A stretch of 64,000 nt of DNA. Source: Streptomyces sp. MBT65 (lineage in GTDB: Bacteria > Actinomycetota > Actinomycetes > Streptomycetales > Streptomycetaceae). Below, piece after piece: positions 1-64,000 of this stretch; the stretch's first letter is position 1, and each line of letters starts with the position of its first letter. The stretch is from contig NZ_JAENRY010000007.1 of the NCBI RefSeq assembly GCF_016612545.1, positions 1 through 64,000 on the forward strand, read 5' to 3'. Below the pieces are notes generated by a model. It was not told the DNA's origin. It was given only the letters and a program-made list of their open reading frames with translations, and did no database searches. The translations under genes were made by a program, and so were the position numbers.

Positions 1-77
1 ACGAACCGCCCCGTCGTCCAGGTCCGACTGGCCGATGCCGGCGACCTGTTCATGACCTGGACGACGGGGCGGTTCGT
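1..77. repeat. Perfect 24-bp inverted repeat at the left edge
   Basis: Bases 1-24 (starting ACGAACCGCCCC) are the exact reverse complement of bases 54-77, separated by 29 bases. The repeat lies inside the TPR reading frame. A 24-bp perfect fold-back in coding DNA at the very first base suggests an assembly-edge artefact, although a genuine hairpin cannot be excluded. Confidence 0.85.
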
Positions 78-1718
78 CAGATCGACGGTGATCCAGAACG
101 GCACCGCGTCCTCGTGCGCGATCCGCCGGTGATAGCGGAACTCGGCCGCCGCGATGTACTCCTGCAGCGCGACGCGGCCCGGCCCCGACTGTGCCGACAT
201 CCGCACCTTCGGCGGCGGCGCGACCCGCAGCCCGACCGAGGCGGCGGCCTCCGCCGCGACCCCGCCGAGCGCAATGGCGCCCTCGGCGCGGTCGTACGCG
301 TCCATGACCTTCATGGCCGCACTCGGGAACACCGACGTGGGGTCCTCGACCGGCTCGGAGGGCGACGTACGTTCCAGCGCCAACAAGGCACCCGCGCACC
401 GGTGTTCCGCCAGCTCGAAGAGCAGGCCCTGGTCCTGTCGGCGGATCGCGAGACGGAACGCCAACTGCATCGCCTCGTCGGCCAGTTCGAGCCACTGGCT
501 GCGCGCGTGGGCGGTCGCGAAGTCGTAGCGTGCCGCCTCCAGGGCCAGCGCGGCGGGCAGGGCGAGGGAGAGCGCGTTGCCGATCGACTCCGACTCGCGG
601 TCGCCGTGGTCCGTCCGGTTCAGGTTGTCCTCAAGGGTGCGGGCGAGCATGAGGTCGACCTGCGCGCACCGCTCGTACACCTCGCGCTCCTGATACACGT
701 CCCGGGCGGCCTGGGCCAGCCGCTTCATCTCGTCGATGTCGCCCCGCTCATAGGCGTGTTGGGCGCCCAGCAGCATGGTGTCGGCGGCGGCGATCGACGC
801 GCCGAGCCGCTCGAACCGGGCCAGGCTCGCCGCCAGCAGCTCCTCCGCGCCGATGGTGTCGCCGCGCCGGCCGGCGAGAAAGGCCCGCGCCTGCTCACAG
901 ACCGCGAGGTCCCCGAACCGCCGCTGCCCCTCGAAGAACGCGGACGCCTCGGCGAACAACCGCTCCGCCAGGTCGAGTTCACCCCGGTGCAGCGCGGCGT
1001 ACGCCCGATGCGCGAGCAGCACCCGCTGCTCACCGGTGTCTCCCGACGCCCGGAAGTGGTCCTCCGCACGGGCGAAGAAGTCCTCGGCCGCCTCGAACCG
1101 CCCGGTCGAGGAGCAGATCAGACCCAGGGCGACCAACAGCCGGGGGACGGTCTCCACCGCCGTCTCCGGAGTGGTGGCCAGCAGCGCCGACGCCTGTTCC
1201 TCGGCGGCTCCCCACTCGCCCCGTTCCATCAGCAAGTGCACGCGGGTCAGGCCGAGTTCGGAGGTGCGCAGCCCGTCGGGGTCGTCGAACTCCGGCAGCC
1301 GGAGGGCCGCCTCGTCGAGCCGGGCCAGCGCCTCGTCCAGCCGCCCGGTCCTGCGCAGCAGGTCGGCGTCGGCGATCAGCGTCCGCAGCAGCATCTCCAG
1401 CCACAGTTGCCGGCCCTGCGGTCCCATCGGCTCCGCCGCGATGCCGTCGAGCAGCGCGCGGGACCGGGAGTTGGCGTCCTCCGCCCCCGCCGGATCGGTG
1501 GCGACGAGCCGCACACTCGCGATGTTCGCCAGCAGATGCGCGCGCAGGAACCGGACATCCGGCGAGTCCTCGAAGGACTCGGCCAGAGCCAGCAACTCCT
1601 CGTAGACGGCGACCGACGCGTCGAGATCGGCACCGAGCTGATACTCCTCGGCCTGGGCCAGTCCGCTGTCGAAGGGCTCCCCGTAGAGCTGCGCCACCCC
1701 ACCGTTCTCGTTCGGCAT
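1..1718 (-). CDS. TPR-type helical repeat protein, C-terminus cut by window edge
   Basis: The frame starts at ATG 1718 (MPNENGGVAQLYGEPF) and stays open to base 1, giving 572 visible codons. The visible part is rich in Ala, Leu and Glu, with repeated helical pairs typical of tetratricopeptide repeats (for example AEEYQLGADLDASVAVYEEL near the start and LLAHRAYAALHRGELDLAER further on). No signal peptide or membrane segment is seen. Only 3 nt separate it from the stop of the upstream gene, so it is the third gene of a coupled cassette read from 4360. A scaffold or sensor role would be usual for TPR proteins, but the partner is unknown. The last codons lie inside a perfect inverted repeat at the window edge, so the end seen here may not be genuine. 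Confidence 0.7.
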   Translation of the reverse strand, partial: MPNENGGVAQLYGEPFDSGLAQAEEYQLGADLDASVAVYEELLALAESFEDSPDVRFLRAHLLANIASVRLVATDPAGAEDANSRSRALLDGIAAEPMGPQGRQLWLEMLLRTLIADADLLRRTGRLDEALARLDEAALRLPEFDDPDGLRTSELGLTRVHLLMERGEWGAAEEQASALLATTPETAVETVPRLLVALGLICSSTGRFEAAEDFFARAEDHFRASGDTGEQRVLLAHRAYAALHRGELDLAERLFAEASAFFEGQRRFGDLAVCEQARAFLAGRRGDTIGAEELLAASLARFERLGASIAAADTMLLGAQHAYERGDIDEMKRLAQAARDVYQEREVYERCAQVDLMLARTLEDNLNRTDHGDRESESIGNALSLALPAALALEAARYDFATAHARSQWLELADEAMQLAFRLAIRRQDQGLLFELAEHRCAGALLALERTSPSEPVEDPTSVFPSAAMKVMDAYDRAEGAIALGGVAAEAAASVGLRVAPPPKVRMSAQSGPGRVALQEYIAAAEFRYHRRIAHEDAVPFWITVDLTNRPVVQVMNRSPASASRTWTTGRF

Positions 1719-1721
1719 CGG

Positions 1722-2969
1722 TCAGTAGTCCTCATCGGTGGTGGCGGCGGCGATCTCGGCGAGAAACGGCCCCGAAGTCCCCTCGTGCGGCGCAGAGTTG
1801 GGGACGTCGGGCTGCGCCGCTGCCGCGAGCCGTCGCCGGACCAGCGCGCGGATCGCGTCGCGGTCGGCACCCCCGTCAGGACCCGGCCCCGGATCGAAGC
1901 CGGGCAGCAGCACCCCGATCTCGATCCGCGACCGGCCCTCCCCGGCGGTGGACAGCTCCAGGTCCGCCCGCCCGCTCCACACGTCGTCCCGCCGGGCGAG
2001 CGGCACCCGACTCGGGCGACCGGCGTCGACCCCGACCTCCGCGACGAGCAGCGCACCGGCGACGGGCGCCGCGCTGTGCGCGACGACCTCGACCTCGATC
2101 CGTCGTCGCGCGCCGAGCGCGCGGGCGGTCCAGGACACGGCGGTCTCGGAGGCGTCGACGAAGCCGGGCGGGTAGCGGCGCCAGTCGTTGGTTCCCGCGC
2201 CCCGCGCGATCACCCGGCCACCGGTGACGAGCGGATCACCTGCGGCCAGGGCGTAGTCGCCGTGCCGTGCGAACAACGCGGCGGGATCGACCGGAGTGCC
2301 GTCCGCACGGGGCCGGGTCAGGGCCGACCGAAGGCTGCGCAGCTCTCGACCGTCCAACCCGGCGCCGTCCGCCGCGTCGTCGACCGACCGCAGCACACGC
2401 TCCAGCCGACGTGCTGGTTCCGTCGACGGCGGTGTGGCCTGCCACCAGCGGATCAGCGGGTCGAGAGCGGCCCGGTGGTCCTCGATCAACTCGGCCACGC
2501 AGTCGTCGGGTTGATCACCCTCGTCGTCGAAGAGCTGCTGGCACTCGTGCGTGAGCGCGGCCAACTCCAGCCCCAGGACGTCCGGTTCGAGCGCCGGTAT
2601 CCCGTCGAGATGGGACGCCGGCCACCACCGCGCCGCCCAGTGCCCGAAGCCGAGCAGGGCAGCGGCGCCCGCGAGGCCGGTCGGATCCGAGGGAACCCGC
2701 ACATCGGCCGACTCGCCTGCCACGCAGGCCTGCACGGCAGCAGCGGTGCGTTCACCGTAGACCGCCCACAGCCACTGCTGCGCCCGCCCCACGTCATGGA
2801 TCTCCGCCGTGGGCAGCCCGGTCGCCGCGAGAACCGGCCAGGCCAGCACCGCTCCGGCGACATCGAGAACCGCTCGGGTGACGTCAGAAGAGGCACCAGG
2901 ACCGGCGGCGATCCGGATCGTGCCGTCGTCGTCACGGACGACATGGACTTCGACGGAGGCCCGCGCCAT
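1722..2969 (-). CDS. Uncharacterised protein, middle gene of a three-gene cassette
   Basis: This 415-aa protein starts at ATG 2969 (MARASVEVHVVRDDDG). The ATG overlaps the TGA of the upstream gene by one base (TGATG), a strong sign of translational coupling, and decides the start against longer upstream options. The N-terminal third is Trp-rich and helical (FGHWAARWW, LIRWWQA). The C-terminal part looks like a beta-rich domain with many Val and Arg pairs. There is no signal peptide or membrane helix. I do not recognise the family. Its fixed place between another unknown and a TPR protein suggests one complex or pathway. Confidence 0.7.
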   Translation of the reverse strand: MARASVEVHVVRDDDGTIRIAAGPGASSDVTRAVLDVAGAVLAWPVLAATGLPTAEIHDVGRAQQWLWAVYGERTAAAVQACVAGESADVRVPSDPTGLAGAAALLGFGHWAARWWPASHLDGIPALEPDVLGLELAALTHECQQLFDDEGDQPDDCVAELIEDHRAALDPLIRWWQATPPSTEPARRLERVLRSVDDAADGAGLDGRELRSLRSALTRPRADGTPVDPAALFARHGDYALAAGDPLVTGGRVIARGAGTNDWRRYPPGFVDASETAVSWTARALGARRRIEVEVVAHSAAPVAGALLVAEVGVDAGRPSRVPLARRDDVWSGRADLELSTAGEGRSRIEIGVLLPGFDPGPGPDGGADRDAIRALVRRRLAAAAQPDVPNSAPHEGTSGPFLAEIAAATTDEDY

Positions 2970-4360
2970 CACGCACTCCTCGACTCGGCAACGCCTGCTT
3001 CGGCTACGGCAGTTGGGGTTGCCGATGTCGACAGCGTCCGCAGCGCCGACCGCACCCGGGCCCGGTGGTCCATCATCACCGAGCGGGCGACCCCGTCGAG
3101 CACCGCCCAGGCCGACGCGGCATCCGTGAGCGGCGCGTCGCGGACGTCCCGCCCGTGCAACCGCACCCACAGCCGCCGCATGTAGGCGGTCCAGGGCGTA
3201 CGGAGATCCTGCGCGAGGGCGTCCAGCACCCCGCCGTCCGGATCGGGGCGCGGCGAGACGGTCATCCGGCGGGCGCGCAGGACCGAAGCCTCCCTGCGCC
3301 AACGGCTGTTGACGGCTCGGTGCGCCGAGGTGCGGCCCGGCGCGGGCTCCTCGATGCCCAAGGGGTCGAGGCCGACCGCGAGTCGGCCGCCGAGGACGAC
3401 AGCGACGCGCAGACTCTCGTCGTACAGGCCGAGCGGGGCGCAACTACGGCCGACCTCCCACCCGACGAGCTCCGGGACCGTGGGCAGTTCCTCGCGGCGG
3501 GCCGACGACTGGAGCACGACGAAGACCCGCTCGAAGAGTGTGCGGTCCAGCGGCGCGGGCAGGGTGGCCGTCGAGGCACCCCGGCCGACGTGCGGCCGTG
3601 GCGGCAACTGCCGCTCGGTCAGGCCGAGATGGGCCGGTAGTCCGTCCCGCCCCCAGACCCCGCTCGCGTGCGCCCACAGGGCCCGGCCGAGCAGGCCGCC
3701 GTGTCCGCCCTCGACCATGGCCGTGTACGACGGTGAGCTCCTCGGCCCCTCGGCCCCGCCGCAGGCCTCCAGCACCTCACCCGCCAACGCGACCGCAGCG
3801 GCCGTATCGACGGCCGGAACGGACCGACGCCCTTCCCACCCGACAATCAACTCCCGCTCCAGCCGGGCCTGTTGGGTGGCATCTGCCAGATATCGCTTCA
3901 GCGCGTCGACCGTACGGCCGCCGTCCGCGTCCGCGACGTCCTCGACGACGGCCCTGGCCAACGCGCCCGCACCGGCGGCGGGTTCGCCGTGCTCGGCGGC
4001 CAGCTCGAAGCACCGCTGGAAGTACAGATCCTGGGGATTTCCCGCCACGACACCCAGCGCCCGACGGGTCCGCTTGAGCAGCGTGAACCACTGTGCCGTC
4101 GCGAGCAACCGCGTACCGGACTCCCGTATCAGCGCGTCGAGCCGCGCGGCCGGCTCCGGGGCGAGGAAGTCCACCGCGAGGTCGGGACTTAGGCCCGGCC
4201 GGACGATCAACGGCAGCACGATCAGCTTGACCGTCCGGGTCAGCGGGGCGCCACCGGGGCCGCTCAGCGATTCCAGCCCCGGCCCCAGCGCACGCCACGC
4301 ACCGTCGATCACCAGGGCGCGCGGTCGGCGCTCGCCGGTCGGCTGGGTGGGAAGCGGCAT
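2969..4360 (-). CDS. Uncharacterised protein, first gene of a three-gene cassette
   Basis: The protein has 463 aa from ATG 4360 (MPLPTQPTGERRPRALVIDG). No Shine-Dalgarno box is visible in front of this ATG, so a leaderless transcript is possible. Upstream starts would run into the divergent gene at 4488. The middle part is helical with several Trp and a Glu-rich segment (YFQRCFELAAEHGEPAAG). The C-terminus carries basic stretches (SRWRREASVLRARRM). The family is not recognised. Its end overlaps the next start by one base. Divergence from the small protein at 4488 leaves a 127-bp promoter region. Confidence 0.65.
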   Translation of the reverse strand: MPLPTQPTGERRPRALVIDGAWRALGPGLESLSGPGGAPLTRTVKLIVLPLIVRPGLSPDLAVDFLAPEPAARLDALIRESGTRLLATAQWFTLLKRTRRALGVVAGNPQDLYFQRCFELAAEHGEPAAGAGALARAVVEDVADADGGRTVDALKRYLADATQQARLERELIVGWEGRRSVPAVDTAAAVALAGEVLEACGGAEGPRSSPSYTAMVEGGHGGLLGRALWAHASGVWGRDGLPAHLGLTERQLPPRPHVGRGASTATLPAPLDRTLFERVFVVLQSSARREELPTVPELVGWEVGRSCAPLGLYDESLRVAVVLGGRLAVGLDPLGIEEPAPGRTSAHRAVNSRWRREASVLRARRMTVSPRPDPDGGVLDALAQDLRTPWTAYMRRLWVRLHGRDVRDAPLTDAASAWAVLDGVARSVMMDHRARVRSALRTLSTSATPTAVAEAGVAESRSA

Positions 4361-4487
4361 GTCAGGAGGGTACGTCGTCCGAGATCGGGCGGGCGAACCT
4401 GGGATCGGTAGGCGACCGGAGCCACCTAGCGTCCACAGGGACAGCGGGAAACACGGGCATCCGACCCGACCAGAAGGAGAAGCCGAC

Positions 4488-4910
4488 ATGGGAATCTTCG
4501 GGCGTCGCAAGAGCCGCGAGGAGAAAGCCGCCGAGATAGCGGGCCAGGTGGCCAGCGGGAAGGGTTTCTACGGCCGGGCGACCCGCGCCTTCCTCGGCAA
4601 CGAGGACTACGCCAGGGTCCAGCAGTCGATGGGCGCCTACAACTCGGGCCTCGGAGTACAGCAGTTGCTCGCCGCGGGAGCGCCGACCACGACCGCCGTC
4701 GTCGTGTCGATCGCCGACACCGGCCAACTGGTCAACCACGACCCGGTCGTCGACCTGGTCGTCCAGCCCACCGGGAGCACCGAACGGTTCCCCCTGCGGA
4801 CCATCGTCTCCAAGCTGCGGATCCCCCGCACCGGCGACCAGGTCCTGCTGGTGGCCGACCCCGCGAACCCCGGCGGCTACCTCTACGCGGGCGACGGCGT
4901 GACCCCGTGA
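4488..4910 (+). CDS. Small soluble protein with a beta-rich C-terminal domain
   Basis: This 140-aa protein starts at ATG 4488 behind AGAAGGAGA (4472-4480). Residues 1-40 are basic and helical (GIFGRRKSREEKAAEI). The C-terminal half has a strand-rich pattern (TTTAVVVSIADTGQLVNHDP and QVLLVADPANPGGYLYAG) with DTG, a dPvv segment, then G-x-x-v-x-V-x-x-DP. A similar pattern ends the next protein (157 aa), so the two may share a fold. No membrane segment is seen. No function can be assigned. Confidence 0.75.
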   Translation: MGIFGRRKSREEKAAEIAGQVASGKGFYGRATRAFLGNEDYARVQQSMGAYNSGLGVQQLLAAGAPTTTAVVVSIADTGQLVNHDPVVDLVVQPTGSTERFPLRTIVSKLRIPRTGDQVLLVADPANPGGYLYAGDGVTP

Positions 4911-4947
4911 CCGGGACACCACACCTCGACGTGCTCGAATCCCTGAC

Positions 4948-5421
4948 ATGACCGACGAAGGGGTCCGACCCGATCCGGTGCGGATGACCCTGGTCGATCA
5001 CGTCGGCCCGTGGGATGCCGCGGTCCTGTACGTCATCGCCGCGACAGTGTGCCTGTGCGGCCCGGTCATGCTGGGACTCGCCCTCTTCGGGGGCGTGGAC
5101 CTGATGGTCGTCGGCATCGTGTTCACGGTGGTCTTCGTTCCCGTGGGCCTGGGATTCGGGGCCGGCACGGTCAGCGAAAGACGGCAGAACCTGAGGCTCG
5201 ACGCCGTCGGGGTTCCGGCGACCGCCGAGATCACCGACCTGACCGACTTCGACTGGAACGGGGAGGAATCCGGTGTCGAGGTCGGTCTGCGCGTCAGCGG
5301 GCCGGGGCTGCGGACGTTCGAGGCGACCTGGAGACGCGGACACCATCCCGGCCTGCGGGTGGGCCGCACACTCCCGGCCGAGGTGGACTCGGACGGCGGT
5401 CGGTTCCGTGTCCGGCTGTGA
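4948..5421 (+). CDS. Membrane-anchored protein with a C-terminal beta domain
   Basis: This 157-aa protein has two hydrophobic segments near residues 25-50 and 52-72 (LYVIAATVCLCGPVMLGLAL, then LMVVGIVFTVVFVPVGLGFG). A beta-rich soluble domain follows (VPATAEITDLTDFDWNGEE to LPAEVDSDGGRFRVRL). The layout resembles actinobacterial DUF3592-like membrane proteins, though I cannot confirm the family. It lies 37 bp after the 140-aa gene and 44 bp before the next gene, so probably in one operon. The stop falls in a 21-bp tandem duplication. Confidence 0.7.
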   Translation: MTDEGVRPDPVRMTLVDHVGPWDAAVLYVIAATVCLCGPVMLGLALFGGVDLMVVGIVFTVVFVPVGLGFGAGTVSERRQNLRLDAVGVPATAEITDLTDFDWNGEESGVEVGLRVSGPGLRTFEATWRRGHHPGLRVGRTLPAEVDSDGGRFRVRL

Positions 5422-5452
5422 GCGCACGAAGTCCGGTTATGAGCGTATGAAG
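5411..5452 (+). repeat. 21-bp tandem duplication between two genes
   Basis: Bases 5411-5431 (TCCGGCTGTGAGCGCACGAA plus G) are followed at once by a copy at 5432-5452, with 17 of 21 bases identical. The first copy includes the stop codon of the 157-aa gene. The second copy lies just upstream of the Shine-Dalgarno box of the next gene. Confidence 0.8.
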
Positions 5453-5465
5453 GGAGAAGAGAGCG

Positions 5466-6848
5466 ATGCGCAGCCGCACCGGTGTGTTCATCGGCCATCT
5501 GCTGTTCGCGGCGGTCTGCCTCTCGGGGGCTCCGGTCTTCGTCCTCGTCGGGTACTACGCCTGGCCCGACCATCCCGGCTGGGGCTGGCCGGCCCTCGTG
5601 TTCGCCTTCGGACTCGTCGGTACGGCCATGATCCCCGTCACGGCGATCACCGCCACGCGGCAGGCCTATCCCCGGATCACGCGCAGGGACCGCGTGAAGA
5701 AGGCGAGCCATCCGTACCGGGACGACACCTTCGTGATGTGGGCGCCGACGTCCCAACAGGGCCACCCGCAGGCGCAGTTGGTCCGCGCGGACGTACTGGA
5801 GGCGTCGCTCGTCCACTACAGCCCCGACGGCGAGTCGACCTTCACCACCCACGGGGGCAACTACACCCCCGACGAGTTCACACCGCTGATCAAGCTGAGG
5901 ATGCGAGTGCACGACGGCGAGGGGATCGAGGGGTTCGAGGTGACGGGCGAGTGCCGGGTGCCGTCCCTGTGCCTCTCGGCGATCACGGCGGGTCGCCTGG
6001 CGGTACTCGTGGGCCCGGAACGTCCCGGCGCACAGCGAAGGATCACCCCGCAGTGGCCGAGCAGCGCCCTGCTGGCCGGCACGAGAACCTGGCGGGTGAC
6101 CGACCTCGAAGGCCGAACGACCGATGTCACCCGGCGAGTTGACCGCCAGCTCCAGCAGCTGCGGATCTCGCGCGAGGTCGGAGGCATCGCCCTGACCGGC
6201 GACACGATCGACCTCCGGCACCTGGACCCGCACACGGCGGCACGCTACGCCGCCCTGGCCGACCGTCCCGAGGACCAGGCACCGGTGAGCGAGCCGGGCG
6301 AGGAGGCTCGCCGACTCGCGGACCAACTCCCCGGCGAACAGGGGGCGTTCGGCTCGGTGGGCCGACGATGGTCGCGCCGAGGCGGAGTCCTGGTGCGCGG
6401 CCGCTTCCTGGAGATGCGCGCCAGAACCACCTTCCAGGACCACGGCCCCGTCCTCGACACGGTCCTGCGCATCCAACCGGCCGACGGCACACCCCCGTTC
6501 GACGCCGCCCGCCGCCTGACGGTCCCGATGAACTACCTGACAGCCCTCCACCGCACCAAGGAGATCGTCCTCGTCGGCAGCCCCAACGGCAGCTCCTACG
6601 ACGTCGACTGGGCCCGAAGCAACCTCCTCGCGGGCGTCACCGCGGCCACGGTCATCACTCCGGACGGCCAGGAACTCCCGGTGACGGAACAGCCCGACCT
6701 CATCTGGGCCCTGATGAACCTCCTCGCATCGCACGGCATTTCGGTCACGACACCGGTCCTGGACCTCCGCACGCGCCGGACGCACACGGTGGCGGGCGCG
6801 GTGCAGCACTTGGTGCGCGGCCACGTCGAACCCCGCACCTGTGCATGA
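5466..6848 (+). CDS. Large protein with two N-terminal membrane helices
   Basis: The protein has 460 aa from ATG 5466, with AAGGGAGAAGAG upstream. Two hydrophobic segments lie at about residues 7-31 (FIGHLLFAAVCLSGAPVFVL) and 39-60. A long soluble part of about 390 residues follows, with alternating beta segments and no recognised motif. It follows the 157-aa membrane protein and its TGA overlaps the ATG of mftR (ATGA), so mftR may be co-transcribed with this unrelated-looking operon. The function is unknown. Confidence 0.7.
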   Translation: MRSRTGVFIGHLLFAAVCLSGAPVFVLVGYYAWPDHPGWGWPALVFAFGLVGTAMIPVTAITATRQAYPRITRRDRVKKASHPYRDDTFVMWAPTSQQGHPQAQLVRADVLEASLVHYSPDGESTFTTHGGNYTPDEFTPLIKLRMRVHDGEGIEGFEVTGECRVPSLCLSAITAGRLAVLVGPERPGAQRRITPQWPSSALLAGTRTWRVTDLEGRTTDVTRRVDRQLQQLRISREVGGIALTGDTIDLRHLDPHTAARYAALADRPEDQAPVSEPGEEARRLADQLPGEQGAFGSVGRRWSRRGGVLVRGRFLEMRARTTFQDHGPVLDTVLRIQPADGTPPFDAARRLTVPMNYLTALHRTKEIVLVGSPNGSSYDVDWARSNLLAGVTAATVITPDGQELPVTEQPDLIWALMNLLASHGISVTTPVLDLRTRRTHTVAGAVQHLVRGHVEPRTCA

Positions 6849-7489
6849 TGTGCGCTGTGGACGGTGAGAACGATGCGAACGGTGAGCAAGGACAGCGACA
6901 GACCAGGACGGGCCGGCCGCCCGCGACCTCGCGGGCCGCACTCGAACGCGTGGGCTTCGAGCTGTTCGCACGGCAGGGCTTCGACCGGACGACCGTCGAC
7001 GACATCGCCATCGCGGCAGGCATCGGCCGCCGTACCTTCTTCCGCTACTTCGCCTCCAAGAACGACCTGGTGTGGGGTGACTTCGAAGCCGAACTGGTCA
7101 AGCTGGACGGCCTGTTGACGGCGGCCGATCCCGCCGCCCCGATGATGGACGCGCTGCGCGGAGCGGTCGTCGAGTTCAACCGCTTCGACCCGGCGGCCGT
7201 GCCCTGGCACCGGCAGCGCATGGCGCTCATCCTGCGGGTCCCGACCTTGCAGGCCGACTCGACCGTGCGCTACGCCTCGTGGCGTACCCTCGTCACGGAG
7301 TTCGCCGCACAGCGCACCGGCCGGGCGGCCTCGGAGCTGGTGCCCCGGCTGATCGGCCACACCGTCCTGGCCGCGTGCATCGCCGCCTACGAACACTGGC
7401 TGACGGACGAACAGGCAAGCCTCGGAGGCCTGTTGGACCTGGGCCTACGCCAACTCGCGGCCGGCTTCGACGGTCCAGCTCTTCCCTGA
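6845..7489 (+). CDS. mftR: TetR-family regulator of the mycofactocin locus (MftR)
   Basis: This 214-aa protein (ATG 6845 or 6848, tandem ATGATG) has an N-terminal TetR helix-turn-helix at about residues 28-75: LERVGFELFARQGFDRTTVD, then IAIAAGIGRRTFFRYFASKN. The C-terminal ligand domain is divergent. The mycofactocin cluster beside it identifies it as MftR. Known members of this family repress mft genes and respond to long-chain acyl-CoA, which would suit a cluster full of acyl-CoA enzymes. The probable operator is the perfect palindrome GACCGATCGGTC at 9065-9076. It is convergent with mftG, with a 6-bp gap. The start overlaps the upstream stop. Confidence 0.88.
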   Translation: MMCAVDGENDANGEQGQRQTRTGRPPATSRAALERVGFELFARQGFDRTTVDDIAIAAGIGRRTFFRYFASKNDLVWGDFEAELVKLDGLLTAADPAAPMMDALRGAVVEFNRFDPAAVPWHRQRMALILRVPTLQADSTVRYASWRTLVTEFAAQRTGRAASELVPRLIGHTVLAACIAAYEHWLTDEQASLGGLLDLGLRQLAAGFDGPALP

Positions 7490-7495
7490 GGCGAG

Positions 7496-9043
7496 TTACG
7501 GCAGGTCGCGGCGCATCGCGTCGGCGACAAGCTCGCCGACGAGCACGGCGGTGGCCGCCGGACCACGCAACGGCGCGGTCGGCAGAATCGAGGTGTCCGC
7601 GACCCGCAGCCCGACGACACCGTGCACGCGCCCGTACTGGTCGACCGCCGCCCCCGGATCGTCGACTGGTCCCATCGGAACAGTGCCGCACGTGTGGTGC
7701 GAGGTACCGAGCCGTGCCGCTGTCCAGCGATCGAGCTGCCGGTCGTCCGCCAGCACGTCCGGCCCCGGCTCCACCAGTCCGAGGGACACTTCCCCGAAAG
7801 CATCGGTGGCAACCAACGTGGCGGTGGCGCGGACGACTTCGCGCAGCCGTCGCCGATCCTCGCCGGTCTCCAGATAGCCGTAGTCGACACTCGGGGGAGT
7901 GGCGGGATCGGCGGAACGCGTACGCAGTCGGCCGCTGAGCCGAGGTGACTGCACCGACGCCAGGAACGCGAGCGGAGCACCGGGCACGCTCACCGTTCCG
8001 CCGACCAGGCCCGCCGTGGGGACGAGCGAGTGGAGGATCTCCAGATCACCGCCCTGGTGAGTGCCGTCCGACGAGGACAGGTGGAGACACCCGCCGAGCC
8101 AGGAGTCGACGGGCTCGGGCAGCGGTCGCCGTGGCCGCCACTCCAGCACCACCTGCGGATGGTCACCGAACCGGGCTCCAACGGCGGGGGAGTTGGCGAC
8201 CACCGCAATGCCCAGGCGCTTCAGTTCGTCGCTCGGTCCGATGCCCGACAGATGCAGCAGATGGGCGGAACCGAACGCCCCGGCACACAGCACGACTTCG
8301 CCGCACTCCAGCGTCGTACGACGTCCGTCCCGCTCCACGACGACACCGGTCGCCCGCCCGTGCTCGACGACGACTCGCCGCACCGAACTCCCGCCCTCCA
8401 CCGTGAGGTTGGGGCGATCGAGCGCCTCCAGCAGATAGCCGACACCAGTGTTGACGCGTATCCCGTCCACCGAGTTGGACGGCACGGGCCCGAACCCGGG
8501 CGCGCCCTGCGCGTTCTTGTCGGGCTCCTCGGGGAAGCCCAACTCCTCAGCCGCCGACCGGAAAGCCACGGCGGCGGGGTGCCGTAGTCCCGTGCGCCGG
8601 ATGCGCATCGGCCCACCGGAACCGTGCAACTCGTCCTCGCCGTAGTCGAGATCGGTCTCCAGGGAGCGCAGCAGCGGAAGCACCCGGTCGTACGACCAGG
8701 CAGCGCCTCCCACGGCCGACCACCGCTCGAAGTCCGCGCGCCGGGCCCGCACGAAGTACCCGCCGTTGACGGTCGTCGACCCGCCGAGAACACGCCCCCG
8801 TACGACGGTATAGGGCCGCTGCGGTGTGAGGTGGACCGCGTACGGCTGGACGGCGGGATGCCCGGGCCGGGCACCCGGGACGAGTCGCGCATCCAGCAAC
8901 TCCCTGGTGAAATGCGTGCGTTGGCGCGGCACCGGGCCCGCCTCCAGCACCAGCACACTGCGGTCGGGGTCCTCGCTCAGTCGCGCGGCCAGTGGCGCGC
9001 CGCTGCCGCCCGCGCCCACGACGATGACGTCCGGGCGGCTCAA
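7496..9043 (-). CDS. mftG: Mycofactocin-associated GMC oxidoreductase (MftG)
   Basis: The open frame of 515 codons encodes a glucose-methanol-choline oxidoreductase. The FAD-binding GAGGSG lies near residue 11 (PDVIVVGAGGSGAPLAARLS). The second signature GGSTTVNGGYFVRAR follows, and the C-terminal block SHHTCGTVPMG holds the active-site His, ending in ADTSILPTAPLRGPAATA. MftG is known to reoxidise the reduced cofactor mycofactocinol and pass electrons towards respiration. The gene usually follows mftF; here it is inverted between mftR and mftA. The only start in frame is TTG 9043. A good RBS plus ATG lies at 9087 but one base out of frame, so the true N-terminus may be disturbed (see the leader ORF). 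Confidence 0.9.
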   Translation of the reverse strand: MSRPDVIVVGAGGSGAPLAARLSEDPDRSVLVLEAGPVPRQRTHFTRELLDARLVPGARPGHPAVQPYAVHLTPQRPYTVVRGRVLGGSTTVNGGYFVRARRADFERWSAVGGAAWSYDRVLPLLRSLETDLDYGEDELHGSGGPMRIRRTGLRHPAAVAFRSAAEELGFPEEPDKNAQGAPGFGPVPSNSVDGIRVNTGVGYLLEALDRPNLTVEGGSSVRRVVVEHGRATGVVVERDGRRTTLECGEVVLCAGAFGSAHLLHLSGIGPSDELKRLGIAVVANSPAVGARFGDHPQVVLEWRPRRPLPEPVDSWLGGCLHLSSSDGTHQGGDLEILHSLVPTAGLVGGTVSVPGAPLAFLASVQSPRLSGRLRTRSADPATPPSVDYGYLETGEDRRRLREVVRATATLVATDAFGEVSLGLVEPGPDVLADDRQLDRWTAARLGTSHHTCGTVPMGPVDDPGAAVDQYGRVHGVVGLRVADTSILPTAPLRGPAATAVLVGELVADAMRRDLP

Positions 9044-9087
9044 CCGGGCCTCGACACTGCCGTAGACCGATCGGTCGAAAGAATCAT
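9040..9087 (-). other. 15-codon leader ORF, or frameshifted N-terminus of mftG
   Basis: On the minus strand GAGGGAGA precedes ATG 9087, which opens a 15-codon frame (MILSTDRSTAVSRPG). Its TGA overlaps the TTG start of mftG as TTGA. Two readings are possible: a coupled leader peptide, or a one-base deletion after the ATG. With one base added, the protein would read on as xSFDRSVYGSVEARLSRPDV straight into the MftG Rossmann fold. The sequence shows both the RBS and the overlap; it does not decide between them. Confidence 0.55.
9065..9076. promoter_or_regulatory. Probable MftR operator between mftG and mftA
   Basis: GACCGATCGGTC is a perfect 12-bp palindrome in the divergent mftG/mftA promoter region. 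Closely related sites occur at 24803-24816 (GACCGGTCGGTACA) and 46296-46309 (GACCGATCGGTACA) in front of catabolic genes. Binding by MftR is inferred from position only. Confidence 0.6.
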
Positions 9088-9178
9088 GGCGTCTCCCTCT
9101 TCACTTTCGGCACCGGGTGCCATTACTGTCGACCGCGCAGCCGCCCGGATGCCCAGCCGGAAGCTCAGGGAGAGTCGC

Positions 9179-9316
9179 ATGAACGAACTCCAGTCCGTAC
9201 CGACCGTCCCGGCCAACGAGAACCAGGCCGAAGAGCCCGTCACGGAACAGCAGTTGATCGAGGCCGACGACCTCATCGAGGAAATCTCCATCGACGGCAT
9301 GTGCGGTGTCTACTAG
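9179..9316 (+). CDS. mftA: Mycofactocin precursor peptide (MftA)
   Basis: This 45-aa peptide starts at ATG 9179 behind AGGGAG (9167-9172). It is acidic in the middle (QQLIEADDLIEE) and ends in the family signature IDGMCGVY. The C-terminal Val-Tyr pair is the part that MftC decarboxylates and cross-links and MftE releases, giving the core of the redox cofactor mycofactocin. The rest acts as leader for MftB. It is the first gene of the mftABCDEF operon. Confidence 0.97.
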   Translation: MNELQSVPTVPANENQAEEPVTEQQLIEADDLIEEISIDGMCGVY

Positions 9317-9326
9317 GCCCGCCCGC

Positions 9327-9602
9327 ATGACCGCGCCGACCCTCGACCGCGCCCTCGGCCTGCATCCCCAAGTCTCGGTACGCCCCGAACCGTTCGGCGC
9401 GCTGCTCTACCACTTCGGCACCCGCAGGCTGACGTTCCTCAAGGACCGCCGACTCCTCGCCGTCGTCGAGTCCCTCGCGGACGCCCCCACGGCCCGCGCC
9501 GCCTGTCTGGCGGCCGGTGTCCAGGAGGCCGAACTCCCGCGCTACAGGCGGGCGTTGGCTGCACTCGCCGAGTCGTCGATGCTCGTCGGAAGGACCCCAT
9601 GA
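9327..9602 (+). CDS. mftB: Mycofactocin precursor-binding chaperone (MftB)
   Basis: This 91-aa protein from ATG 9327 (MTAPTLDRALGLHPQVSVRP) belongs to the small RiPP recognition element type that binds the MftA leader and delivers it to MftC. The typical segment PEPFGALLYHFGTRRLTFLK is present. An alternative GTG at 9306 would overlap the end of mftA. No strong RBS favours either start, so coupling to mftA is likely. Its TGA overlaps the mftC ATG (ATGA). Confidence 0.93.
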   Translation: MTAPTLDRALGLHPQVSVRPEPFGALLYHFGTRRLTFLKDRRLLAVVESLADAPTARAACLAAGVQEAELPRYRRALAALAESSMLVGRTP

Positions 9603-10807
9603 CCGCCACCGCCGAACCGACCCGGCTGGTCGACACCTTCGAATCCGGACTCGACGCCCCGATCTGCCTCACCTGGGAGCTGACCTACGCCTGCAACCTG
9701 GCCTGCACCCACTGCCTCTCCAGCTCCGGCCGCCGCGACCCGCGCGAGCTGTCCACCGCCGAAGCCAAGGCGGTCATCGACGAGTTGGAGGCCATGCAGG
9801 TCTTCTACGTCAACATCGGCGGCGGAGAGCCCACCGTCCGCGCCGACTTCTGGGAACTCCTCGACTACGCCACCGCCCACCACGTCGGCGTGAAGTTCTC
9901 CACCAACGGCGTCCGCATCACCCCCGAGGCCGCCCGCCGCCTCGCCGCCAACGACTACGTCGACGTCCAGATCTCCCTCGACGGTGCGACCTCGGACGTC
10001 AACGACGCGGTACGCGGCGCCGGTTCGTACGCGACCGCGCTCCGGGCACTGGAGAACCTCGCGGCCGCCGGCATGCGCAACTTCAAGATCTCCGTGGTCT
10101 GCACCCGTCACAACATCCCCCAACTGGACGAGTTCAAGGCCCTCGCCGACCGCTACGGCGCCCAACTCCGCCTGACCCGACTGCGTCCCTCGGGGCGCGG
10201 CGCCGATGTCTGGGACGACCTCCACCCGACCGCCGCCCAGCAACGCGAGCTGTACGACTGGCTGTTGGCCCACGGAGATCACGTGCTGACCGGCGACTCC
10301 TTCTTCCACCTCTCCGCCTACGGCGAGGCGCTCCCCGGCCTCAACCTGTGCGGCGCCGGACGCGTCGTCTGCCTGATCGACCCGGTCGGCGACGTCTACG
10401 CCTGCCCGTTCGCCATCCACGAGGAGTTCCTCGCCGGCAACGTCCGCACGCCCGGCGGCTTCACCGACGTATGGCGCGGCTCGGAGCTGTTCGCGCGGCT
10501 GCGCACCCCGCAGCACGGCGGAGCCTGCGCGTCCTGCGCCTTCTACGACACCTGCAAGGGCGGCTGCATGGCCGCCAAGTTCTTCACCGGACTGCCGTTG
10601 GACGGCCCCGACCCCGAGTGCGTGCAGGGCTACGGCGAACAGCAACTGGCCCAACGTGACAAGGGTGTTGGAGACCTCCCCAAGCCGTCCGCCGACCACT
10701 CCCGGCGACGGCCCGTGGACCTCGTCCTCACCCGGCGCCGGGACCTGGAACGGCCCCCGGTCACCGACTGCGCCGAGGATCCACTGGCCGGCCTGCGCCT
10801 CACCTAG
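9599..10807 (+). CDS. mftC: Mycofactocin radical SAM maturase (MftC)
   Basis: This 402-aa radical SAM enzyme binds its 4Fe-4S cluster through C32-x3-C36-x2-C39 in TYACNLACTHC. NIGGGEPTVR is the SAM-binding GGE motif. The C-terminal SPASM region has further cysteines (CGAGRVVC, YACPF, CASCAFYDTCKGGCM). MftC performs oxidative decarboxylation of the C-terminal Tyr of MftA and then the C-C bond formation with Val. Its length and cysteine pattern fit the family. The start overlaps mftB by 4 bases. Confidence 0.97.
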   Translation: MTATAEPTRLVDTFESGLDAPICLTWELTYACNLACTHCLSSSGRRDPRELSTAEAKAVIDELEAMQVFYVNIGGGEPTVRADFWELLDYATAHHVGVKFSTNGVRITPEAARRLAANDYVDVQISLDGATSDVNDAVRGAGSYATALRALENLAAAGMRNFKISVVCTRHNIPQLDEFKALADRYGAQLRLTRLRPSGRGADVWDDLHPTAAQQRELYDWLLAHGDHVLTGDSFFHLSAYGEALPGLNLCGAGRVVCLIDPVGDVYACPFAIHEEFLAGNVRTPGGFTDVWRGSELFARLRTPQHGGACASCAFYDTCKGGCMAAKFFTGLPLDGPDPECVQGYGEQQLAQRDKGVGDLPKPSADHSRRRPVDLVLTRRRDLERPPVTDCAEDPLAGLRLT

Positions 10808-10830
10808 ACCACAAGGGAAGAGAACACGTC

Positions 10831-12021
10831 ATGGGCAGGAACCCCTGGTTCGAGACGGTCGCCGAAGCACAGCGCCGAGCGAAGAGACGGCTGCCGAGCA
10901 CGGTCTACGGCGCGCTCGTCGCGGGCTCGGAGCGCGGCCGCACGATCGACGACAACACGGCGGCGTTCGCCCAACTGGGCTTCGCGCCCAGGGTCGTTGG
11001 CCACCACGCGGAGCGCGACCTGTCCACGACCGTGCTCGGAGTACCCACATCCCTACCGGTGCTCATCTCGCCGACCGGTGTGCAGGCCGTGGACCCCGAG
11101 GGCGAGGTCGCCGTGGCGCGGGCGGCGGCGAACAGGGATGTCGTGATGGGGCTGAGTTCCTTCGCCAGCAAGCCCGTTGAGGAAGTCGCCGCCGCCCAGC
11201 CGAACCTCTTCTACCAGCTCTACTGGAGCGGCACCCGCGCCACGATGGTGCAGCGCATGGACCGGGCCAGGGCGGCCGGCGCCAAGGCGCTCATCGTCAC
11301 CCTCGACTGGTCCTTCTCCCACGGCCGGGACTGGGGGAGTCCGTCCATCCCCGACAAGCTCGACCTGAAGACCATGCTGAAGTTCGCGCCCGACGTGCTG
11401 CCCCACCCCGGCTGGCTGCTCCGGTTCGCCAAGTCCCGTCGCCTGCCCGACCTTTCGGTCCCCAACCTGCGGCCCCCGGGCGGCGAATCCCCCACCTTCT
11501 TCGGCGCCTACGGCGAGTGGATGCAGACCACACCTCCGACGTGGGAGGACGTGACGTGGCTGCGCAAGGAGTGGGGAGGGCCCTTCCTGCTCAAGGGAGT
11601 CACCCGCGTCGACGACGCCAAGCGGGCCGTCGACGCCGGAGTGTCCGCCCTGTCCGTCTCCAACCACGGCGGCAACAACCTCGACACCACCCCCGCGACC
11701 ATCCGCGTACTCCCCGCGATAGCGGAGGCGGTCGGTGCACAGATCGAAGTCCTCCTCGACGGCGGTGTGCGGCGGGGCGGCGACGTGGCCAAGGCCCTCG
11801 CCCTGGGCGCCCGCGCCGTGCTGATCGGCCGTGCCTACCTGTGGGGCCTGGCGGCCAACGGACAGGCCGGCGTGGAGAACGTCCTGGACATCCTGCGCGG
11901 CGGCCTCGACTCGGCGGTCCTGGGCCTCGGGCACTCCTCCGTCCACGAGTTGACGCCGGACGACCTGGTCATCCCGCCGGGCTTCCCCCTCGTCCTGGGC
12001 CGCGACGCCCCGGCATCCTGA
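10831..12021 (+). CDS. mftD: Mycofactocin biosynthesis FMN-dependent dehydrogenase (MftD)
   Basis: This 396-aa member of the FMN-dependent alpha-hydroxy acid dehydrogenase family starts at ATG 10831 behind AAGGGAAGAG. The catalytic His lies in VSNHGGNNLDTTPA. Typical lactate dehydrogenases have NHGGRQLD, whereas Asn in place of Arg is usual for MftD. The C-terminal FMN phosphate site LLDGGVRRGGDVAKAL followed by GARAVLIGRAYLWGL is intact. MftD oxidatively deaminates the released Val-Tyr-derived ring (AHDP) to give premycofactocin. Confidence 0.96.
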   Translation: MGRNPWFETVAEAQRRAKRRLPSTVYGALVAGSERGRTIDDNTAAFAQLGFAPRVVGHHAERDLSTTVLGVPTSLPVLISPTGVQAVDPEGEVAVARAAANRDVVMGLSSFASKPVEEVAAAQPNLFYQLYWSGTRATMVQRMDRARAAGAKALIVTLDWSFSHGRDWGSPSIPDKLDLKTMLKFAPDVLPHPGWLLRFAKSRRLPDLSVPNLRPPGGESPTFFGAYGEWMQTTPPTWEDVTWLRKEWGGPFLLKGVTRVDDAKRAVDAGVSALSVSNHGGNNLDTTPATIRVLPAIAEAVGAQIEVLLDGGVRRGGDVAKALALGARAVLIGRAYLWGLAANGQAGVENVLDILRGGLDSAVLGLGHSSVHELTPDDLVIPPGFPLVLGRDAPAS

Positions 12022-12023
12022 GC

Positions 12024-12776
12024 ATGGTGCGAGACGACCCGGCGACCGAACTCGCCCACACCGCCTGGCCGTTGGTGCCGTCCGACGCGCTGGTACTGCT
12101 GCCGATCGGGTCCACCGAACAGCACGGCCCGCATCTGCCGTTCGACACGGACAGCGTCATCGCCGAGTCCGTCGCAAGGCGAGCGGCAACTGCCGTGCCC
12201 GGCGCGTTGGTTGCGCCGACGCTCCGCTACGGCGCCAGCGGCGAGCACGCGGGTTTCCCCGGTACCGTCTCGATCGGCCACGAAGCGCTGCGCGCGGTAC
12301 TGGTGGAGGCCGTACGCTCGCTGTCGCTGTGGGCCGGGCGGATCGTCCTCGTCAACGGCCACGGCGGCAACACCGCCACCCTCGACACCGCCCTGCGACT
12401 GTTGCGCACCGAAGGCCACGACGTGGCCTGGACCGGCTGCGCCGTTCCCGGAGGCGACGCGCACGCCGGTCGTACCGAGACCTCGGTGATGCTCCATCTC
12501 GCCCCGGATCACGTGCACTTGGAGGCGGCGGTCATCGGCGACACCCGACCGCTGGCCGTCCTCCTCCCGGACCTTGTGGCTCACGGGGTCCGCGCGGTCT
12601 CACCCTCAGGCGTCCTCGGCGACCCGACCGGCGCCTCGGCGGCGGAGGGCCATCGGGCGATGGACACGATGGTCTCGGCAGCCGTCCGCCGGATCACCGC
12701 CTGGACCGTGGACGCGCGGGGCCGCCTCGCCGAACCGGTCCCGGGGGAGTCGCCCCACCAGGTCGTACGGCCATGA
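12024..12776 (+). CDS. mftE: Mycofactocin precursor peptidase (MftE)
   Basis: This 250-aa creatininase-family metallopeptidase carries the metal ligands in GSTEQHGPHLPFDTD, the NGHGGN motif and GGDAHAGRTETS. MftE cleaves the modified C-terminus of MftA to release the AHDP core. The start ATG 12024 lies 2 bp after the mftD stop. The end overlaps mftF (ATGA), so translation is coupled. The length fits the family. Confidence 0.96.
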   Translation: MVRDDPATELAHTAWPLVPSDALVLLPIGSTEQHGPHLPFDTDSVIAESVARRAATAVPGALVAPTLRYGASGEHAGFPGTVSIGHEALRAVLVEAVRSLSLWAGRIVLVNGHGGNTATLDTALRLLRTEGHDVAWTGCAVPGGDAHAGRTETSVMLHLAPDHVHLEAAVIGDTRPLAVLLPDLVAHGVRAVSPSGVLGDPTGASAAEGHRAMDTMVSAAVRRITAWTVDARGRLAEPVPGESPHQVVRP

Positions 12777-14167
12777 CGCTCCCCGTCGGCTTCCTCGTCC
12801 AACTCGACCGGCACACCCGGGTCGTGGACGGTGGCCGGGCCCTCGTCGGTGGCTTCCCGACCCGGCTGATCCGGTTGACTCCGCGGGCCCAACGGCTGCT
12901 CAGCGGGCGGACGTTGCGGGTGCGGGACGCGGCGAGCGCGCTGCTCGCGGACCGGCTCCTCGACCTCGGCATGGCCAATCCCGTCGTAGCCTCGCTGCCG
13001 CTGCCCGCCGACCCCCGCTGCACGGTCGTCGTGCCGGTCCGCGACCGCCCGCGTCAACTGGCCAGGCTGCTCGGCAGTGTTGGAGAGACGTACCCCGTGA
13101 TCGTGGTCGACGACGCGTCGCGACACCCGAGGGCCGTAGCCGCCGTAGCCGCCGTAGCGGCCGAACACGGCGCCACGCTGGTCCCGTTGACGACGAACGT
13201 GGGCCCGGCCGCCGCCCGCAACGTCGGACTTCGGCTCGTCACCACGCCTTTCGTCGTGTTCGCCGACTCCGACATCGTGCTGCCCCCCGACACCGTGCCC
13301 ACCCTCCTCCGGCACTTCGCCGACCCCGCCGTCGCCATGGCCGTACCCCGCATCGTCGGGCTGCCCTCCGCCGCCCCGACCTGGATCGAACGCTACGAGA
13401 ACGCCCGCTCCTCGCTCGACCTGGGCGCGCACCCGGCCGGAGTCCGCCCCGGCAGTCCCGTCTCCTGGGCCTCCACGGCCTGCGTCGTGGCACGGGTGGA
13501 CGCGCTGAAGGACGGCTTCGACGAGCGGATGCGGGTCGGCGAGGACGTCGACCTGTGCTGGCGCCTGATCGAACAGGGCCGACGCGTGCGCTACGAACCG
13601 GCCGCCGAGGCAGCCCACGAACACCGCGCGCGGACCGGCGACTGGCTGCTCCGCAAGGCGGTCTACGGCACCGGCGCGCAGCCCCTCGCCGAACGCCACC
13701 CTCGCTTCATCGCCCCGGTCGTGTTCGCCCCCTGGAGCGCCGCGTTCGTCACCGCCCTGCTCGCCCAACGGCGTTGGTCGGTGCCCGTCGCCGGGGCCGT
13801 CCTCGTGGGCGTCACCCTCAGGATCGGCCGCAAACTCGACGGCACCGGGCAGCCGCACCGGCTCGCCGCACGGCTCACGGCCAACGGGGCGGTCGCGGCC
13901 GTGGCCCAGACCTCGGCCCTGTTCAACCGGCACTGGTGGCCCCTCACGGTCGTCGGCTGTGTGGCGTCCCGCCGGGTACGCAGGGCCGCAGCACTGGCCG
14001 CGCTGGCCGACATCGCCCTTGAGTACCGGCGCGACCGGGCCCAACTCGACCCGGTGCGCTACGGCGTCGCGCGCCGCCTCGACGACCTCGCCTACGGGGC
14101 CGGTGTCTGGCTGTCCGCCCTCAAGGGCCGCTCCAGCGCGGCGCTGCGACCTCGTGTCTCCCGCTGA
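12773..14167 (+). CDS. mftF: Mycofactocin glycosyltransferase (MftF)
   Basis: This 464-aa family 2 glycosyltransferase has, after an N-terminal domain shared by MftF proteins (MTLPVGFLVQLDRHTRVVDG), a nucleotide-sugar fold beginning CTVVVPVRDRPRQLARLLGS. It carries VVDDASRH and the DxD-like FADSDIVLPP. MftF adds the oligoglucose chain to premycofactocin. Hydrophobic stretches in the last third suggest membrane association. A short 9-bp codon repeat encodes AVAAVAAVAA near residue 125. It is the last gene of the mft operon. Confidence 0.94.
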   Translation: MTLPVGFLVQLDRHTRVVDGGRALVGGFPTRLIRLTPRAQRLLSGRTLRVRDAASALLADRLLDLGMANPVVASLPLPADPRCTVVVPVRDRPRQLARLLGSVGETYPVIVVDDASRHPRAVAAVAAVAAEHGATLVPLTTNVGPAAARNVGLRLVTTPFVVFADSDIVLPPDTVPTLLRHFADPAVAMAVPRIVGLPSAAPTWIERYENARSSLDLGAHPAGVRPGSPVSWASTACVVARVDALKDGFDERMRVGEDVDLCWRLIEQGRRVRYEPAAEAAHEHRARTGDWLLRKAVYGTGAQPLAERHPRFIAPVVFAPWSAAFVTALLAQRRWSVPVAGAVLVGVTLRIGRKLDGTGQPHRLAARLTANGAVAAVAQTSALFNRHWWPLTVVGCVASRRVRRAAALAALADIALEYRRDRAQLDPVRYGVARRLDDLAYGAGVWLSALKGRSSAALRPRVSR

Positions 14168-14175
14168 TCCCTGAG

Positions 14176-14190
14176 TCCCGGTCAGCGGAA
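14176..14190. promoter_or_regulatory. Candidate operator upstream of the HsaA-like gene
   Basis: TCCCGGTCAGCGGAA matches the element TCCCrCTGAnCGGrA found also at 54521, 57991, 62453 and 62492. It lies about 100 bp upstream of the HsaA-like start, in the mftF to hsaA-like gap. A second palindrome, GGGATCATCCC, is at 14227-14237. The KstR-like TetR at 58969 is the best candidate to bind the former, by inference. Confidence 0.5.
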
Positions 14191-14288
14191 ATCGGTCGGC
14201 AGACGCCCGGGCCAGGAAATGACACTGGGATCATCCCGCCGCGTGTGTGCGGCACTTGCGCGATATCAGGCAGCAGGAGGTGTGCGGC

Positions 14289-15470
14289 GTGACGCACGAA
14301 GTGGTCAACCGTGTCGAGGATCTCGGGCCCGAACTTGCCGCGCTCGCCGAGGAGAACGAGAAACTCGGCAAGTTGAGCGACCGCACCGTCGAACTGCTCC
14401 GTTCGGCAGGCGTGATCCGGCTCCTCCAGCCCAAGGAGTTCGGCGGCTACAGCGCCCACCCCCGGGACTTCGCGGAAGCGGTGATGGCCGTCGCACGGCA
14501 CGACGGGGCCGCCGGGTGGGTGAGCGGTGTCGTCGGCGTACACCCTTGGGAACTGGCCCAGTTGGACCCCCGGCTCGCGCACGAGGTGTGGGACGAGAAC
14601 CCGGACAGCTGGATCGCCTCGCCGTACATGCCCAACGGCATCGCCGACCCGGTGGAGGGCGGATACGTCCTCAGCGGACGCTGGCCCTTCTCCTCCGGCA
14701 GCGACCACTGCGACTGGGACTTCCTCGGCGCGCTCGTCGGCGACGGCAAGGGCAGGCCGGCCGGCCCGATCTCCGTACTCCACGTCGTGCTGCCGCGCTC
14801 CGACTACGAGATCATCGACGGCACGTGGGACGTCGTCGGCCTGGCGGGCACCGGGAGCAAGGACGTCGTCGTCGACAAGGCGTTCATCCCCGCCTATCGC
14901 ACCATCAAGCAGGAGACGGTCCAGGAGGGCAGCGCCGCCGAGGCGGTCGGACTCACCGACACCCTCTACAAGTTGCCCTTCAGCTCCATGTTCCCCCTCG
15001 GCATCACCGCCGCCGTCATCGGCATCTGCGAGGGCGCGCTCGCCCTGCACCTCTCCCAGCAGCGCGACCGGGTCGCCGTGACCGGGGTCCAAGTACGCGA
15101 CGACCCCTATGTGTTGTACGCGGCCGGGGAGGCCGCGGCGGAGATCGCCGCCTCCCGCGTCCAACTGATCGACGGCATCAGCCGGTTGTACGACCAGGTC
15201 GAGGCCGGGAAGCCGGTCAGCATCGAGGACCGGTCCGACGTCCGCCGCAACCAGGTCCGTTGCGCCTGGCGTGCCGTCTCCGCGCTGGACGAGATCTTCG
15301 TACGGTCCGGCGGCAACGCGATCCGGCGTGACAACCCGATGCAGCGGTTCTGGCGGGACGCGCACGTGGGACTTCAGCACATGATCCATGTCCCCGGGTC
15401 CGCGTATCACGCCAACGCCCTTGCCCAGATGGGACTTGAGCTGCCCGAGGCGATGCGCGTCCTGATCTGA
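14289..15470 (+). CDS. Flavin-dependent hydroxylase, HsaA-like oxygenase component
   Basis: This 393-aa protein with the acyl-CoA dehydrogenase fold resembles the oxygenase of two-component FMN/FAD monooxygenases such as HsaA (3-HSA 4-hydroxylase of steroid degradation). Features are FGGYSAHPRDFAEAVMAVAR, then HDGAAGWVSGVVGVHP, a central beta domain (YVLSGRWPFSSGSDHCDWDF) and the C-terminal helical bundle. The GTG start at 14289 is chosen because AGGAGG (14275-14280) sits 8 nt upstream; an earlier ATG has no RBS. The flavin reductase follows 36 bp downstream. The likely role is ortho-hydroxylation of a phenolic intermediate to a catechol for the dioxygenase at 57043. The substrate is unknown. 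Confidence 0.82.
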   Translation: MTHEVVNRVEDLGPELAALAEENEKLGKLSDRTVELLRSAGVIRLLQPKEFGGYSAHPRDFAEAVMAVARHDGAAGWVSGVVGVHPWELAQLDPRLAHEVWDENPDSWIASPYMPNGIADPVEGGYVLSGRWPFSSGSDHCDWDFLGALVGDGKGRPAGPISVLHVVLPRSDYEIIDGTWDVVGLAGTGSKDVVVDKAFIPAYRTIKQETVQEGSAAEAVGLTDTLYKLPFSSMFPLGITAAVIGICEGALALHLSQQRDRVAVTGVQVRDDPYVLYAAGEAAAEIAASRVQLIDGISRLYDQVEAGKPVSIEDRSDVRRNQVRCAWRAVSALDEIFVRSGGNAIRRDNPMQRFWRDAHVGLQHMIHVPGSAYHANALAQMGLELPEAMRVLI

Positions 15471-15506
15471 CGGACCGTCGAGAACGTGCGAGAACAAGGA
15501 GGGGCC

Positions 15507-16025
15507 GTGACGGACGCCATCGAGGGGCGCCACTTCCGTGAGGTGCTGGGGCACTTCCCCACGAGCGTGGTCGCCATCACCACGACGGACACCGACCGGC
15601 AACCCCGGGGAATGATCGTCGGAACGTTCATGTCCGTCTCCCTGGAACCGCCCCTGGTGTCCTTCCTCGTGGACGGTTCCTCCAACACCCTGCGGACGAT
15701 CCGGACGGCCGGTCGTTTCTGCGCCAACGCGCTCGCGGGCAACCAGGAACGCCTCTCCCGGCAGATGGCCGGCGGCCCGAACCGCTTCGAGGGCGCCGAC
15801 TGGAAGGAATCCCCGCTGGGCAATCCCGTCCTGGACGGAGTCGTCGCGTGGGTCGACTGCGCCGTGGAGAAAATCGTCGAACTCGGCGACCACCAACTGG
15901 TCGTCGGACGGGTCCGCACGCTCCGCGTCGAGTCGATGAAGACCCCCTTGCTCTTCTTCCGCGGCGGTTACGGCGACTATCTGTCGAGCACGAACCTGCT
16001 GCTGGACAGCCTCGTCGGCTGGTGA
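15507..16025 (+). CDS. Flavin reductase, HsaB-like partner of the hydroxylase
   Basis: This 172-aa flavin reductase domain protein starts at GTG 15507, right behind AAGGAGGGG. Motifs are HFPTSVVAITTTDTD, GMIVGTFMSVSLEPPLVSFL and FCANALAGNQERLSRQ, typical of the FMN/FAD reductase (HpaC/HsaB) family. It supplies reduced flavin to the oxygenase encoded just upstream. The family length of 160-190 aa fits. The stop codon touches the first of three 22-bp direct repeats. Confidence 0.88.
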   Translation: MTDAIEGRHFREVLGHFPTSVVAITTTDTDRQPRGMIVGTFMSVSLEPPLVSFLVDGSSNTLRTIRTAGRFCANALAGNQERLSRQMAGGPNRFEGADWKESPLGNPVLDGVVAWVDCAVEKIVELGDHQLVVGRVRTLRVESMKTPLLFFRGGYGDYLSSTNLLLDSLVGW

Positions 16026-16090
16026 GAGCAGAGAACACCCGGCGAGAGAGCAAAGAGCACCTGGTAAGCGAGCAAAGAACACCATGAGCC
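16025..16090 (+). repeat. Three direct repeats with exact 22-bp period
   Basis: The units AGAGCAGAGAACACC (16025-16039), AGAGCAAAGAGCACC (16047-16061) and CGAGCAAAGAACACC (16069-16083) start exactly 22 bp apart, that is two helical turns. They fill most of the gap between the flavin reductase and the membrane protein gene. They may be a regulator-binding array or a recent tandem duplication. Confidence 0.85.
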
Positions 16091-16121
16091 GCTGGATCGC
16101 GAGATCAAAGGAGATCCGCTG

Positions 16122-16865
16122 ATGCGACAAGACCTGCACTTCAGACTGGAACGCATCTCTGCCTGGTGCGGATTCGTACTGCTGCTGGGATTCGCCGTCG
16201 CTTTCTCCGTCGGCCATCTCATCACGCCGATGGATCCGACGGAGAACGCCCAGGGCGTCGTCGAATTCCTCACCGACCATCAGACGGGCATCCTCGCGTG
16301 CGCCGCGATCATGGTCCTCGTCGTACCGTTCGAGTACCCCTTCGTGGTCGTCACCAGCATGCAGATGCGCCGTATCGAGGGCGGGTGGGGCCTGCTGTCC
16401 ATGATCCAGCTCCTCACCGGTGTCGTCGCACCGATCGGCTTCTTCTTCCCGATCGCGATACTCGCCGCCGCGGCCTATCGACCGGAGAGCCATTCGCCCG
16501 ACGTGCTCTACGCGATGTCGGACATCTACTGGCTCATGCTGGTCGGCAACGCCTGCATATTCGTCCTCCAGGTCTGGTCGATCGGCTACGCGGCACTCGT
16601 CGACGACCGCGCCAAGCCGGTGTTCCCGCGCTGGTTCGGATATCTCAACCTGGTCCTCGGAGTTCTGCTCATCCCGGGCGCCTTTGTCTTCCTCACCAAG
16701 ACCGGACCGTTCGCCTGGAACGGACTCCTCGCGAACGTCCTTCCCACGGTGGTGTATTTCATCTGGAAGATCGCCACGCCGATCGTGCTGTTGCGCGCCG
16801 TGAAATCAGAGGAGGAGGAGGCCGCGGCGACGGCCGTGGAACCTGCGGAACTGGCGAGCACCTAG
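16122..16865 (+). CDS. Multi-pass membrane protein of unknown function
   Basis: This 247-aa protein starts at ATG 16122 behind AAAGGAGA. About six hydrophobic segments are visible (GFVLLLGFAVAFSVGHLI, ILACAAIMVLVVPFEYPFVV, LTGVVAPIGFFFPIAILAAA, IYWLMLVGNACIFVLQV, LNLVLGVLLIPGAFVFL, LPTVVYFIWKIATPIVLL). The tail is acidic (SEEEEAAAT). It follows the two-component hydroxylase and may help in uptake or membrane handling of the substrate, but no family motif supports that. Confidence 0.75.
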   Translation: MRQDLHFRLERISAWCGFVLLLGFAVAFSVGHLITPMDPTENAQGVVEFLTDHQTGILACAAIMVLVVPFEYPFVVVTSMQMRRIEGGWGLLSMIQLLTGVVAPIGFFFPIAILAAAAYRPESHSPDVLYAMSDIYWLMLVGNACIFVLQVWSIGYAALVDDRAKPVFPRWFGYLNLVLGVLLIPGAFVFLTKTGPFAWNGLLANVLPTVVYFIWKIATPIVLLRAVKSEEEEAAATAVEPAELAST

Positions 16866-16982
16866 CATTCCGGCTGTGGATCGTGATCTTCGGAGGCGGG
16901 GTTCAGGAAACCGCAGCCGGTCCGACGCAACCGCACCGCCGGTGAACTCGCCTGCCAACGCTGGAGAACTGGCCGCCCACCA

Positions 16983-17402
16983 TCACCCCGATTCCCGAGA
17001 GCCGACGACGCGGAACGTGGGATGGTCCCCGGGATCGGGAAGTTGGCGGAAGGTCTCCGCGACCGTGGGGAAGCGGCCGAACTGTTCGAGGTAGACCCGG
17101 ATCAGCGGTGGACGCTCGTCGGCCGGCACCTCGACCGCCTCGAACTCCTCGGTCCGGCGTCCGCGTTGGAGTCGTCCGCTCTTCGCGGCGCGCAGATTGC
17201 GGGACCACTCGGTGTTGCCGCGCGGCGCGATGAGATAGCGCTCGCCTTCGTGATCCAGGACGGCCACCGGCACACTCCGCCAGCGCCCACTCGTACGACC
17301 ACGGACGCTCAGCGTGCTCAGCACCGACCGTGCGAAGAGCTTGGCCATCCGGTTGCCGATGACCCGTGCGCCCCACGGCGGGGGCAGGTAGGGGGCGCTC
17401 AT
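16983..17402 (-). CDS. Nitroreductase-family deazaflavin (F420)-dependent reductase
   Basis: This 139-aa protein starts at ATG 17402 behind GAGGAGG. It has the Ddn-like split-barrel signature: GRTSGRWRSVPVAVLDHEGE followed by RYLIAPRGNTEWSRNLRAAK and, near the end, TFRVVGSRESG. This family binds F420 and reduces diverse substrates. It is divergent from the TetR gene at 17505, and a perfect 14-bp inverted repeat lies between them, so the regulator most likely controls both genes. Confidence 0.87.
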   Translation of the reverse strand: MSAPYLPPPWGARVIGNRMAKLFARSVLSTLSVRGRTSGRWRSVPVAVLDHEGERYLIAPRGNTEWSRNLRAAKSGRLQRGRRTEEFEAVEVPADERPPLIRVYLEQFGRFPTVAETFRQLPDPGDHPTFRVVGSRESG

Positions 17403-17436
17403 CGGGGCCTCCTCGGAGATGTGGGTGGAGTATTGT

Positions 17437-17468
17437 CTAGGGTGACCCTAAATATAGGGTCACCCTAG
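17437..17468. promoter_or_regulatory. Perfect inverted repeat, operator of the TetR/Ddn-like pair
   Basis: CTAGGGTGACCCTA (17437-17450) is followed by AATA and its exact reverse complement TAGGGTCACCCTAG (17455-17468). Each arm itself contains a near-palindrome AGGGTnACCCT. It lies midway between the two divergent starts. Confidence 0.8.
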
Positions 17469-17504
17469 TCTCCTTGTCTCCCCGAAAACCGGACGGATGT
17501 GCCG

Positions 17505-18173
17505 ATGGGCCTGCGCGAGCTGAAGAAGGAGCAGACGCGGACACTGATCGCGGACACCGCCTGGCGGCTGTTCACCGACCGGGGGTTCGACGCCGTGCGG
17601 GTCGCCGAGATCGCCCGCGAGGCACGCGTCTCCGAGGCCACGGTCTTCAACTACTTCCCCCGGAAAGAGGACCTGCTCTACAGCCGCCTCGAAGCCTTCG
17701 GGGAGCGGCTGGTCGCGGCCGTCGACTCCCGGCCGACCGGTACGCCGGTCCTGGACACCGTGCGGACGTTCCTGACCCGGACATCAGGCCTCCTGGCCCA
17801 GGTCGAGACCGGGGACGACGACGCACTCGTACGACTGCGGACCGTCCACCGCATGATCGCCGACAGTGCCGCGCTACGAGCCCGCGAACAACAGGCCATC
17901 GCCGACACCACCACCGCCCTCGCCGAACGACTCGCCGCCGAGACGGACGGTCCGCCCGAACCCGCCGGCGTCACCGCGTACGTGGCCGCGAACGCCCTGA
18001 TGGGCGTCCATCGCGCACTCGTCGACCTCGTACGGCGACGCGTCCTGTCCGACGAGTCGCCCGACCGGCTCGCCGCAGACGTCCGTGTGTACGGCGAGCA
18101 GGCCTTTGCCCTCCTCGCCCACGGCCTCGCCGACTATGGCGTACGGTCCGCCGGGCGCGACGAGGAGGCCTGA
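17505..18173 (+). CDS. TetR-family regulator
   Basis: This 222-aa protein from ATG 17505 has the TetR helix-turn-helix at residues about 8-55 (LFTDRGFDAVRVAEIAREAR, then VSEATVFNYFPRKEDLLYSR). The C-terminal domain is helical and divergent. The divergent neighbour is the F420-dependent reductase at 16983, sharing a strong palindrome. It is probably a local repressor answering to a small molecule that the reductase handles. It shows no sign of ties to the mft or steroid-like genes. Confidence 0.85.
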   Translation: MGLRELKKEQTRTLIADTAWRLFTDRGFDAVRVAEIAREARVSEATVFNYFPRKEDLLYSRLEAFGERLVAAVDSRPTGTPVLDTVRTFLTRTSGLLAQVETGDDDALVRLRTVHRMIADSAALRAREQQAIADTTTALAERLAAETDGPPEPAGVTAYVAANALMGVHRALVDLVRRRVLSDESPDRLAADVRVYGEQAFALLAHGLADYGVRSAGRDEEA

Positions 18174-18208
18174 ACGGCGGGTGAGCGGACGAGAGTTGGC
18201 GGGTGCCG

Positions 18209-18850
18209 CTACGGGCAGGACTCCCCGAACTTCACCACGGAGAACTCCACCGGCTGTCCGCTCAGCTTCGTCCCGGCCGGTGGCTTCTGCGAGCACACCT
18301 GCCAGTTCGACTCGACCAGTACGTAACGGCCTTTCCCGGATGCGTCCTTGACCGTGATCGACGTACTGGAGGCGAGTGCGTCGCGCGCCGTGTTCACCGA
18401 CTTTCCCTTGAAGTCCGGCATTTTTGCCGCCACTTGTGCGGGTGCGGAATGGTCCTTCGCCGGGCAGGTCTCGTCGAGTTTCACCGCGCCGAAGTCGAGT
18501 CGGGTGTTCGTGGACGTGGTGGTGCCGGCCTTCACGCTCTGGGAGCAGACCTTCCAGTCCCGGTCGAGGATCTGATGGCGTTCGCGGCCGAGTGAGTCGT
18601 GGGAGGTGAGGCTGTGGAAACCCTGCTTCTGGGCCGCGTCCTGGGCGGACTGGAGGCCCATGCCCACGAATGCGGGGACGGTTCTGGCCTTGCCGCCGGT
18701 CGTGGTCGTCGTACTTCCACCGCCGCCGGTGGTGGTGTCGGCGCGGCAGGCGGACGCACTGCCGCCGATGACGAGGACGCCCGCGGCGACCGCGCCGAGG
18801 AGCCTCCAGTCGCGCTTCCTCTTCGGTGGCGTAAATACGGAGTTGGACAC
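18209..18850 (-). CDS. Secreted lipoprotein-like protein with two PASTA domains
   Basis: This 213-aa protein starts at GTG 18850. Basic residues (KRKRDWR) precede a hydrophobic segment LLGAVAAGVLVIGGSASAC, a signal peptide with a relaxed lipobox (SAC). A Thr/Gly-rich linker follows. Two PASTA-like units then come, each ending in a similar motif (WKVCSQSVKAGT and WQVCSQKPPAGT). PASTA domains bind peptidoglycan or muropeptides at the cell surface. No kinase domain is present. It is unrelated to its catabolic neighbours. Confidence 0.8.
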   Translation of the reverse strand: MSNSVFTPPKRKRDWRLLGAVAAGVLVIGGSASACRADTTTGGGGSTTTTTGGKARTVPAFVGMGLQSAQDAAQKQGFHSLTSHDSLGRERHQILDRDWKVCSQSVKAGTTTSTNTRLDFGAVKLDETCPAKDHSAPAQVAAKMPDFKGKSVNTARDALASSTSITVKDASGKGRYVLVESNWQVCSQKPPAGTKLSGQPVEFSVVKFGESCP

Positions 18851-18915
18851 GGTACGCCCCTGATGTGTGGATGAAGGGACACTGTGTCAGATGTTGCCAC
18901 CTGTCCGCACGTTGA

Positions 18916-19173
18916 GTGACGAACCGTGACAGAGTCCGGAAGCCGGGCCCAATTCGCCGCAGAACGCGCCTACTTGAGGTGCTGCCCCAGGAAGTCGACG
19001 CGGCCATCACCGACCAGGCCGGAGTGCCCGACCTGTGGCGGCGCTACCTACGACTGCTGCTGGACGGCATGCGCACCCAGCCGGACGGGGCCGAACTCCT
19101 GCCCCCGAGCTCCGAGTTCCGCGGTTTTGGACCGGGCATGTTCCCCGCGGCGGAGCGTCCGACCCAACCCTGA
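18916..19173 (+). pseudogene. Possible C-terminal remnant of a TetR regulator
   Basis: A frame of 85 codons from GTG 18916 contains LLEVLPQEVDAAITDQAGVP then DLWRRYLRLLLDGMRT, which looks like the last helices of a TetR-family C-terminal domain. No helix-turn-helix precedes it; the space is taken by the PASTA gene promoter. There is no convincing RBS. It is likely a decayed regulator. A short unrelated gene is possible. Confidence 0.35.
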
Positions 19174-19200
19174 TGCCGGCCGGTGTCGTCGTCCAAGCCG

Positions 19201-19962
19201 CTACACGGAGAGCGCGAACCCGCCCGTCACCCGCAAGGTCTCACCCGTGACGAACGACGCCTTCGACGACACCAGATACAGCAGCGCCTCGACGATGTCC
19301 CCTTCCTCGCCCTCCCGTTGAAGGATCTGCTCGCCCAACACCCGCTTCGCCTCGGCCTCGGACAGCTCCGCGCGGACGGTGTCCGTGAAGATCAGCCCCG
19401 GGGCGATCGCGTTGACACGGATACCGTCAACGGCGAACTCGCGCGCGAAGGACACGGTCAGCCCACGCACGGCGAGTTTGGAGACGCCGTAGATGCTGCG
19501 GTTCGCGTAGGCCGCCGACGAGGAGATGTTGACGATGGTGGCACCGGCGCGCCCCCGCATGGCCGGCTGGGCCGCGAGGGAGCAGATGACGACGCCCATG
19601 ACGTTCACGTCGAGCACGCGCCGCACGTTGGCGAGACCGAGTTCGGTGAACGGTCGGTTGTAAGAGGCGTGCAGGCCCGCGTTGTTGACCAGGATGTCGA
19701 GGCCACCGTGGCGTTCGGCGACCTCGTCGATGACGGTCTCGACCGCGGTCTCGTCGGCGACGTCACAGGTCACCCCTGTCACGCTGCCGCCCGCGGCGGT
19801 GAGTTCGGCTGCTGCGGCCCGCGCCGCGTCCCCGTCGATGTCCGCGAGCACGACATGCGCGCCCCGCGCCGACAGCGCGGCGCCGAAGGCCTTGCCGAAC
19901 CCGCGTCCGCCCCCGGTGATGAAAGCGACCTTGCCCTGGTGCTCGTCGTGCTCCGGTATCAC
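19201..19962 (-). CDS. Short-chain dehydrogenase/reductase
   Basis: This 253-aa classical SDR starts at GTG 19962 with GGGAG five bases upstream. The cofactor motif is TGGGRGFG. NNAG follows (LVNNAGLHA), then the catalytic Ser (ISSSAAYANR) and Tyr-x3-Lys (IYGVSK). The acidic LADID after the second strand points to NAD(H). It is the third gene of a minus-strand run behind the acyl-CoA dehydrogenase (20792) and another SDR. A hydroxyacyl-CoA or secondary alcohol dehydrogenase role is likely. Confidence 0.88.
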   Translation of the reverse strand: MIPEHDEHQGKVAFITGGGRGFGKAFGAALSARGAHVVLADIDGDAARAAAAELTAAGGSVTGVTCDVADETAVETVIDEVAERHGGLDILVNNAGLHASYNRPFTELGLANVRRVLDVNVMGVVICSLAAQPAMRGRAGATIVNISSSAAYANRSIYGVSKLAVRGLTVSFAREFAVDGIRVNAIAPGLIFTDTVRAELSEAEAKRVLGEQILQREGEEGDIVEALLYLVSSKASFVTGETLRVTGGFALSV

Positions 19963-20008
19963 GGATGCTCCCGTCGTCGTTCTGGCTCCAACAGGCTTAC
20001 GGTTCCGG

Positions 20009-20773
20009 TCACTTGGGACCGAACCGCTGTCCCGCGTCGAGCCGCAGGCACTGGCCGTTCAGCATCGGGTTGTCGACGATGGCGAGCGCGAGCTTCGCGT
20101 ACTCCTCGGGGCGGCCGAGTCGTCTGGGGAACGCCGCGTCCTTGACCAGCACCGCCCGTGCCTCGTCCGGGATCTTCTCGACGGCTCCCGTGTCGAACAG
20201 GCTGGGCGCGATGGCCATGACGCGGATGCCGAGCGAGCCCAGATCGCGCGCCATGGTGAGGCACATCCCGGCGATGGCGGCCTTGGCGGCGCCGTAGGCG
20301 ACCTGGCCGATCTGCCCCTCGAAGGCGGCGATCGACGACGTGTTGATGATGACACCGCGTTCCCCGTCGGGGTCCTCGGGCTCGTTGCGGCTCATGTGCG
20401 CGGCGGCGAGCCGGCTGATGTTGAAGGTCGCGACGGCGTTGAGGTCGAGGACGCGCCGGAAGGTGTCGAGGTCGTGCGGTCCGCTGCGGCCGAGCGTCCG
20501 TTTCGCCGTACCGCCACCGGCAGTTGTGATCGAGACATGCAGCCCGCCGAGCGACTCGACGGCCGCGGCCAGCGCACTCTCCGTCGCCTCGAAGTCCGTC
20601 ACGTCCACCGGCTCGAACCGCCCGCCCAGCGCCGCGGCGACCTCCGCACCGGCCGACGAAGGACGATCGAGTACGACGACGTCGGCACCGCGCGCCGCGA
20701 GCAACTCGGCACCGGCCCGGCCCATTCCGGAGGCGCCGCCGAACACCACGGCCTTCTTGCCCTTGATCTCCAT
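20009..20773 (-). CDS. SDR, 3-hydroxyacyl-CoA dehydrogenase type II-like
   Basis: This 254-aa SDR starts at ATG 20773 behind AAAGGGA. It resembles HSD17B10-type 3-hydroxyacyl-CoA dehydrogenases: GGASGMGRAGAELLAARGAD, the insert EDPDGERGVIINTSSIAAFE, GQIGQVAYGAAK with the catalytic Tyr and Lys, and the C-terminal RRLGRPEEYAKLALAIVDNP followed by MLNGQCLRLDAG. A very similar protein is encoded at 50600. It likely oxidises a 3-hydroxyacyl-CoA in beta-oxidation. It is co-transcribed with the acyl-CoA dehydrogenase 18 bp upstream. Confidence 0.88.
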   Translation of the reverse strand: MEIKGKKAVVFGGASGMGRAGAELLAARGADVVVLDRPSSAGAEVAAALGGRFEPVDVTDFEATESALAAAVESLGGLHVSITTAGGGTAKRTLGRSGPHDLDTFRRVLDLNAVATFNISRLAAAHMSRNEPEDPDGERGVIINTSSIAAFEGQIGQVAYGAAKAAIAGMCLTMARDLGSLGIRVMAIAPSLFDTGAVEKIPDEARAVLVKDAAFPRRLGRPEEYAKLALAIVDNPMLNGQCLRLDAGQRFGPK

Positions 20774-20791
20774 AGGTCGATTCCCTTTCGC

Positions 20792-21916
20792 TCAGGCGGA
20801 CTTGGCCGACCGCTGAAGGAGGGTGCAGAGCCGGTCGCGATGGACCGCCGTGTCCCCGTACAGCACCCGGTCGGCCCTGGCCCGGCGCAGGTGGAGATGC
20901 AGGTCGTGCTCCCAGGTGAAGCCGATGCCGCCGTGCAACTGCAGCGCCCGCGCGCCGACTTCACCGGTACCGGCCGCGGCGTAGGAGGCGGCGGCACAGG
21001 CGGCCCGGGCGGTGTCGTCGGTTCCCGCGTCGGCGGCCATCGCCGCGTAGTACGTCGAGGCGCGGGTGCCGTGCACGATCAGTGCCATGTCCGCGCAGGC
21101 GTGCTTGACGGCCTGGAAGCCGCCGATCGGCCGCCCGAACTGCACCCGGCTCTTGGTGTGTTCGACGGTCAGCTCCAGCATGCGCTCCATCACGCCGAGC
21201 GCGTCGGCGCACCGCAGGACGGACGCCTCGTCGAGCAGGGCCTGGATGTCGGTCGGCCCACCGTCGAGCCGGGCGTCGAGCGGGACGCGTACGGCGGCCA
21301 GGCGGACCTCGTGGAACGCGCGGGTCGGATCCAGGACGCGCTGCCGTCGGACGGTGACTCCGGGCGCGGTGCGGTCGACCAGGAAGGACGCCGGTACGCC
21401 GTCGTGGCGCGCGGTGACCAGCAGCCAGCGGGCGCCACCGGCATCCTGCACCAGGGTCTTGACCCCGTCCAGGACGACCTCGTCCCCGTCGGTGCGCGCG
21501 CTGGTGTGGATGCCGCCCAGTGTCCACGGGGCGTGCGGTTCGGCGAAGGCCCAGGTCGCCCAGCCGTCTCCGGCGGCGAGCGCGGGCAGCACCTCGGAGC
21601 GCAGCCGCTCGGCACCGCCGTAGGCGATCGCGCGGCCGACGAGTGCTGTCGGGAGGAAGGGGCCCCGGCCGAGTGCGCGCCCGATCTCCTCGGCGACCAG
21701 GGAGAGTTCGACCAGTCCCTGGCCGGATCCGCCGTACTCCTCGGGCAGGGCCAGTCCGGGCCAGCCGAGGTCGGACATCAGGCGCCACAGCTCGGGATCG
21801 ACGTCCTCGGAGCGGTCCATCGACGCCCGTACGAGGGCGATCGGGGCCCGGTCGGACAGCAGGGCGCGCGAGGCCTCGCGCAGCATGGCCTGCTCCTCGC
21901 TGAGCTCGAAGTTCAC
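20792..21916 (-). CDS. Acyl-CoA dehydrogenase, compact FadE type
   Basis: This 374-aa protein starts at GTG 21916 (VNFELSEEQAMLREASRALL). It has LALPEEYGGSGQGLVELSLV, the RVQFGRPIGGFQAVKHACAD motif and the C-terminal LQLHGGIGFTWEHDLHLHLR. This pattern is seen in actinobacterial FadE proteins that pair with a second FadE as heterotetramers in steroid side-chain and ring degradation; pairing here is inferred. The middle domain is short. It is close to the protein at 37839. Divergent from the thiolase at 22047, it shares AGTATACT-type elements in the gap. Confidence 0.88.
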   Translation of the reverse strand: MNFELSEEQAMLREASRALLSDRAPIALVRASMDRSEDVDPELWRLMSDLGWPGLALPEEYGGSGQGLVELSLVAEEIGRALGRGPFLPTALVGRAIAYGGAERLRSEVLPALAAGDGWATWAFAEPHAPWTLGGIHTSARTDGDEVVLDGVKTLVQDAGGARWLLVTARHDGVPASFLVDRTAPGVTVRRQRVLDPTRAFHEVRLAAVRVPLDARLDGGPTDIQALLDEASVLRCADALGVMERMLELTVEHTKSRVQFGRPIGGFQAVKHACADMALIVHGTRASTYYAAMAADAGTDDTARAACAAASYAAAGTGEVGARALQLHGGIGFTWEHDLHLHLRRARADRVLYGDTAVHRDRLCTLLQRSAKSA

Positions 21917-21953
21917 CAGCCACCACCCGGTCCGCAGCGGATCAATACGATGA

Positions 21954-22044
21954 AGAAGGTATCCTCTTTTCGGGGGATGGTCGAGATCCAGGGATGATTC
22001 AAGGTGTTCTTCCGTCCGTATCCCAGAGTTGAGTATCATCAATT
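21954..22044. promoter_or_regulatory. Two AGTATACT-type elements in a divergent promoter
   Basis: Site one, AGAAGGTATCCTCTTTT, is at 21954-21970. Site two, GTTGAGTATCATCAATT, is at 22028-22044. Both align with the element at 34747-34763. In site two TATCAT ends seven bases before the thiolase ATG, which has no Shine-Dalgarno box, so it may be the -10 box of a leaderless transcript. Confidence 0.5.
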
Positions 22045-22046
22045 GC

Positions 22047-23219
22047 ATGACTGATGCCGTTCTGCTCGCCGCCTGCCGCACCGCGATCGGTACCGCTCGC
22101 CGGGGCTCGCTGCGTGACACCAGCGCCTTCGACCTCGCCACCGTCGTCGTACGCGAGGCGGTGCGGCGCTCCGGGCTGCCGCTCGACCTGATCGACGACG
22201 TCGTGCTCGGCGAGACCCTGGCCGGAGGCGGGGACATCGCGCGCTACGCGGCGATGGAAGCGGGGCTGACCCATGTGCCGGGGCTGGCGCACAACCGGCA
22301 CTGCGCCTCGGGGCTGGCCAGCGTGGCGACGGCCGCCGCGGGGGTGCTCGCCGGCATGGACCGCGCGGTCGTCGCCGGCGGCACGCAGTCCACGTCGACC
22401 GCTCCCGTGGCCCGCTGGCGCATACCGGGCACCGACGACTGGCAGGACGGCTGGCGGTCGCCCTCGCACGTCCCGACCCGCGAGGCACCCAACGACGACA
22501 TGGCGACCCTCGTCGGCTGGAACACGGCCCGACTGACCGGCATCTCGCGTGCGGAGATGGACAGTTGGGCGCTGCGCTCGCACCAGCGGGCCGTGCGGGC
22601 GATCGACGAGGGACGGTTCGCCGACGAGATCGTCCCGGTGGACGTCGTCGACCGCGACGGGACGAAGTCCGTGTTCGACACCGACGAACACCCGCGCCGC
22701 GACACCACCATCGAGAAGCTCGCGGCGCTGAAGGTGCTGCGTCCCGAGATCGAGGGCTACTCCATCACCGCGGGCAACTCCAGTGGCGTGAACGACGGTT
22801 CGGCCGCGGTCGTCGTCGCCTCCTCCGAGATCGCCGCCCGGCACGGGCTCACCCCGCTCGCCACCGTACGGTCGTGGGCGAGCGTCGGCGTCGATCCCGT
22901 CGAGACCGGACTGGCCCCGATCGCCGCCATCCGCAAGGCACTTGACCGGGCCGGACTGCGGATCGAGGACGTCGACCTGTTCGAGGTCAACGAGGCCTTC
23001 GCCGCGGTCGCCGTCGCCACCACCCGTGAACTGGGCCTGGACCCCGAGCGGGTGAACCCCTTCGGCAGCGGGTGCAGCCTCGGGCACCCGATCGCGACCA
23101 CCGGCGCGCGCATGGTCGTCACCCTCGCGCACGAGCTGCGCCGCCGTGGCGGGGGCACGGCGGTCGCGGCCATGTGCGCGGGCGGCGGCATGGGATCGGC
23201 GATGGTGCTCACCGCGTGA
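22047..23219 (+). CDS. Acetyl-CoA acyltransferase (thiolase)
   Basis: This 390-aa thiolase has the nucleophile Cys86 in HNRHCASGL, the NEAF motif (FEVNEAFAAVAV), GHP (GCSLGHPIATTG) and the second catalytic Cys in MCAGGGMGSA. It cleaves 3-ketoacyl-CoA with CoA in beta-oxidation. The start is taken as ATG 22047, since MTDAVLLAACRTAIGT aligns with thiolase N-termini. No RBS is present, so translation may be leaderless. It is divergent from the acyl-CoA dehydrogenase and convergent with the aldehyde dehydrogenase. Confidence 0.93.
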   Translation: MTDAVLLAACRTAIGTARRGSLRDTSAFDLATVVVREAVRRSGLPLDLIDDVVLGETLAGGGDIARYAAMEAGLTHVPGLAHNRHCASGLASVATAAAGVLAGMDRAVVAGGTQSTSTAPVARWRIPGTDDWQDGWRSPSHVPTREAPNDDMATLVGWNTARLTGISRAEMDSWALRSHQRAVRAIDEGRFADEIVPVDVVDRDGTKSVFDTDEHPRRDTTIEKLAALKVLRPEIEGYSITAGNSSGVNDGSAAVVVASSEIAARHGLTPLATVRSWASVGVDPVETGLAPIAAIRKALDRAGLRIEDVDLFEVNEAFAAVAVATTRELGLDPERVNPFGSGCSLGHPIATTGARMVVTLAHELRRRGGGTAVAAMCAGGGMGSAMVLTA

Positions 23220-23225
23220 CACCCC

Positions 23226-23251
23226 GGCGGTCCGCCCGTCAGCGGGCCGCC
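23226..23251. terminator. GC-rich hairpin between convergent genes
   Basis: GGCGGTCCGC (23226-23235) pairs with GCGGGCCGCC (23242-23251) over a 6-base loop with one mismatch. It sits between the thiolase stop and the end of the aldehyde dehydrogenase gene, and may serve both strands. Confidence 0.5.
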
Positions 23252-24717
23252 CAGCTCACCGACTTCGTCTGCAGGTACTCGTCGAGCCCGAACTCGCCCC
23301 ACTCCCGGCCGAGTCCACTCTGCTTGTAGCCGCCGAACGCGGCCCGCGGGCTCACCCCGGCGCTGCCGCCGTTGATCGTGACACCACCGGTCCGCAGCCG
23401 GGTCGCCATCTCGTACGCGGCCACGGTGTCGGCGCTCCAGACGGCACCACCGAGACCGTACTGACTGTCGTTGGCGATGCGTACCGCCTCCTCGTCGCCG
23501 CTGAACGGGATGACGACACCGACCGGCCCGAAGAACTCCGTACGGGCGACGGTCATCGCGTTGTCCACGGCGGCGAAGAGTGTCGGCTCCATGAAATAGC
23601 CCTTGTCGAGACCGGCCGGACGCTTGCCGCCGCAGACGATGCGCGCGCCCTCCTCCTCACCGACCCGGATCAGCTTCTCGACCTTCGCCCGCTGCGCCTC
23701 GCTGATGAGTGGCCCCATGGTGGTCGCCGCGTCGGCCGGGTCACCCACCCGGACCTCGGCGAGGGCCGCGCTCAGCCGGTCGACGAACTCGTCATGGACG
23801 GACTCGTGCACGAGCGTGCGGGTCAGCAGTGAACAGCCCTGTCCCGCATGGGTGGTCATCCCCGCCAGCGCGGAGCGGACGGCGCCGTCGAGATGTCCGT
23901 CGGCACGCACGATGTTGGCCGACTTGCCGCCGAGTTCCAGGACGACCTTCTTCATGGAGGCGGCGGCCTGGGCGTACACCGTGCGGCCCACCGTGTCCGA
24001 CCCCGTGAAGCTGACGAGGTCCACCATCGGGTGCGTGGTCAGCTCCCGGCCGGCCTCGACATCGCCGGTCACGATGTTCAGCACCCCCGGCGGCAGCCCG
24101 ACCGCGTCCGCGAAGTCGCCCAGCAGCAGCGAGTCGAGGGGGGTCTGGGGCGCCGGCTTCAGTACGACGGTGCAGCCCGCGGCGAGCGCGGGGATCACCT
24201 TCATCATGCTGAGGAAGAAGGGGAAGTTGTACGCCGAGATCAGCGCGCACACCCCGAACGCCTCGCGGCGCAGCACCCCTTGGAAGATGCCGATGCCCGG
24301 CGTGACCGTCGGATCCATCGGACGCTCCCACGCGAAGCCGGGGATCACCCGCTCCGCCATGTCCCGCAGATGCGCCACCGGTACCCGGGTCTGCAGGGTC
24401 TCCGCCAGCGCGCGCACCGAACCCGCCTCGGCCATGTTGACGGCGACCAGCTCGGGCAGTCGCCGCTCCAGTTCCTCCGCCAGGCGCAGCAGCACCGCGC
24501 CCCGCTCGGCGGGCCGCATCCGCGGCCACGGCCCCTCGTCGAAGGCCCGCCGCGCCGCCTCGACCGCCCGCCGCACATCCGCGAGCGACGAGTCCGGTAC
24601 CTCGGCGACCGTCTCCTCCGTAGCCGGATTGCGTACGACGATCCGCGCGTCCGACGTGCCGTCGGTGTGCCGTCCGTCGATGTAGAGCCGCGAAGAGAAC
24701 GAGTACGTCGTCGTCAT
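23239..24717 (-). CDS. NAD(P)-dependent aldehyde dehydrogenase
   Basis: This 492-aa ALDH superfamily enzyme starts at ATG 24717 with GAGGAGA upstream; a further ATG 15 bases earlier lacks such a box. Motifs are ISAYNFPFF, the general base Glu261 in LELGGKSANIV, the catalytic Cys295 in HAGQGCSLLTR, and the C-terminal GGYKQSGLGREWGEFGLDEY. It oxidises an aldehyde to an acid, perhaps the product of a P450 or alcohol dehydrogenase of this cluster. It is divergent from the amidohydrolase at 24888. Confidence 0.93.
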   Translation of the reverse strand: MTTTYSFSSRLYIDGRHTDGTSDARIVVRNPATEETVAEVPDSSLADVRRAVEAARRAFDEGPWPRMRPAERGAVLLRLAEELERRLPELVAVNMAEAGSVRALAETLQTRVPVAHLRDMAERVIPGFAWERPMDPTVTPGIGIFQGVLRREAFGVCALISAYNFPFFLSMMKVIPALAAGCTVVLKPAPQTPLDSLLLGDFADAVGLPPGVLNIVTGDVEAGRELTTHPMVDLVSFTGSDTVGRTVYAQAAASMKKVVLELGGKSANIVRADGHLDGAVRSALAGMTTHAGQGCSLLTRTLVHESVHDEFVDRLSAALAEVRVGDPADAATTMGPLISEAQRAKVEKLIRVGEEEGARIVCGGKRPAGLDKGYFMEPTLFAAVDNAMTVARTEFFGPVGVVIPFSGDEEAVRIANDSQYGLGGAVWSADTVAAYEMATRLRTGGVTINGGSAGVSPRAAFGGYKQSGLGREWGEFGLDEYLQTKSVSWAAR

Positions 24718-24746
24718 GAGCCGTCTCCTCATCAGGTGTGTCCCAT

Positions 24747-24763
24747 GTTGAGTGTACTGAATT
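24747..24763. promoter_or_regulatory. AGTATACT-type element, ALDH/amidohydrolase promoter
   Basis: GTTGAGTGTACTGAATT resembles most closely the site at 22028-22044 (13 of 17 identical). It lies 30 bp upstream of the ALDH start. Confidence 0.5.
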
Positions 24764-24802
24764 AACGAGGACGGGTCAGGAGTGTGCCGGGTTTATTGAC
24801 TA

Positions 24803-24816
24803 GACCGGTCGGTACA
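24803..24816. promoter_or_regulatory. GACCGGTCGGTACA element, possible MftR-type operator
   Basis: GACCGGTCGGTACA differs in one base from the site at 46296-46309 and shares the palindromic core of the mftG/mftA operator at 9065-9076. TTGAC (24796-24800) just precedes it, so the element may cover a promoter for the amidohydrolase. Confidence 0.5.
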
Positions 24817-24887
24817 GCTAACTTCGCAGATATCTGGGGGTCGGCCTTCTGGCTACGGACGACGGAGTTCGAAGAGAGGTACCGCCT

Positions 24888-26165
24888 GTGTTCAAGGAAT
24901 TTGTCGTGTCCGGCGATTCGCACATCATCGAGCCGGTCGATCTGTTCAAGACCCGCCTGCCCAAGGAGCTCCGTGAGCGTGCTCTGTGGGAAGAGGAGTT
25001 CACCCTCGACGAGCCGATCGTGCCGGGCGGGCACACGGAGTTCAAGAAGCTCCACACCATCGGGTTCGACGGCTGGACCATCTCCAAGTACCGCCAGACC
25101 GGCGGGGAGACCCCGGACGGCGATCCCGAGCACATCATCCGGGACATGAACTTCGACGGCGTGGACGCCTCGGTCATGTTCCCCAACCTCTCGCTGTTCG
25201 TCCTGTTCACCGACGACCACGAACTGTCGATGGCCCACGCGCGCGTGTGGAACGACTACCTCGTCGAGCGGTACCTCCCCTACAAGGACCGGCTGCGCCC
25301 CACGGCCGCGATCCCGATCACGGACGTCCCCGCTGCCGTGGCGGAGATCGAGCGGATCGCGAGGCTGGGACTCGGCGCGATCCTGCTGCCGGAGATCCCG
25401 CCGCTGCCGTACTACGCGCGGGAGTACGACCCGATCTGGGCCGCGGCGCAGGCGCACGGCCTGCCGGTCTTCATCCACGTGGCCACGGGCGGGGTGAAGG
25501 TCAAGGAGGAGATCTCCGGGACGGCGCAGACCGTCCGGGGTCTGATGACGGCCATGAACATGGGCAAGGGGAACCTGACCGACGACATGGTGGCGGGCCG
25601 GACCATGGGCTTCGCGGCCGGCGCCGGTGTGGCGGGTCCGCAGGGCATCATCGCCAGCCTGGTCGGCGGCGGGGTGTGCGAGCGCTTCCCCGACCTGCAC
25701 TTCAACCTGATCGAGTACACCGCCGGCTGGCTGGTCTCCTTCATGGGCTACATGGACAAGGCCTGGAAGACGGGCACCGGCCAGGACCCCGACTGGTGGC
25801 TCGGCTTCTGGGACGACAACCGTGCGCCGAACGAGCAGCCGTCCATGGGGAGGCTGTTCGCGATCAACGACAAGTGGCCCTACCCGCTCAAGCCCACCGA
25901 GTACGTCCAGCGGCAGATCCATGTGCAGTTCGCGGACGACCCCACGGCGGTCAAGGCGCGCCACATCACCGGTCTTTCCACGGTCATGTGGGGCAACGAC
26001 TACCCGCACGCGGAGGGCACCTTCCGCAGCAGCGCGGAGTGCATCGCGGAGAACTTCGAGGGCGTGAACGACGAGGACCGCGCGGCCATCCTGGGCGGCA
26101 CCCTTGCCGACGTCGTGCACTTCGACAAGAGCAGGAAACTCGCCCCGGTCACCGAGAGCGCCTGA
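24888..26165 (+). CDS. Amidohydrolase-family TIM-barrel metal-dependent hydrolase
   Basis: This 425-aa protein starts at GTG 24888 (FKEFVVSGDSHIIEPVDLFK) with GAGAGG upstream. It has the PF04909-type layout: N-terminal SGDSHIIEP, MFPNLSLFVLF, AHARVWNDYLVE, HGLPVFIHVATGG, and the C-terminal MWGNDYPHAEGTF with the metal-binding Asp. This family includes decarboxylases and hydrolases of cyclic acids. A paralogue is encoded at 54599. A C-C bond hydrolysis or decarboxylation role in ring degradation is plausible but not shown. Confidence 0.85.
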   Translation: MFKEFVVSGDSHIIEPVDLFKTRLPKELRERALWEEEFTLDEPIVPGGHTEFKKLHTIGFDGWTISKYRQTGGETPDGDPEHIIRDMNFDGVDASVMFPNLSLFVLFTDDHELSMAHARVWNDYLVERYLPYKDRLRPTAAIPITDVPAAVAEIERIARLGLGAILLPEIPPLPYYAREYDPIWAAAQAHGLPVFIHVATGGVKVKEEISGTAQTVRGLMTAMNMGKGNLTDDMVAGRTMGFAAGAGVAGPQGIIASLVGGGVCERFPDLHFNLIEYTAGWLVSFMGYMDKAWKTGTGQDPDWWLGFWDDNRAPNEQPSMGRLFAINDKWPYPLKPTEYVQRQIHVQFADDPTAVKARHITGLSTVMWGNDYPHAEGTFRSSAECIAENFEGVNDEDRAAILGGTLADVVHFDKSRKLAPVTESA

Positions 26166-26176
26166 CCATCGGAACG

Positions 26177-26237
26177 GCGTTTCAGGGCACTGAAACGCGA
26201 CAGCAGCGGCGGGCGGCCCGAGGGTGCCGCCCGCCGC
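26177..26237. terminator. Two tandem perfect hairpins between convergent genes
   Basis: GCGTTTCAG (26177-26185) pairs with CTGAAACGC (26190-26198). GCGGCGGGCGGC (26206-26217) pairs with GCCGCCCGCCGC (26226-26237) across 8 bases. They fill the gap between the amidohydrolase stop and the monooxygenase stop and probably terminate in both directions. Confidence 0.75.
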
Positions 26238-26242
26238 TTCGC

Positions 26243-27274
26243 TCACAGCGTGGGCAACTCGCCGATCAGGTCGAGGGAGGCCCGGGCGTACGCGGCCCGG
26301 CGCCGCAGGCTCACCAGGAAGCTCGGCGGTGCGAAATAGCCGACGTCACGAGGCAGCGAACCGGCGCGACGGGCGAGCGTGTCCTTGGCGTCGGCCGTCG
26401 TCCCGCACACGGCGATCTCGGCCAGCATCTCGTCGGTGACGGCGGCGGCCATCGCGTCGGTGTCCCCGGTGCGGAACGCCTTGCGGAGCTGCGCCACCGG
26501 GCCCTCCCAGCCGTGGTGGGCGACGAACGGGTCGTACGTCTTCACCGTCAGATAGAAGGCGATCATGCGCCGGGCGTCGGCCACGGCCCGCTCGGGAGCG
26601 GAGTCGTCGACCGCCGTGATGACCCAGCCGTGCTCCAGGGGCGGCTCGGTGCGGCCGGCCGCCGCGGTGCCGCGCTCGACGGACGGGCGTACGACGTCGT
26701 TCCACCAGGAGCGGGTGAACAGTCCGTGCCCGATGACACCGTCGGCGACCCGGCCCGCCGTGGCGGCCATCCGCGTGTTGAACGCGGCGAGCAGGACGGG
26801 GATGTCGAGCCGGCCGAGCACGGGAGCGCGGACGTCGGCGTCGATCGAGTGGAACTCGCCGTCGTAGTGGACCTTCTCGCCGTTCTCCGCGTGCAGCCAG
26901 GCGCGGACCGCGCCGACGGTCTCCGCGATTCGTTCCACCGGGCGGTCGGCGGGCACGTCCAGCCAGTCGCGGTTGATGCGGAACGCGGCGCTGCCCAGCC
27001 CCAGAAAGAGCCGCCCCGGCGCCTGGGCGTGGAGTTGGCGCAGCGCGGTGGCGTGGGCGTACGGGGTGCGGGCGAAGGCGTAGGCGATGGCGGGCCCCGC
27101 CAGGGCGCGCTCGGAGTTCGCGACGATCTCGGCGAGGGTGAGGTAGGCGTCATGGTCGACGAACTCGCCGGCGCAGAAGGCACCCGCACCGGCCTCCTCG
27201 GCCTCACGCGCCACCTCACGGCCCGGCCAGGGCATGCCGAACTGCATCACAGCCAGCCCTCCGTAGAAGCTCAT
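26243..27274 (-). CDS. LLM-class F420-dependent oxidoreductase
   Basis: This 343-aa luciferase-like protein starts at ATG 27274. It shows GMPWPGREVAREAEEAGAGA, then FCAGEFVDHDAYLTLAEIVA, the LFLGLGSAAFRINRDW loop and IPVLLAAFNTRMAATAGRVA, patterns of TIM-barrel F420-dependent oxidoreductases in mycobacteria-type actinomycetes. No Shine-Dalgarno box precedes the ATG. A TATCCT -10 box ends 5 bases upstream, so the mRNA is probably leaderless. The box lies within an AGTATACT-type element. The substrate is unknown. Confidence 0.85.
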   Translation of the reverse strand: MSFYGGLAVMQFGMPWPGREVAREAEEAGAGAFCAGEFVDHDAYLTLAEIVANSERALAGPAIAYAFARTPYAHATALRQLHAQAPGRLFLGLGSAAFRINRDWLDVPADRPVERIAETVGAVRAWLHAENGEKVHYDGEFHSIDADVRAPVLGRLDIPVLLAAFNTRMAATAGRVADGVIGHGLFTRSWWNDVVRPSVERGTAAAGRTEPPLEHGWVITAVDDSAPERAVADARRMIAFYLTVKTYDPFVAHHGWEGPVAQLRKAFRTGDTDAMAAAVTDEMLAEIAVCGTTADAKDTLARRAGSLPRDVGYFAPPSFLVSLRRRAAYARASLDLIGELPTL

Positions 27275-27291
27275 AAAAAAGGATACTGTTT
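27275..27291 (-). promoter_or_regulatory. AGTATACT-type element at a leaderless promoter
   Basis: Read on the minus strand, AAACAGTATCCTTTTTT directly abuts the ATG at 27274. It differs in two positions from the site at 34747-34763. TATCCT is at the right distance for a -10 box if transcription starts at the A of the ATG. Confidence 0.6.
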
Positions 27292-27310
27292 TAGGGAGGG
27301 TAGGGGAGTG

Positions 27311-28084
27311 TCAGCGCAGTGTCCACCGTCCCCGGGGCACCGCCGAGCGGTCCACCTCCGCCTTTCCGATCGGGTTCCCGATCTGGGTGTACGACAGCCC
27401 GGTGCGCAGGGCCTGGGTGCGGGTCGCGTCCAGGGACTCCCAGATCGCGCGGACCGTGCCCTGGATCGCGGCCGGCGGTTTGGCGGCGATGATGCGCGCG
27501 ATCTCGTCCGCCCGGTCCCACAGTTGCTCGCCCGGCAGCACCTCGCTGACCAGGCCGATCTGGAGGGCGCGCGCGGCCGACAGGCGTTCGTCCAGGCCGA
27601 GCAGCGCGATCCGCAGGGTCTCGCCGAGCGGGATGCGGCGGGCCAGCCCGATCGGTTCGAGCGCCGCGGTGAGTCCGTAGCTGACGTGCGGGTCGAAGAA
27701 GGTCGCGTCCTGCGAACAGATCAGGATGTCGGCCTCGTTGAGCCAGTAGAACGCGCCCCCGGCCGCCATCCCGTGCACCGCGCAGACCAGGGGTTTCCAC
27801 ACCTGGTTCAGCTTCGGCGACAGGAACTCCCCGGGGTCGGTCTGCGACCAGACATTGGGCTGCCGGTCGATCCCCTCCTTCACGTCCATGCCGGTGCTGA
27901 AGGCGCGCTCGCCCGAGCCGCGCAGCACCATGACGTGCACGTCGTCGTCGGTCCTGACCCGGTCCCAGATCGCGGAGAAGTCGTCCAGCATCCGCTGGTT
28001 GAAGCTGTTCATGGCCTGCGGCCGGTTCAGCGTGATCGTGGCGACATGGTCGGTCACCTCGAACAGGACGGTCTTGAGATCCAT
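27311..28084 (-). CDS. Enoyl-CoA hydratase/isomerase family protein
   Basis: This 257-aa crotonase-fold protein starts at ATG 28084 with CGGAG upstream. It has VATITLNRPQAMNSFNQRML, the oxyanion-hole pair (FSTGMDVKEG and CAVHGMAAGGAFYWLNEADI) and ALLGLDERLSAARALQIGLV. The typical second Glu of hydratases is not obvious in the FFDPHVSYGLTAALEP segment, so isomerase, hydrolase or ring-cleaving activity is possible. It is followed by the F420 oxidoreductase after 36 bp. Confidence 0.87.
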   Translation of the reverse strand: MDLKTVLFEVTDHVATITLNRPQAMNSFNQRMLDDFSAIWDRVRTDDDVHVMVLRGSGERAFSTGMDVKEGIDRQPNVWSQTDPGEFLSPKLNQVWKPLVCAVHGMAAGGAFYWLNEADILICSQDATFFDPHVSYGLTAALEPIGLARRIPLGETLRIALLGLDERLSAARALQIGLVSEVLPGEQLWDRADEIARIIAAKPPAAIQGTVRAIWESLDATRTQALRTGLSYTQIGNPIGKAEVDRSAVPRGRWTLR

Positions 28085-28160
28085 CCGGCGACTCCGTTCG
28101 TCGACTCAGTTCGTCAGCTCGGTCTGTTCACCCGGTTCGTCATCTCGACGTGATCGAGGT

Positions 28161-28177
28161 AAGTAGTATACTTTTTT
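28161..28177. promoter_or_regulatory. AGTATACT element in a divergent promoter
   Basis: AAGTAGTATACTTTTTT lies between the enoyl-CoA hydratase (minus) and the 102-aa protein (plus). The core AGTATACT is a perfect palindrome and contains TATACT, a good -10 box, on both strands. Confidence 0.6.
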
Positions 28178-28227
28178 CTGGTCTTTGAGCGCCCGGAACG
28201 GAAACAAGATCCGCGGAGGAACCTGCG

Positions 28228-28536
28228 ATGAGGCCACGAGTGGGACAGATGCTCGCCAGCACGGTGGACACCACGGCGGTGATCGTCGTCCGCTGCCCCG
28301 ACAGCGAGGTGGACATCACCTGCGGCGGCGCCCCCATGATCGAGGGCACCGCGCCGGGTGCCGTCACCGGCACCCCCGACCCGGACCGGATGGGCGGTTC
28401 ACTGCTCGGCAAGCGGTACGCCGACGAGGACCTCGGCCTCGAACTCCTCTGCACGAAACAGGGACCGGGCACCCTCGCGGTGAACGGCGTCCCCCTGCCG
28501 GTGAAGAGCGCCAAGCCGCTCCCGGCCTCGGACTGA
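28228..28536 (+). CDS. Small conserved-looking protein, possible LvaB-like partner
   Basis: This 102-aa protein starts at ATG 28228 with GGAGGAA upstream. It has three Cys (VVRCPDSEVDITCGG and LELLCTKQGPG) and Gly/Pro-rich turns, ending KSAKPLPASD. It lies 19 bp before an acyl-CoA ligase and is in one operon with a phosphotransferase. In the Pseudomonas levulinate operon a small protein, LvaB, works with the phosphotransferase LvaA. Position and size match; homology is not shown. Metal binding by the cysteines is possible. Confidence 0.7.
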   Translation: MRPRVGQMLASTVDTTAVIVVRCPDSEVDITCGGAPMIEGTAPGAVTGTPDPDRMGGSLLGKRYADEDLGLELLCTKQGPGTLAVNGVPLPVKSAKPLPASD

Positions 28537-28555
28537 GAGAGCGGGAGGTGCGCCG

Positions 28556-30070
28556 ATGAACGTGTCGATGATCCTGGACATGGCCGCCGAGGGCTTCGGC
28601 GACCGGGTCGTGATCGGCCGCGCACAGGACGGGCTCACCCCCGTACGACTGCGCGAACTCGCCCTCGGTGGAGCCGAATCGGTCCACGAGGCCGGCGCCG
28701 ACGCGATCGTGTACCTGGCCACGAACGGACCCGCCTTCGCCGTCGCCCAGTTCGCCGCGGCCCACGCCGGGGTCCCGCTGGTCCCGGTCAACTACCGCCT
28801 GGGCGAGGAGCAGTTGGCCGCGCTCCTCGCGAACCACCCGCACGCCCTGGCCATCGCCACCCCCGACCAGGACGCGGCACCGCGCCGGGCCGGACTCCAG
28901 GTCCGCAGCCCCGCCGAGTGGCTCACGGAAGCCGCCGCGCACACCGGCGCCACCGTCGAACCGGCACCGGCGCCCGACACCCCCGCCGTCCTGATCTACA
29001 CCAGCGGAACCACCTCGGCCCCGAAAGGTGTGCTCCTGCGCCACCACAACCTGGTGTCGTATGTGCTCGGCACCGTGGAGTTCGCCGCGGCGGACCCCAC
29101 CGAATCAGCGCTGATGAGCGTCCCGCCGTACCACATAGCCGCCGTCTCCAATGTGCTGACGAACCTCTACGCCGGCCGCCGCACCCTCACCCTCGACCAG
29201 TTCACCCCGGAGAGCTGGCTCGGCCTCGTCCGGGAGCAGCGGATCACGCACGCGATGGTCGTGCCGACCATGCTCGCCCGGATCATGGACACGGCAGGGC
29301 TGGACCGTTCCGTGCCCTCGATGCGCTCGCTCGCCTACGGCGGCGCCAGGATGCCGGTGCGCGTGATCGAGACGGCACTGCGCGCCTGGCCGGAGGTGGA
29401 CTTCGTCAACGCCTATGGCCTGACCGAGACTTCGTCCACCGTCTCGGTACTGGGCCCGGCCGAGCACCGGGCGGCGATCGCGAGCGACGACCCGGCCGTA
29501 CGGGCCCGGCTCGGCTCGGCCGGACTGCCGGTGCCGGGCATCGAGATCGCGGTCCGCGACGTGACCGGGGAGTCGCTGGGCGCGGGCGAGACCGGGCAGA
29601 TCTGGGTGCGCGGCGAGCAGGTCTCGGGGGAGTACGCGGGTCAGGGCTCCGCCGTCGACGAGCAGGGCTTCTTCCACACCCGCGACCGCGGCCGCCTCGA
29701 CGCCGACGGCTACCTCCACATCGAGGGCAGGGCCGACGACACGATCATCCGCGGCGCGGAGAACATCGCCCCCGCCGAGATAGAGGACGTTCTGCTACGG
29801 CACCCGGACGTGCTCGACGCCGTCGTCGTCGGTGTCCCCGACGAGGAGTGGGGCCAGCGCATCGAGGCCGTCGTCGTACCCCGCGACGGCGCCGAGGTCG
29901 ACGCCGTCGCACTGCGCGCGGCCGTACGTGGCACCCTGCGCGGCTCGAAGACCCCGGACCGCATCACGTACTGGACCGAACTCCCGCGCACGGTGACTGG
30001 CAAACTCGTGCGCCGCGACATCGTGGCGGCGCTGACCGCACCCGAGCACGGGACGAAGGGGCAGTCATGA
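28556..30070 (+). CDS. Acyl-CoA synthetase (AMP-forming)
   Basis: This 504-aa member of the ANL superfamily has the P-loop YTSGTTSAPKG near residue 151, the A5 motif NAYGLTETSS, the TRDRGRLDADGYLHIEGRAD hinge and the catalytic Lys region RTVTGKLVRRD. It activates an organic acid as its CoA thioester. The start ATG 28556 has GGGAGG upstream. The stop overlaps the phosphotransferase start (ATGA). Together with the neighbours it is the LvaE-like position of a 4-hydroxyacid module. Confidence 0.92.
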   Translation: MNVSMILDMAAEGFGDRVVIGRAQDGLTPVRLRELALGGAESVHEAGADAIVYLATNGPAFAVAQFAAAHAGVPLVPVNYRLGEEQLAALLANHPHALAIATPDQDAAPRRAGLQVRSPAEWLTEAAAHTGATVEPAPAPDTPAVLIYTSGTTSAPKGVLLRHHNLVSYVLGTVEFAAADPTESALMSVPPYHIAAVSNVLTNLYAGRRTLTLDQFTPESWLGLVREQRITHAMVVPTMLARIMDTAGLDRSVPSMRSLAYGGARMPVRVIETALRAWPEVDFVNAYGLTETSSTVSVLGPAEHRAAIASDDPAVRARLGSAGLPVPGIEIAVRDVTGESLGAGETGQIWVRGEQVSGEYAGQGSAVDEQGFFHTRDRGRLDADGYLHIEGRADDTIIRGAENIAPAEIEDVLLRHPDVLDAVVVGVPDEEWGQRIEAVVVPRDGAEVDAVALRAAVRGTLRGSKTPDRITYWTELPRTVTGKLVRRDIVAALTAPEHGTKGQS

Positions 30071-31098
30071 GCGTCGCCACCAACAGCCCCGCGCTGCTGC
30101 GGGAGTTGACCGACCGCACGGCAGTCGCCGTACGCGACTGGACGCCCGGCGCCACCGTCGACGTCGTCGAACCCCTCACCGGCGGCACGTCGAGCCTGAC
30201 GTACGTCGCCGCCCTGTCGGGTGTCCCGACCGGGTATGAACGTGTCGTCCTCAAGGTGGCACCGCCCGGCCTGCCCCCGGTCCGCAACCGGGACGTGCTG
30301 CGCCAGGCGCGGCTCATGGCGGCGCTCGCCGGACAGCCGGGTGTACGGGTACCGAAGGTGCTGTTCGGCGACGCGGGCGCGCCCCCGGCCGTCCAGCCGT
30401 TCGTGGCCATGGAGTTGGTGCCGGGGGAGTGCGTCGAACCGGTGCTGCTGCCGCGCGGCACGCTCGCCCCGGGGGAGGTGCGGAGTCGTGCCCTGGACGC
30501 GGCGCGCATGCTGGCCGCCCTGCACCGGGTGACGCCGGCGCGTACGGCGCTCGCGGCCGAGCCCGTGGTGACGCTCACCGGGGAGATCGACCGGTGGACC
30601 CGGGCGTTCGGCACCGTCTCCGACGATCTGCGCACCGGCTACGAGGTGGTCGCCGAGCGGCTGCACGCGACCGTACCGGCCGCGATGACACCGGTGTTCA
30701 CCCACGGCGACTACCGACTCGGCAACACCTTGTGCGCGGACGGCGCGGTCACGGCCATCATCGACTGGGAGATCTGGTCCCTCGGCGACCCCCGCGTCGA
30801 CATGACCTGGCTGACCTTCTTCACCGACGAGGCGCGCCACCCGGCCTCCGTGTCGGACGAGCCGACCGGTATGCCCGCCAAGGCCGAACTGGTCGACGCC
30901 TACGAGGAGTTGCGCGGCGAGCCGCTGCGGGACCTGCCGTGGTTCGAGGCGCTCACCAAGTACAAGGAGTCCGCCGCGACCGCGCTGTTGATCAAACGGG
31001 GCCGTAGGTCAGGGCAGTTGAACGCCATGCATCAGCGGATGCTGCCCGCGCTGCCGGTGTTGCTGGACGAGGCGATGGAGCTGCTGGGCACGGCCTGA
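30067..31098 (+). CDS. APH-type phosphotransferase, possibly 4-hydroxyacyl-CoA kinase
   Basis: This 343-aa aminoglycoside-phosphotransferase-fold kinase has the Brenner box H213-G-D215 to N220 (FTHGDYRLGN) and the metal-binding D233 in IIDWEIWSLGDPRVDM. The N-lobe carries VVLKVAPPG. Homologues are the N-terminal half of ACAD10/11 and LvaA, which phosphorylate the 4-hydroxy group of hydroxyacyl-CoA. An ACAD10/11-like dehydrogenase at 33390 would be the natural partner. It is coupled to the ligase by a 4-base overlap. The tail overlaps the convergent TetR gene by 67 bp. Confidence 0.87.
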   Translation: MSVATNSPALLRELTDRTAVAVRDWTPGATVDVVEPLTGGTSSLTYVAALSGVPTGYERVVLKVAPPGLPPVRNRDVLRQARLMAALAGQPGVRVPKVLFGDAGAPPAVQPFVAMELVPGECVEPVLLPRGTLAPGEVRSRALDAARMLAALHRVTPARTALAAEPVVTLTGEIDRWTRAFGTVSDDLRTGYEVVAERLHATVPAAMTPVFTHGDYRLGNTLCADGAVTAIIDWEIWSLGDPRVDMTWLTFFTDEARHPASVSDEPTGMPAKAELVDAYEELRGEPLRDLPWFEALTKYKESAATALLIKRGRRSGQLNAMHQRMLPALPVLLDEAMELLGTA

Positions 31099-31679
31099 AG
31101 CTGGCGGATGCCCAGATCGAGGGCCGCCTCGAGGTGGGTGACCGAGCCGGTGGACATCATGATGAGAACGCCACCCTGGATACCGGCCAACAGGGCGGCA
31201 GCGGCTTGGTCGGCGTCGAGGTCGGCGGGGATCTCGCGCTGGTCCTGCATGGCCCGGATGCCGACGGCGATCTTGCCCTGCCACGAGGCGACGAGCTGCC
31301 TGGTGACGGCCTGCGCGCCGGGCGTGGCGGGGGTCAGCTGGGACATGAGCGCGTTGAGCGGGCACTGCTGGCCCTGCCGGCGATAGCGGTCGACGACCGC
31401 GTCCCGCCAGTCGTGCCAGGCCCGCCACGAGGTGAGTGCGCTGAGGTGCGGCTGCTGGTCGGACAGGACGCGGTCCGCCTCGTGCTCGGCCACGGCGAGC
31501 AGGAGCTCCTCCTTGCCGCCGGGGAAGTAGTGGAAGAGCTGGCTCTTGCTGCTTGCCGTACGGGCGCGGATGTCGTCCAGGGTCGTCTCCGGCACCCCGC
31601 GGGCGCGGAGCTCCGCCGCGGCTCCTTCGACGATGCGCTGCCGGGTGGCCGCGCCCTTCGGTGTCAGTCGTGGTGCCAT
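31032..31679 (-). CDS. TetR-family regulator
   Basis: This 215-aa protein from ATG 31679 has a helix-turn-helix at about residues 10-55 (IVEGAAAELRARGVPETTLD, then DIRARTASSKSQLFHYFPGG). It is divergent from the SDR at 31793. A nested inverted repeat (TGGAC, 6 bases, GTCCA) lies between them, so autoregulation plus control of the SDR is likely. Its C-terminus overlaps the phosphotransferase gene tail to tail. No AGTATACT element is found in its own promoter. Confidence 0.85.
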   Translation of the reverse strand: MAPRLTPKGAATRQRIVEGAAAELRARGVPETTLDDIRARTASSKSQLFHYFPGGKEELLLAVAEHEADRVLSDQQPHLSALTSWRAWHDWRDAVVDRYRRQGQQCPLNALMSQLTPATPGAQAVTRQLVASWQGKIAVGIRAMQDQREIPADLDADQAAAALLAGIQGGVLIMMSTGSVTHLEAALDLGIRQLQAVPSSSIASSSNTGSAGSIR

Positions 31680-31689
31680 GGCCTCACTG

Positions 31690-31729
31690 TGCCACTTTCT
31701 GGACTTGCGGGTCCATTTTCTGAGTGGCA
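31690..31729. promoter_or_regulatory. Nested inverted repeats between TetR and SDR genes
   Basis: The inner pair TGGAC (31700-31704) and GTCCA (31711-31715) is flanked by TGCCACT (31690-31696) and AGTGGCA (31723-31729). It is the likely operator of the TetR at 31032. Confidence 0.5.
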
Positions 31730-31792
31730 GCTTTGCCGTTCCCAGCCGGTCGGATCACCTTCCGGCGGGTCGGATTCGGAAGGCACAGCATC

Positions 31793-32548
31793 ATGACCGA
31801 GCGTCTTGCCGGGCGGAAAGCCCTGGTCACCGGCTCCACCAACGGGATCGGCGTCGCCATCGCGGTGGCCCTGGCCGCCGAGGGAGCGTTCGTCGTCGTC
31901 AGTGGACGCGACGAGCGCCGTGGTGCCGAGGTGGTGGCCCGTATCGAGAAGGACGGCGGCGCGGCGGCGTTCGTCAAGGCGGATCTGTCCGCGGGCGCCG
32001 AGGTGATCGACCGCTTCGCCACCGAGGTGATCACCGCGGCCGGCGGGCACATCGACGTGCTCGTCAACAACGCGGCACTCCTGCTCTCGCCCACTCCCAC
32101 CGCCGAGGTCACGCAGGAGACCATCGACGCGGCGCTGGCCGTGAGCGTGCGGTCGATGTTCCTGATCACCGGCCTGCTGGCGGCGCCCATGGCCGAACGC
32201 GGTCAGGGCGCCGTGGTCAACCTGGGCTCCATCGCAGGGCTGCGGGGCAGCGCGCATTCGGCGCTCTACAACATGACCAAGGCGGCCGTGCACTCGCTCA
32301 CCACGTCGTGGGCCGCCGAGTACGGGCCGCACGGCGTCCGCGTCAACACCGTTGCCCCCGGCCCGACTTTGACCGAGAAGGTGGCGTCGATGGAGGAGCG
32401 ACTGGCCCCGATCATCGCGCGCATGCCCTCCGGCCGCGCCGGTACTCCGGCCGAGGTGGCCTCCGCCGTCGTGTTCCTCGCGAGTGACGAGGCGGCCCAG
32501 ATCCACGGGGCCACCCTCACCGTCGACGGCGGATTCACGGCGGTGTAG
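31793..32548 (+). CDS. Short-chain dehydrogenase/reductase
   Basis: This 251-aa classical SDR starts at ATG 31793. It has TGSTNGIG for cofactor binding, NNAA in place of the usual NNAG (VLVNNAALLL), the catalytic Ser (NLGSIAGLRG) and Tyr-x3-Lys (ALYNMTK). The SGRDERR segment after the second strand favours NADP(H). It is controlled from the divergent promoter shared with the TetR gene. The substrate is unknown. An LvaD-like role in the 4-hydroxyacid module is one option. Confidence 0.87.
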   Translation: MTERLAGRKALVTGSTNGIGVAIAVALAAEGAFVVVSGRDERRGAEVVARIEKDGGAAAFVKADLSAGAEVIDRFATEVITAAGGHIDVLVNNAALLLSPTPTAEVTQETIDAALAVSVRSMFLITGLLAAPMAERGQGAVVNLGSIAGLRGSAHSALYNMTKAAVHSLTTSWAAEYGPHGVRVNTVAPGPTLTEKVASMEERLAPIIARMPSGRAGTPAEVASAVVFLASDEAAQIHGATLTVDGGFTAV

Positions 32549-32613
32549 AGCCGGGGCGGGTGGGACCGGTCAAGTGGCCTACAGGACATGGCCGGTTGCC
32601 GGTGGGGCAGGGG

Positions 32614-33393
32614 CTAGTACAGCCCACCGTCCACCCGGATCAGCGCCCCCGTCGTATAGCTCGACGCGTCGCTCGCCAGATACAGCGCGGTGCTGACGAT
32701 CTCCTCCGGCTGCCCCGGACGTCCGATCGCGCTGCGGGTCGTCTGACGCTTCTCTTCGGCCCACGACTTGGAGACGTCGGTGAGGAACGGCCCGGCAGAG
32801 ATCGTGTTGACCCGCACCGTCGGCCCGTACTCCAGGGCGAAGACCGTGGTCAGGGTGTTGAGCGCGGCCTTGGCGCCGGCGTACGGGCCGAAGCGGGGCT
32901 GGGGCATCAGCGCACCGGACGACGAGACGTTGATGATCGAGCCCCCGTTGCCCGAGTCGGCCATCCGCTGCCCGACCAACGAGGCGAGCCGGAACGGGCC
33001 TTTGAAGTTGACGCCGATCACCTTGTCGAACAACTCCTCGCTGGTCTCGGCCGAGGAGGGGGCCAAGGGCGACATGCCGGCGTTGTTGACGAGGACGTCG
33101 ACCTTCCCGAACTCCTCGTAGGCCGCGTCGGCGAGCCGGGCCAGGTCGTCCCAGTGGCCCACGTGCGCGGCGACCGGCAGAGCGCGGCGACCCAGGTCAC
33201 GAACCTCGTCCGCTACGGCCCGACACGCGTCGAGTTTGCGGCTGGCGATCACGACGTCGGCGCCCGCCGTCGCGAAGGCGCGCACCATCGCGAGGCCCAG
33301 GCCCCGGCTGCCGCCGGTGACGAGCGCGACCTTGCCGGTGAGGTCGAACAGGTCAGCCGGGGCAAGGGACTTGGTGTCGCGTTCGGCGCTCAT
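32614..33393 (-). CDS. Short-chain dehydrogenase/reductase
   Basis: This 259-aa SDR starts at ATG 33393 (MSAERDTKSLAPADLFDLTG). It has TGGSRGLG, NNAG (VLVNNAGMSP), the catalytic Ser (NVSSSGALMP) and Tyr-x3-Lys (PYAGAK). SRKLD after the second strand suggests NADP(H). Its ATG overlaps the stop of the ACAD10/11-like gene by 4 bases, so the two are made together. It could oxidise or reduce the hydroxy or keto product of that enzyme. Confidence 0.88.
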   Translation of the reverse strand: MSAERDTKSLAPADLFDLTGKVALVTGGSRGLGLAMVRAFATAGADVVIASRKLDACRAVADEVRDLGRRALPVAAHVGHWDDLARLADAAYEEFGKVDVLVNNAGMSPLAPSSAETSEELFDKVIGVNFKGPFRLASLVGQRMADSGNGGSIINVSSSGALMPQPRFGPYAGAKAALNTLTTVFALEYGPTVRVNTISAGPFLTDVSKSWAEEKRQTTRSAIGRPGQPEEIVSTALYLASDASSYTTGALIRVDGGLY

Positions 33394-34709
33394 CCGTCGA
33401 CCCGGCCGGTGAGGCTTTCGTCCTCGATGACATGGGCGTACCGCTTGCGGGCCGCCTCCAGCTTCGGCGGTATGTGCTCGCTGGGGAACAGGCCCTCGGC
33501 CGGCCGGCGGTTCTTCAGGAGCTGCTTGGCGATCGTGGTGCGGTGCACCTCGGTGGGGCCGTCGGCGAGCGCGAGGTTCGGGGCCGCCATCCACCATTTG
33601 GCGAGCGGGAGTTCATTGGTGGTGCCGAGCGAGCCGTGCACATGCAGGGCGCGCTGGATGACGTCGTGCAGCACCTTCGCCGTCTGCACCTTGCACATCG
33701 CGATCTGGGTCCGGGCCGCGCCGTGCGGCTGGGTGTCGATGATCCACGCGGTGTGCAGTACCAGCAGCCGGAACTGCTGGAGCTCCACCCAGGAGTCCGC
33801 GATGAACTGCTGCACGGCCTGTTTCTCGGCGAGAAGAGTGCCCTGAGTACGCCGGGACACCGCGCGCTCGCACATCATGTCGAAGGCGCGCGTGCACTTG
33901 CCGACGGTCCGCATCGCGTGATGGACCCGGCCCCCGCCGAGCCGCGCCTGGGCGACCTTGAAGCCCTCGCCGGGACCGCCGAGCATGGCGTCGAGCGGGA
34001 CCCGCACCTGGTCGTAGCGGATGTAGGCGTGGATGCCCTCGTCGAGGGAGTCGCGCTCGTCCATCGTGCCGACGTTGCGCTTGATCTCGATGCCGGGAGT
34101 CTCGGCCGGGACGATGAACATCGACATCCGGGCGTGCGGCGCGGCCTCGGGATCGGTGACGGCCATGACGATGAGGAAGGCCGCGTACCGGGCGTTGGAG
34201 GAGAACCACTTCTCCCCGTCGATCACCCACTCGTCCCCGTCACGCCGGGCCCGGCACACGAACTCCTTGGGATCGGCTCCCGCCTGCGGTTCCGTCATCG
34301 AGAAGGTGGAGACGATGTCGCCGTCGAGGAGGGGCTGCAGATAGCGCGCCTTCTGTTCCCCGGTGCCGAACATGGCGAGGATCTCGGCGTTTCCGGTGTC
34401 CGGGGCCGCGGTGCCGAAGACGGTCGGGGCCCAGTAGGAGCGGCCGAGGATCTCGTTGAGGTACGCGAGCTTCACCTGGCCGTAGCCCGCGCCGCCGAGT
34501 TCGGCGCCGAGATGGCAGGCCCACAGACCCTGGGCCCGGACCTGGTCCTGGAGCGGCTTGAGAATCGCGCGGGCCTTCTCGTTGCGCGTGTCGTACGGGT
34601 CGCCGCCGTGCGGGAACAGGAGGTCGAGCGGCTCGACCTCCTCCCGTACGAAGGCCGCCGCCCAGTCCAGTTTGGCCTGGAACTCGGGTTCGATCGAGAA
34701 GTCCAGCAT
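33390..34709 (-). CDS. Acyl-CoA dehydrogenase, ACAD10/11-like
   Basis: This 439-aa protein starts at ATG 34709 with GGAGGG upstream. It is longer than ordinary FadE proteins and has the ACAD10/11 pattern: LWACHLGAELGGAGYGQVKL, MTEPQAGADPKEF, DGEKWFSSNARYAAFLIVMA, and the C-terminal ADGPTEVHRTTIAKQLLKNR. Such enzymes (ACAD10/11, LvaC) work on 4-phosphohydroxyacyl-CoA made by an APH-like kinase; one is encoded at 30067. An AGTATACT palindrome lies in its promoter. It is coupled to the SDR downstream. Activity is inferred from family and context. Confidence 0.86.
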   Translation of the reverse strand: MLDFSIEPEFQAKLDWAAAFVREEVEPLDLLFPHGGDPYDTRNEKARAILKPLQDQVRAQGLWACHLGAELGGAGYGQVKLAYLNEILGRSYWAPTVFGTAAPDTGNAEILAMFGTGEQKARYLQPLLDGDIVSTFSMTEPQAGADPKEFVCRARRDGDEWVIDGEKWFSSNARYAAFLIVMAVTDPEAAPHARMSMFIVPAETPGIEIKRNVGTMDERDSLDEGIHAYIRYDQVRVPLDAMLGGPGEGFKVAQARLGGGRVHHAMRTVGKCTRAFDMMCERAVSRRTQGTLLAEKQAVQQFIADSWVELQQFRLLVLHTAWIIDTQPHGAARTQIAMCKVQTAKVLHDVIQRALHVHGSLGTTNELPLAKWWMAAPNLALADGPTEVHRTTIAKQLLKNRRPAEGLFPSEHIPPKLEAARKRYAHVIEDESLTGRVDG

Positions 34710-34746
34710 CGGCCCTCCGAAAGGTGCGGGTCGGTCGGTGACAGCA

Positions 34747-34763
34747 AAACAGTATACTTTTTA
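34747..34763. promoter_or_regulatory. AGTATACT element, best copy, in a divergent promoter
   Basis: AAACAGTATACTTTTTA is centred between the ACAD10/11-like gene (minus) and the nine-gene operon (plus). TATACT can serve as -10 box on either strand, so one bound regulator could shut both promoters. Confidence 0.65.
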
Positions 34764-34821
34764 GCGAGGTTCGGTCCATACTCGGAGTGCGTGACGGCAG
34801 ATGAGTATGAGGAGTTGGTCG

Positions 34822-36054
34822 ATGCGCAGGCCGATGGAGGGCGTACGCGTTCTCGAAGTAGCCCAGTTCACCTTCGTCCCGGCGGCGGGTGCCGTGCTCG
34901 CCGACTGGGGCGCGGATGTGATCAAGATCGAGCACGCCGAACGCGGCGACGGACAGAGGGGGTTGGTCCGGGTCCTCGGCTACGACGCCACCAGCGAGGG
35001 GTCGTCGTTCTTCCCGATCGTCGAGGGACCCAACCGGGGCAAACGCAGTGTCGGTCTCGCCCTGGAGAAGCCGTCGGCCCGCAAGGCGTTCGAGGAACTG
35101 GTCCGCGGCAGCGACGTGTTCCTCACCAACTTCCTGCCCGAGGCCCGCGCCAAGCTGCGCATCGACGTCGAGGACATCCGGGCGATCAACCCGGACATCA
35201 TCTACGTACGCGGCAGCGGCTTCGGCCCGCGCGGCGACGAGGCCACGAAGGGCGGCTACGACAGCACGGCCTTCTGGGCACGCGGTGGCAGCGCCGCCGG
35301 CGTCACACCGGCGGGCGCGGACCGGATGATCCGGATGCCCGCCGGTGCCTACGGCGACTCGATGGGCGGGATGACGATCGCCGGCGGAATCGCCGCCGCC
35401 CTCTTCTCCCGCGCGACGACCGGCGAACCGTCCGTGGTGGACGTGTCGTTGATCGGCGTCGGCGCGTGGGCGACCCAGTTCACGGTCAACATGGCGCTGA
35501 TGAACGGCGGCCCGCTGCCGGTGAATGTCCAGCCTCGGCACGGATCGCGCACCAACCCGCTCATCGGGGCCTACTTGACCTCGGACGGACGCTGGATCGA
35601 ACTGTCGATGCTCCAACCCGGCCGGTACTGGGCCGAGTTCTGCAAACTCGCCGGGCGCGGAGAACTCGCCACCGACGAACGCTTCGACAGCACCGAGAAG
35701 TTGATGGCCAACGCGGCCCAGGCGGCCGACCTCGTCGCCGAGATCCTCGCGTCCCGCCCCTTCGAGGAGTGGGTCGAGATCCTCTCCCGAGGGGAGGGCC
35801 AGTGGTCGGCGGTCCAGAACGCCTGGGAGGTCGGCCAGGACCCCTCCCTGCGAGCCAACGGAATGATCGCCCAGGTCGTGGACGCCGACGGCGTGAACCG
35901 TGAACTCGTCGCCAGCCCCGTCCAGTTCGACGAGACCCCGGCCGACATCAGACGGGCACCGCAGTTCGCGGAACACACCGACGAGGTCCTGCGCTCGCTC
36001 GGCCTCTCCGACGAGGAGCTGATCGCGCTGAAGATCGACGGCGCGGCGACATGA
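34822..36054 (+). CDS. CaiB/BaiF-family CoA transferase
   Basis: This 410-aa protein starts at ATG 34822 with GAGGAG upstream. Family features are MEGVRVLEVAQFTFVPAAGA, VLADWGADVIKIEHAERGD, NRGKRSVGLAL and the probable catalytic Asp in PAGAYGDSMGG. Class III CoA transferases move CoA between acids by an aspartyl-CoA intermediate. It is the first gene of a nine-gene plus-strand operon (34822-45001) and is controlled from the AGTATACT-containing divergent promoter. Confidence 0.9.
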   Translation: MRRPMEGVRVLEVAQFTFVPAAGAVLADWGADVIKIEHAERGDGQRGLVRVLGYDATSEGSSFFPIVEGPNRGKRSVGLALEKPSARKAFEELVRGSDVFLTNFLPEARAKLRIDVEDIRAINPDIIYVRGSGFGPRGDEATKGGYDSTAFWARGGSAAGVTPAGADRMIRMPAGAYGDSMGGMTIAGGIAAALFSRATTGEPSVVDVSLIGVGAWATQFTVNMALMNGGPLPVNVQPRHGSRTNPLIGAYLTSDGRWIELSMLQPGRYWAEFCKLAGRGELATDERFDSTEKLMANAAQAADLVAEILASRPFEEWVEILSRGEGQWSAVQNAWEVGQDPSLRANGMIAQVVDADGVNRELVASPVQFDETPADIRRAPQFAEHTDEVLRSLGLSDEELIALKIDGAAT

Positions 36055-36083
36055 GCGGCGTAGGAGAACCGACCGCCGTAGGC

Positions 36084-36127
36084 GATCTCGTGAGCGCACG
36101 AGATCTGACGGGCGCACGCGATCTGAC
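36084..36127. repeat. Hairpin plus 18-bp tandem repeat before the P450 gene
   Basis: GATCTCGTG (36084-36092) pairs with CACGAGATC (36097-36105) over 4 bases. An 18-bp unit, GAGCGCACGAGATCTGAC (36092-36109), is followed at once by a copy with 16 of 18 bases identical (36110-36127). It occupies the widest gap of the nine-gene operon and may be an operator or an mRNA processing site. Confidence 0.7.
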
Positions 36128-36166
36128 CGCAGGGCGCACCCCGAACACCGCACGCGAGGAGCCGTG

Positions 36167-37366
36167 ATGAGCGCGACACTCGAACCCGACGGGACCCACC
36201 AGGGTGTCCCCGCCTACCGCTTCGACAACCGGCTCGGCGGCCCGGTCCTCAGCCATCAGGAACGCTGGGACGAGATCGCCCGCACGCACTCCGGATTCCG
36301 GAGCACCATCGCGCGCGGGTACTGGGTCGTCACCCAAGGCGCGGCCGTGCAGGAGGCGTTGCAGGACTGGAGGACCTTCTCCAACCAGTCCGTGACCGCC
36401 CTCGATCCGGACCCCAGGTTCCTGTGGATCCCGGAAATGCTCGATCCGCCCCAACACACCGCGTGGCGGCGCCTGTTGGGCAGCGCCTTCTCGCCCAAGA
36501 CCGTCGCCGCCCGCGAACCGGAGATCCGGGAGGTCGCGTCCGGACTGATCGACGGGCTGAAGGACAGCGGCTCCGCCGACGTCCTCGACACGTTCGCCCG
36601 CCGCTTCCCGACCCTGATCTTCATGCGTCTGATGGGGCTGCCCGAGGAGGATCTCCCGCAGTTCCTCGACTGGATCATCGACCTGCTGCACCTGTCCCAC
36701 GGCGAAGACCCGCACGGCGAGCGGCAGTTGAGCGCGATGAACGCGGTGTCGGACTACTTCGAGCAGCAGATCGCGCTGCGCCGCGAGGCACCCCGTGACG
36801 ACCTGCTCTCCCGCGCCATGACCTGGACGATCGACGACGAGCCGATCAGCGACCGGGACATGCACGCCTTCTGCATCCTGCTGTTCCAGGCCGGCTTCGA
36901 CACGGTCCCGATCTCCATCGGCTGGGCCCTCTACCACTTCGCCACACACCCGGAACAACGCAGGGCGATCGTCGACGACCCGTCACTCATCCCGACGGCG
37001 GTCGAGGAGATCCTCCGCGTCTACTCGTTCGTCGTGCCCGCCCGCAAGGCGACCCGGGACGTGAAGATCGGCGGCTGCCCGGTCGGCGCGGGGGAGATGG
37101 TGATGCTCCCGCTCGCGGTCAGCAACCGCGACCCCGAGCGCTTCGAGCGCCCCCTCGAAGTGGACCTGCGGCGCAAGGCGACCAACCACATCGCGTTCGG
37201 CTCCGGCCCGCACCGCTGCCTCGGCTCGCACCTCGCCCGCCTCGAACTCAACGTGGCCGTCGAGGAATGGCACCGGCGCATCCCCGACTACGGGATCACC
37301 CCCGGCCAGGACCTCGAACAGCACGGCAACATGTACGGCATCAAACAGCTCCGGCTGGAGTGGTGA
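36167..37366 (+). CDS. Cytochrome P450
   Basis: This 399-aa soluble bacterial P450 starts at ATG 36167 with GAGGAG upstream. The I-helix carries AGFDT (242-246), the K-helix E281-x-x-R284, and the heme ligand is Cys351 in FGSGPHRCLGSHLAR. It hydroxylates a C-H bond of the substrate using electrons from a ferredoxin; a [3Fe-4S]-type ferredoxin is encoded at 56797. It lies second in the CoA-transferase operon and would introduce a hydroxyl ahead of CoA activation or beta-oxidation. Confidence 0.93.
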   Translation: MSATLEPDGTHQGVPAYRFDNRLGGPVLSHQERWDEIARTHSGFRSTIARGYWVVTQGAAVQEALQDWRTFSNQSVTALDPDPRFLWIPEMLDPPQHTAWRRLLGSAFSPKTVAAREPEIREVASGLIDGLKDSGSADVLDTFARRFPTLIFMRLMGLPEEDLPQFLDWIIDLLHLSHGEDPHGERQLSAMNAVSDYFEQQIALRREAPRDDLLSRAMTWTIDDEPISDRDMHAFCILLFQAGFDTVPISIGWALYHFATHPEQRRAIVDDPSLIPTAVEEILRVYSFVVPARKATRDVKIGGCPVGAGEMVMLPLAVSNRDPERFERPLEVDLRRKATNHIAFGSGPHRCLGSHLARLELNVAVEEWHRRIPDYGITPGQDLEQHGNMYGIKQLRLEW

Positions 37367-37374
37367 GCGACGCC

Positions 37375-37848
37375 ATGACCTCACCTCTCCACCCAACAGA
37401 CCTGTACCACACGGGAATCGTCGTCCCGGACATCGAGGCGGCGAAGGCCTGGCTCACCCGGATCGCGGGTCACCGCTGGACCGAGACCCAGGCCTACGAC
37501 CTCACCGTGCGCCTGGCCGACGGCGAACGCGTGCTCCCACTGCGCTTCGCGTACTCGCTGGACGCCCCGCACCTGGAACTCGTGCAGGAGATCCCGGGCA
37601 CGCCGTGGACCCCGTCCGGGAACCTGGCCACCCATCACCTCGGCTACTTCTGCGACGACTTGCCCACCACCTCCAAACGGCTGGAGGAGGCGGGCTTCCC
37701 GCTGGAGGCCTGCGCGATCGTCGACGGCTCCCCGTCGATCTTCGCCTACCACTTCGACCCGCACGGCGTGCGCATCGAGATCGTCGACCGCACCCGCATG
37801 CCTGACTTCGACGACTACCTCCGCTCCAAGGCCCCGACGTGGCACTGA
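37375..37848 (+). CDS. VOC-family (glyoxalase/dioxygenase fold) protein
   Basis: This 157-aa protein starts at ATG 37375 with GGTGAG upstream; GTG 37363, overlapping the P450 stop, is an alternative. It has the vicinal-oxygen-chelate fold: DLYHTGIVVPDIEAAKAWLT, then ATHHLGYFCDDL and a C-terminal DPHGVRIEIVDR. Metal ligands could be His in YHTG and HHLG and Glu in RIEIVD. Members include epimerases of methylmalonyl-CoA type, isomerases and dioxygenases. In this operon an epimerase or isomerase on an acyl-CoA is plausible. Confidence 0.8.
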   Translation: MTSPLHPTDLYHTGIVVPDIEAAKAWLTRIAGHRWTETQAYDLTVRLADGERVLPLRFAYSLDAPHLELVQEIPGTPWTPSGNLATHHLGYFCDDLPTTSKRLEEAGFPLEACAIVDGSPSIFAYHFDPHGVRIEIVDRTRMPDFDDYLRSKAPTWH

Positions 37849-38996
37849 CGTTCACCGAGGAGCAGGAACAACTCCGCACGACGCTACGGCGCTTCCTCAC
37901 CGACAAGGCGCCGAGCGCGGCCGTACGCCACGCGATGGACTCCGCCGAAGGCCACGATCCCCTGCTCTGGCGGCAGATGGCCGACCAACTCGGCCTGCAC
38001 GGGCTCGCGTTGCCCGAGGAGTACGGCGGATCCGGCGGCGGGCCGGTCGAGTTGGGGATCGTACTGGAGGAGCTGGGACGGGTACTCCTGCCGTCGCCCT
38101 ACTTCGCGACCGTCGCCCTCGCCGGCCAGGCCCTCGCGGCCTCCGGCGACGAGGCGGCGAGAGCGCGCTGGCTGCCCGCGATCGCCGACGGCTCGCTGAC
38201 GGCCACGCTGGCGCTCGCCGAGACGGGCGGCTCATGGGAGTTGGCGGACATCGAGGCGTCGGCCGCGAACGGCACGGTGTCCGGCACCAAGATGTTCGTC
38301 GTCGACGGACACACCGCCGACCTGATCCTCGTAACAGCCCGTACCGGCACGGGACTCGGGCTCTTCGCCGTCGACGGTGACGCTCCCGGAGTGACCCGCA
38401 CCCGGCTGGAGACCCTCGACCCGACCCGGCGGCTGGCCCGCGTCGACCTCGACGGCGCGCCCGCCCTGCGGGTCGGCCCGGACGGGGACGCCTCGGCGTA
38501 TCTGCGTACCGTGCTCGACCTCGTGGCCGTGGCGCTCGCCGCCGAACAGGTCGGCGGAGCACAGGCCTGCCTGGACGCGGCCGTGGCGTACGCGAAGGTC
38601 CGCGTGCAATTCGGGCGCCCCATCGGCTCGTTCCAGGCGGTCAAGCACAAGTGCGCCGACCTGCTCGTGCGGATCGAGGGCGCCCGGTCGGCCGCCTACC
38701 ACGCGACGGCCGTGGCCGCCGACGCCTCGCGCGAACTGCCGTTGTCCGCCGCACAGTTGATGCCCGCGGCGCAGGTGGCGTCCGCCGAACTGCCGGTGTC
38801 CGCCGCGCTGGCCGCGGCCTGCTGCGCGGACGCCTTCACCCACGCGGCCAAGGAGAACATCCAGATCCACGGCGGCATCGGCTACACGTGGGAGCACGAC
38901 GCGCATCTGTATCTGAAGCGCGCGAAGTCGTCGGAGCAGTTGTTCGGGGGCCCGGCGACGCACCGGACCCGGTTGGCCGACCTGGTCGGAATCTGA
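37839..38996 (+). CDS. Acyl-CoA dehydrogenase, compact FadE type
   Basis: This 385-aa protein starts at GTG 37839 (ALTFTEEQEQLRTTLRRFLT), overlapping the VOC gene by 10 bases. Features are LALPEEYGGSGGGPVELGIV, RVQFGRPIGSFQAVKHKCAD and IQIHGGIGYTWEHDAHLYLK. It is closely similar to the protein at 20792. Proteins of this kind often form alpha2beta2 dehydrogenases with a second FadE (candidates at 46397, 49401 and 51364). It introduces a double bond into an acyl-CoA. Confidence 0.89.
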   Translation: MALTFTEEQEQLRTTLRRFLTDKAPSAAVRHAMDSAEGHDPLLWRQMADQLGLHGLALPEEYGGSGGGPVELGIVLEELGRVLLPSPYFATVALAGQALAASGDEAARARWLPAIADGSLTATLALAETGGSWELADIEASAANGTVSGTKMFVVDGHTADLILVTARTGTGLGLFAVDGDAPGVTRTRLETLDPTRRLARVDLDGAPALRVGPDGDASAYLRTVLDLVAVALAAEQVGGAQACLDAAVAYAKVRVQFGRPIGSFQAVKHKCADLLVRIEGARSAAYHATAVAADASRELPLSAAQLMPAAQVASAELPVSAALAAACCADAFTHAAKENIQIHGGIGYTWEHDAHLYLKRAKSSEQLFGGPATHRTRLADLVGI

Positions 38997-39025
38997 GACC
39001 GCCGTCCTGTCGAAAGGCTGATCAC

Positions 39026-40525
39026 GTGGGAATTCGCGACCGCCTGTCCCGCCTGCTGGCCGAAGCGCCGGCTGCTGCCGAGGCGATCGAGTACGACCGG
39101 AACTGGTGGACCTGGGGGCAGGTCCAGCGGACCGCGCGGGAACTGGGCGAGGCACTCGACGCGCTGGGCCTGCCCGTCGGCGCCCGCGTCGGCGTCGTCC
39201 TGGAGAACCGGCCCGAACACGTCGCCGTGGTCGCCGCCGTGATCGCCTCCGGGCGCTGTCTGGTCATGCTCAGCCCGCTCCAGCCCGCCGCCCGGCTCGC
39301 CGCCGACATTGCCCGCTGCACCCCGCCCGTCGTCGTGTCCGGAGCCGAAGTCCTCGCCCGCGAAGGCGTGTTGGACGCCGTGACCGCACACGGCACGGCC
39401 CTTGAACTGGACACCGACGGGTCGCTACGACCCACGGGCGGCACGGCACCCACCGAGGCACCGACCCGCCCGGGCATCGCCGTGGAGATGCTCACCTCCG
39501 GCACCACCGGCCCCCCGAAACGCGTCCACCTGCGCATCGGCCAACTCGACCAGGCCCTCGTCTCCGGCGGCCAGACCCGGAAGGACGACCGGCTCCTGTC
39601 GGAATCGGCGTCCCTCGTGGCCACCCCGCTCGTCCATATCGGCGGCCTGTGGCGGGCGTTGGCCTGCCTGGCCACCGGACGCCGCATGCTCCTCATGCCG
39701 AGATTCGCCGTCGACCCCTGGGTGAGCGCGGTCGAACGCCACCGACTCCGCGCGGCGAGCCTCGTCCCGGCCGCGATCCGCGCCGTACTCGACGCGCGTG
39801 TCCCGAAGGAACGCCTCGCCACCCTCCAGGTGGTCACCTCCGGCACGGCACCCTGCCCGCCGGAACTCGCGGACGCCTTCTACCGCACGTACGGCATCCC
39901 CGTCCTGATGACCTACGGTGCGACGGAGTTCGCCGGAGCCGTCGCCGGCTGGACCCTCGCACTGCACGACCACTGGTGGCAGCGGAAGGCGGGCAGCGCC
40001 GGACGGGCCTTCGCGGGCGTGGAGTTGAGGGTGACCGGTGAGGACGGCGGCGAACTGCCGGTCGGCCGGACCGGTCGGCTCGAAGTGCGGACCGAACAGA
40101 GCACGCACGGCGGCCGGACCTGGGTGAAGACCAGTGATCTGGCGCGGATCGACGCCGACCGGTTCGTGTGGATCGAGGGCCGTGCCGACGACGCCATCAT
40201 CCGCGGCGGCTTCAAGGTGCAGCCGGAGACGGTCAAACGCGTCCTGGAGACCCACCCGGCCGTACGCGAGGCCGCCGTCGCCGGACTGCCGGACCCACGG
40301 CTGGGTGAAGTACCGGTCGCGGCCGTCGAGTTGGAGCCGGGGCAGCCCGCCGCACCGGACGCGGCCGAACTCGTCGCCCTGTGTCGCACCCACCTCACCC
40401 CCTACGAGGTGCCGGCCCACATCGTCGTCCTCGACGAACTGCCCCGCACCCCGTCGAGCAAGGTGAGCCGCGTCGAACTGCTCGACCTCGTACGGGACCG
40501 GCTCGCCGAGCACACCAAAGCGTAA
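39026..40525 (+). CDS. Acyl-CoA synthetase (AMP-forming)
   Basis: This 499-aa protein starts at GTG 39026 with AAAGG 8 nt upstream. The ANL signatures are LTSGTTGPPKRVHLR (a slightly altered P-loop with an Arg after the Lys), LMTYGATEFAGAVAG, the hinge VKTSDLARIDADRFVWIEGR and the C-terminal RTPSSKVSRVELL with the catalytic Lys. It activates a carboxylic acid for the following hydratase, racemase and thiolase steps. It is the fifth gene in the nine-gene operon. Confidence 0.9.
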   Translation: MGIRDRLSRLLAEAPAAAEAIEYDRNWWTWGQVQRTARELGEALDALGLPVGARVGVVLENRPEHVAVVAAVIASGRCLVMLSPLQPAARLAADIARCTPPVVVSGAEVLAREGVLDAVTAHGTALELDTDGSLRPTGGTAPTEAPTRPGIAVEMLTSGTTGPPKRVHLRIGQLDQALVSGGQTRKDDRLLSESASLVATPLVHIGGLWRALACLATGRRMLLMPRFAVDPWVSAVERHRLRAASLVPAAIRAVLDARVPKERLATLQVVTSGTAPCPPELADAFYRTYGIPVLMTYGATEFAGAVAGWTLALHDHWWQRKAGSAGRAFAGVELRVTGEDGGELPVGRTGRLEVRTEQSTHGGRTWVKTSDLARIDADRFVWIEGRADDAIIRGGFKVQPETVKRVLETHPAVREAAVAGLPDPRLGEVPVAAVELEPGQPAAPDAAELVALCRTHLTPYEVPAHIVVLDELPRTPSSKVSRVELLDLVRDRLAEHTKA

Positions 40526-40569
40526 GCACCCGAAGGAGCAACCGCGGTGTCCAGCAAGGAGGTTGAGCG

Positions 40570-41820
40570 GTGACTGATACCGAGGAGAAGGCGGCCGAGC
40601 GGTTCGGCGTGCTGACGGACGAGGCGGTCGAACGCTCCCGGCGCCGCCTGGGCGTGCCCCAGCCGCAGCGCAACCCCCCGCACAACTACGAGGTCACCTG
40701 GGACGGTTCACGCCACTTCGCCTACGGCTACGGCGACGCCAACCCGCTCTACTGCGACCCCGAGTACGCGGCGAAGACCCGCTGGGGCGCGCTCGTCGCA
40801 CCGCCGACCTTCCTCTACACGATGGGCGAGGACGCGGCCCCGACACCGGACCCGGAGACCAAGGCCCTGCTCAAGGGCGACCCCTTCGCGGGGCTCGGCT
40901 CCTACCAGGCGGTGATGGAGTTCGAGTGGTGGCGGCCCCTTCGACTGGCCGACCGCTGCCGGGTGTTGCAGACCCAGGTCGGTGTCCAGCTCAAGCGGAG
41001 CAGCTTCGGCGGACGTACCGCACACGTCGTCCGCGACTACCTCTACGCCAACGGGCACGGCGAGATGCACGCCCTGCGGCGCGGCACCTGGATCAACGCC
41101 GAACGGCACACGTCGAAGAAGCGGGCCAAGGAAGCGCTCGAACAACAGCCGTACCCGCCCGAGCAGTTGGCGGAGATCGACGCCGCGTACGCCGCCGAGA
41201 CCAGACGCGGCGCCGAACCCCGCCACTGGGAGGACGTCGAGATCGGCGAGGAACTGCAACCCCGTGTGAAGGGCCCGCTGACCACCACGGACGTCGTCGT
41301 CTGGCACCTCGGCTGGGGCATGCAGCTCACCCCGCCCGGCGCCTTCGGCATCGCGGCGGCCGTACGACGCAAGGCCCCCGGCCTCTATCCGCCTAACCGG
41401 CTGGGCGTCCCGGACACCGTGCAACGCCTGCACTGGGAGCCCGAACGGGCCCGGGAACTCGGTCTGCCGGGCTCCTACGACTACGGCGGTATGCGCGAGA
41501 CCTGGCTCTGCCATCTCCTCACCGACTGGATCGGCGACGACGGATGGCTGTGGAAACTCCGCTGCGAGCACCGCAAGTTCAACTACCTCGGCGACACCAC
41601 GTGGGTACGCGGCACGGTCGTCGACAAGCAGCAGGTGGACGGCCGGAACGAGGTGCACATCGAGGTGCGCTGCGAGAACCAGCGCGGCGAAGTCACCACC
41701 CCCGGCAGGGCGGTTGTGCTCCTGCCGACCAGGGAGCGGGCCGTCGAACTTCCCTCGCCGCCCGCCCCGGACCTGGACGGCATGGTCGCCCACGAACTGG
41801 AGCGGTTCGCGGTCAAGTGA
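40570..41820 (+). CDS. MaoC-like hydratase with two hotdog domains
   Basis: This 416-aa protein starts at GTG 40570 behind AAGGAGGTTG. The N-terminal hotdog domain has FAYGYGDANPLYCDPEYAAK, where the usual catalytic His of GDxNPxH is Tyr. The second domain (from about residue 215) begins PRHWEDVEIGEELQPRVKGP and has TTTDVVVWHLGWGMQLTP. The enoyl-CoA hydratase function would have to come from the second half, or the protein acts on an unusual enoyl-CoA. It sits between an acyl-CoA ligase and an enoyl-CoA hydratase. Confidence 0.82.
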   Translation: MTDTEEKAAERFGVLTDEAVERSRRRLGVPQPQRNPPHNYEVTWDGSRHFAYGYGDANPLYCDPEYAAKTRWGALVAPPTFLYTMGEDAAPTPDPETKALLKGDPFAGLGSYQAVMEFEWWRPLRLADRCRVLQTQVGVQLKRSSFGGRTAHVVRDYLYANGHGEMHALRRGTWINAERHTSKKRAKEALEQQPYPPEQLAEIDAAYAAETRRGAEPRHWEDVEIGEELQPRVKGPLTTTDVVVWHLGWGMQLTPPGAFGIAAAVRRKAPGLYPPNRLGVPDTVQRLHWEPERARELGLPGSYDYGGMRETWLCHLLTDWIGDDGWLWKLRCEHRKFNYLGDTTWVRGTVVDKQQVDGRNEVHIEVRCENQRGEVTTPGRAVVLLPTRERAVELPSPPAPDLDGMVAHELERFAVK

Positions 41821-41852
41821 TCGGTAATCGAGAACGAGCATCAGGAGGCAGG

Positions 41853-42617
41853 ATGTCGGACGAGGTGCTGGTGGAGCGCCGTGGCGCGGTCCAGGTCATC
41901 ACGATCAACCGTCCCGCGAAGAAGAACGCGCTCGACGCGGGCGTGGCCGCCGGAGTGGCCGCCGCGGTCGACGAGTTGGACGAGTCGGACGAGCTGCGGG
42001 TCGGTGTGCTCACCGGGGCGGGCGGCACGTTCTCGGCGGGCATGGACCTCAAGGCCTGGCTGCGCGGCGAGAGTCCCGCGATCGAGGGCCGGGGGCTGTG
42101 CGGGATCACCATCACCCCGCCGCGCAAACCGCTGATCGCCGCCGTCGAGGGCTGGGCGCTGGCCGGCGGCTTCGAGCTGCTGCTCGCCTGCGATCTCGTC
42201 GTGGCCTCCCGCACGGCACGGGTCGGGGTACCGGAGGTGACACGCTCCCTGGTCGCCCGGGCGGGTGCGGCACTGCGCCTGCCGCAGCGGATCCCGTACG
42301 CCATCGCGCTGGAACTGCTGCTGACCGGCGAGCCCATCACCGCCGTACGCGCGGCCGAGGTCGGACTGGTCAACCGGCTCACCGACGAGGGCGACGCGCT
42401 CGCCGGCGCGCTGGAACTCGCCACGACCATCGCGGCGAACGGCCCCCTCGCCGTCGCCGCGACCAAGCAGATCGCGCAGTCCGCCGCCGAGCGGACGCTG
42501 GAGGAGGGCTGGATCCGGCAGGCCGAGATCGCGTCGCCGGTGTTCTCGTCCGAGGACGCACGGGAGGGCGCCGCCGCCTTCGCAGAGAAGCGGCCACCGG
42601 TCTGGAAGGGACGCTGA
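41853..42617 (+). CDS. Enoyl-CoA hydratase/isomerase family protein
   Basis: This 254-aa crotonase-fold protein starts at ATG 41853 behind AGGAGGCAGG. Motifs are VQVITINRPAKKNALDAGVA, the oxyanion-hole elements FSAGMDLKAWLRGE and AAVEGWALAGGFELLLACDL, and VPEVTRSLVARAGAALRLPQ. The position after VPEV where hydratases carry a second acid appears to be Arg, so a hydratase or isomerase call is open. It is co-transcribed with the MaoC-like gene upstream and the racemase-like gene downstream. Confidence 0.9.
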   Translation: MSDEVLVERRGAVQVITINRPAKKNALDAGVAAGVAAAVDELDESDELRVGVLTGAGGTFSAGMDLKAWLRGESPAIEGRGLCGITITPPRKPLIAAVEGWALAGGFELLLACDLVVASRTARVGVPEVTRSLVARAGAALRLPQRIPYAIALELLLTGEPITAVRAAEVGLVNRLTDEGDALAGALELATTIAANGPLAVAATKQIAQSAAERTLEEGWIRQAEIASPVFSSEDAREGAAAFAEKRPPVWKGR

Positions 42618-42669
42618 CCGCGTCGTAGCACCGCCAGGATCCTCAAGTCAGACCGACAGGGAGGGTGTT

Positions 42670-43818
42670 GTGACCACAGGACCGCTGTCCGGCTGCCGCG
42701 TCGTCGAGTTGGGCGGCATCGGACCGGGCCCGTTCGCCGGCATGCTGCTCGCCGACCTCGGCGCGGAGGTCGTCCGAGTGGACCGACCCGAGCGGGCGGC
42801 CGAGCCCGACGCGGGCGGCCCCGGGGACGTACTCAACCGAGGGAAGCGGTCGGTCGCACTCGACCTGAAACACCCGGCCGGACCCGCCGCCCTCCTCCAA
42901 CTCGCCGCGCGCGCCGACGTGTTGATCGAGGGCTTCCGCCCGGGCGTCACCGAACGCCTGGGCATCGGACCGCACGAGTGCCTCGCCCGCAACCCCCGGC
43001 TCGTCTACGGCCGGATGACCGGCTGGGGCCAGACCGGCCCCCTCGCCGCGGCCGCCGGACACGACCTCACCTACATCGCCCTCACCGGCGCACTCGGCGC
43101 GATCGGAGACGCGGCAGGCCCGCCGCAGATACCGCTGAACCTCGTCGGCGACTTCGGAGGCGGCGGCTGCTACCTCGTGATCGGCGTGCTGGCCGCCCTG
43201 CATGCCGTCGGGCGTAAGGGAGTTGGCCAGGTCGTCGATGCCGCGATCGTCGACGGGACGGCCCACCTCCTCGCGAGTACCTTCGGGAAACTCGGGCGCG
43301 GGGTGTGGACCGACGAGCGCGGTGTCAATCAACTCGACGGCGGCTGGCCCTTCTATGCCGTCTACGAGACCAAGGACCGTCGGCATGTGGCGGTCGGCGC
43401 GCTGGAGTCGAAGTTCTACCGCCGACTGGTCGAACTGCTCAAGCTCGACGTCGACCCGGAGCTGCAGCACGACCGCTCGACCTGGCCGGAGCTGCGTCGC
43501 CGCCTGGCGGAACGCTTCGCGGAGCGCACGCGTGACGAATGGGCGGCCGTCCTCGAAGGAACCGACGCCTGCGTCGCACCCGTCCTCGGCCTCACCGAGG
43601 CCGCAGCACATCCCCAACTCGCCGCGCGCGGAAGCCTGTTCACGCGCGACGGTGTCGTACAGCCCGCCGCGGCACCCCGTTTCTCGGCGACGCCGTCGAG
43701 TCCGGGACCGGCGGCACCACCCGTGGGTGCCGACACCCGCGCCGTGCTCCGGGACTGGGAGATCACCGACGCCGACGCACTCGTCGACAGCGGCGCCGCC
43801 GTCCAGTTCCCCCACTGA
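42670..43818 (+). CDS. Alpha-methylacyl-CoA racemase-like CoA transferase family protein
   Basis: This 382-aa protein starts at GTG 42670 with AGGGAGGG upstream. It has GCRVVELGGIGPGPFAGMLL, VRVDRPER, LNRGKRSVALDLKHP, then the His of GHDLTYIALTGAL and the Asp of LNLVGDFGGGG that form the catalytic pair in MCR/AMACR racemases. It would epimerise a 2-methylacyl-CoA so that acyl-CoA dehydrogenases of S-specificity can act, a step typical of sterol or isoprenoid side chains. Confidence 0.9.
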   Translation: MTTGPLSGCRVVELGGIGPGPFAGMLLADLGAEVVRVDRPERAAEPDAGGPGDVLNRGKRSVALDLKHPAGPAALLQLAARADVLIEGFRPGVTERLGIGPHECLARNPRLVYGRMTGWGQTGPLAAAAGHDLTYIALTGALGAIGDAAGPPQIPLNLVGDFGGGGCYLVIGVLAALHAVGRKGVGQVVDAAIVDGTAHLLASTFGKLGRGVWTDERGVNQLDGGWPFYAVYETKDRRHVAVGALESKFYRRLVELLKLDVDPELQHDRSTWPELRRRLAERFAERTRDEWAAVLEGTDACVAPVLGLTEAAAHPQLAARGSLFTRDGVVQPAAAPRFSATPSSPGPAAPPVGADTRAVLRDWEITDADALVDSGAAVQFPH

Positions 43819-43855
43819 TTCCCCCTGATTCCCCAGCGACCGAGAGGACCCTTCC

Positions 43856-45001
43856 ATGCCCGAGGCCGTCATCGTCGACGCCGTCCGCACGCCCATCGGC
43901 AAGCGCAACGGCTCCCTGGCCGCCGTCCACGCGGCCGATCTGTCGGCACATGTGCTCACCGCGCTGGTGGAACGCACCGGCGTGGACCCCGGCACCATCG
44001 ACGACGTGATGTGGGGCTGCGTGACCCAGGTCGGCGACCAGTCGAGCAACATCGCGCGCTTCGCCGCCCTCGCGGCGGGCTGGCCCGAGCATGTGCCCGG
44101 GGTGACGATCAACCGGGCCTGCGGCTCCAGCCAACAGGCCGTCGACTCCGCCGCGCACGCCGTCATGGCCGGGCAGTACGACCTGGTCGTGGCCGGCGGC
44201 GTGGAGACCATGACCAGGGTCCCGCTCGGCTCGCACCGGACCACCGGTCAGCCGTACGGACCCGCCGTCCTGGCCCGCTACGACGGTTTCCAGTTCAGCC
44301 AGGGCGTCGGTGCCGAGCTGATATCCGAGCGGTGGGGCCTCAGTCGCACCCGGCTCGACGAGTTCGCGTCCGAGTCGCACGCCAAGGCCGCGGCGGCGAT
44401 CGACTCGGGCATCTTCGACGACCACATCGTGCCCATCGAGGTCGAGGGCACCAAGTTCACCGTCGACGAGGGCCTGCGGCGCGGGACTTCGGTCGAGACC
44501 CTCGCCAAACTGAAGCCGTCGTTCAAGGAGGACGGCGTGATCCACGCCGGGAACGCCTCTCAGATCTCCGACGGCGCCGCCGCGCTCCTCATCACAACTC
44601 CCGAACGGGCAAGGGAGTTGGGCCTCAAGCCGATCGCCCGCTACCACTCGGGCGCGGTCAGCGGCGCGGACCCGATCATGATGCTGACCGGCCCGATCCC
44701 GGCGACCGAGAAGGTGCTCCGCCGGTCCGGTCTCTCCATCGAGGACATCGGCGCCTTCGAGGTCAACGAGGCGTTCGCACCGGTGCCGTTGGCGTGGCTG
44801 GCCGAGACCGGCGCCGACCCCGAGCGGCTCAACCCGCTCGGCGGAGCGATCGCGGTCGGCCATCCGCTCGGTGGCTCCGGCGCCATCCTGATGACCCGCC
44901 TGCTCGCCCGGATGCGCCAACGCAACCTGCGCTACGGCCTCCAGACGATGTGCGAAGGGGGCGGCACGGCCAACGCCACGATCATCGAACTGCTGCCGTG
45001 A
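43856..45001 (+). CDS. Acetyl-CoA acetyltransferase (thiolase)
   Basis: This 381-aa thiolase has the nucleophile Cys89 in NRACGSSQQ, NEAF (FEVNEAFAPVPLAW), AVGHPLGGSGA and the second Cys in MCEGGGTANA. It completes beta-oxidation in the nine-gene operon, of which it is the last member. The start ATG 43856 has GAGAGGA upstream. Its stop is only 4 bases from that of the convergent P450 gene. Confidence 0.94.
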   Translation: MPEAVIVDAVRTPIGKRNGSLAAVHAADLSAHVLTALVERTGVDPGTIDDVMWGCVTQVGDQSSNIARFAALAAGWPEHVPGVTINRACGSSQQAVDSAAHAVMAGQYDLVVAGGVETMTRVPLGSHRTTGQPYGPAVLARYDGFQFSQGVGAELISERWGLSRTRLDEFASESHAKAAAAIDSGIFDDHIVPIEVEGTKFTVDEGLRRGTSVETLAKLKPSFKEDGVIHAGNASQISDGAAALLITTPERARELGLKPIARYHSGAVSGADPIMMLTGPIPATEKVLRRSGLSIEDIGAFEVNEAFAPVPLAWLAETGADPERLNPLGGAIAVGHPLGGSGAILMTRLLARMRQRNLRYGLQTMCEGGGTANATIIELLP

Positions 45002-45005
45002 CGGC

Positions 45006-46247
45006 TCACCAGGCGACCGGCAACTCGTAGATGCCGTAGGCCTGGGAGTCCTCCTTGAACTTCAACTCCGAGACGTCGACGGCGAGTCGGAGGGTCGGGA
45101 TGCGGCGGAACAACGTGCTGAAGACGACGTGGAGTTCGATGCGGGCGAGCTGCTGGCCCACGCACTGGTGCGGGCCCCAGCCGAACGCGTGGTGGTGGGC
45201 CGCGCTGCGCGTGAGGTCGAGCTTCTCGGGGTCGGGGAACGCCTGCGGGTCCCAGTTGGCGGCCGGCAGCGACGCGATGACGCCCTCGCCCGCGCGGATG
45301 ATCTCGCCGTCGATCTCGATGTCCTCCAACACGGCCCGGCGTGCCAGGAGATGCGGGATGGTGAGGTAGCGCAGCAGCTCCTCGACCGTGCTCGTCACGT
45401 ACTTCGCATCGTCCGAGTGCTCGCGCAGGCCCGCGAGTTGGTCCGGGTTCTCCAGCAGCAGCGCGGTCCCCAGCGTGATCATGTTGGCGCTGGTGTCGTG
45501 CCCGGCGACGAGCAGGATGTGCCCCAGCGGCGCGGCCTCCTCCATGGACAGCTCGCCCGCCTTGATGCGCGCGCCGAGGTCGGAGAGGACGTCCTCGCCG
45601 GGGTTGTCCATCTTGCCCTCGATGAGTCCGGCGATGTAACGGCGCACGGTCGCCGTGCTCTCCGCCGCCTTCTCCGGCGTCTTGAAGCGCGCGTTGGTCA
45701 CCCCCGCGTGCTCCTGGAAGAAGTCGTGGTCCTCGTACGGCACCCCGAGGAGCGCGCAGATCATCAGCGACGGCAGCGGGAGCGACAGCGCCTCGTTCAG
45801 CTTGGTCGGGTTGGGACCCGCGAGCATCTTGTCGATGAGGTCGTCGGTGATCCGCTGGATCTCCGGGCGGATCTTCTCCATCCGGTGCCGGGTGAACGAA
45901 CTCGTGAGCATCCGCCGCCACCGCGTGTGCTCGACCCCGTCGGTGTTGTTGATCGACGGCTGGATATGGTCCGCGTGCGCCTTCATCGCCTCGGTCGTGT
46001 GCGGATATCCGGGCGCCCCGATATTCGCGCTGAGCCGGGGATCGGTCAGCAACTGCCGCTGGGCCGCGTGCGTCGTGACGACCCACGGGGTCGTACCGTC
46101 CCAGGTCTTCGCCCGCACCAGGGCCTTGTCCGAGTCGTGCAGCTTCAGCAGCCCCGGCGGCGGCGCGAACGGGCACTGGCCCGATCGGGGCGACGGGTAC
46201 TCGGGCAGTTCCTCGGAGACGTCGGTTCCGGCCACGCTCTCGGTCAT
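45006..46247 (-). CDS. Cytochrome P450
   Basis: This 413-aa P450 starts at ATG 46247 with GAGAGGA upstream. It has the I-helix AGHDTSAN (248-255), the ExxR motif (EELLR, 289-293) and the heme Cys362 in FGWGPHQCVGQQLAR. The N-terminal segment YPSPRSGQCPFAPPPGL is typical of actinobacterial CYP105-like proteins. It hydroxylates a small lipophilic compound. The promoter holds GACCGATCGGTACA, related to the mft operator, so expression may follow mycofactocin genes. Confidence 0.93.
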   Translation of the reverse strand: MTESVAGTDVSEELPEYPSPRSGQCPFAPPPGLLKLHDSDKALVRAKTWDGTTPWVVTTHAAQRQLLTDPRLSANIGAPGYPHTTEAMKAHADHIQPSINNTDGVEHTRWRRMLTSSFTRHRMEKIRPEIQRITDDLIDKMLAGPNPTKLNEALSLPLPSLMICALLGVPYEDHDFFQEHAGVTNARFKTPEKAAESTATVRRYIAGLIEGKMDNPGEDVLSDLGARIKAGELSMEEAAPLGHILLVAGHDTSANMITLGTALLLENPDQLAGLREHSDDAKYVTSTVEELLRYLTIPHLLARRAVLEDIEIDGEIIRAGEGVIASLPAANWDPQAFPDPEKLDLTRSAAHHHAFGWGPHQCVGQQLARIELHVVFSTLFRRIPTLRLAVDVSELKFKEDSQAYGIYELPVAW

Positions 46248-46295
46248 GGTTCTGTCGTCCTCTCGTCGGCCCCACACCTGACGGAACCATACGTC

Positions 46296-46382
46296 GACCG
46301 ATCGGTACAATCAATCTCCCGGAAACCTCCAGGAGGCCGGTGAAGAAATGTGTGACACATGTATTGACCGGGTGGTCTATTT
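46296..46382. promoter_or_regulatory. Operator-like elements upstream of P450 and ACAD genes
   Basis: GACCGATCGGTACA (46296-46309) matches the site at 24803 with one change. ATGTGTGACACAT (46348-46360) is a 5+3+5 palindrome. GACCGGGTGGTC (46366-46377) is a 4+4+4 inverted repeat. All lie in the 149-bp gap between the minus-strand acyl-CoA dehydrogenase end and the P450 start. Confidence 0.5.
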
Positions 46383-46396
46383 GCCGACCGGCTGAG

Positions 46397-47596
46397 TCAG
46401 CGAGGCTCCCGCGGCATCCCGAGCCCCCGCTCGGCCACCTGCGTCCGCAGCACCTCGTTCGCCCCGCCCGCGATCGTGTACGCCCGCGAGTACAGATGCG
46501 CGTCCTGCCACCAGCCGTCCGCTACGGCGTCCTCGTCGCCCTCGATCAGCAGCCCGTCCGTGCCCTGGAGGCCCACGCCGAAGTCGACCAGGTCGTGATT
46601 CAGCTCGCTGAAGAAGATCTTGCCGAGGAGGGCATCGGCGGGCTGCTCCGTGTCGTGCAGCATGCGTGACTGCGCGAGACCGATCAGCGCGGCGTTCACC
46701 TGCACCCGCGCGGCCAACTCGCCGATCGCCTGCCGGGTCGCGGAGTCGTCGAGCGCGGGCCCGCCGTTGACGGACGTGTGCGCGGCGAGACGTACCAAGT
46801 CGTCGAGTACGGCGACCAGTTCGACCCCGCGCGCGGCCACACCGGAACGTTCGTGGCCGAGGCTGCTCATCGCCACCCGCCAGCCGTCATTGACCCGGCC
46901 GATCACGTTCGCGGCCGGAATGCGGACGCCGTCCAGGAACACCTCGTTGAAGTCGGTGGTCCCGGTGATCTCCCGCAGTGGGCGGATGTCGACACCCGGG
47001 CTGCGCAGATCGAGGGCGAAGGCCGTGATGCCCTTGTGCTTCGGGGCCTCGCGGTCGGTGCGTGCGAGCAGGTACCCCATGTCGGCGTGCTGGCCGTTGG
47101 TCGTCCACACCTTCTGGCCGTCCACGACGAACACCGCGTCGTCGCCCTCGCCCTCAGGAACCGCCCGGGTCCGCAGGGCCGCCAGGTCGCTGCCCGCCTC
47201 GGGCTCGCTGAACAGCTGGCACCACACGTCCTCGCACGAGCGGATGCGGGGCAGGAAACGCGCCCGCTGTGCGTCGGTGCCGAACTCCAGCAGCGCGGCC
47301 GAGGCCAGCGAGGCCGCGCCGATCGGCTGCCAGGTCCGGGCGCGGGCGATCTCTTCGGCCACGACGGACGGTTCCAGCGGATGCGCGTCGGGGCGGCCGC
47401 CGTACTCGGCCGGCCAGTCGATCCCGAGGAAGCCCGCCTCGTACAGCTTGGCGGTCCACTCCCGGATCGCCGGCATCGACTCCGGCTCCGGTGCGCGCAC
47501 CCCCGCACGGTTCTTGATGCCCGGGGCGTGCTCCGCGACGAAGGCGCGCACCTTCCTCCGGAACGCCTCGAGCTCGGGCGTGGACTCCAGTCGCAT
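46397..47596 (-). CDS. Acyl-CoA dehydrogenase
   Basis: This 399-aa protein starts at ATG 47596 behind CAGGGAG. Features are FLGIDWPAEYGGRPDAHPLE, LFSEPEAGSDLAALRTRAVP, GQKVWTTNGQHADMGYLLAR and the C-terminal YTIAGGANEVLRTQVAERGL. The IAGGANEV motif binds FAD in one FadE partner of heteromeric steroid-type dehydrogenases, so pairing with a compact FadE (20792 or 37839) is possible. It is divergent from the tandem GntR regulator. The gap holds an inverted pair of TGAGGTCACT sites. Confidence 0.9.
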   Translation of the reverse strand: MRLESTPELEAFRRKVRAFVAEHAPGIKNRAGVRAPEPESMPAIREWTAKLYEAGFLGIDWPAEYGGRPDAHPLEPSVVAEEIARARTWQPIGAASLASAALLEFGTDAQRARFLPRIRSCEDVWCQLFSEPEAGSDLAALRTRAVPEGEGDDAVFVVDGQKVWTTNGQHADMGYLLARTDREAPKHKGITAFALDLRSPGVDIRPLREITGTTDFNEVFLDGVRIPAANVIGRVNDGWRVAMSSLGHERSGVAARGVELVAVLDDLVRLAAHTSVNGGPALDDSATRQAIGELAARVQVNAALIGLAQSRMLHDTEQPADALLGKIFFSELNHDLVDFGVGLQGTDGLLIEGDEDAVADGWWQDAHLYSRAYTIAGGANEVLRTQVAERGLGMPREPR

Positions 47597-47634
47597 CGCT
47601 GTCGGCTCCCTGTTCTCGTACCGCGGCCCAGAAA

Positions 47635-47699
47635 TGAGGTCACTGTAACCGGGCCGATCACCCGGTTGCCAGTGCCTGCGACCCTAAAAAGTGACCTCA
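47635..47699. promoter_or_regulatory. Inverted pair of TGAGGTCACT sites
   Basis: TGAGGTCACT (47635-47644) and its exact reverse complement AGTGACCTCA (47690-47699) lie in the divergent gap between the acyl-CoA dehydrogenase and the two-unit FadR-type regulator. Centre distance is 55 bp. Two separated sites would suit a protein with two DNA-binding domains. Confidence 0.6.
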
Positions 47700-47788
47700 A
47701 CTTGCATCCTGGTACCCGAACCGCACGCCTCCGGCCCAGGTGACGAATAGACTGGGGATCCGCAATATCCGCCCCAGAGGAGTTGGCC

Positions 47789-49261
47789 ATGGCGACTGCC
47801 GTCGACCGCGAGCCCGCCGACGGCGAGACCGGTGTCCCGGTCGGCAAGCTGGCCGCGCAGACCGCCCGCCGTATCGAGGCGACCGTGATCCGCCAAGGCT
47901 GGCCGGTGGGCGAGTCGTTGGGCTCCGAGGTGGACCTGCGGGAGCGGCTCGGGGTGAGCCGCGCGGTGCTCCGCGAGGCGGTACGGCTCGTCGAGCACCA
48001 CCAGGTGGCCAGGATGCGGCGCGGCCCGAACGGTGGCCTGATCGTCTGCGCACCCGACGCGGGACCGGCCACCCGCGCCATGGTGATCTACCTCGAATAC
48101 GTCGGCACCAGCGTCACCGACCTGCTCCAGGCTCGCCTCCTGCTGGAGCCGATCGCCGCGGGACTGGCCGCCGACCGCATCACCGAGGAGGGCATCGACA
48201 CCCTCCGGACCACCCTCGACGCCGAACTCGACCACTGGGACGAACCCGGAGTCCACTCGCAGGACCCGCTGCACCCCGTGCTCGGTCAGTTGTCCGGCAA
48301 CCCGGTCCTGCACCTGTTCGTCGACGTGCTCACCCGGCTCACCGCACGCTACGCGCACACCTCCCGCCGTATCTCCAAGGCCGAGATGCACGCGGCGAAG
48401 GACACCTCGCACCGCGCGCACAAAGCCGTCGTCGACGCGGTGATCGCCGACGACGGGGCCCGCGCCCAGACGGAGTTGACCGCGCATCTGGAGTCGGTGG
48501 CCGGCTGGATCGAGAAGCACCGGGTGCGGCGCGGACAGCGGATCGCGGGCAATGTCGTAGAGCCGGAACTGGTGGAGGGCCCGCGGGCCAAGCTCGCCGA
48601 AGTGGTCGCGGCCCGTATCCACGACGACATCGCCGCGCGCGGCTGGCAGACCGGCATGGTGCTCGGCTCGGAGGCCGATCTGCTCGCCCGCTACTCGATC
48701 AGCCGGGCCGTACTGCGGGAAGCCGTACGGCTGTTGGAGTACCACTCGGTCGCCCGGATGCGTCGCGGCCCCGGCGGCGGCCTGATCGTCACAGAGCCCG
48801 AGCCGCAGGCCAGTATCGACACCATGGCGCTGTTCCTGGAGTACCAGGGCGTCACCGCCGACGACCTGCGGATCGTGCGCAACGCGATCGAACTGGGGAT
48901 CGTCGCCCGGGTCACCGCCAGAGTCGCGGAGGGCGACAAAGAGGTGACCGAACGGCTCGGCAAGGCCGTGCGCTGGAGCACGGAGGGCCCCGCCGACGAC
49001 CCGCGCAAGGCCGACCTCTTCCACACCGAACTGGCCGCGCTCTCCGACAATCCGGTGCTGTCGCTGTTCCTGTCGATCATCACCGAGCTGTTCCGCCGCC
49101 ACGCCTCCGGCCATGACCGACCACTGCCCGGCGACACGGCGGCGGACGAGGTCCAACACGTCCACCAGCGGATTCTCGACGCCATCGTCGAGGGCGACGC
49201 CGGAGTGGCCCGGCACCGGATGCGCCGCCACCTGGACGCGCTGATCCCCTGGTGGCACTGA
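47789..49261 (+). CDS. Regulator with two fused FadR/GntR units
   Basis: This 490-aa protein starts at ATG 47789 with GAGGAG upstream. It consists of two full GntR-FCD units in one chain. The first winged helix is at about 20-86 (VSRAVLREAVRLVEHHQVAR, MRRGPNGGLIV), with an FCD-like helical domain to about 245. The second winged helix is at 268-334 (ISRAVLREAVRLLEYHSVAR, MRRGPGGGLIV), with a second FCD domain to the end. An ordinary FadR protein is half as long and dimerises; here one chain can mimic a dimer. It probably controls the divergent acyl-CoA dehydrogenase in response to an acyl-CoA or acid. Confidence 0.9.
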   Translation: MATAVDREPADGETGVPVGKLAAQTARRIEATVIRQGWPVGESLGSEVDLRERLGVSRAVLREAVRLVEHHQVARMRRGPNGGLIVCAPDAGPATRAMVIYLEYVGTSVTDLLQARLLLEPIAAGLAADRITEEGIDTLRTTLDAELDHWDEPGVHSQDPLHPVLGQLSGNPVLHLFVDVLTRLTARYAHTSRRISKAEMHAAKDTSHRAHKAVVDAVIADDGARAQTELTAHLESVAGWIEKHRVRRGQRIAGNVVEPELVEGPRAKLAEVVAARIHDDIAARGWQTGMVLGSEADLLARYSISRAVLREAVRLLEYHSVARMRRGPGGGLIVTEPEPQASIDTMALFLEYQGVTADDLRIVRNAIELGIVARVTARVAEGDKEVTERLGKAVRWSTEGPADDPRKADLFHTELAALSDNPVLSLFLSIITELFRRHASGHDRPLPGDTAADEVQHVHQRILDAIVEGDAGVARHRMRRHLDALIPWWH

Positions 49262-49281
49262 TCTCCTGACGATCGACCGGC

Positions 49282-49318
49282 AACGCCCCTGTGTGGCCTT
49301 CGGGCCCACGGGGGCGTT
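49282..49318. terminator. Hairpin terminator after the GntR gene
   Basis: AACGCCCCTGTGTGGCC pairs with GGCCCACGGGGGCGTT over a TTCG loop with minor mismatches, 21 bp after the regulator stop. The UUCG tetraloop and GC-rich stem are typical of actinomycete terminators. Confidence 0.75.
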
Positions 49319-49362
49319 CCGCTGTACATGTCCGCCGCATCGGGCTGTGTCGGGCGAGGCTA

Positions 49363-49379
49363 ATTAGGTATACTGAATA
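49363..49379 (+). promoter_or_regulatory. AGTATACT-type element and -10 box for the ACAD operon
   Basis: ATTAGGTATACTGAATA lies 22 bp upstream of the acyl-CoA dehydrogenase ATG (49401). TATACT would place the transcription start near 49381. The RBS GAAGGAGA follows. Confidence 0.6.
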
Positions 49380-49400
49380 GGTCGAGCCGAAGGAGATCCG

Positions 49401-50549
49401 ATGCGCCGGACCCTGTTCGAAGAGACCCATGAGGACTTCCGTCTGCTGGTCCGTGACTTCATCGCCCGCGAGGTGGTCCCTTCGTACGAGGACTGGCGGC
49501 GCGCCGGACTCGTCCCTCGGGACCTGTTCACCGCACTGGGCAAGCTCGGCATCATCGGCACGTCGATTCCGGAGGAGTACGGCGGGGGCGGCCAGGACGA
49601 CTACCGCTACAACGCGGTGATCCAGGAGGAGTGCGCCCGCGCCTGCGTCACGCTCGGCGGTCTGCGTACCCATCTCGACATCGTCGTCCCGTACTTCACG
49701 GGACTGGCCAATGCCGAGCAACGGGCCCGCTGGCTACCGGGGTTGGCGTCCGGCGAGCTGTACACCGCGATCGCGATGAGCGAGCCCGCGACCGGCTCCG
49801 ACCTCGCCGGCATCACCACCCGGGCGGTCCGCGACGGCGACCACTTTGTCCTCAACGGCGCCAAGACCTTCATCACCGGCGGCCACCACGCCGACCTGGT
49901 GATCGTCGTCGCTCGCACCACCGTCGACCCGGACAACCGGCGCGCCGGTCTCTCCCTCCTCGTGGTGGAGAAGGGCATGCCCGGCTTCACCGTCGGGCGC
50001 AAGCTGGAGAAGATCGGCCTGGCCGTCCAGGACACCGTGGAACTCGCCTTCGACGACGTCCGCGTGCCTGCCGCCAACCTCCTCGGCGAGGAAGGCGCGG
50101 CCTTCACGCTCCTCGGCCGCAACCTCGCCCAGGAGCGCCTGGCCATCGCGGTCGGCGCGGTCGCCCAGGCCCGTACCGCGATCGACCTGACCGTCGCCTA
50201 CGTCCGCGACCGGAACGTGTTCGGAAAACCGCTGGCCCAGTTCCAGAACACGAAGTTCGAACTCGCTGCCCTCGACGCCGAGTTGACGGCCGCGCAAGCC
50301 CTGCTCGACGCGGCGATCACCGCGCTCGTCGCGGGCGAACTGGACCCGGTGGACGCGGCCCGCACCAAGCTGGTCTGCACCGAGACACAGGGCCGCGTGG
50401 TCGACCGCTGTCTCCAACTGCACGGCGGCTACGGCTACATCCTCGAATCCCCGATCGCCCGCCTGTACGCGGACGCCCGCGTGACCCGTATCTACGGCGG
50501 CACCAGCGAGGTCATGAAGCTCATCATCAGCAAGTCCCTGGGCCTGTAG
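49401..50549 (+). CDS. Acyl-CoA dehydrogenase
   Basis: This 382-aa protein starts at ATG 49401 behind GAAGGAGA. It follows the classical ACAD pattern: GIIGTSIPEEYGGGGQDDYR, MSEPATGSDLAGITTRAVRD, NGAKTFITGGHHADLVIVVA, RNVFGKPLAQFQNTKFELAA and the C-terminal YGGTSEVMKLIISKSLGL. Closest in style to isovaleryl/long-chain FadE enzymes. It is the first gene of a four-gene operon with an SDR, a second acyl-CoA dehydrogenase and a quinone oxidoreductase-like protein. Confidence 0.92.
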   Translation: MRRTLFEETHEDFRLLVRDFIAREVVPSYEDWRRAGLVPRDLFTALGKLGIIGTSIPEEYGGGGQDDYRYNAVIQEECARACVTLGGLRTHLDIVVPYFTGLANAEQRARWLPGLASGELYTAIAMSEPATGSDLAGITTRAVRDGDHFVLNGAKTFITGGHHADLVIVVARTTVDPDNRRAGLSLLVVEKGMPGFTVGRKLEKIGLAVQDTVELAFDDVRVPAANLLGEEGAAFTLLGRNLAQERLAIAVGAVAQARTAIDLTVAYVRDRNVFGKPLAQFQNTKFELAALDAELTAAQALLDAAITALVAGELDPVDAARTKLVCTETQGRVVDRCLQLHGGYGYILESPIARLYADARVTRIYGGTSEVMKLIISKSLGL

Positions 50550-50599
50550 ATCCCTACAGAATTCGCCTTCAAAACACGGCAGTCCATGAGGAGTTGGGT

Positions 50600-51367
50600 G
50601 TGAACATCGACGGATCAGCGGCACTCGTCACCGGCGGCGCCTCCGGGCTCGGCCTCGCCACCGCACGCCGCGTCATCGAACGCGGCGGACGTGTCGTCCT
50701 CGCCGACATCTCCGAGGAACAGGGCGTCAAGGCGGTCGCCGACCTCGGCGAGGCCGCCCGCTTCGTCCGCACCGACGTCACCGACGCGAGCGAGGTGACC
50801 GCCGCCCTCGACGCGGCCGAGCAACTCGGCACCCTGCGCGCCGTCGTGCACTGCGCCGGACGCGGCGGCGACCGCACCCGGATCATCGACCGCGACCGCA
50901 ACCCCGGCGAACTCGACACCTTCGCCGAGGTCATACGCGTCAACCTGATCGGCACCTACAACGTGCTGCGCCTGGCCGCCGCCCGCCTCGCCGGCAACGA
51001 GATCGTCGACGGCGACCGGGGTGCCGTAGTACTCACCGCGTCGGTAGCGGCCTTCGACGGCCAGATCGGGCAGACCTCCTACACCGCCGCCAAGGCCGGA
51101 GTCCACGGCATCACCCTCGTCGCCGCCCGGGACCTGGCCAGTTGGCAGATCCGCGTGAACACCATCGCCCCCGGCATCATGGACACCCCGATGCTCGGCC
51201 GCCTCCGCGCCGACATCCGCGACGGCCTCGCCGCCTCGGTCCCGCACCCCAAGCGACTCGGTGACCCGGACGACTTCGCGCGCCTCGCCGTGGAGATGCT
51301 GGAGAACCCGTACCTCAACGGCCAGACCGTCCGTCTCGACGGCGCCATCCGCATGGCCCCGCGATGA
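50600..51367 (+). CDS. SDR, 3-hydroxyacyl-CoA dehydrogenase type II-like
   Basis: This 255-aa SDR starts at GTG 50600 (VNIDGSAALVTGGASGLGLA) with GGAGTTGG upstream. Like the protein at 20009 it has the HSD17B10 pattern: DGDRGAVVLTASVAAFDGQI, GQTSYTAAKAGVHGITLVAA and PKRLGDPDDFARLAVEMLEN followed by PYLNGQTVRLDGA. It oxidises 3-hydroxyacyl-CoA with NAD, judging from LADIS after the second strand. Its stop overlaps the next ATG (ATGA). Confidence 0.9.
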   Translation: MNIDGSAALVTGGASGLGLATARRVIERGGRVVLADISEEQGVKAVADLGEAARFVRTDVTDASEVTAALDAAEQLGTLRAVVHCAGRGGDRTRIIDRDRNPGELDTFAEVIRVNLIGTYNVLRLAAARLAGNEIVDGDRGAVVLTASVAAFDGQIGQTSYTAAKAGVHGITLVAARDLASWQIRVNTIAPGIMDTPMLGRLRADIRDGLAASVPHPKRLGDPDDFARLAVEMLENPYLNGQTVRLDGAIRMAPR

Positions 51368-52554
51368 CGGCGGACGGCGGGACCGGTGAGACCGACGAGC
51401 AGTTCCGCGCCCGTCTGCGGGCCTTTCTGACGGAGCATCACCCCGGACGCCGCCCCAAGGACCCCGGCGAACGGGTCGCCTGGCAGAAGAAATGGCTCGC
51501 CACGCTCTACGACGCCGGTTACGCGGGCCCGAGTTGGCCGCGCGAGTACGGCGGCATGGACCTGTCCTTCGCCCGCCAGGTCAGCTACCAGGAGGAGTAC
51601 GCCCGCGCCCGCGTCCCCGGACCCCTGGGCACCGGACTGGGCATCGCCGCGCCCACCCTCATCAAGTACGGCACGCCCGAGCAGAAGGAGCGCCATCTGC
51701 GCCCCATGCTGCGCGGCGACATGGTGTGGGCCCAGGGCTACTCCGAACCGGAGGCCGGTTCGGACCTCCCCGCGCTGCGCACGACGGCACGGCGCGAGGG
51801 CGCTGAGTACGTCGTCAACGGGCAGAAGGTGTGGAACAGTTCGGCCGACATCGCCGACATCGTCTTCACCCTGGTCCGCACCGGACCGCCCGACTCCCGC
51901 CAGGACGGCATCAGTTACCTCCTCATCGATGCACACGCCCCCGGAGTGACCGTACGGCCACTGCGCGACCTGACCGGTGACGCCCACTTCTGCGAGATCT
52001 TCTTCGACGACGTCCGCGTCCCGGCAGTCAACCGCATCGGCGAGGAGAACGGCGGCTGGCCGCTGGTGCGGACGAGCCTGGGACATGAGCGAGCAGCGGG
52101 GGCGATGAACCAAGCGGCCCTGTACCGCCGGGTGTTGGACGAGTTGATCGAACTCGCCCACGAGCGCGGTGCCACGGCCGACCCGATCGTCCGTGACCGG
52201 CTCGCCGACTTCGAGATCCGCGTCCGTGTCATGCGGCTCACCGGCATGCGCACCATCGCCGACATCATGGCCAAGGGCGAGCCAGGTCCGGCCTCTTCGA
52301 CGGCACGGCTGTCCATCGTGACCTTCGAGCAGGAGTTGCACGAGTTCGCGCTCGACCTGCTCGGACCGTACGGCATCCTCGACCGACGCGACCCGCACGC
52401 GGTCCAACGCGGGCGCTGGGTATGGGGGTTCCTGCGCACCCGTGCCTCGTCGATCGGCGCGGGCACCGCAGAGATCCAGCGCAACACGATCGCCGAGCAG
52501 GTGCTCGGCCTGCCCCGTGACCCGGCGATGCCGACCTTGGAGAGGACCCGATGA
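51364..52554 (+). CDS. Acyl-CoA dehydrogenase
   Basis: This 396-aa protein starts at ATG 51364 by a 4-base overlap with the SDR. It has YAGPSWPREYGGMDLSFARQ, GYSEPEAGSDLPALRTTARR, NGQKVWNSSADIADIVFTLV, TSLGHERAAGAMNQAALYRR and the C-terminal SIGAGTAEIQRNTIAEQVLG. This resembles the FadE subunit type with the GTAEIQ FAD-binding motif. It may form a heteromer with the first gene product (49401) or with a compact FadE. The following gene overlaps by 4 bases. Confidence 0.9.
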   Translation: MTADGGTGETDEQFRARLRAFLTEHHPGRRPKDPGERVAWQKKWLATLYDAGYAGPSWPREYGGMDLSFARQVSYQEEYARARVPGPLGTGLGIAAPTLIKYGTPEQKERHLRPMLRGDMVWAQGYSEPEAGSDLPALRTTARREGAEYVVNGQKVWNSSADIADIVFTLVRTGPPDSRQDGISYLLIDAHAPGVTVRPLRDLTGDAHFCEIFFDDVRVPAVNRIGEENGGWPLVRTSLGHERAAGAMNQAALYRRVLDELIELAHERGATADPIVRDRLADFEIRVRVMRLTGMRTIADIMAKGEPGPASSTARLSIVTFEQELHEFALDLLGPYGILDRRDPHAVQRGRWVWGFLRTRASSIGAGTAEIQRNTIAEQVLGLPRDPAMPTLERTR

Positions 52555-53528
52555 AGGCCGCACGCTGTACGGAGTACGGGCCACCCGGTGGCCTCTCGGC
52601 CGTCGAACTCGACGACCTCCGGCCCGGACCCGGGGAGGTACTGGTCCGCGTGCACGCGGCGGCGGTGAACTTCCCGGACGTACTGATCGTGGCGAACCGC
52701 TACCAGGTGCCCGCGCCACTGCCGTTCACGCCGGGCAGCGAATTCGCCGGTGTGGTCGCCGAGTTGGGCCCGGGTGTGTCCGGTCCACCTGTCGGCTCAC
52801 CGGTCGCCGGGGCGGTGCTCACCGGCGCGTTCGCCGAACAGGTCGTGGTGCCCGTCGCGAGTCTGCGGCAGGTGCCCGAGGGGCTCGACATGGTGCACGC
52901 GGCCGCGTTCCACGTCACCTACGCCACCGCCTACCACTCCCTCGTCACCGTCGGACAGGGCAGTGCGGGGGAGTGGGTGGTGGTGCTCGGTGCGGCCGGC
53001 GGGGTCGGCTCGGCGGCCGTCGACATCGCGACGCGGCTCGGTCTGCGGGTGGTCGCCGCCGCGTCGAGCCAGGAGCGGCTGACGGTCGCCCGCAAGCTCG
53101 GGGCCGAGGCCGGCGTCGACTACGTCCACGAGGATCTCAAGCTCCGCACAAGGGAGTTGACCGGCGGCGAGGGCGCCCACCTCGTGATCGACCCGGTGGG
53201 CGGCGACCACGCGGAGGCCGCGCTGCGGGCGCTGCGCCGGGGCGGCCGGTTCGTCACGGTCGGGTACGCCGACGGGAAGATCCCGCGCATCCCGCTGAAC
53301 CTGGTGCTGCTCAAGGACCTGGTGGTCCGAGGCTTCGAGATCCGTACGGTACGGCAGTACTCCCCGGACGCCGTGGCCGCGGCCGACCGTGCCCTCGCCG
53401 GGATGGTCAGGGACGGGATGCGCCCGCTGGTCTCCCGCGTCCATGCCCTCGCCGAGGTCGCGAGCGCCCTGACCGATGTCGCCGAGCGCAGGACCACCGG
53501 CAAGGTGGTCCTGGATCTCACGTCGTAG
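52551..53528 (+). CDS. NADPH:quinone oxidoreductase-like MDR protein
   Basis: This 325-aa zinc-independent medium-chain dehydrogenase/reductase starts at ATG 52551 (MKAARCTEYGPPGGLSAVEL). It lacks the zinc ligands of alcohol dehydrogenases. Motifs are AAAVNFPDVLIVANRYQ, PFTPGSEFAGVV, the cofactor site VLGAAGGVGSAAVDIATRLG and VDYVHEDLK. Such proteins reduce quinones or the double bond of enoyl or enone compounds. It is the last gene of the four-gene operon and possibly acts on an unsaturated ring or acyl intermediate. Confidence 0.88.
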   Translation: MKAARCTEYGPPGGLSAVELDDLRPGPGEVLVRVHAAAVNFPDVLIVANRYQVPAPLPFTPGSEFAGVVAELGPGVSGPPVGSPVAGAVLTGAFAEQVVVPVASLRQVPEGLDMVHAAAFHVTYATAYHSLVTVGQGSAGEWVVVLGAAGGVGSAAVDIATRLGLRVVAAASSQERLTVARKLGAEAGVDYVHEDLKLRTRELTGGEGAHLVIDPVGGDHAEAALRALRRGGRFVTVGYADGKIPRIPLNLVLLKDLVVRGFEIRTVRQYSPDAVAAADRALAGMVRDGMRPLVSRVHALAEVASALTDVAERRTTGKVVLDLTS

Positions 53529-53553
53529 CAAAAGCCATCCGAACCAAATGCCG

Positions 53554-54417
53554 TCAGAACGTGGGGAGTTGGGGGCGCTTGCGGACATAGCCGCCGGCGT
53601 CCACCCGCATCTGCATGCCGGTGACATAGCGGGACTCGTCCGAGACCAGGAAGAGCACCATGTCGGCGACGTCCTCCGGCTCGACGTAGGGGATGTCCAT
53701 ACCGGTGGTCGCGGGGAACGAGAGCAACGCGTCCTCGCGGGTCGGGTTCTCTAGGTCCGGCCGGAACGAGCGGTACATGATGTCGCTGTTGAGCATGTCC
53801 GTGTTGACGTTGGTGGGGTGCAGGCCGTTGACCCGGATCCGCCGCGACAGCAGCACCGTCGCCAAGTCGTGGACGAACGCGGCCACTTGGCGCTTGGCGA
53901 AGGAGTAGCCCAGGCCACCGGGTCCGTTGGACGGGCTGTCGACGGTCGCCGGGGTCAGGGCCGCGATGGAACCGGTCGCCACGATCGAGGCGCCGTCGGG
54001 CAGATGCGGCAGGGCGGCCTCGACGGCGTGCACGACACCGTTGAAGTCGACGGTGACGGCGTCGATGAAGGCCTGGACGCCCTGCTGCGGACCGAGCGGC
54101 GCGATACCGGCCTGCGCGACCACGGCGTCGAGCCGCCCGAGTTCGGCCACCCCGTCGGCCACGGCCGCCTTGAGAGCGGCGGGATCCCGTACGTCCGCCT
54201 TGCGGGCCACGATGCGTCGGCCGAGCTTCTCGACCTGGCGCACGGTCTCGTCCAGGTCGTCCTGAGTGGCCAGCGCATACGCGTTGGTCGCGATGTCCTC
54301 GCACAGGTCGACGGCGATGATGTCGGCGCCCTCCGCGGCAAGCCGGAGCGCGTGGGCGCGGCCCTGTCCGCGCGCCGCCCCGGTGATGAACACGACCTTG
54401 TCCTGTACTCGGCCCAT
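53554..54417 (-). CDS. Mycofactocin-coupled SDR family oxidoreductase
   Basis: This 287-aa SDR starts at ATG 54417 behind AAGGAG. It begins MGRVQDKVVFITGAARGQGR, the hallmark of the mycofactocin-dependent SDR group (carveol-dehydrogenase-like), followed by EGADIIAVDLCEDI. The catalytic Tyr and Lys lie in LGYSFAKRQ and the C-terminus is RYVTGMQMRVDAGG. Family members hold NAD tightly and pass electrons to mycofactocin rather than free NAD. A complete mft locus lies 40 kb away. It is divergent from the amidohydrolase at 54599. Confidence 0.92.
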   Translation of the reverse strand: MGRVQDKVVFITGAARGQGRAHALRLAAEGADIIAVDLCEDIATNAYALATQDDLDETVRQVEKLGRRIVARKADVRDPAALKAAVADGVAELGRLDAVVAQAGIAPLGPQQGVQAFIDAVTVDFNGVVHAVEAALPHLPDGASIVATGSIAALTPATVDSPSNGPGGLGYSFAKRQVAAFVHDLATVLLSRRIRVNGLHPTNVNTDMLNSDIMYRSFRPDLENPTREDALLSFPATTGMDIPYVEPEDVADMVLFLVSDESRYVTGMQMRVDAGGYVRKRPQLPTF

Positions 54418-54442
54418 CCTGGGGCTCCTTCCGCCGGAGATA

Positions 54443-54459
54443 AAAGAGTAGCCTGAATA
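54443..54459. promoter_or_regulatory. AGTATACT-type element (degenerate)
   Basis: AAAGAGTAGCCTGAATA aligns with the element at 49363-49379 in its right half (CTGAATA). It lies 25 bp upstream of the mycofactocin-coupled SDR start, in a divergent gap. Confidence 0.4.
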
Positions 54460-54520
54460 CTGTCCGATGGCGCTGTTCGTGATCCATGATCGGTATCAAG
54501 TCCGCTGACCGCTGGCCGGT

Positions 54521-54535
54521 TTCCGTTCAGTGGGA
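54521..54535. promoter_or_regulatory. TCCCACTGAACGGAA element upstream of the amidohydrolase
   Basis: On the minus strand the bases read TCCCACTGAACGGAA, the same element as at 57991 (TCCCACTGATCGGGA). It overlaps a GTTCAG...CTGAAC inverted repeat (54525-54542). It is 63 bp upstream of the amidohydrolase ATG. Confidence 0.5.
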
Positions 54536-54598
54536 CCTGAACAGTGCACACAATTCGGCCGGTGCTAGAGAGTCCATGAGATTCGAGGGAGCACATCG

Positions 54599-55744
54599 AT
54601 GCCATTGCAGCCGTGGATGAAGTTGCTGTCGACCGACGACCACCTGATCGAGCCGCCGCGCCTGTGGACGGACCGCCTGCCGGCGAAGTACCGCGACGTC
54701 GGACCGCGGATCGTGGAACAGGCGCGGGGAGAGGGCCAGGCCCCGGCCGAGGTGTGGAACTACGAGGGGCGCATCTACCCCTACATCGGCCTGAACGCCG
54801 TCGCGGGCAAGTCCCCCGAGGAGTTCGGCCTCGAACCGACCCGCTACGACGAGATGATCCCGGGCTGCTACGACCCGAAGGCCCGGCTGCGGGACATGGA
54901 CCTGGACGGCGTGTGGGGCGCGCTCTGCTTCCCGTCGTTCCCGCGCTTCGCCGGCACGATCTTCCTGGACGGCGAGGACCGTCAACTCGCCCTGCTCTGC
55001 GTCCAGGCGTGGAACGACTTCGTGCTCGACGAGTGGTGCGCCACCGCCCCCGGCCGGCTCATCCCGCTGGTCATCCTGCCGCTGTGGGACGTGGACGCCT
55101 GCGCGGCCGAGATCCGGCGTACGGCGGCCAAGGGCGCCAAGGCGATCTCGTTCCCGGAGAACCCGGTCCCACTGGGCCTGCCGTCGTTCCACACCGACCA
55201 CTGGGACCCGGTGTTCAGGGCGGCCGTGGAGACCGACATGCCGCTGTGCCTGCACTTCGGCACCTCGGGCGCGGCCCCGAAGACCGCTCCGGAGGCACCC
55301 TTCGCGGTGACGATCACCCTGTTCGCCACCAACTCGATGTACGCGGCCGCCGACCTGCTGTTCTCCCCGGTCCTCCACAACCACCCGGGGCTGAAGATCG
55401 GCCTGTCCGAGGGCGGGATCGGCTGGATCCCGTATCTGCTGGAGCGCGCCGACGGCACCTGGGAGCGGCACCGCTTCTACCAGAACGTCAACCAGACCGT
55501 GCGGCCCTCGGAGCTGTTCCACAAGCACTTCCACGGCTGCTTCATCGACGACCGGTTCGGTGTGGAGGTGCGCCACCACATCGGCGTCGACAAGATCACC
55601 TGGGAGTGCGACTACCCGCACTCGGACTCGTACTGGCCCAAGAGCCGCGCCTACGCCGCCGAGGTCCTCGCCGACGTGCCGGACGACGAGGTGCACAAGA
55701 TCGTGGAGCTGAACACCCGCCGTCTCTACAACCTCCCCGCATGA
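54599..55744 (+). CDS. Amidohydrolase-family TIM-barrel metal-dependent hydrolase
   Basis: This 381-aa protein starts at ATG 54599 behind CGAGGGAG. It is a paralogue of the protein at 24888. It has LLSTDDHLIEPPRLWTDRLP, LCFPSFPRFAGTIFL, VQAWNDFVLDEW, MPLCLHFGTSG and the C-terminal WECDYPHSDSYWP with the metal-binding Asp. It is the first gene of a four-gene operon with a 69-aa protein, a mycofactocin-coupled SDR and a ferredoxin. Hydrolysis or decarboxylation of a ring-derived acid is plausible. Confidence 0.86.
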   Translation: MPLQPWMKLLSTDDHLIEPPRLWTDRLPAKYRDVGPRIVEQARGEGQAPAEVWNYEGRIYPYIGLNAVAGKSPEEFGLEPTRYDEMIPGCYDPKARLRDMDLDGVWGALCFPSFPRFAGTIFLDGEDRQLALLCVQAWNDFVLDEWCATAPGRLIPLVILPLWDVDACAAEIRRTAAKGAKAISFPENPVPLGLPSFHTDHWDPVFRAAVETDMPLCLHFGTSGAAPKTAPEAPFAVTITLFATNSMYAAADLLFSPVLHNHPGLKIGLSEGGIGWIPYLLERADGTWERHRFYQNVNQTVRPSELFHKHFHGCFIDDRFGVEVRHHIGVDKITWECDYPHSDSYWPKSRAYAAEVLADVPDDEVHKIVELNTRRLYNLPA

Positions 55745-55950
55745 GCGGGCGCCCGGAGTCCGAGCGCTCCGACTGGACCGACCTCGATCTGCTGACCCGC
55801 GACGAGGCGTACGGTCGCCTCCAGGAGGAGATCGGCGTCACCGCACGCCGTCTGGCCGAACTCGGCGCGGACGACCACGCTGAGCGTGAACTCCTCGACA
55901 CCCGGCTGCGCGCTCTTCGCGAGGCCGCCGAGGACCTGAATGTCCGCTGA
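55741..55950 (+). CDS. Small acidic helical protein (69 aa)
   Basis: ATG 55741 overlaps the amidohydrolase stop as ATGA, and the frame of 69 codons ends at 55950. The protein is charged and helical with no Cys (SDWTDLDLLTRDEAYGRLQE, then EIGVTARRLAELGADDHAER). The coupling to both neighbours and the coding-like composition argue for a real gene, although it is hidden in a longer out-of-frame reading frame over the amidohydrolase. It could be an accessory subunit of the amidohydrolase. The family is not recognised. Confidence 0.72.
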   Translation: MSGRPESERSDWTDLDLLTRDEAYGRLQEEIGVTARRLAELGADDHAERELLDTRLRALREAAEDLNVR

Positions 55951-55966
55951 GACAACGGGAGTTGGC

Positions 55967-56779
55967 ATGGGGCGTGTGGAAGGCAAGGTCGCACTCGTCA
56001 CGGGAGCGGCCCGCGGTCAGGGCCGCTCGCATGCGGTGCGGCTGGCGGAGGAGGGAGCCGATGTCGTCGTCACGGACGTGTGCCACGACATCAGCGACGA
56101 GCTGCCCTATCCGCTGGCGTCCAAGGAACAGCTCGAGGAAACCGCCGAGTTGGTGCGGGCGACCGGCCGCCGGTGTGTCGCCGTGCAGGCCGATGTGCGC
56201 TCGGTCGTGGAGATGCGGGCCGCCGTCGACGCGGCGCGCGAGGAGTTCGGCCGGCTCGACACCCTCGTCGCCAACGCGGGTGTGATGAGCATCGGCGCCG
56301 CCTGGGAGATCTCCGAGGAGGCCTGGGACGTCGTCATGGACGTCAACCTCAAGGGCCCCTGGAACGCGGTGCGGGCCGCGATCCCCTGGATGATCGAGGC
56401 CGGACAGGGCGGCTCCGTCATCATCACCAGCTCGGCCGCCGGCATCCGCGGCCATGTGCCGTACGCCCACTACGTGGCCAGCAAGCACGGCGTGGTCGGG
56501 CTGATGAAGGCGCTGTCCAACGAACTCGCCCCGCACCGCATCCGGGTGAACACCGTGCACCCCACCGGGGTCAGCGACACCGGCATCACCGTCGGCGTCC
56601 CGATCGAGGAACTCGCCGCGCGGGAACCGCTGTTCGCGCTGGCCGCGATGAACCCCCTCGCCCCGTACGTCGAGCCGCGGGACGTGTCGAACGCCGTGCT
56701 GTTCCTCGCGTCGGACGAGGCGCGCTATGTCACCGGCCTCCAGTTCACCGTCGACGCGGGCTCGACGAACAAGCCGTAG
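55967..56779 (+). CDS. Mycofactocin-coupled SDR family oxidoreductase
   Basis: This 270-aa SDR starts at ATG 55967 behind GGGAGTTGG. The N-terminus MGRVEGKVALVTGAARGQGR with EGADVVVTDVCHDI carries the mycofactocin-coupled signature. NAG (LVANAGVMSI), the catalytic Ser (ITSSAAGIRG) and Tyr-x3-Lys (HYVASK) are intact, and the end RYVTGLQFTVDAGS fits. It is the second such SDR in the window. It probably oxidises a secondary alcohol on the ring system, with mycofactocin as electron acceptor. The ferredoxin follows 17 bp downstream. Confidence 0.92.
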   Translation: MGRVEGKVALVTGAARGQGRSHAVRLAEEGADVVVTDVCHDISDELPYPLASKEQLEETAELVRATGRRCVAVQADVRSVVEMRAAVDAAREEFGRLDTLVANAGVMSIGAAWEISEEAWDVVMDVNLKGPWNAVRAAIPWMIEAGQGGSVIITSSAAGIRGHVPYAHYVASKHGVVGLMKALSNELAPHRIRVNTVHPTGVSDTGITVGVPIEELAAREPLFALAAMNPLAPYVEPRDVSNAVLFLASDEARYVTGLQFTVDAGSTNKP

Positions 56780-56796
56780 AACGAACGGAGTTGTGG

Positions 56797-56988
56797 ATGA
56801 AGATCACGATCGACTCCTCGCTGTGCTCCGGGCACGCGAGGTGTGCGGCGGCGGCGCCGGAGGTGTTCCGGCTCGACGACGACGGCTATGCGCTGCCCTA
56901 CGACGGCGAGTTGCCGCCGGAGCTCGAACAGGCCGCCAGGGACGGGGAGTTGGCCTGCCCGGAGCGGGCCATCACCGTCGAGCGCTGA
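56797..56988 (+). CDS. Small [3Fe-4S]-type ferredoxin, P450 partner
   Basis: This 63-aa protein starts at ATG 56797. The cluster ligands are C10, C16 and C54 (LCSGHARCAAAAPEVF and LACPERAI). The position of the second Cys in ordinary ferredoxins is His13 (C-x2-H-x2-C), a variant known from actinobacterial P450 ferredoxins. It would pass electrons to the P450s at 36167 and 45006. No ferredoxin reductase is encoded in the window. It is the last gene of its operon and is followed by a perfect terminator. Confidence 0.92.
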   Translation: MKITIDSSLCSGHARCAAAAPEVFRLDDDGYALPYDGELPPELEQAARDGELACPERAITVER

Positions 56989-57033
56989 CACGACAGGAGC
57001 CCCACGGCCGTAGACCGTGGGGCTCCTGTCGTG
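56989..57033. terminator. Perfect 19-bp hairpin between convergent genes
   Basis: CACGACAGGAGCCCCACGG (56989-57007) and its exact reverse complement (57015-57033) are separated by 7 bases. It lies between the ferredoxin stop and the dioxygenase stop and should terminate both transcripts. Confidence 0.9.
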
Positions 57034-57042
57034 CTGTTCGGG

Positions 57043-57915
57043 TCAGCCGGCGGGCTGCGGCGGCGGGGTGAAGTGGTGGCCCCAGAACGCGCCGTCGGTG
57101 ATCTCGTAGACGGGTACCGGCTCCGGCACCTTCAGGCCGTCCCAGCCGAACTCGACGGCGTAGTTCTCCGGCGACCACACATAGAACGACACCATGCGGT
57201 CGTTGGTGTGCTTGCCCAGCGAGTGCATCATCGGGACGTTCAGCTTCGCGGCCCGGTCGAGGGCACGCCCCACGTCGTCCAGCGTCCTGCCCTCGACCAT
57301 GAAGTGCAGCAGCCGCCCGGGACCCGGCGCCGGAGTGACGCCCAGGGTGTGGTGGCGGGGGTTGCAGCCCATGAACCAGGTCGTACCGCCCGGCGAGCGC
57401 ATCGTGTTGCGCTCGATGAAGCCGAGGACGTTCACGTAGAAGTCGAAGGTCCCGCGCGCGTCCTCGGCCGAGAGGATGGCGTGCCCGAAACCCATGTCAC
57501 CGGTCAGGAACTCCGAGACCAGGGGAGTCTGCACCGGGACGTGGTCGAGGATCGCGCCGTAGAACAGCTCGACCGGGTTGCCGCCCGGGTCGTTGAACTT
57601 GACGAAGCCGGTGACCCTGCGTTCCGCGGCCTCGTCCTCGGTGCCGGCGGTCACCTTGATGCCGGTCTTCTCGACGTCGGCGACCAGACGGGCCAACTCC
57701 CGTTCGTCGATGACCTCGAAGCCCAGGGCGGTCATCCCGCTCTGCGAACCGGGGGAGACCACGATACGGGCCGGATAGTCGTCCATCCGGTAGTACAGGG
57801 ATTCCGGGTCGCCGCCCTCAACTGGCATCAGGCCGAGGAAATCCGCCCCGAACACCTTCCATTTCTCGATGTCGCTGGACTCCAGCCGTACATACCCGAG
57901 TGAGCGCACACCCAT
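57043..57915 (-). CDS. Extradiol ring-cleavage dioxygenase, HsaC/BphC-like
   Basis: This 290-aa type I extradiol dioxygenase starts at ATG 57915 (MGVRSLGYVRLESSDIEKWK). It has two VOC-type domains. The iron ligands are His145 (GDMGFGHAIL), His204 (RLLHFMVE) and Glu255 (NYAVEFGWDG). The active-site His pair CNPRHHT (188-189) and Tyr245 of the second shell are also present. It opens a catechol next to the hydroxyl (meta cleavage). The catechol probably comes from the HsaA/HsaB-like hydroxylase. It is divergent from the HsaD-like hydrolase that would act next. Confidence 0.92.
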   Translation of the reverse strand: MGVRSLGYVRLESSDIEKWKVFGADFLGLMPVEGGDPESLYYRMDDYPARIVVSPGSQSGMTALGFEVIDERELARLVADVEKTGIKVTAGTEDEAAERRVTGFVKFNDPGGNPVELFYGAILDHVPVQTPLVSEFLTGDMGFGHAILSAEDARGTFDFYVNVLGFIERNTMRSPGGTTWFMGCNPRHHTLGVTPAPGPGRLLHFMVEGRTLDDVGRALDRAAKLNVPMMHSLGKHTNDRMVSFYVWSPENYAVEFGWDGLKVPEPVPVYEITDGAFWGHHFTPPPQPAG

Positions 57916-57956
57916 CAGGGTCTCCCATCACCGTCGTCAAGTCCTGGCAGCCCGAC

Positions 57957-58005
57957 GCTAATCAGCGGGGCGGACCGGGGGACGCCCACGTCCCACTGAT
58001 CGGGA
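57957..58005. promoter_or_regulatory. Operator elements between HsaC-like and HsaD-like genes
   Basis: TCCCACTGATCGGGA (57991-58005) is a good copy of the element shared with 14176, 54521, 62453 and 62492. A half-site, AATCAGCGGGG (57960-57970), lies in the other orientation 35 bp away, centre to centre. Confidence 0.6.
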
Positions 58006-58083
58006 AGAGCGCGACACCCGCTCGGGGCGCGGTGGCACGGTGACTGTCGCCCGTCACCCCGCGACCGGAGGCCACGCACCGCC

Positions 58084-58944
58084 ATGACACTCACCGCTGA
58101 GGACACCCTGCGCGAACTGCACACCGACGAGGGCACGTTGCGCTACCACGAGGTGGGCGACGGGCCGCCGCTGCTCCTGTTGCACGGTTCCGGTCCCGGC
58201 GTGACCGGCTGGCGCAACTACCGGGGAAATCTCCCCGTGTTCGCGAAGCACTTCCGCTGTCTCGCCCTGGAATTCCCGGGGTTCGGGGTCAGCGACCCCA
58301 CCGACGAGAACCCGATGATGGCGGCCCCGAAGGCGGTGCTGCGTTTCCTCGACGGCCTCGGCCTGGAGCGCGTCGACGTCATCGGGAACTCCATGGGCGG
58401 CTTCGTCGCCGCCGGACTCGCCGTCGCCCACAAGGACTTGTTCCGCAGGGTCGTCACCATCGGCGGCGTGGGCCGCAACATCCTCTCGCCGGGCCCCAGC
58501 GAAGGCCTCAACCTGCTGGTCGAGTTCGCCGAGAACCCGACCCGCGAGAACCTCGTCCAGTGGCTCCGGTCGATGGTCCACGACCCGGCCCTCCTTACCG
58601 AGCAACTCATCGAGGAGCGGTGGGTGACCGCCACCGAGCCCGCGACCCTGGAGGCCTCCCGGCGGATCTACGGCCGGCAGGCCATGGCCGCCATGCAGGC
58701 CGCGCAGGCCCACTCCGACCAGCCCATCTGGGCCGCCCTCCACAAGATCACCGCGCCCACACTGCTGACCTGGGGCCGCGACGACCGGGTCACACCGTTG
58801 GAGAGCGCGCTGATCCCGATGCGTACGATTCCCAAAGCGGAACTGCATGTGCTGCCCGACTGCGGCCACTGGGCCATGATCGAGCAGAAGGAGGCCTGGG
58901 AGAGCGTGGTCCTGGCCTTCCTGACCCGCCCCGAGGCGTCCTGA
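58084..58944 (+). CDS. Meta-cleavage product hydrolase, HsaD/BphD-like
   Basis: This 286-aa alpha/beta hydrolase starts at ATG 58084. The oxyanion HGSGPGVTGWRNYRGN block is followed by the nucleophile Ser103 in IGNSMGGFVAA, the acid Asp233 or Asp234 (WGRDDRVTP) and His262 (DCGHWAMIE). The HGSGPG motif is typical of MhpC/BphD/HsaD enzymes, which split the C-C bond of ring-opened 2-hydroxy-6-oxo-dienoates. The product would be a 2-hydroxydienoate for the hydratase at 62570. The TetR gene follows 24 bp later. Confidence 0.93.
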   Translation: MTLTAEDTLRELHTDEGTLRYHEVGDGPPLLLLHGSGPGVTGWRNYRGNLPVFAKHFRCLALEFPGFGVSDPTDENPMMAAPKAVLRFLDGLGLERVDVIGNSMGGFVAAGLAVAHKDLFRRVVTIGGVGRNILSPGPSEGLNLLVEFAENPTRENLVQWLRSMVHDPALLTEQLIEERWVTATEPATLEASRRIYGRQAMAAMQAAQAHSDQPIWAALHKITAPTLLTWGRDDRVTPLESALIPMRTIPKAELHVLPDCGHWAMIEQKEAWESVVLAFLTRPEAS

Positions 58945-58968
58945 GCGTCGGCGGGAGCACCGGACGAC

Positions 58969-59589
58969 ATGGGGGACGACGTGGCGAGACCCGCTGAGGG
59001 ACGGCAACCGGCGGCCCCGATGTCGAGCGGCCAGGCCGCCCGCCGGGTCCGCATCCTCCGCGCCGCCTCCGAACTCGGCGCCCGCGAGGGCCTGGCCAGC
59101 GTGCAGATGCACGACGTGGCCAAGGAGGCCGGCGTCGCCATCGCCACCGTGTACCGCTACTTCCCGTCCAAGCCGTATCTGTTCATGGCGGTCCTGGAGT
59201 GGCACATCGAGCAGTTCGTCGGTGGTCACGCGACCGTCGCCGAGGAGGGCACGGACGCCGCCGCCGAGATCGCGGAGCTGCTCATCACGCTCAGCGTGAA
59301 GCTGCTGGACAGCCCCCTGCTGGCCTCGGCGGTGGCGCTGTCGTCGTTCACCGAGTACACGAGTGTCGTCCCGGCCCGCACGGACCTCGTCGACAGCGCC
59401 CTGGGACAGGCCATCCTGCGGCTGCTCGGCGGCGGCGTCCGCGAGGCCTCGGAGACCGACCGCAGCAGGGCTCGCCTGCTCATCTACGGCTGGTGGGGGC
59501 TGTTCGTGGCCATGCTCACCGAGGAGCTGTCCACCGCGGAGGCGGAGACGAACATGCGCCTGGCCGCACGGCTGCTGCTCACGCCGTAG
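58969..59589 (+). CDS. TetR-family regulator, KstR-like
   Basis: This 206-aa protein (ATG 58969; GTG 58981 is an alternative) has the helix-turn-helix ILRAASELGAREGLASVQMH, then DVAKEAGVAIATVYRYFPSK. This segment is close to KstR, the repressor of cholesterol catabolism in mycobacteria (QMHxIAKxAGVAIxTxYRYFPSK). The gene lies in the operon with the HsaD-like hydrolase. The element TCCCrCTGAnCGGrA found at its own and three other promoters is the candidate operator; it differs from the published KstR box, so the ligand and targets are probably distinct. Confidence 0.87.
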   Translation: MGDDVARPAEGRQPAAPMSSGQAARRVRILRAASELGAREGLASVQMHDVAKEAGVAIATVYRYFPSKPYLFMAVLEWHIEQFVGGHATVAEEGTDAAAEIAELLITLSVKLLDSPLLASAVALSSFTEYTSVVPARTDLVDSALGQAILRLLGGGVREASETDRSRARLLIYGWWGLFVAMLTEELSTAEAETNMRLAARLLLTP

Positions 59590-59778
59590 CCGCGGGGATC
59601 GCCGGAGTCGCCGCAGTCGCAGGGATCGCCGTGGTCGTCGCGTAAATGTGAAGCAATTCTTACGTCCCCCGGGCCGCGGGGTCATTTCCCGTTTTCCGTG
59701 GGTAGCTTGGTTCCCGTCGGCGGCAGCCCGTTCCTCTTGTCGCCGATTCCCAGCGGAATCAAGAACAGGAAGTTCGGC

Positions 59779-60219
59779 ATGCGGAAAATCGGTTTTGTCG
59801 GTGTGGCTCTCGTTGCCCTTTCCTTCACGCTCACGGCGTGCGGTGGGTCCGACAACAGCGACTCCACCTCGAAGGCGGCGCCCTCCATGTCGGCCACGAA
59901 GGCGGCAATGAAGTCGGCCGACCGGACGGGAATGTTCGCGGGGCTCAACGGCAAGAAGGTGACCGGCTCCGCGCAGGTGAGCGGCATGGACGTCACGCTC
60001 TCCGGCTTCACGTCCGACGAGGGCCCGGACCTGCATGTCTACCTCACGAACGGCACGGATGAAGCCGCCGTGTCCGCGGGCAAGCAGCTCGGTGCCGTCA
60101 AGTTCGACAAGGCGTCCCAGATGTTCGCGCTCAACGGCGCGGACGCGGCCGGATACACCACCGTGGTCATCCACTGCGACAAGGCGAAGGCGGTATTCGG
60201 CGCCGCGAAACTGTCATGA
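59779..60219 (+). CDS. DM13-domain lipoprotein
   Basis: This 146-aa protein starts at ATG 59779 behind AGGA. It has a signal peptide (MRKIGFVGVALVALSFTL) with the lipobox LTAC and Cys21 as lipidation site. A Ser/Ala-rich linker precedes a DM13 domain: FAGLNGKKVTGSAQVSGMDV, FTSDEGPDLHVYLTNG and the conserved Cys in TTVVIHCDKAKAVFG. DM13 domains are predicted redox modules at the cell surface. The stop overlaps the DoxX-like gene (ATGA), so the two act together. Confidence 0.87.
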   Translation: MRKIGFVGVALVALSFTLTACGGSDNSDSTSKAAPSMSATKAAMKSADRTGMFAGLNGKKVTGSAQVSGMDVTLSGFTSDEGPDLHVYLTNGTDEAAVSAGKQLGAVKFDKASQMFALNGADAAGYTTVVIHCDKAKAVFGAAKLS

Positions 60220-60725
60220 AGTCGTTCCCTTCGCGCCCGACTCTGATCGCGGCGGTCCTCGCCGGCGCGATCAGAGTCACCCTCGGTGTCCTGTGGCTCC
60301 ATGAAGGAACGCTCAAATACCGGGCGCATTTCGGGGCGGCTGACATCCTGTTGGTGGCGAACAGTGCGAAGTCGAACAGCAGGGTTCCGGGCTACTTCAA
60401 GAGTTTCGCGGATTTCGCACTCGCGGGTTGGCCGCATTTCTTCGGCTTCGCGATGCCCCTTCTGGAGACGGCCCTTGGAGTCGTCCTTGTCCTGGGGGTG
60501 TTCACTTTGCCCGCGTCTTTCATGTCGGCATTCACCTTGCTGACGTACTGGAGCGCGGATCAGTTGATCACCGAATATCCGATCATGGTCGCCCTCTCGA
60601 CGGTGGTCATCGCCTGGCCGCTCCTGGCCTCGCATTTCTCCGTGACGACTCTCGCGGAAAGGGCGGTGGGCCGAAGGCGCCCGGACCTGGTGGTGTTCCG
60701 GGAGCCGTTCCGGCGCTGGCTCTGA
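60216..60725 (+). CDS. DoxX-family membrane protein
   Basis: This 169-aa protein starts at ATG 60216, overlapping the DM13 lipoprotein stop. Four hydrophobic helices are visible (LIAAVLAGAIRVTLGVLWLH, FALAGWPHFFGFAMPLLETA, LGVVLVLGVFTLPASFMSAF, TEYPIMVALSTVVIAWPLLA). The pattern RVTLGVLWLHEGTLKYR is typical of DoxX/DoxD-type proteins, which are linked to quinones and thiol redox. It forms a two-gene unit with the DM13 lipoprotein, next to a flavin dehydrogenase that needs an electron acceptor. Confidence 0.83.
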   Translation: MKSFPSRPTLIAAVLAGAIRVTLGVLWLHEGTLKYRAHFGAADILLVANSAKSNSRVPGYFKSFADFALAGWPHFFGFAMPLLETALGVVLVLGVFTLPASFMSAFTLLTYWSADQLITEYPIMVALSTVVIAWPLLASHFSVTTLAERAVGRRRPDLVVFREPFRRWL

Positions 60726-60729
60726 CCGG

Positions 60730-62337
60730 TCAGTCCGTGCCGCTCGCGATGTCGAGCACCGCGAGGTACGAGAAGGCGACACTCGAGCCGACGGGAGCCC
60801 CCGCGCCCGGGTACACGCGTCCCGTCATCGCGGCCGCGGTGTTGCCCGCCGCGTAGAGCCCCTCGATCGGCGCGCCGTCCGGGCGCAGCACCCGTGCGTG
60901 CTCGTCGATCTTCAGGCCGCCCTTGGTGCCGATGTCGGCCGGAAGAATGGTCGCGACGTAGTACGGCGGGGTGTCGAGCGGGGGCAGCAGCGGGTTGGGC
61001 CACTCGTCCGTGGCCGGCGGTGCCGGGTAGTTCAGCACGGGCAGGGCGGGGAAACCCAGGACGTACTGAGCCATCTGGTCCCAGGGTGTCTCGCCACGAT
61101 GGAACTTCTCGTCGACACCGGTCCGCGCGTAGCCGTTGAACTCCTCGATGGTCGCGTGCAGGGCTTTCAGCGGTACGTCGATCAGCTGCGCCAACTCCTC
61201 AAGGGTGTCGGCCCTCTTCAGCGCACCCGACTCGAACCACTCGGGGCGGACCGGCTGGTCGTAGGGGCCGCCGAAGCCGTCCCGGTCGAGCTGGCGTTGG
61301 TCGATGATCCAGTGGGCGGGGATGTGCGAGACGCCTGTGGTGGCGTGCAGGCGGACGATCTCGCGGCCCGCCTGGTCGTAGGGGCGGGTCTCGTTGACGA
61401 AGCGTTCGCCCGCCGCGTTGACCCAGATGCCACCCCGGGTGCCCGTGTGGAAGAGAGGGAGGCCGTCGGGCCACACGAGTCCGGGCGTGAACCAGGCCGC
61501 GTCGAGCAGATCGGTTGCGGCACCGACCGCGATGCCGGCCTGGAGCGCGTCGCCCGTGTTGCCCGGGGCGCCGTGGGTCCACTCGCTGCCGCGCTCCGGA
61601 ACCGGCTGGTACTTCTCGCGCAGCTCGCGGTTGCGCTCGAAACCGCCGGCCGCGAGGATCACCCCGCCCGTGGCGCGGAACGTGACCTGTTCGCCGTCGC
61701 TCACCGCCTCCACACCGACGACCCTGCCGTCCTCGACGACGAGGCCCTCCAAGGCGGTGTCGAGGCGGAGCGAGCCGTGGCCCGTCTCCAGGAACGCCGC
61801 CAACGTCCTGCCGATCAGAGCGCGGCCACCGCTGAGGACCGGGCCTTCGTCATCGCCCCACCGCTGGGTCGGCAGACAGGCGCGGACCAGCCGGGCATGT
61901 TCCCCCAGTTCGGCGACGGTGACCTGCGGCGGAAAGACGGTGTGCCCCGTCGGGGACGAGCCGGTGACCGACGGATAGTAGTCCGGCACCGGGAGATGAA
62001 CGAACGACCGGAACCACGGATTCTTCTCCAGCTCGTCGATCAACTCCACGCCGGCCCGCAGATAGGCGTCCTGGAGCGGCTCGCGTGACGCGTCGTCGAC
62101 GGTGCTGCGCAGATAGGTCCTCGCGTCCTCGACACTGTCGTCGAGTCCGGCCCGCCGCATGGGCGCGGAACCGGGATACCACAGACCGGAACCGGAGTAG
62201 GCGGTGGTGCCGCCCACGCGGTCCGTCTTCTCGATGACGAGCGTCCGCAGCCCGCGTGACGCTGCCAGATAGGCACCGACCAGACCCCCGCCCGACCCGA
62301 CCACGATCACGTCGTAGACGTCCTCGTTGCTGGTCAT
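60730..62337 (-). CDS. FAD-dependent dehydrogenase, 3-ketosteroid delta1-dehydrogenase-like
   Basis: This 535-aa protein starts at ATG 62337 behind GAGGAGG. It has an N-terminal FAD site VGSGGGLVGAYLAASRGLRT, the GGTTAYSGSGLWYPGS motif and the C-terminal GGLKIDEHARVLRPDGAPIE, GLYAAGNTAAAMTGRVYPGA seen in ketosteroid dehydrogenases and related succinate dehydrogenase/fumarate reductase flavoproteins. It would introduce a double bond in a ring ketone, a step leading to aromatisation. It is divergent from the hydratase gene with two operator-like sites between. Exact substrate not known. Confidence 0.9.
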   Translation of the reverse strand: MTSNEDVYDVIVVGSGGGLVGAYLAASRGLRTLVIEKTDRVGGTTAYSGSGLWYPGSAPMRRAGLDDSVEDARTYLRSTVDDASREPLQDAYLRAGVELIDELEKNPWFRSFVHLPVPDYYPSVTGSSPTGHTVFPPQVTVAELGEHARLVRACLPTQRWGDDEGPVLSGGRALIGRTLAAFLETGHGSLRLDTALEGLVVEDGRVVGVEAVSDGEQVTFRATGGVILAAGGFERNRELREKYQPVPERGSEWTHGAPGNTGDALQAGIAVGAATDLLDAAWFTPGLVWPDGLPLFHTGTRGGIWVNAAGERFVNETRPYDQAGREIVRLHATTGVSHIPAHWIIDQRQLDRDGFGGPYDQPVRPEWFESGALKRADTLEELAQLIDVPLKALHATIEEFNGYARTGVDEKFHRGETPWDQMAQYVLGFPALPVLNYPAPPATDEWPNPLLPPLDTPPYYVATILPADIGTKGGLKIDEHARVLRPDGAPIEGLYAAGNTAAAMTGRVYPGAGAPVGSSVAFSYLAVLDIASGTD

Positions 62338-62452
62338 CCTGACCTCCTCAGGTGTGCTGACGTTTCTCGACGGCCGAGCGCGGCTCAACGCCACAACCTC
62401 TCGCAATGTGCGGGCGACGGTATCGAGCCAACTCCCGGGTTCCGACCGGTCA

Positions 62453-62506
62453 TCTCGCTCAGCGAGACCGTTTGTCCACACCCGGATCCAGTCCCGCTGA
62501 GCGGAA
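62453..62506. promoter_or_regulatory. Two operator elements between KSTD-like and hydratase genes
   Basis: TCTCGCTCAGCGAGA (62453-62467) is a perfect 7+1+7 palindrome. TCCCGCTGAGCGGAA (62492-62506) is the same element, 39 bp further centre to centre. The 8-bp palindrome GACCGGTC (62444-62451) just precedes the first. Confidence 0.65.
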
Positions 62507-62569
62507 CGCGCGGGACCGTGATCGGGCGCCGATGCCCAGGCTGGAGGCCATCACGAGGTGAGGATGCGA

Positions 62570-63427
62570 ATGACAGACGTTGGGGAACCGAGGACGGCGA
62601 CGGACCGTGAGGCTACGGTGGCCGAGGCGGTCCTGCGACTGACGAGCGCGGCCCGTGACCGCCAACCGTGCGCCCCCGTACGGGACTTGCTCGGTGCCAC
62701 CGACATCGGCCTCGCCTACGCCGTCCAACAGCGCATCGTGGCCGACCGGATCGCCGCCGGCGCGCGGGTCGTCGGCCGCAAGATCGGACTGACCTCCGAG
62801 TCCGTGCAGCGCCAAGTGGGCGTCGACCGGCCCGACTTCGGGGTGCTCCTCGCCGACATGGACGTCACTGCGCTGCCTGCCGTGCCGAGCGAACGGCTGC
62901 TGCAGCCCAGGGTCGAGGCGGAGATCGCGTTCGTCCTCGCCGCCGACCTCGACGACGGCGAACTGGACGTCGAGCGGGTGCGGTCCGCCGTGGCGTACGC
63001 CGTCGCCGCGTTGGAGATCGTGGACAGCCGGGTCGCCGACTGGGACATCGCGATCACCGACACCGTCGCCGACAACGCGTCCAGCGGGCTGTTCGTACTC
63101 GGCGGCGAGCGGGTCGAGTTGAAGGCCTTCGAACCCCGGGACGTCACCATGCGGCTGTACGCCGACGGGAAGCTCGCCTCGGAGGGCGACGGCACGGCCT
63201 GCCTCGGTGACCCGCTCGCCGCGCTGCTGTGGCTGGCGCGCACCGCCCGGGAGTTCGGCGACCCGCTGCGGGCCGGTCAGGTCGTGCTCTCCGGAGCGCT
63301 GGGTCCGCTCGTCCCCACCCCGCCGGGCGTCACCGTACGGGCCGAGATGTCGGGCCTCGGCACGGTGACCGCGACGTTCTCGGCCAACGAACCCGACTCA
63401 TCGGACTCTTCGAAGGAACAGGGATGA
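62570..63427 (+). CDS. 2-keto-4-pentenoate hydratase (MhpD/HsaE-like)
   Basis: This 285-aa hydratase starts at ATG 62570 with GAGGTGAGG upstream; ATG 62564 would be too close to it. It belongs to the fumarylacetoacetate-hydrolase-related hydratases: [29 protein letters not shown], the metal-binding Glu residues in [14 protein letters not shown] and [10 protein letters not shown]. It adds water to the 2-hydroxydienoate made by the HsaD-like enzyme. Its stop overlaps the aldehyde dehydrogenase start (ATGA). Confidence 0.92.
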
Positions 63428-64000
63428 CGAAGACCAAGGTGGCCATCATCGGTTCCGGCAATATCGGGACCGACCTGATGATCAAGGTGCTGCGGCTGTC
63501 CGACACCCTGGAGATGGCCGCGATGGTGGGCATCGACCCGGAGTCGGACGGCCTCGCCCGCGCCGCGCGCCTGAAGGTGCCCATCACGCACGAGGGCGTG
63601 GACGGGCTGATCCGGATGGACGGCTTCGACGACATCGGGATCGTCTTCGACGCCACCTCCGCGAAGGCGCACGTCGAGAACGCCAAGCGCCTCGCCCCGT
63701 ACGGCAAACGGCTCGTCGACCTCACCCCGGCGGCCATCGGTCCGTACGTCGTGCCGCCGGTGAACCTCGACGAGCACCTCGCGGGCGATGCCGACAACCT
63801 CAACATGGTCACCTGCGGCGGCCAGGCCACCATCCCGATCGTGCACGCGGTCAGCCGGATCACACCGGTGCCGTACGCCGAGATCGTCGCCTCGATCGCC
63901 TCGAAGTCGGCGGGACCCGGAACCCGCGCCAACATCGACGAGTTCACCGAGACGACCTCCGCCGCGATCGAGAAGGTGGGCGGTGCCCGGCGCGGCAAGG
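63424..64000 (+). CDS. Acetaldehyde dehydrogenase, acylating (MhpF/HsaG-like), cut by window edge
   Basis: The first 192 codons are seen from ATG 63424. The NAD site is [13 protein letters not shown] and the catalytic Cys131 lies in [11 protein letters not shown], the same number as in Bph[20 protein letters not shown] follows. The enzyme turns acetaldehyde or propionaldehyde into the acyl-CoA and works bound to the aldolase MhpE/HsaF, whose gene is expected just beyond the right edge. It is co-transcribed with the hydratase. Confidence 0.94.

Follow-up and report, generated by a model that had tools for sequence, protein, structure and literature searches.

A putative kinase–dehydrogenase module for removal of a hydroxyl group from acyl-CoA in a ring-degradation island of Streptomyces sp. 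MBT65

Introduction

The locus at positions 28228–34709 of a 64,000-nucleotide stretch of Streptomyces sp. MBT65 DNA (below, the window) raises the question whether a soil actinomycete can phosphorylate the hydroxyl group of a hydroxyacyl-CoA and then expel it as phosphate, as is proposed for the lvaABCDE operon of Pseudomonas. The preliminary description of this region listed a small protein, an acyl-CoA ligase, a phosphotransferase, two SDRs and an ACAD10/11-type acyl-CoA dehydrogenase (ACAD). According to the data obtained here, the favoured reading, to which we give a probability of about 0.7, is that of a dehydroxylation module placed in an island for ring compounds, in which the kinase would phosphorylate the substrate and the ACAD eliminate the phosphate. 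Genes are designated below by their first coordinate.

Results and Discussion

Gene organization

All six genes listed are present at or near the places described. On the plus strand a conserved small protein of 102 amino acids (28228–28536; no Pfam family at E≤0.001) is followed by an AMP-binding acyl-CoA ligase (28556–30070; PF00501, 2.4e-61, and PF13193), which is a candidate for substrate activation, and by an APH-fold protein (30067–31098; PF01636, 1.1e-29), the proposed 4-hydroxyacyl-CoA kinase, which shares 4 bases with the end of the ligase gene. On the minus strand the ACAD of presumed phosphate-eliminating type (33390–34709) overlaps by 4 bases with the SDR of the core module (32614–33393; PF13561, motifs GGSRGLG, NNAG and YAGAK), a candidate 4-oxoacyl-CoA reductase. 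In the middle lie a TetR-family regulator missing from the preliminary gene list (31032–31679, minus strand; PF00440/PF16925) and, divergent from it, the other SDR (31793–32548, plus strand; PF13561). An enoyl-CoA hydratase/isomerase (27311–28084, minus strand; PF00378, 2.3e-36), candidate for the next step, shares the promoter region at 28165, and a family III CoA-transferase (34801–36054, plus strand; PF02515, 4.2e-85) diverges from the ACAD gene across the site at 34751.

This layout is that of two convergent operons, with kinase 30067 and ACAD 33390 on opposite strands, and a single operon over 28228–34709 is ruled out by the strands and by the arrangement in the close relative NBC_00080, where the TetR and SDR 31793 genes have no counterpart at the same spot. 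Among 79 loci of kinase relatives TetR 31032 has relatives in three and SDR 31793 a close homologue (89%) in two, while SDR 32614 is matched at no less than 55% in 42. As core parts TetR 31032 and SDR 31793 were rejected because they are absent from NBC_00080 and from most kinase loci; the pair (31032–32548) is best regarded as a lineage-specific insert, and the regulator probably stands outside the core module. Thus, of the unit envisaged at first, the genes stood, but the unity gave way to two convergent operons with TetR and SDR 31793 inserted.

Palindromic sites in the promoter regions

The preliminary description placed promoters at 28161 and 34747 and supposed their joint control. An operator-like palindrome of 8 bases, AGTATACT, was found at 28165–28172, between the hydratase gene (minus) and the small protein/ligase/kinase operon (plus), and at 34751–34758, between ACAD 33390 (minus) and the CoA-transferase (plus), and nowhere else in the genome of 11,250,604 bases, where the reversed pattern, taken as a control, has 11 matches. 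Of 13 Streptomyces loci, 12 retain both sites, in the corresponding positions. The flanks on both sides are conserved as well. Since the two palindromes are unique in the genome and conserved, the predicted joint control of both operons through them is supported. Transcription would proceed from two divergent promoter regions with −10-like boxes overlapping the same palindrome: promoter-like hexamers TCGACG-16-TATACT at 28165, where the palindrome includes TATACT of the sigma-70-like −10, and TGGACC-16-TATACT on the minus strand at 34751 are the sole two promoter-like matches in 8.8 kb (0.3 expected).

This coincidence with a TATACT and a −35-like hexamer 16 bases upstream gives some ground to the view that the palindromes are merely good −10 boxes of strong promoters and not operators, which we nevertheless consider doubtful, because the full 8-base sequence is confined to these two promoters, its flanks are also conserved, and related sites precede other island genes. 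The latter were registered by a matrix trained on 7 distinct sites; the window's two AGTATACT sites belong to the training set and their scores are therefore circular, those of four other matches are not. A variant site AAAACAGTATCCTTTTTT (minus-strand reading; 27280–27287) upstream of the F420/LLM oxidoreductase gene (26243–27274) lies outside the training set, scores 30.1 and has counterparts in S. hokutonensis (L047) and NBC_00080. The site at 21958 (19.2) is situated upstream of an island gene and inside its longest open reading frame (20792–22237); the true start codon probably lies downstream of it, the annotated homologue in NBC_00080 being shorter by about 100 residues, and no counterpart scoring 12 or more was found for it in NBC_00080. 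Weaker sites at 49367 (15.9) and 54447 (14.7) are both conserved there. The random null (0.05 matches of at least 14 per sequence) is too lenient, because promoters are richer in A+T than the contig; across another 236 kb of the same genome (overlaps included) two distinct places reached 14, the best with 15.4. Thus the sites at 27280 and 21958 stand clear of everything found there, while those at 49367 and 54447, which do not clearly exceed 15.4 and in this respect favour plain promoter boxes, are backed chiefly by being conserved in NBC_00080.

GT-N2-AC spacing is described for some FadR-type GntR regulators in excerpts of PMC4494728, and by analogy a GntR/FCD-type repressor likely reads the AGTATACT sites; possibly it is the tandem GntR-FCD protein of 492 amino acids encoded at 47783–49261 on the plus strand, which contains two FCD and two GntR stretches.

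The dehydrogenase has the active site of its ACAD11 relatives

The best PDB matches of ACAD 33390 were 4hr3 (E 3.8e-83) and ACAD11 (2.2e-78), with the next family at 1.7e-44. Excerpts of PMC12440821 name R626, R631, H634, R637 and D753 as active-site residues of ACAD11. The stretch RLGGGRVHHAMR of ACAD 33390 aligns without gaps with RLGPGRIHHCMR, R626, R631, H634 and R637 of ACAD11 being identical, so that the Arg, His, Arg set binding phosphate (R626, H634, R637) is present together with R631; Cys of the ACAD11 motif HCMR is changed to Ala (HAMR). The catalytic Asp (D753 of ACAD11) replaces Glu in ACAD 33390 (ADGPTEVH versus LADGPDEVH), and by pattern Asp stands at this position in 64 of 65 extracted ACAD relatives.

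A phylogeny with LvaC and ACAD11, suggested at the outset as a check, united both with ACAD 33390 in one clade (support 97/98), to the exclusion of five ordinary ACADs of the window. This clade embraces 33 of the 41 rows of a tree in which the 65 extracted locus rows were represented by 22, next to PDB-derived references, which are segments and not whole proteins, and the program warned of long branches, LvaC included. The ACAD10/11 type initially ascribed to this protein is thus borne out by PDB matches, active-site residues and tree position alike; we assign it to the ACAD10/11–LvaC class and propose elimination of phosphate from 4-phosphoacyl-CoA as its reaction.

The kinase and the dehydrogenase stay together

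Kinase 30067 is a conserved partner of ACADs of the 33390 type. Of the 79 kinase relatives, 66 have an ACAD with the motif in the flanking sequence fetched, which reached up to 10 kb, at a median distance of 1.8 kb; in the fetched flank of the other 13 there was none. With ACADs as anchors, 16 of 29 fetched loci had a kinase no farther than 1.5 kb away and 13 had none within this distance. Homologues of LvaABCD are reported, according to excerpts of PMC6692424, from Alpha-, Beta- and Gammaproteobacteria, and the kinase–ACAD pair is now seen repeatedly in actinobacteria.

In the genome itself this class is represented by four ACADs, with identities of 100, 57, 43 and 41%; another 8 ACAD matches at E≤1e-30 have no class motif. 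An APH kinase adjoins three of the four, the window's kinase being 2.3 kb away. Kinases of the 30067 clade accompany an HAMR ACAD on C777 and an ACAD11-clade ACAD on C666, whose motif His is replaced by Tyr, while kinases of the ACAD11 clade accompany an ACAD11-clade ACAD on C102 and an HAMR ACAD on C111. That one genome pairs two kinase lineages with two ACAD lineages in every possible way suggests that the kinases of these modules may be interchangeable, and it offers a direct way to test which of them are. The C666 kinase entered the 30067 clade only in the pruned kinase tree; in the first one (63 rows, long branches) it stood outside, next to C45.

A separate lineage of kinases

The catalytic set H213-G-D215, N220 and D233 of kinase 30067 is invariant in all 79 relatives. 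In the pruned tree, from which C45, C332, C230, C278b, C55, C137 and C184 of the same genome were dropped and in which the locus rows were cut from 38 to 19 of the 79, kinase 30067 and its relatives form a clade of their own (100/99), outside that of ACAD11 and 3dxp and outside that of LvaA, the latter placement being unsure with a single LvaA row on a long branch. The phylogeny with LvaA and ACAD10/11, suggested at the outset, thus separated this protein from both. Identity with LvaA is 23–28% (28% over 323 residues). In the column of the CoA-contacting R176 of ACAD11 kinase 30067 has Gly, and most of its clade Ala, Asp, Glu or Gly; at the alpha-C position the clade has Gln versus Glu in LvaA and ACAD11 kinases.

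The clade appears weakly as a sister (88/83) to 25-hydroxysteroid kinase (25-HSK), Rv3168 and C5 of the same genome, not inside their own 100/100 group, and its substrate therefore need not be an acyl-CoA. Kinase 30067 could then be a hydroxy-terpenoid or hydroxysteroid kinase phosphorylating an alcohol, perhaps a tertiary one, of a ring compound for removal of water, with the ACAD acting on another intermediate or as a C–O lyase. Besides the tree, this reading draws on the alpha-C Gln common to 30067, 25-HSK and Rv3168, on the so far unknown lyase with which 25-HSK works according to excerpts of PMC8449060, on the KstD- and Hsa-like genes of the island, and on structure: the best matches of the AlphaFold2 model (pLDDT 94.1) were, among those listed, 3dxp, 25-HSK and Rv3168 (Z 26.9–28.6), 9ft5 giving Z 27.0 over 327 residues. 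However, 3dxp, which heads the matches listed (Z 28.6) and is roughly equal to 9ft5 as a match, belongs to the clade of ACAD11 kinases, the catalytic loop reads HGD as in ACAD11 and not WGD as in 25-HSK and Rv3168, a kinase of the 30067 clade is paired with an ACAD11-clade ACAD on C666, and the 25-HSK-group kinase of the genome (C5) is a different gene, which together make a steroid-type kinase improbable.

Grouping with resistance or choline kinases, named at the beginning as evidence against the module, is disfavoured by the NCBIfam resistance models (best 33.5 bits, for APH(3'), against a cut-off of 205) and by the structural comparison, where such enzymes come later (Z 21.5 or less, among the matches listed), while the kinase trees included no named representative of them. 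That the locus is an ordinary beta-oxidation cluster with a plain dehydrogenase and an unrelated detoxifying or resistance kinase, as the size of the APH and ACAD superfamilies, 43 APH-domain matches in the genome and the lack of a specific NCBIfam name for 30067 would allow, is most improbable in view of the residues, clade and kinase pairing of the ACAD, the low APH(3') score and the separation (100/100) of C13, C320 and C831, APH-domain proteins of the same genome, from all kinases discussed.

The small protein is linked to the ligase

LvaB (PF19802, DUF6285) has no match in the genome, the control search matching 2 of 14 genomes; a DUF6285 relative is annotated as lvaB in a Pseudomonas lva operon, and excerpts of PMC6692424 report the P. 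citronellolis lva region without lvaB too. At E≤10 small protein 28228 gave only weak unrelated or Desulfoferrod_N matches in Pfam. Its homologues are directly followed by a ligase gene in 44 of 58 places and possess a conserved C-terminal tail of KPLPASD type. On the Pfam results its identity with LvaB was rejected, and the protein is assigned to a ligase-linked family, here singled out, whose role is open to a deletion test beside its ligase. Perhaps it is a desulforedoxin-like beta protein: the AlphaFold2 model (pLDDT 89.5) matched desulforedoxin, among the matches listed, with Z 3.3 and rmsd 1.0 over 36 residues, and Desulfoferrod_N appeared in 2 of 10 homologues at weak E of 0.05–0.27. 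The Foldseek match (E 4.8) was not significant, the profile met no match among PDB sequences, and Cys residues are not conserved as a set among homologues. An alignment between the two halves of the protein gave a local P of 0.005 and a probability of 7%, which is suggestive only.

The island and its substrate

The island contains mycofactocin, KstD-like and HsaA/B/C/D-like genes, all KstD- and Hsa-like proteins scoring below curated equivalog cut-offs. For ten further proteins of the window and nine of the Rhodococcus cluster the sole NCBIfam cut-off met, among the matches listed, was that of the broad thiolase TIGR01930; ligase 28556 met none among the best 25 of its 106 matches. KshA (PF19298, KshA_C) has no match in this genome, a draft of 833 contigs; the control gave about 300 bits in all three of R. 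jostii, R. globerulus and M. simulans, and one match of 90 bits appeared in S. hokutonensis, where the same module occurs. Since KshA was not detected, some ring compound that is not a canonical steroid is the probable substrate: the canonical pathway, raised by the HsaA-D- and KstD-like proteins, was lowered by the missing KshA and the scores below cut-off. From the context of genes, gamma-lactone or 4-hydroxyacid pieces released by ring degradation are plausible. No publication was found that combined five of six terms around steroids, mycofactocin and phosphotransferases, and the literature matches listed on the subject comprised two papers on ACAD10/11 and one on zebrafish peroxisomes. The module offers a candidate step for this previously undescribed island.

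Proposed mechanism

Because the ACAD has a class-specific active site and belongs with ACAD11 and LvaC, and because the kinase keeps its ACAD partner from genome to genome, phosphorylation of 4-hydroxyacyl-CoA followed by elimination of phosphate is the best reading, by which the two enzymes probably remove a stubborn hydroxyl. Ligase 28556, aided by small protein 28228, would form the CoA thioester of the ring-released acid, and SDR 32614 might interconvert the 4-oxo and 4-hydroxy forms of an acid that enters as a ketone. Kinase 30067, as its partnership and intact catalytic residues suggest, would phosphorylate the 4-hydroxyl with ATP. In ACAD 33390, modelled on the mechanism suggested for ACAD11, the Arg/His/Arg set would bind the phosphate and Asp take the alpha proton; expulsion of phosphate with FAD returned to the oxidised state would yield 2-enoyl-CoA for beta-oxidation. 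Counting against this reading are the low LvaA identity, the alpha-C Gln, the Gly at R176 and the weak grouping with 25-HSK, as well as the opposite strands, the unpaired loci, the Tyr of the C666 ACAD and the generic character of the ligase and SDR 32614.

More tentatively, and with somewhat less than even confidence, one can assume that in actinobacteria phosphate-eliminating ACADs recruited kinases of a third lineage, closer to the steroid kinases than to those of LvaA and ACAD10/11, for the dehydroxylation of bulky ring-derived 4-hydroxyacyl-CoAs, that lineages of both kinases and ACADs were freely exchanged between modules, and that the ligase has a previously unnamed, perhaps desulforedoxin-like partner.

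Comparison with known systems

With the steroid 9,10-seco pathway (KstD, KshA, HsaABCD) the island shares KstD- and HsaA/B/C/D-like proteins, differing in their scores and in KshA. With 25-HSK of Sterolibacterium denitrificans and Rv3168 kinase 30067 has in common the APH fold, the weak sister grouping and the alpha-C Gln; the loop motif, an identity of about 22% and the regular ACAD partner set it apart.

The lva operon (levulinate) likewise combines an APH kinase, an LvaC-class ACAD, an SDR, an AMP ligase and a small protein, and the same chemistry is proposed. The same make-up claimed at first was not supported: instead of LvaB there is a small protein of no detected similarity to it, tied to the ligase, the kinase clade differs from that of LvaA, and an SDR and a TetR gene are inserted. 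SDR 32614 is 35.7% identical to LvaD, three other SDRs of the window 33–35%, and ligase 28556 is 29% identical to LvaE; by these figures ligase and SDRs are judged too generic to support the comparison. The PrpR/LvaR-type regulator of lva contrasts with the GntR-type site, its DUF485/symporter pair has no counterpart among annotated NBC_00080 neighbours, and its one operon stands against two in a ring-degradation context.

ACAD10 and ACAD11, by which 4-hydroxy fatty acids enter beta-oxidation in mammals, and their split bacterial homologues are joined to the module by the Arg/Arg/His/Arg and Asp residues of the ACAD and by its kinase partner. ACAD 33390 belongs to a separate actinobacterial clade with HAMR and not HCMR, and the ACAD11 kinase has the R176 that 30067 of the other clade has not; here kinase and dehydrogenase are separate polypeptides.

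Layout of the module

The gene for the small protein (28228-28536, +) is followed by the ligase (28556-30070, +) and the APH kinase (30067-31098, +), the latter two overlapping by 4 bases, and the opposite arm is formed by ACAD (33390-34709, −) and SDR (32614-33393, −), also with a 4-base overlap. TetR (31032-31679, −) and another SDR (31793-32548, +) lie in between, while ECH (27311-28084, −) and a CaiB-type CoA-transferase (34801-36054, +) flank the module. From these coordinates and strands the module therefore is two convergent operons that both begin at divergent promoter regions and enclose a TetR-SDR pair. In NBC_00080, a close Streptomyces relative carrying the matching island on a plasmid, gene order is kept at 78-93% protein identity; only ~160 bases separate kinase and SDR there, and no TetR-SDR pair was found between them. 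Relatives of TetR 31032 were registered in 3 of 79 kinase loci and close relatives of SDR 31793 in 2.

Dehydrogenase and kinase

The preliminary description took 33390 for an ACAD10/11-type dehydrogenase, and this assignment held. Its best PDB matches were 4hr3 and ACAD11, with the remaining ACADs far behind. According to PMC12440821, R626, H634 and R637 of ACAD11 are proposed to bind the 4-phosphate, R631 to place acyl-CoA and D753 to act as base; in the residue-level alignment ACAD 33390 was identical at all five positions. In a 41-row tree it formed one clade (97/98) with ACAD11, 4hr3 and LvaC, the last represented by a row from the Azotobacter lva operon, and five other ACADs of the window fell outside. 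Within this clade it belongs to an actinobacterial subclade (100/99), where HAMR replaces HCMR. As far as sequence can tell, ACAD 33390 is a member of the ACAD10/11-LvaC class. All 65 relatives extracted with the pattern RLGGGR[VI]HH[AS]MR have the phosphate motif because it was the search pattern; the Asp-Gly motif, lying outside this pattern, was present in 64 of them.

The catalytic APH residues of kinase 30067 are intact in 79/79 relatives, and it stood outside every reference group of the kinase tree: neither with LvaA (a single row), nor inside the ACAD11/3dxp clade (98/91), nor within the group of 25-hydroxysteroid kinase (25-HSK) and Rv3168 (100/100), which is its weak sister (88/83). 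The predicted structure (pLDDT 94.1) matched 3dxp (Z 28.6, rmsd 3.1, 312 residues), 25-HSK 9ft5 (Z 27.0, rmsd 3.6, 327 residues) and Rv3168 (Z 26.9, rmsd 3.5, 317 residues), after which Z fell to 22.7.

Partnership of the two enzymes

The kinase-profile search gave 195 confirmed relatives, and 79 loci of these were kept. An ACAD with the phosphate motif was found in the fetched flanks, shorter than 10 kb in some cases, of 66 (median distance 1.8 kb): 16/18 loci at kinase identity of at least 70%, 30/31 at 50-70% and 20/30 below 50%. Strong relatives of ACAD 33390 occurred in 55 of 296 sampled genomes of the class. Checked in reverse, 29 ACAD loci were fetched from other genomes, and 16 of them had a kinase within 1.5 kb; it matched the window kinase most closely in one locus and the kinases of contigs C111 or C102, described below, in 15.

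The own genome contains four ACADs of the ACAD10/11-LvaC class, and the phosphate motif is missing from its other eight ACAD matches (E ≤ 1e-30). In the window (C777) a kinase of its own lineage, the P clade, is paired with a HAMR ACAD; contig C666 combines a P-clade kinase (41%), whose placement depends on a pruned tree, with an ACAD11-clade ACAD having Tyr instead of the motif His (RLGPGRMHYAMR); C102 has both partners of the ACAD11 clade, and C111 an ACAD11-clade kinase with a HAMR ACAD. All four combinations of two kinase and two ACAD lineages are present, and this is the chief new argument for the window kinase sharing the function of ACAD11-type kinases. Elsewhere, at C5:27798-31583, a kinase of the 25-HSK/Rv3168 group lies ~2 kb from an ACAD without the phosphate motif.

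Small protein

The 102-aa family of 28228 was found in 59/296 genomes of the class, and a ligase relative follows on the same strand at 44 of 58 homologue places (20/29 where the locus was retrieved with the small protein as query, 24/29 in the others). In R. rhodochrous pGD02.2.1 small protein and ligase make one unit and kinase-ACAD-SDR another. The C-terminal KPLP[AS]SD is present in 21/21 rows of the first alignment and 11/14 of the second, where one row is truncated and two have one change. The predicted structure is confident (pLDDT 89.5), with a short desulforedoxin match that Foldseek did not find significant. We read the small protein as a ligase partner. It had also been considered as LvaB, of which it bears no sign. 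A second copy (48%) lies on C111 (L128, L129) ~40 kb from the kinase/ACAD pair, in a region with a ligase and thiolase 61% and 62% identical to those of the window, perhaps a second catabolic cluster.

Regulation

The sequence AGTATACT occurs twice in the 11.25-Mb genome, both times in the module (reversed control, 11). Both sites hold the same places in NBC_00080 and are kept in 12 of 13 Streptomyces kinase loci, being absent from L059. Each includes a −10-like TATACT, and these boxes belong to the sole two promoter-like matches in 8.8 kb, where 0.3 were expected. Scanning the 93-kb contig with a matrix of conserved sites (score ≥14) gave four more, at 27280 (30.1), 21958 (19.2), 49367 (15.9) and 54447 (14.7). 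The top score in 236 kb of other DNA of this genome was 15.4; sites 27280 and 21958 lie above it, 49367 and 54447 not clearly so. NBC_00080 has counterparts of three of these four at the same promoter, upstream of an LLM gene, an ACAD after a GntR gene, and a mycofactocin-SDR/amidohydrolase pair. The GT-N2-AC core matches some FadR-type GntR regulators, according to PMC4494728. The protein at 47783-49261 (+; 492 aa), 91% identical in NBC_00080, has two GntR and two FCD stretches and is predicted to be a tandem (pseudo-dimeric) FadR-type regulator.

Island context and substrate

Mycofactocin biosynthesis genes (7496-14167, by NBC_00080 names) share the island with mycofactocin-coupled SDRs at 53554 and 55940, two such SDRs being over cut-off. 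HsaA-, HsaB-, HsaC-, HsaD- and KstD-like proteins (14247-16025, 57043-62481) are all under the curated equivalog cut-offs, and KshA had no match in the own genome; with the same search three genomes of rhodococci or mycobacteria scored ~300 bits, and S. hokutonensis gave a single match of 90 bits. The probable substrate is therefore a ring compound degraded by aromatisation and meta-cleavage outside the standard 3-ketosteroid route. We read this gene set as an undescribed route of ring aromatisation and meta-cleavage.

The thiolase and P450 neighbours are directly adjacent in the window (45001-45006), and between them NBC_00080 (L039 33519-36342) has an OB-fold protein and a zinc-binding dehydrogenase that are missing here. 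Three predicted ORFs at 16983-18850, without match in the fetched NBC_00080 stretches, are perhaps another local insertion.

Comparison with known systems

The chemistry proposed for the module, phosphorylation and removal of a 4-hydroxy group, is well supported by inference. The make-up of the Pseudomonas lva operon, which the preliminary description also ascribed to it, failed at two points. The lva operon has LvaB, whereas DUF6285, the family annotated LvaB in an lva operon, had no match in the window's genome; and its kinase is LvaA, whereas the window kinase falls in a separate clade (single LvaA row). LvaA and ACAD11 kinases have alpha-C Glu, while the clade of the window kinase has Gln in 78/79 (one gap), as do 25-HSK and Rv3168; R176 of ACAD11 is not conserved in it.
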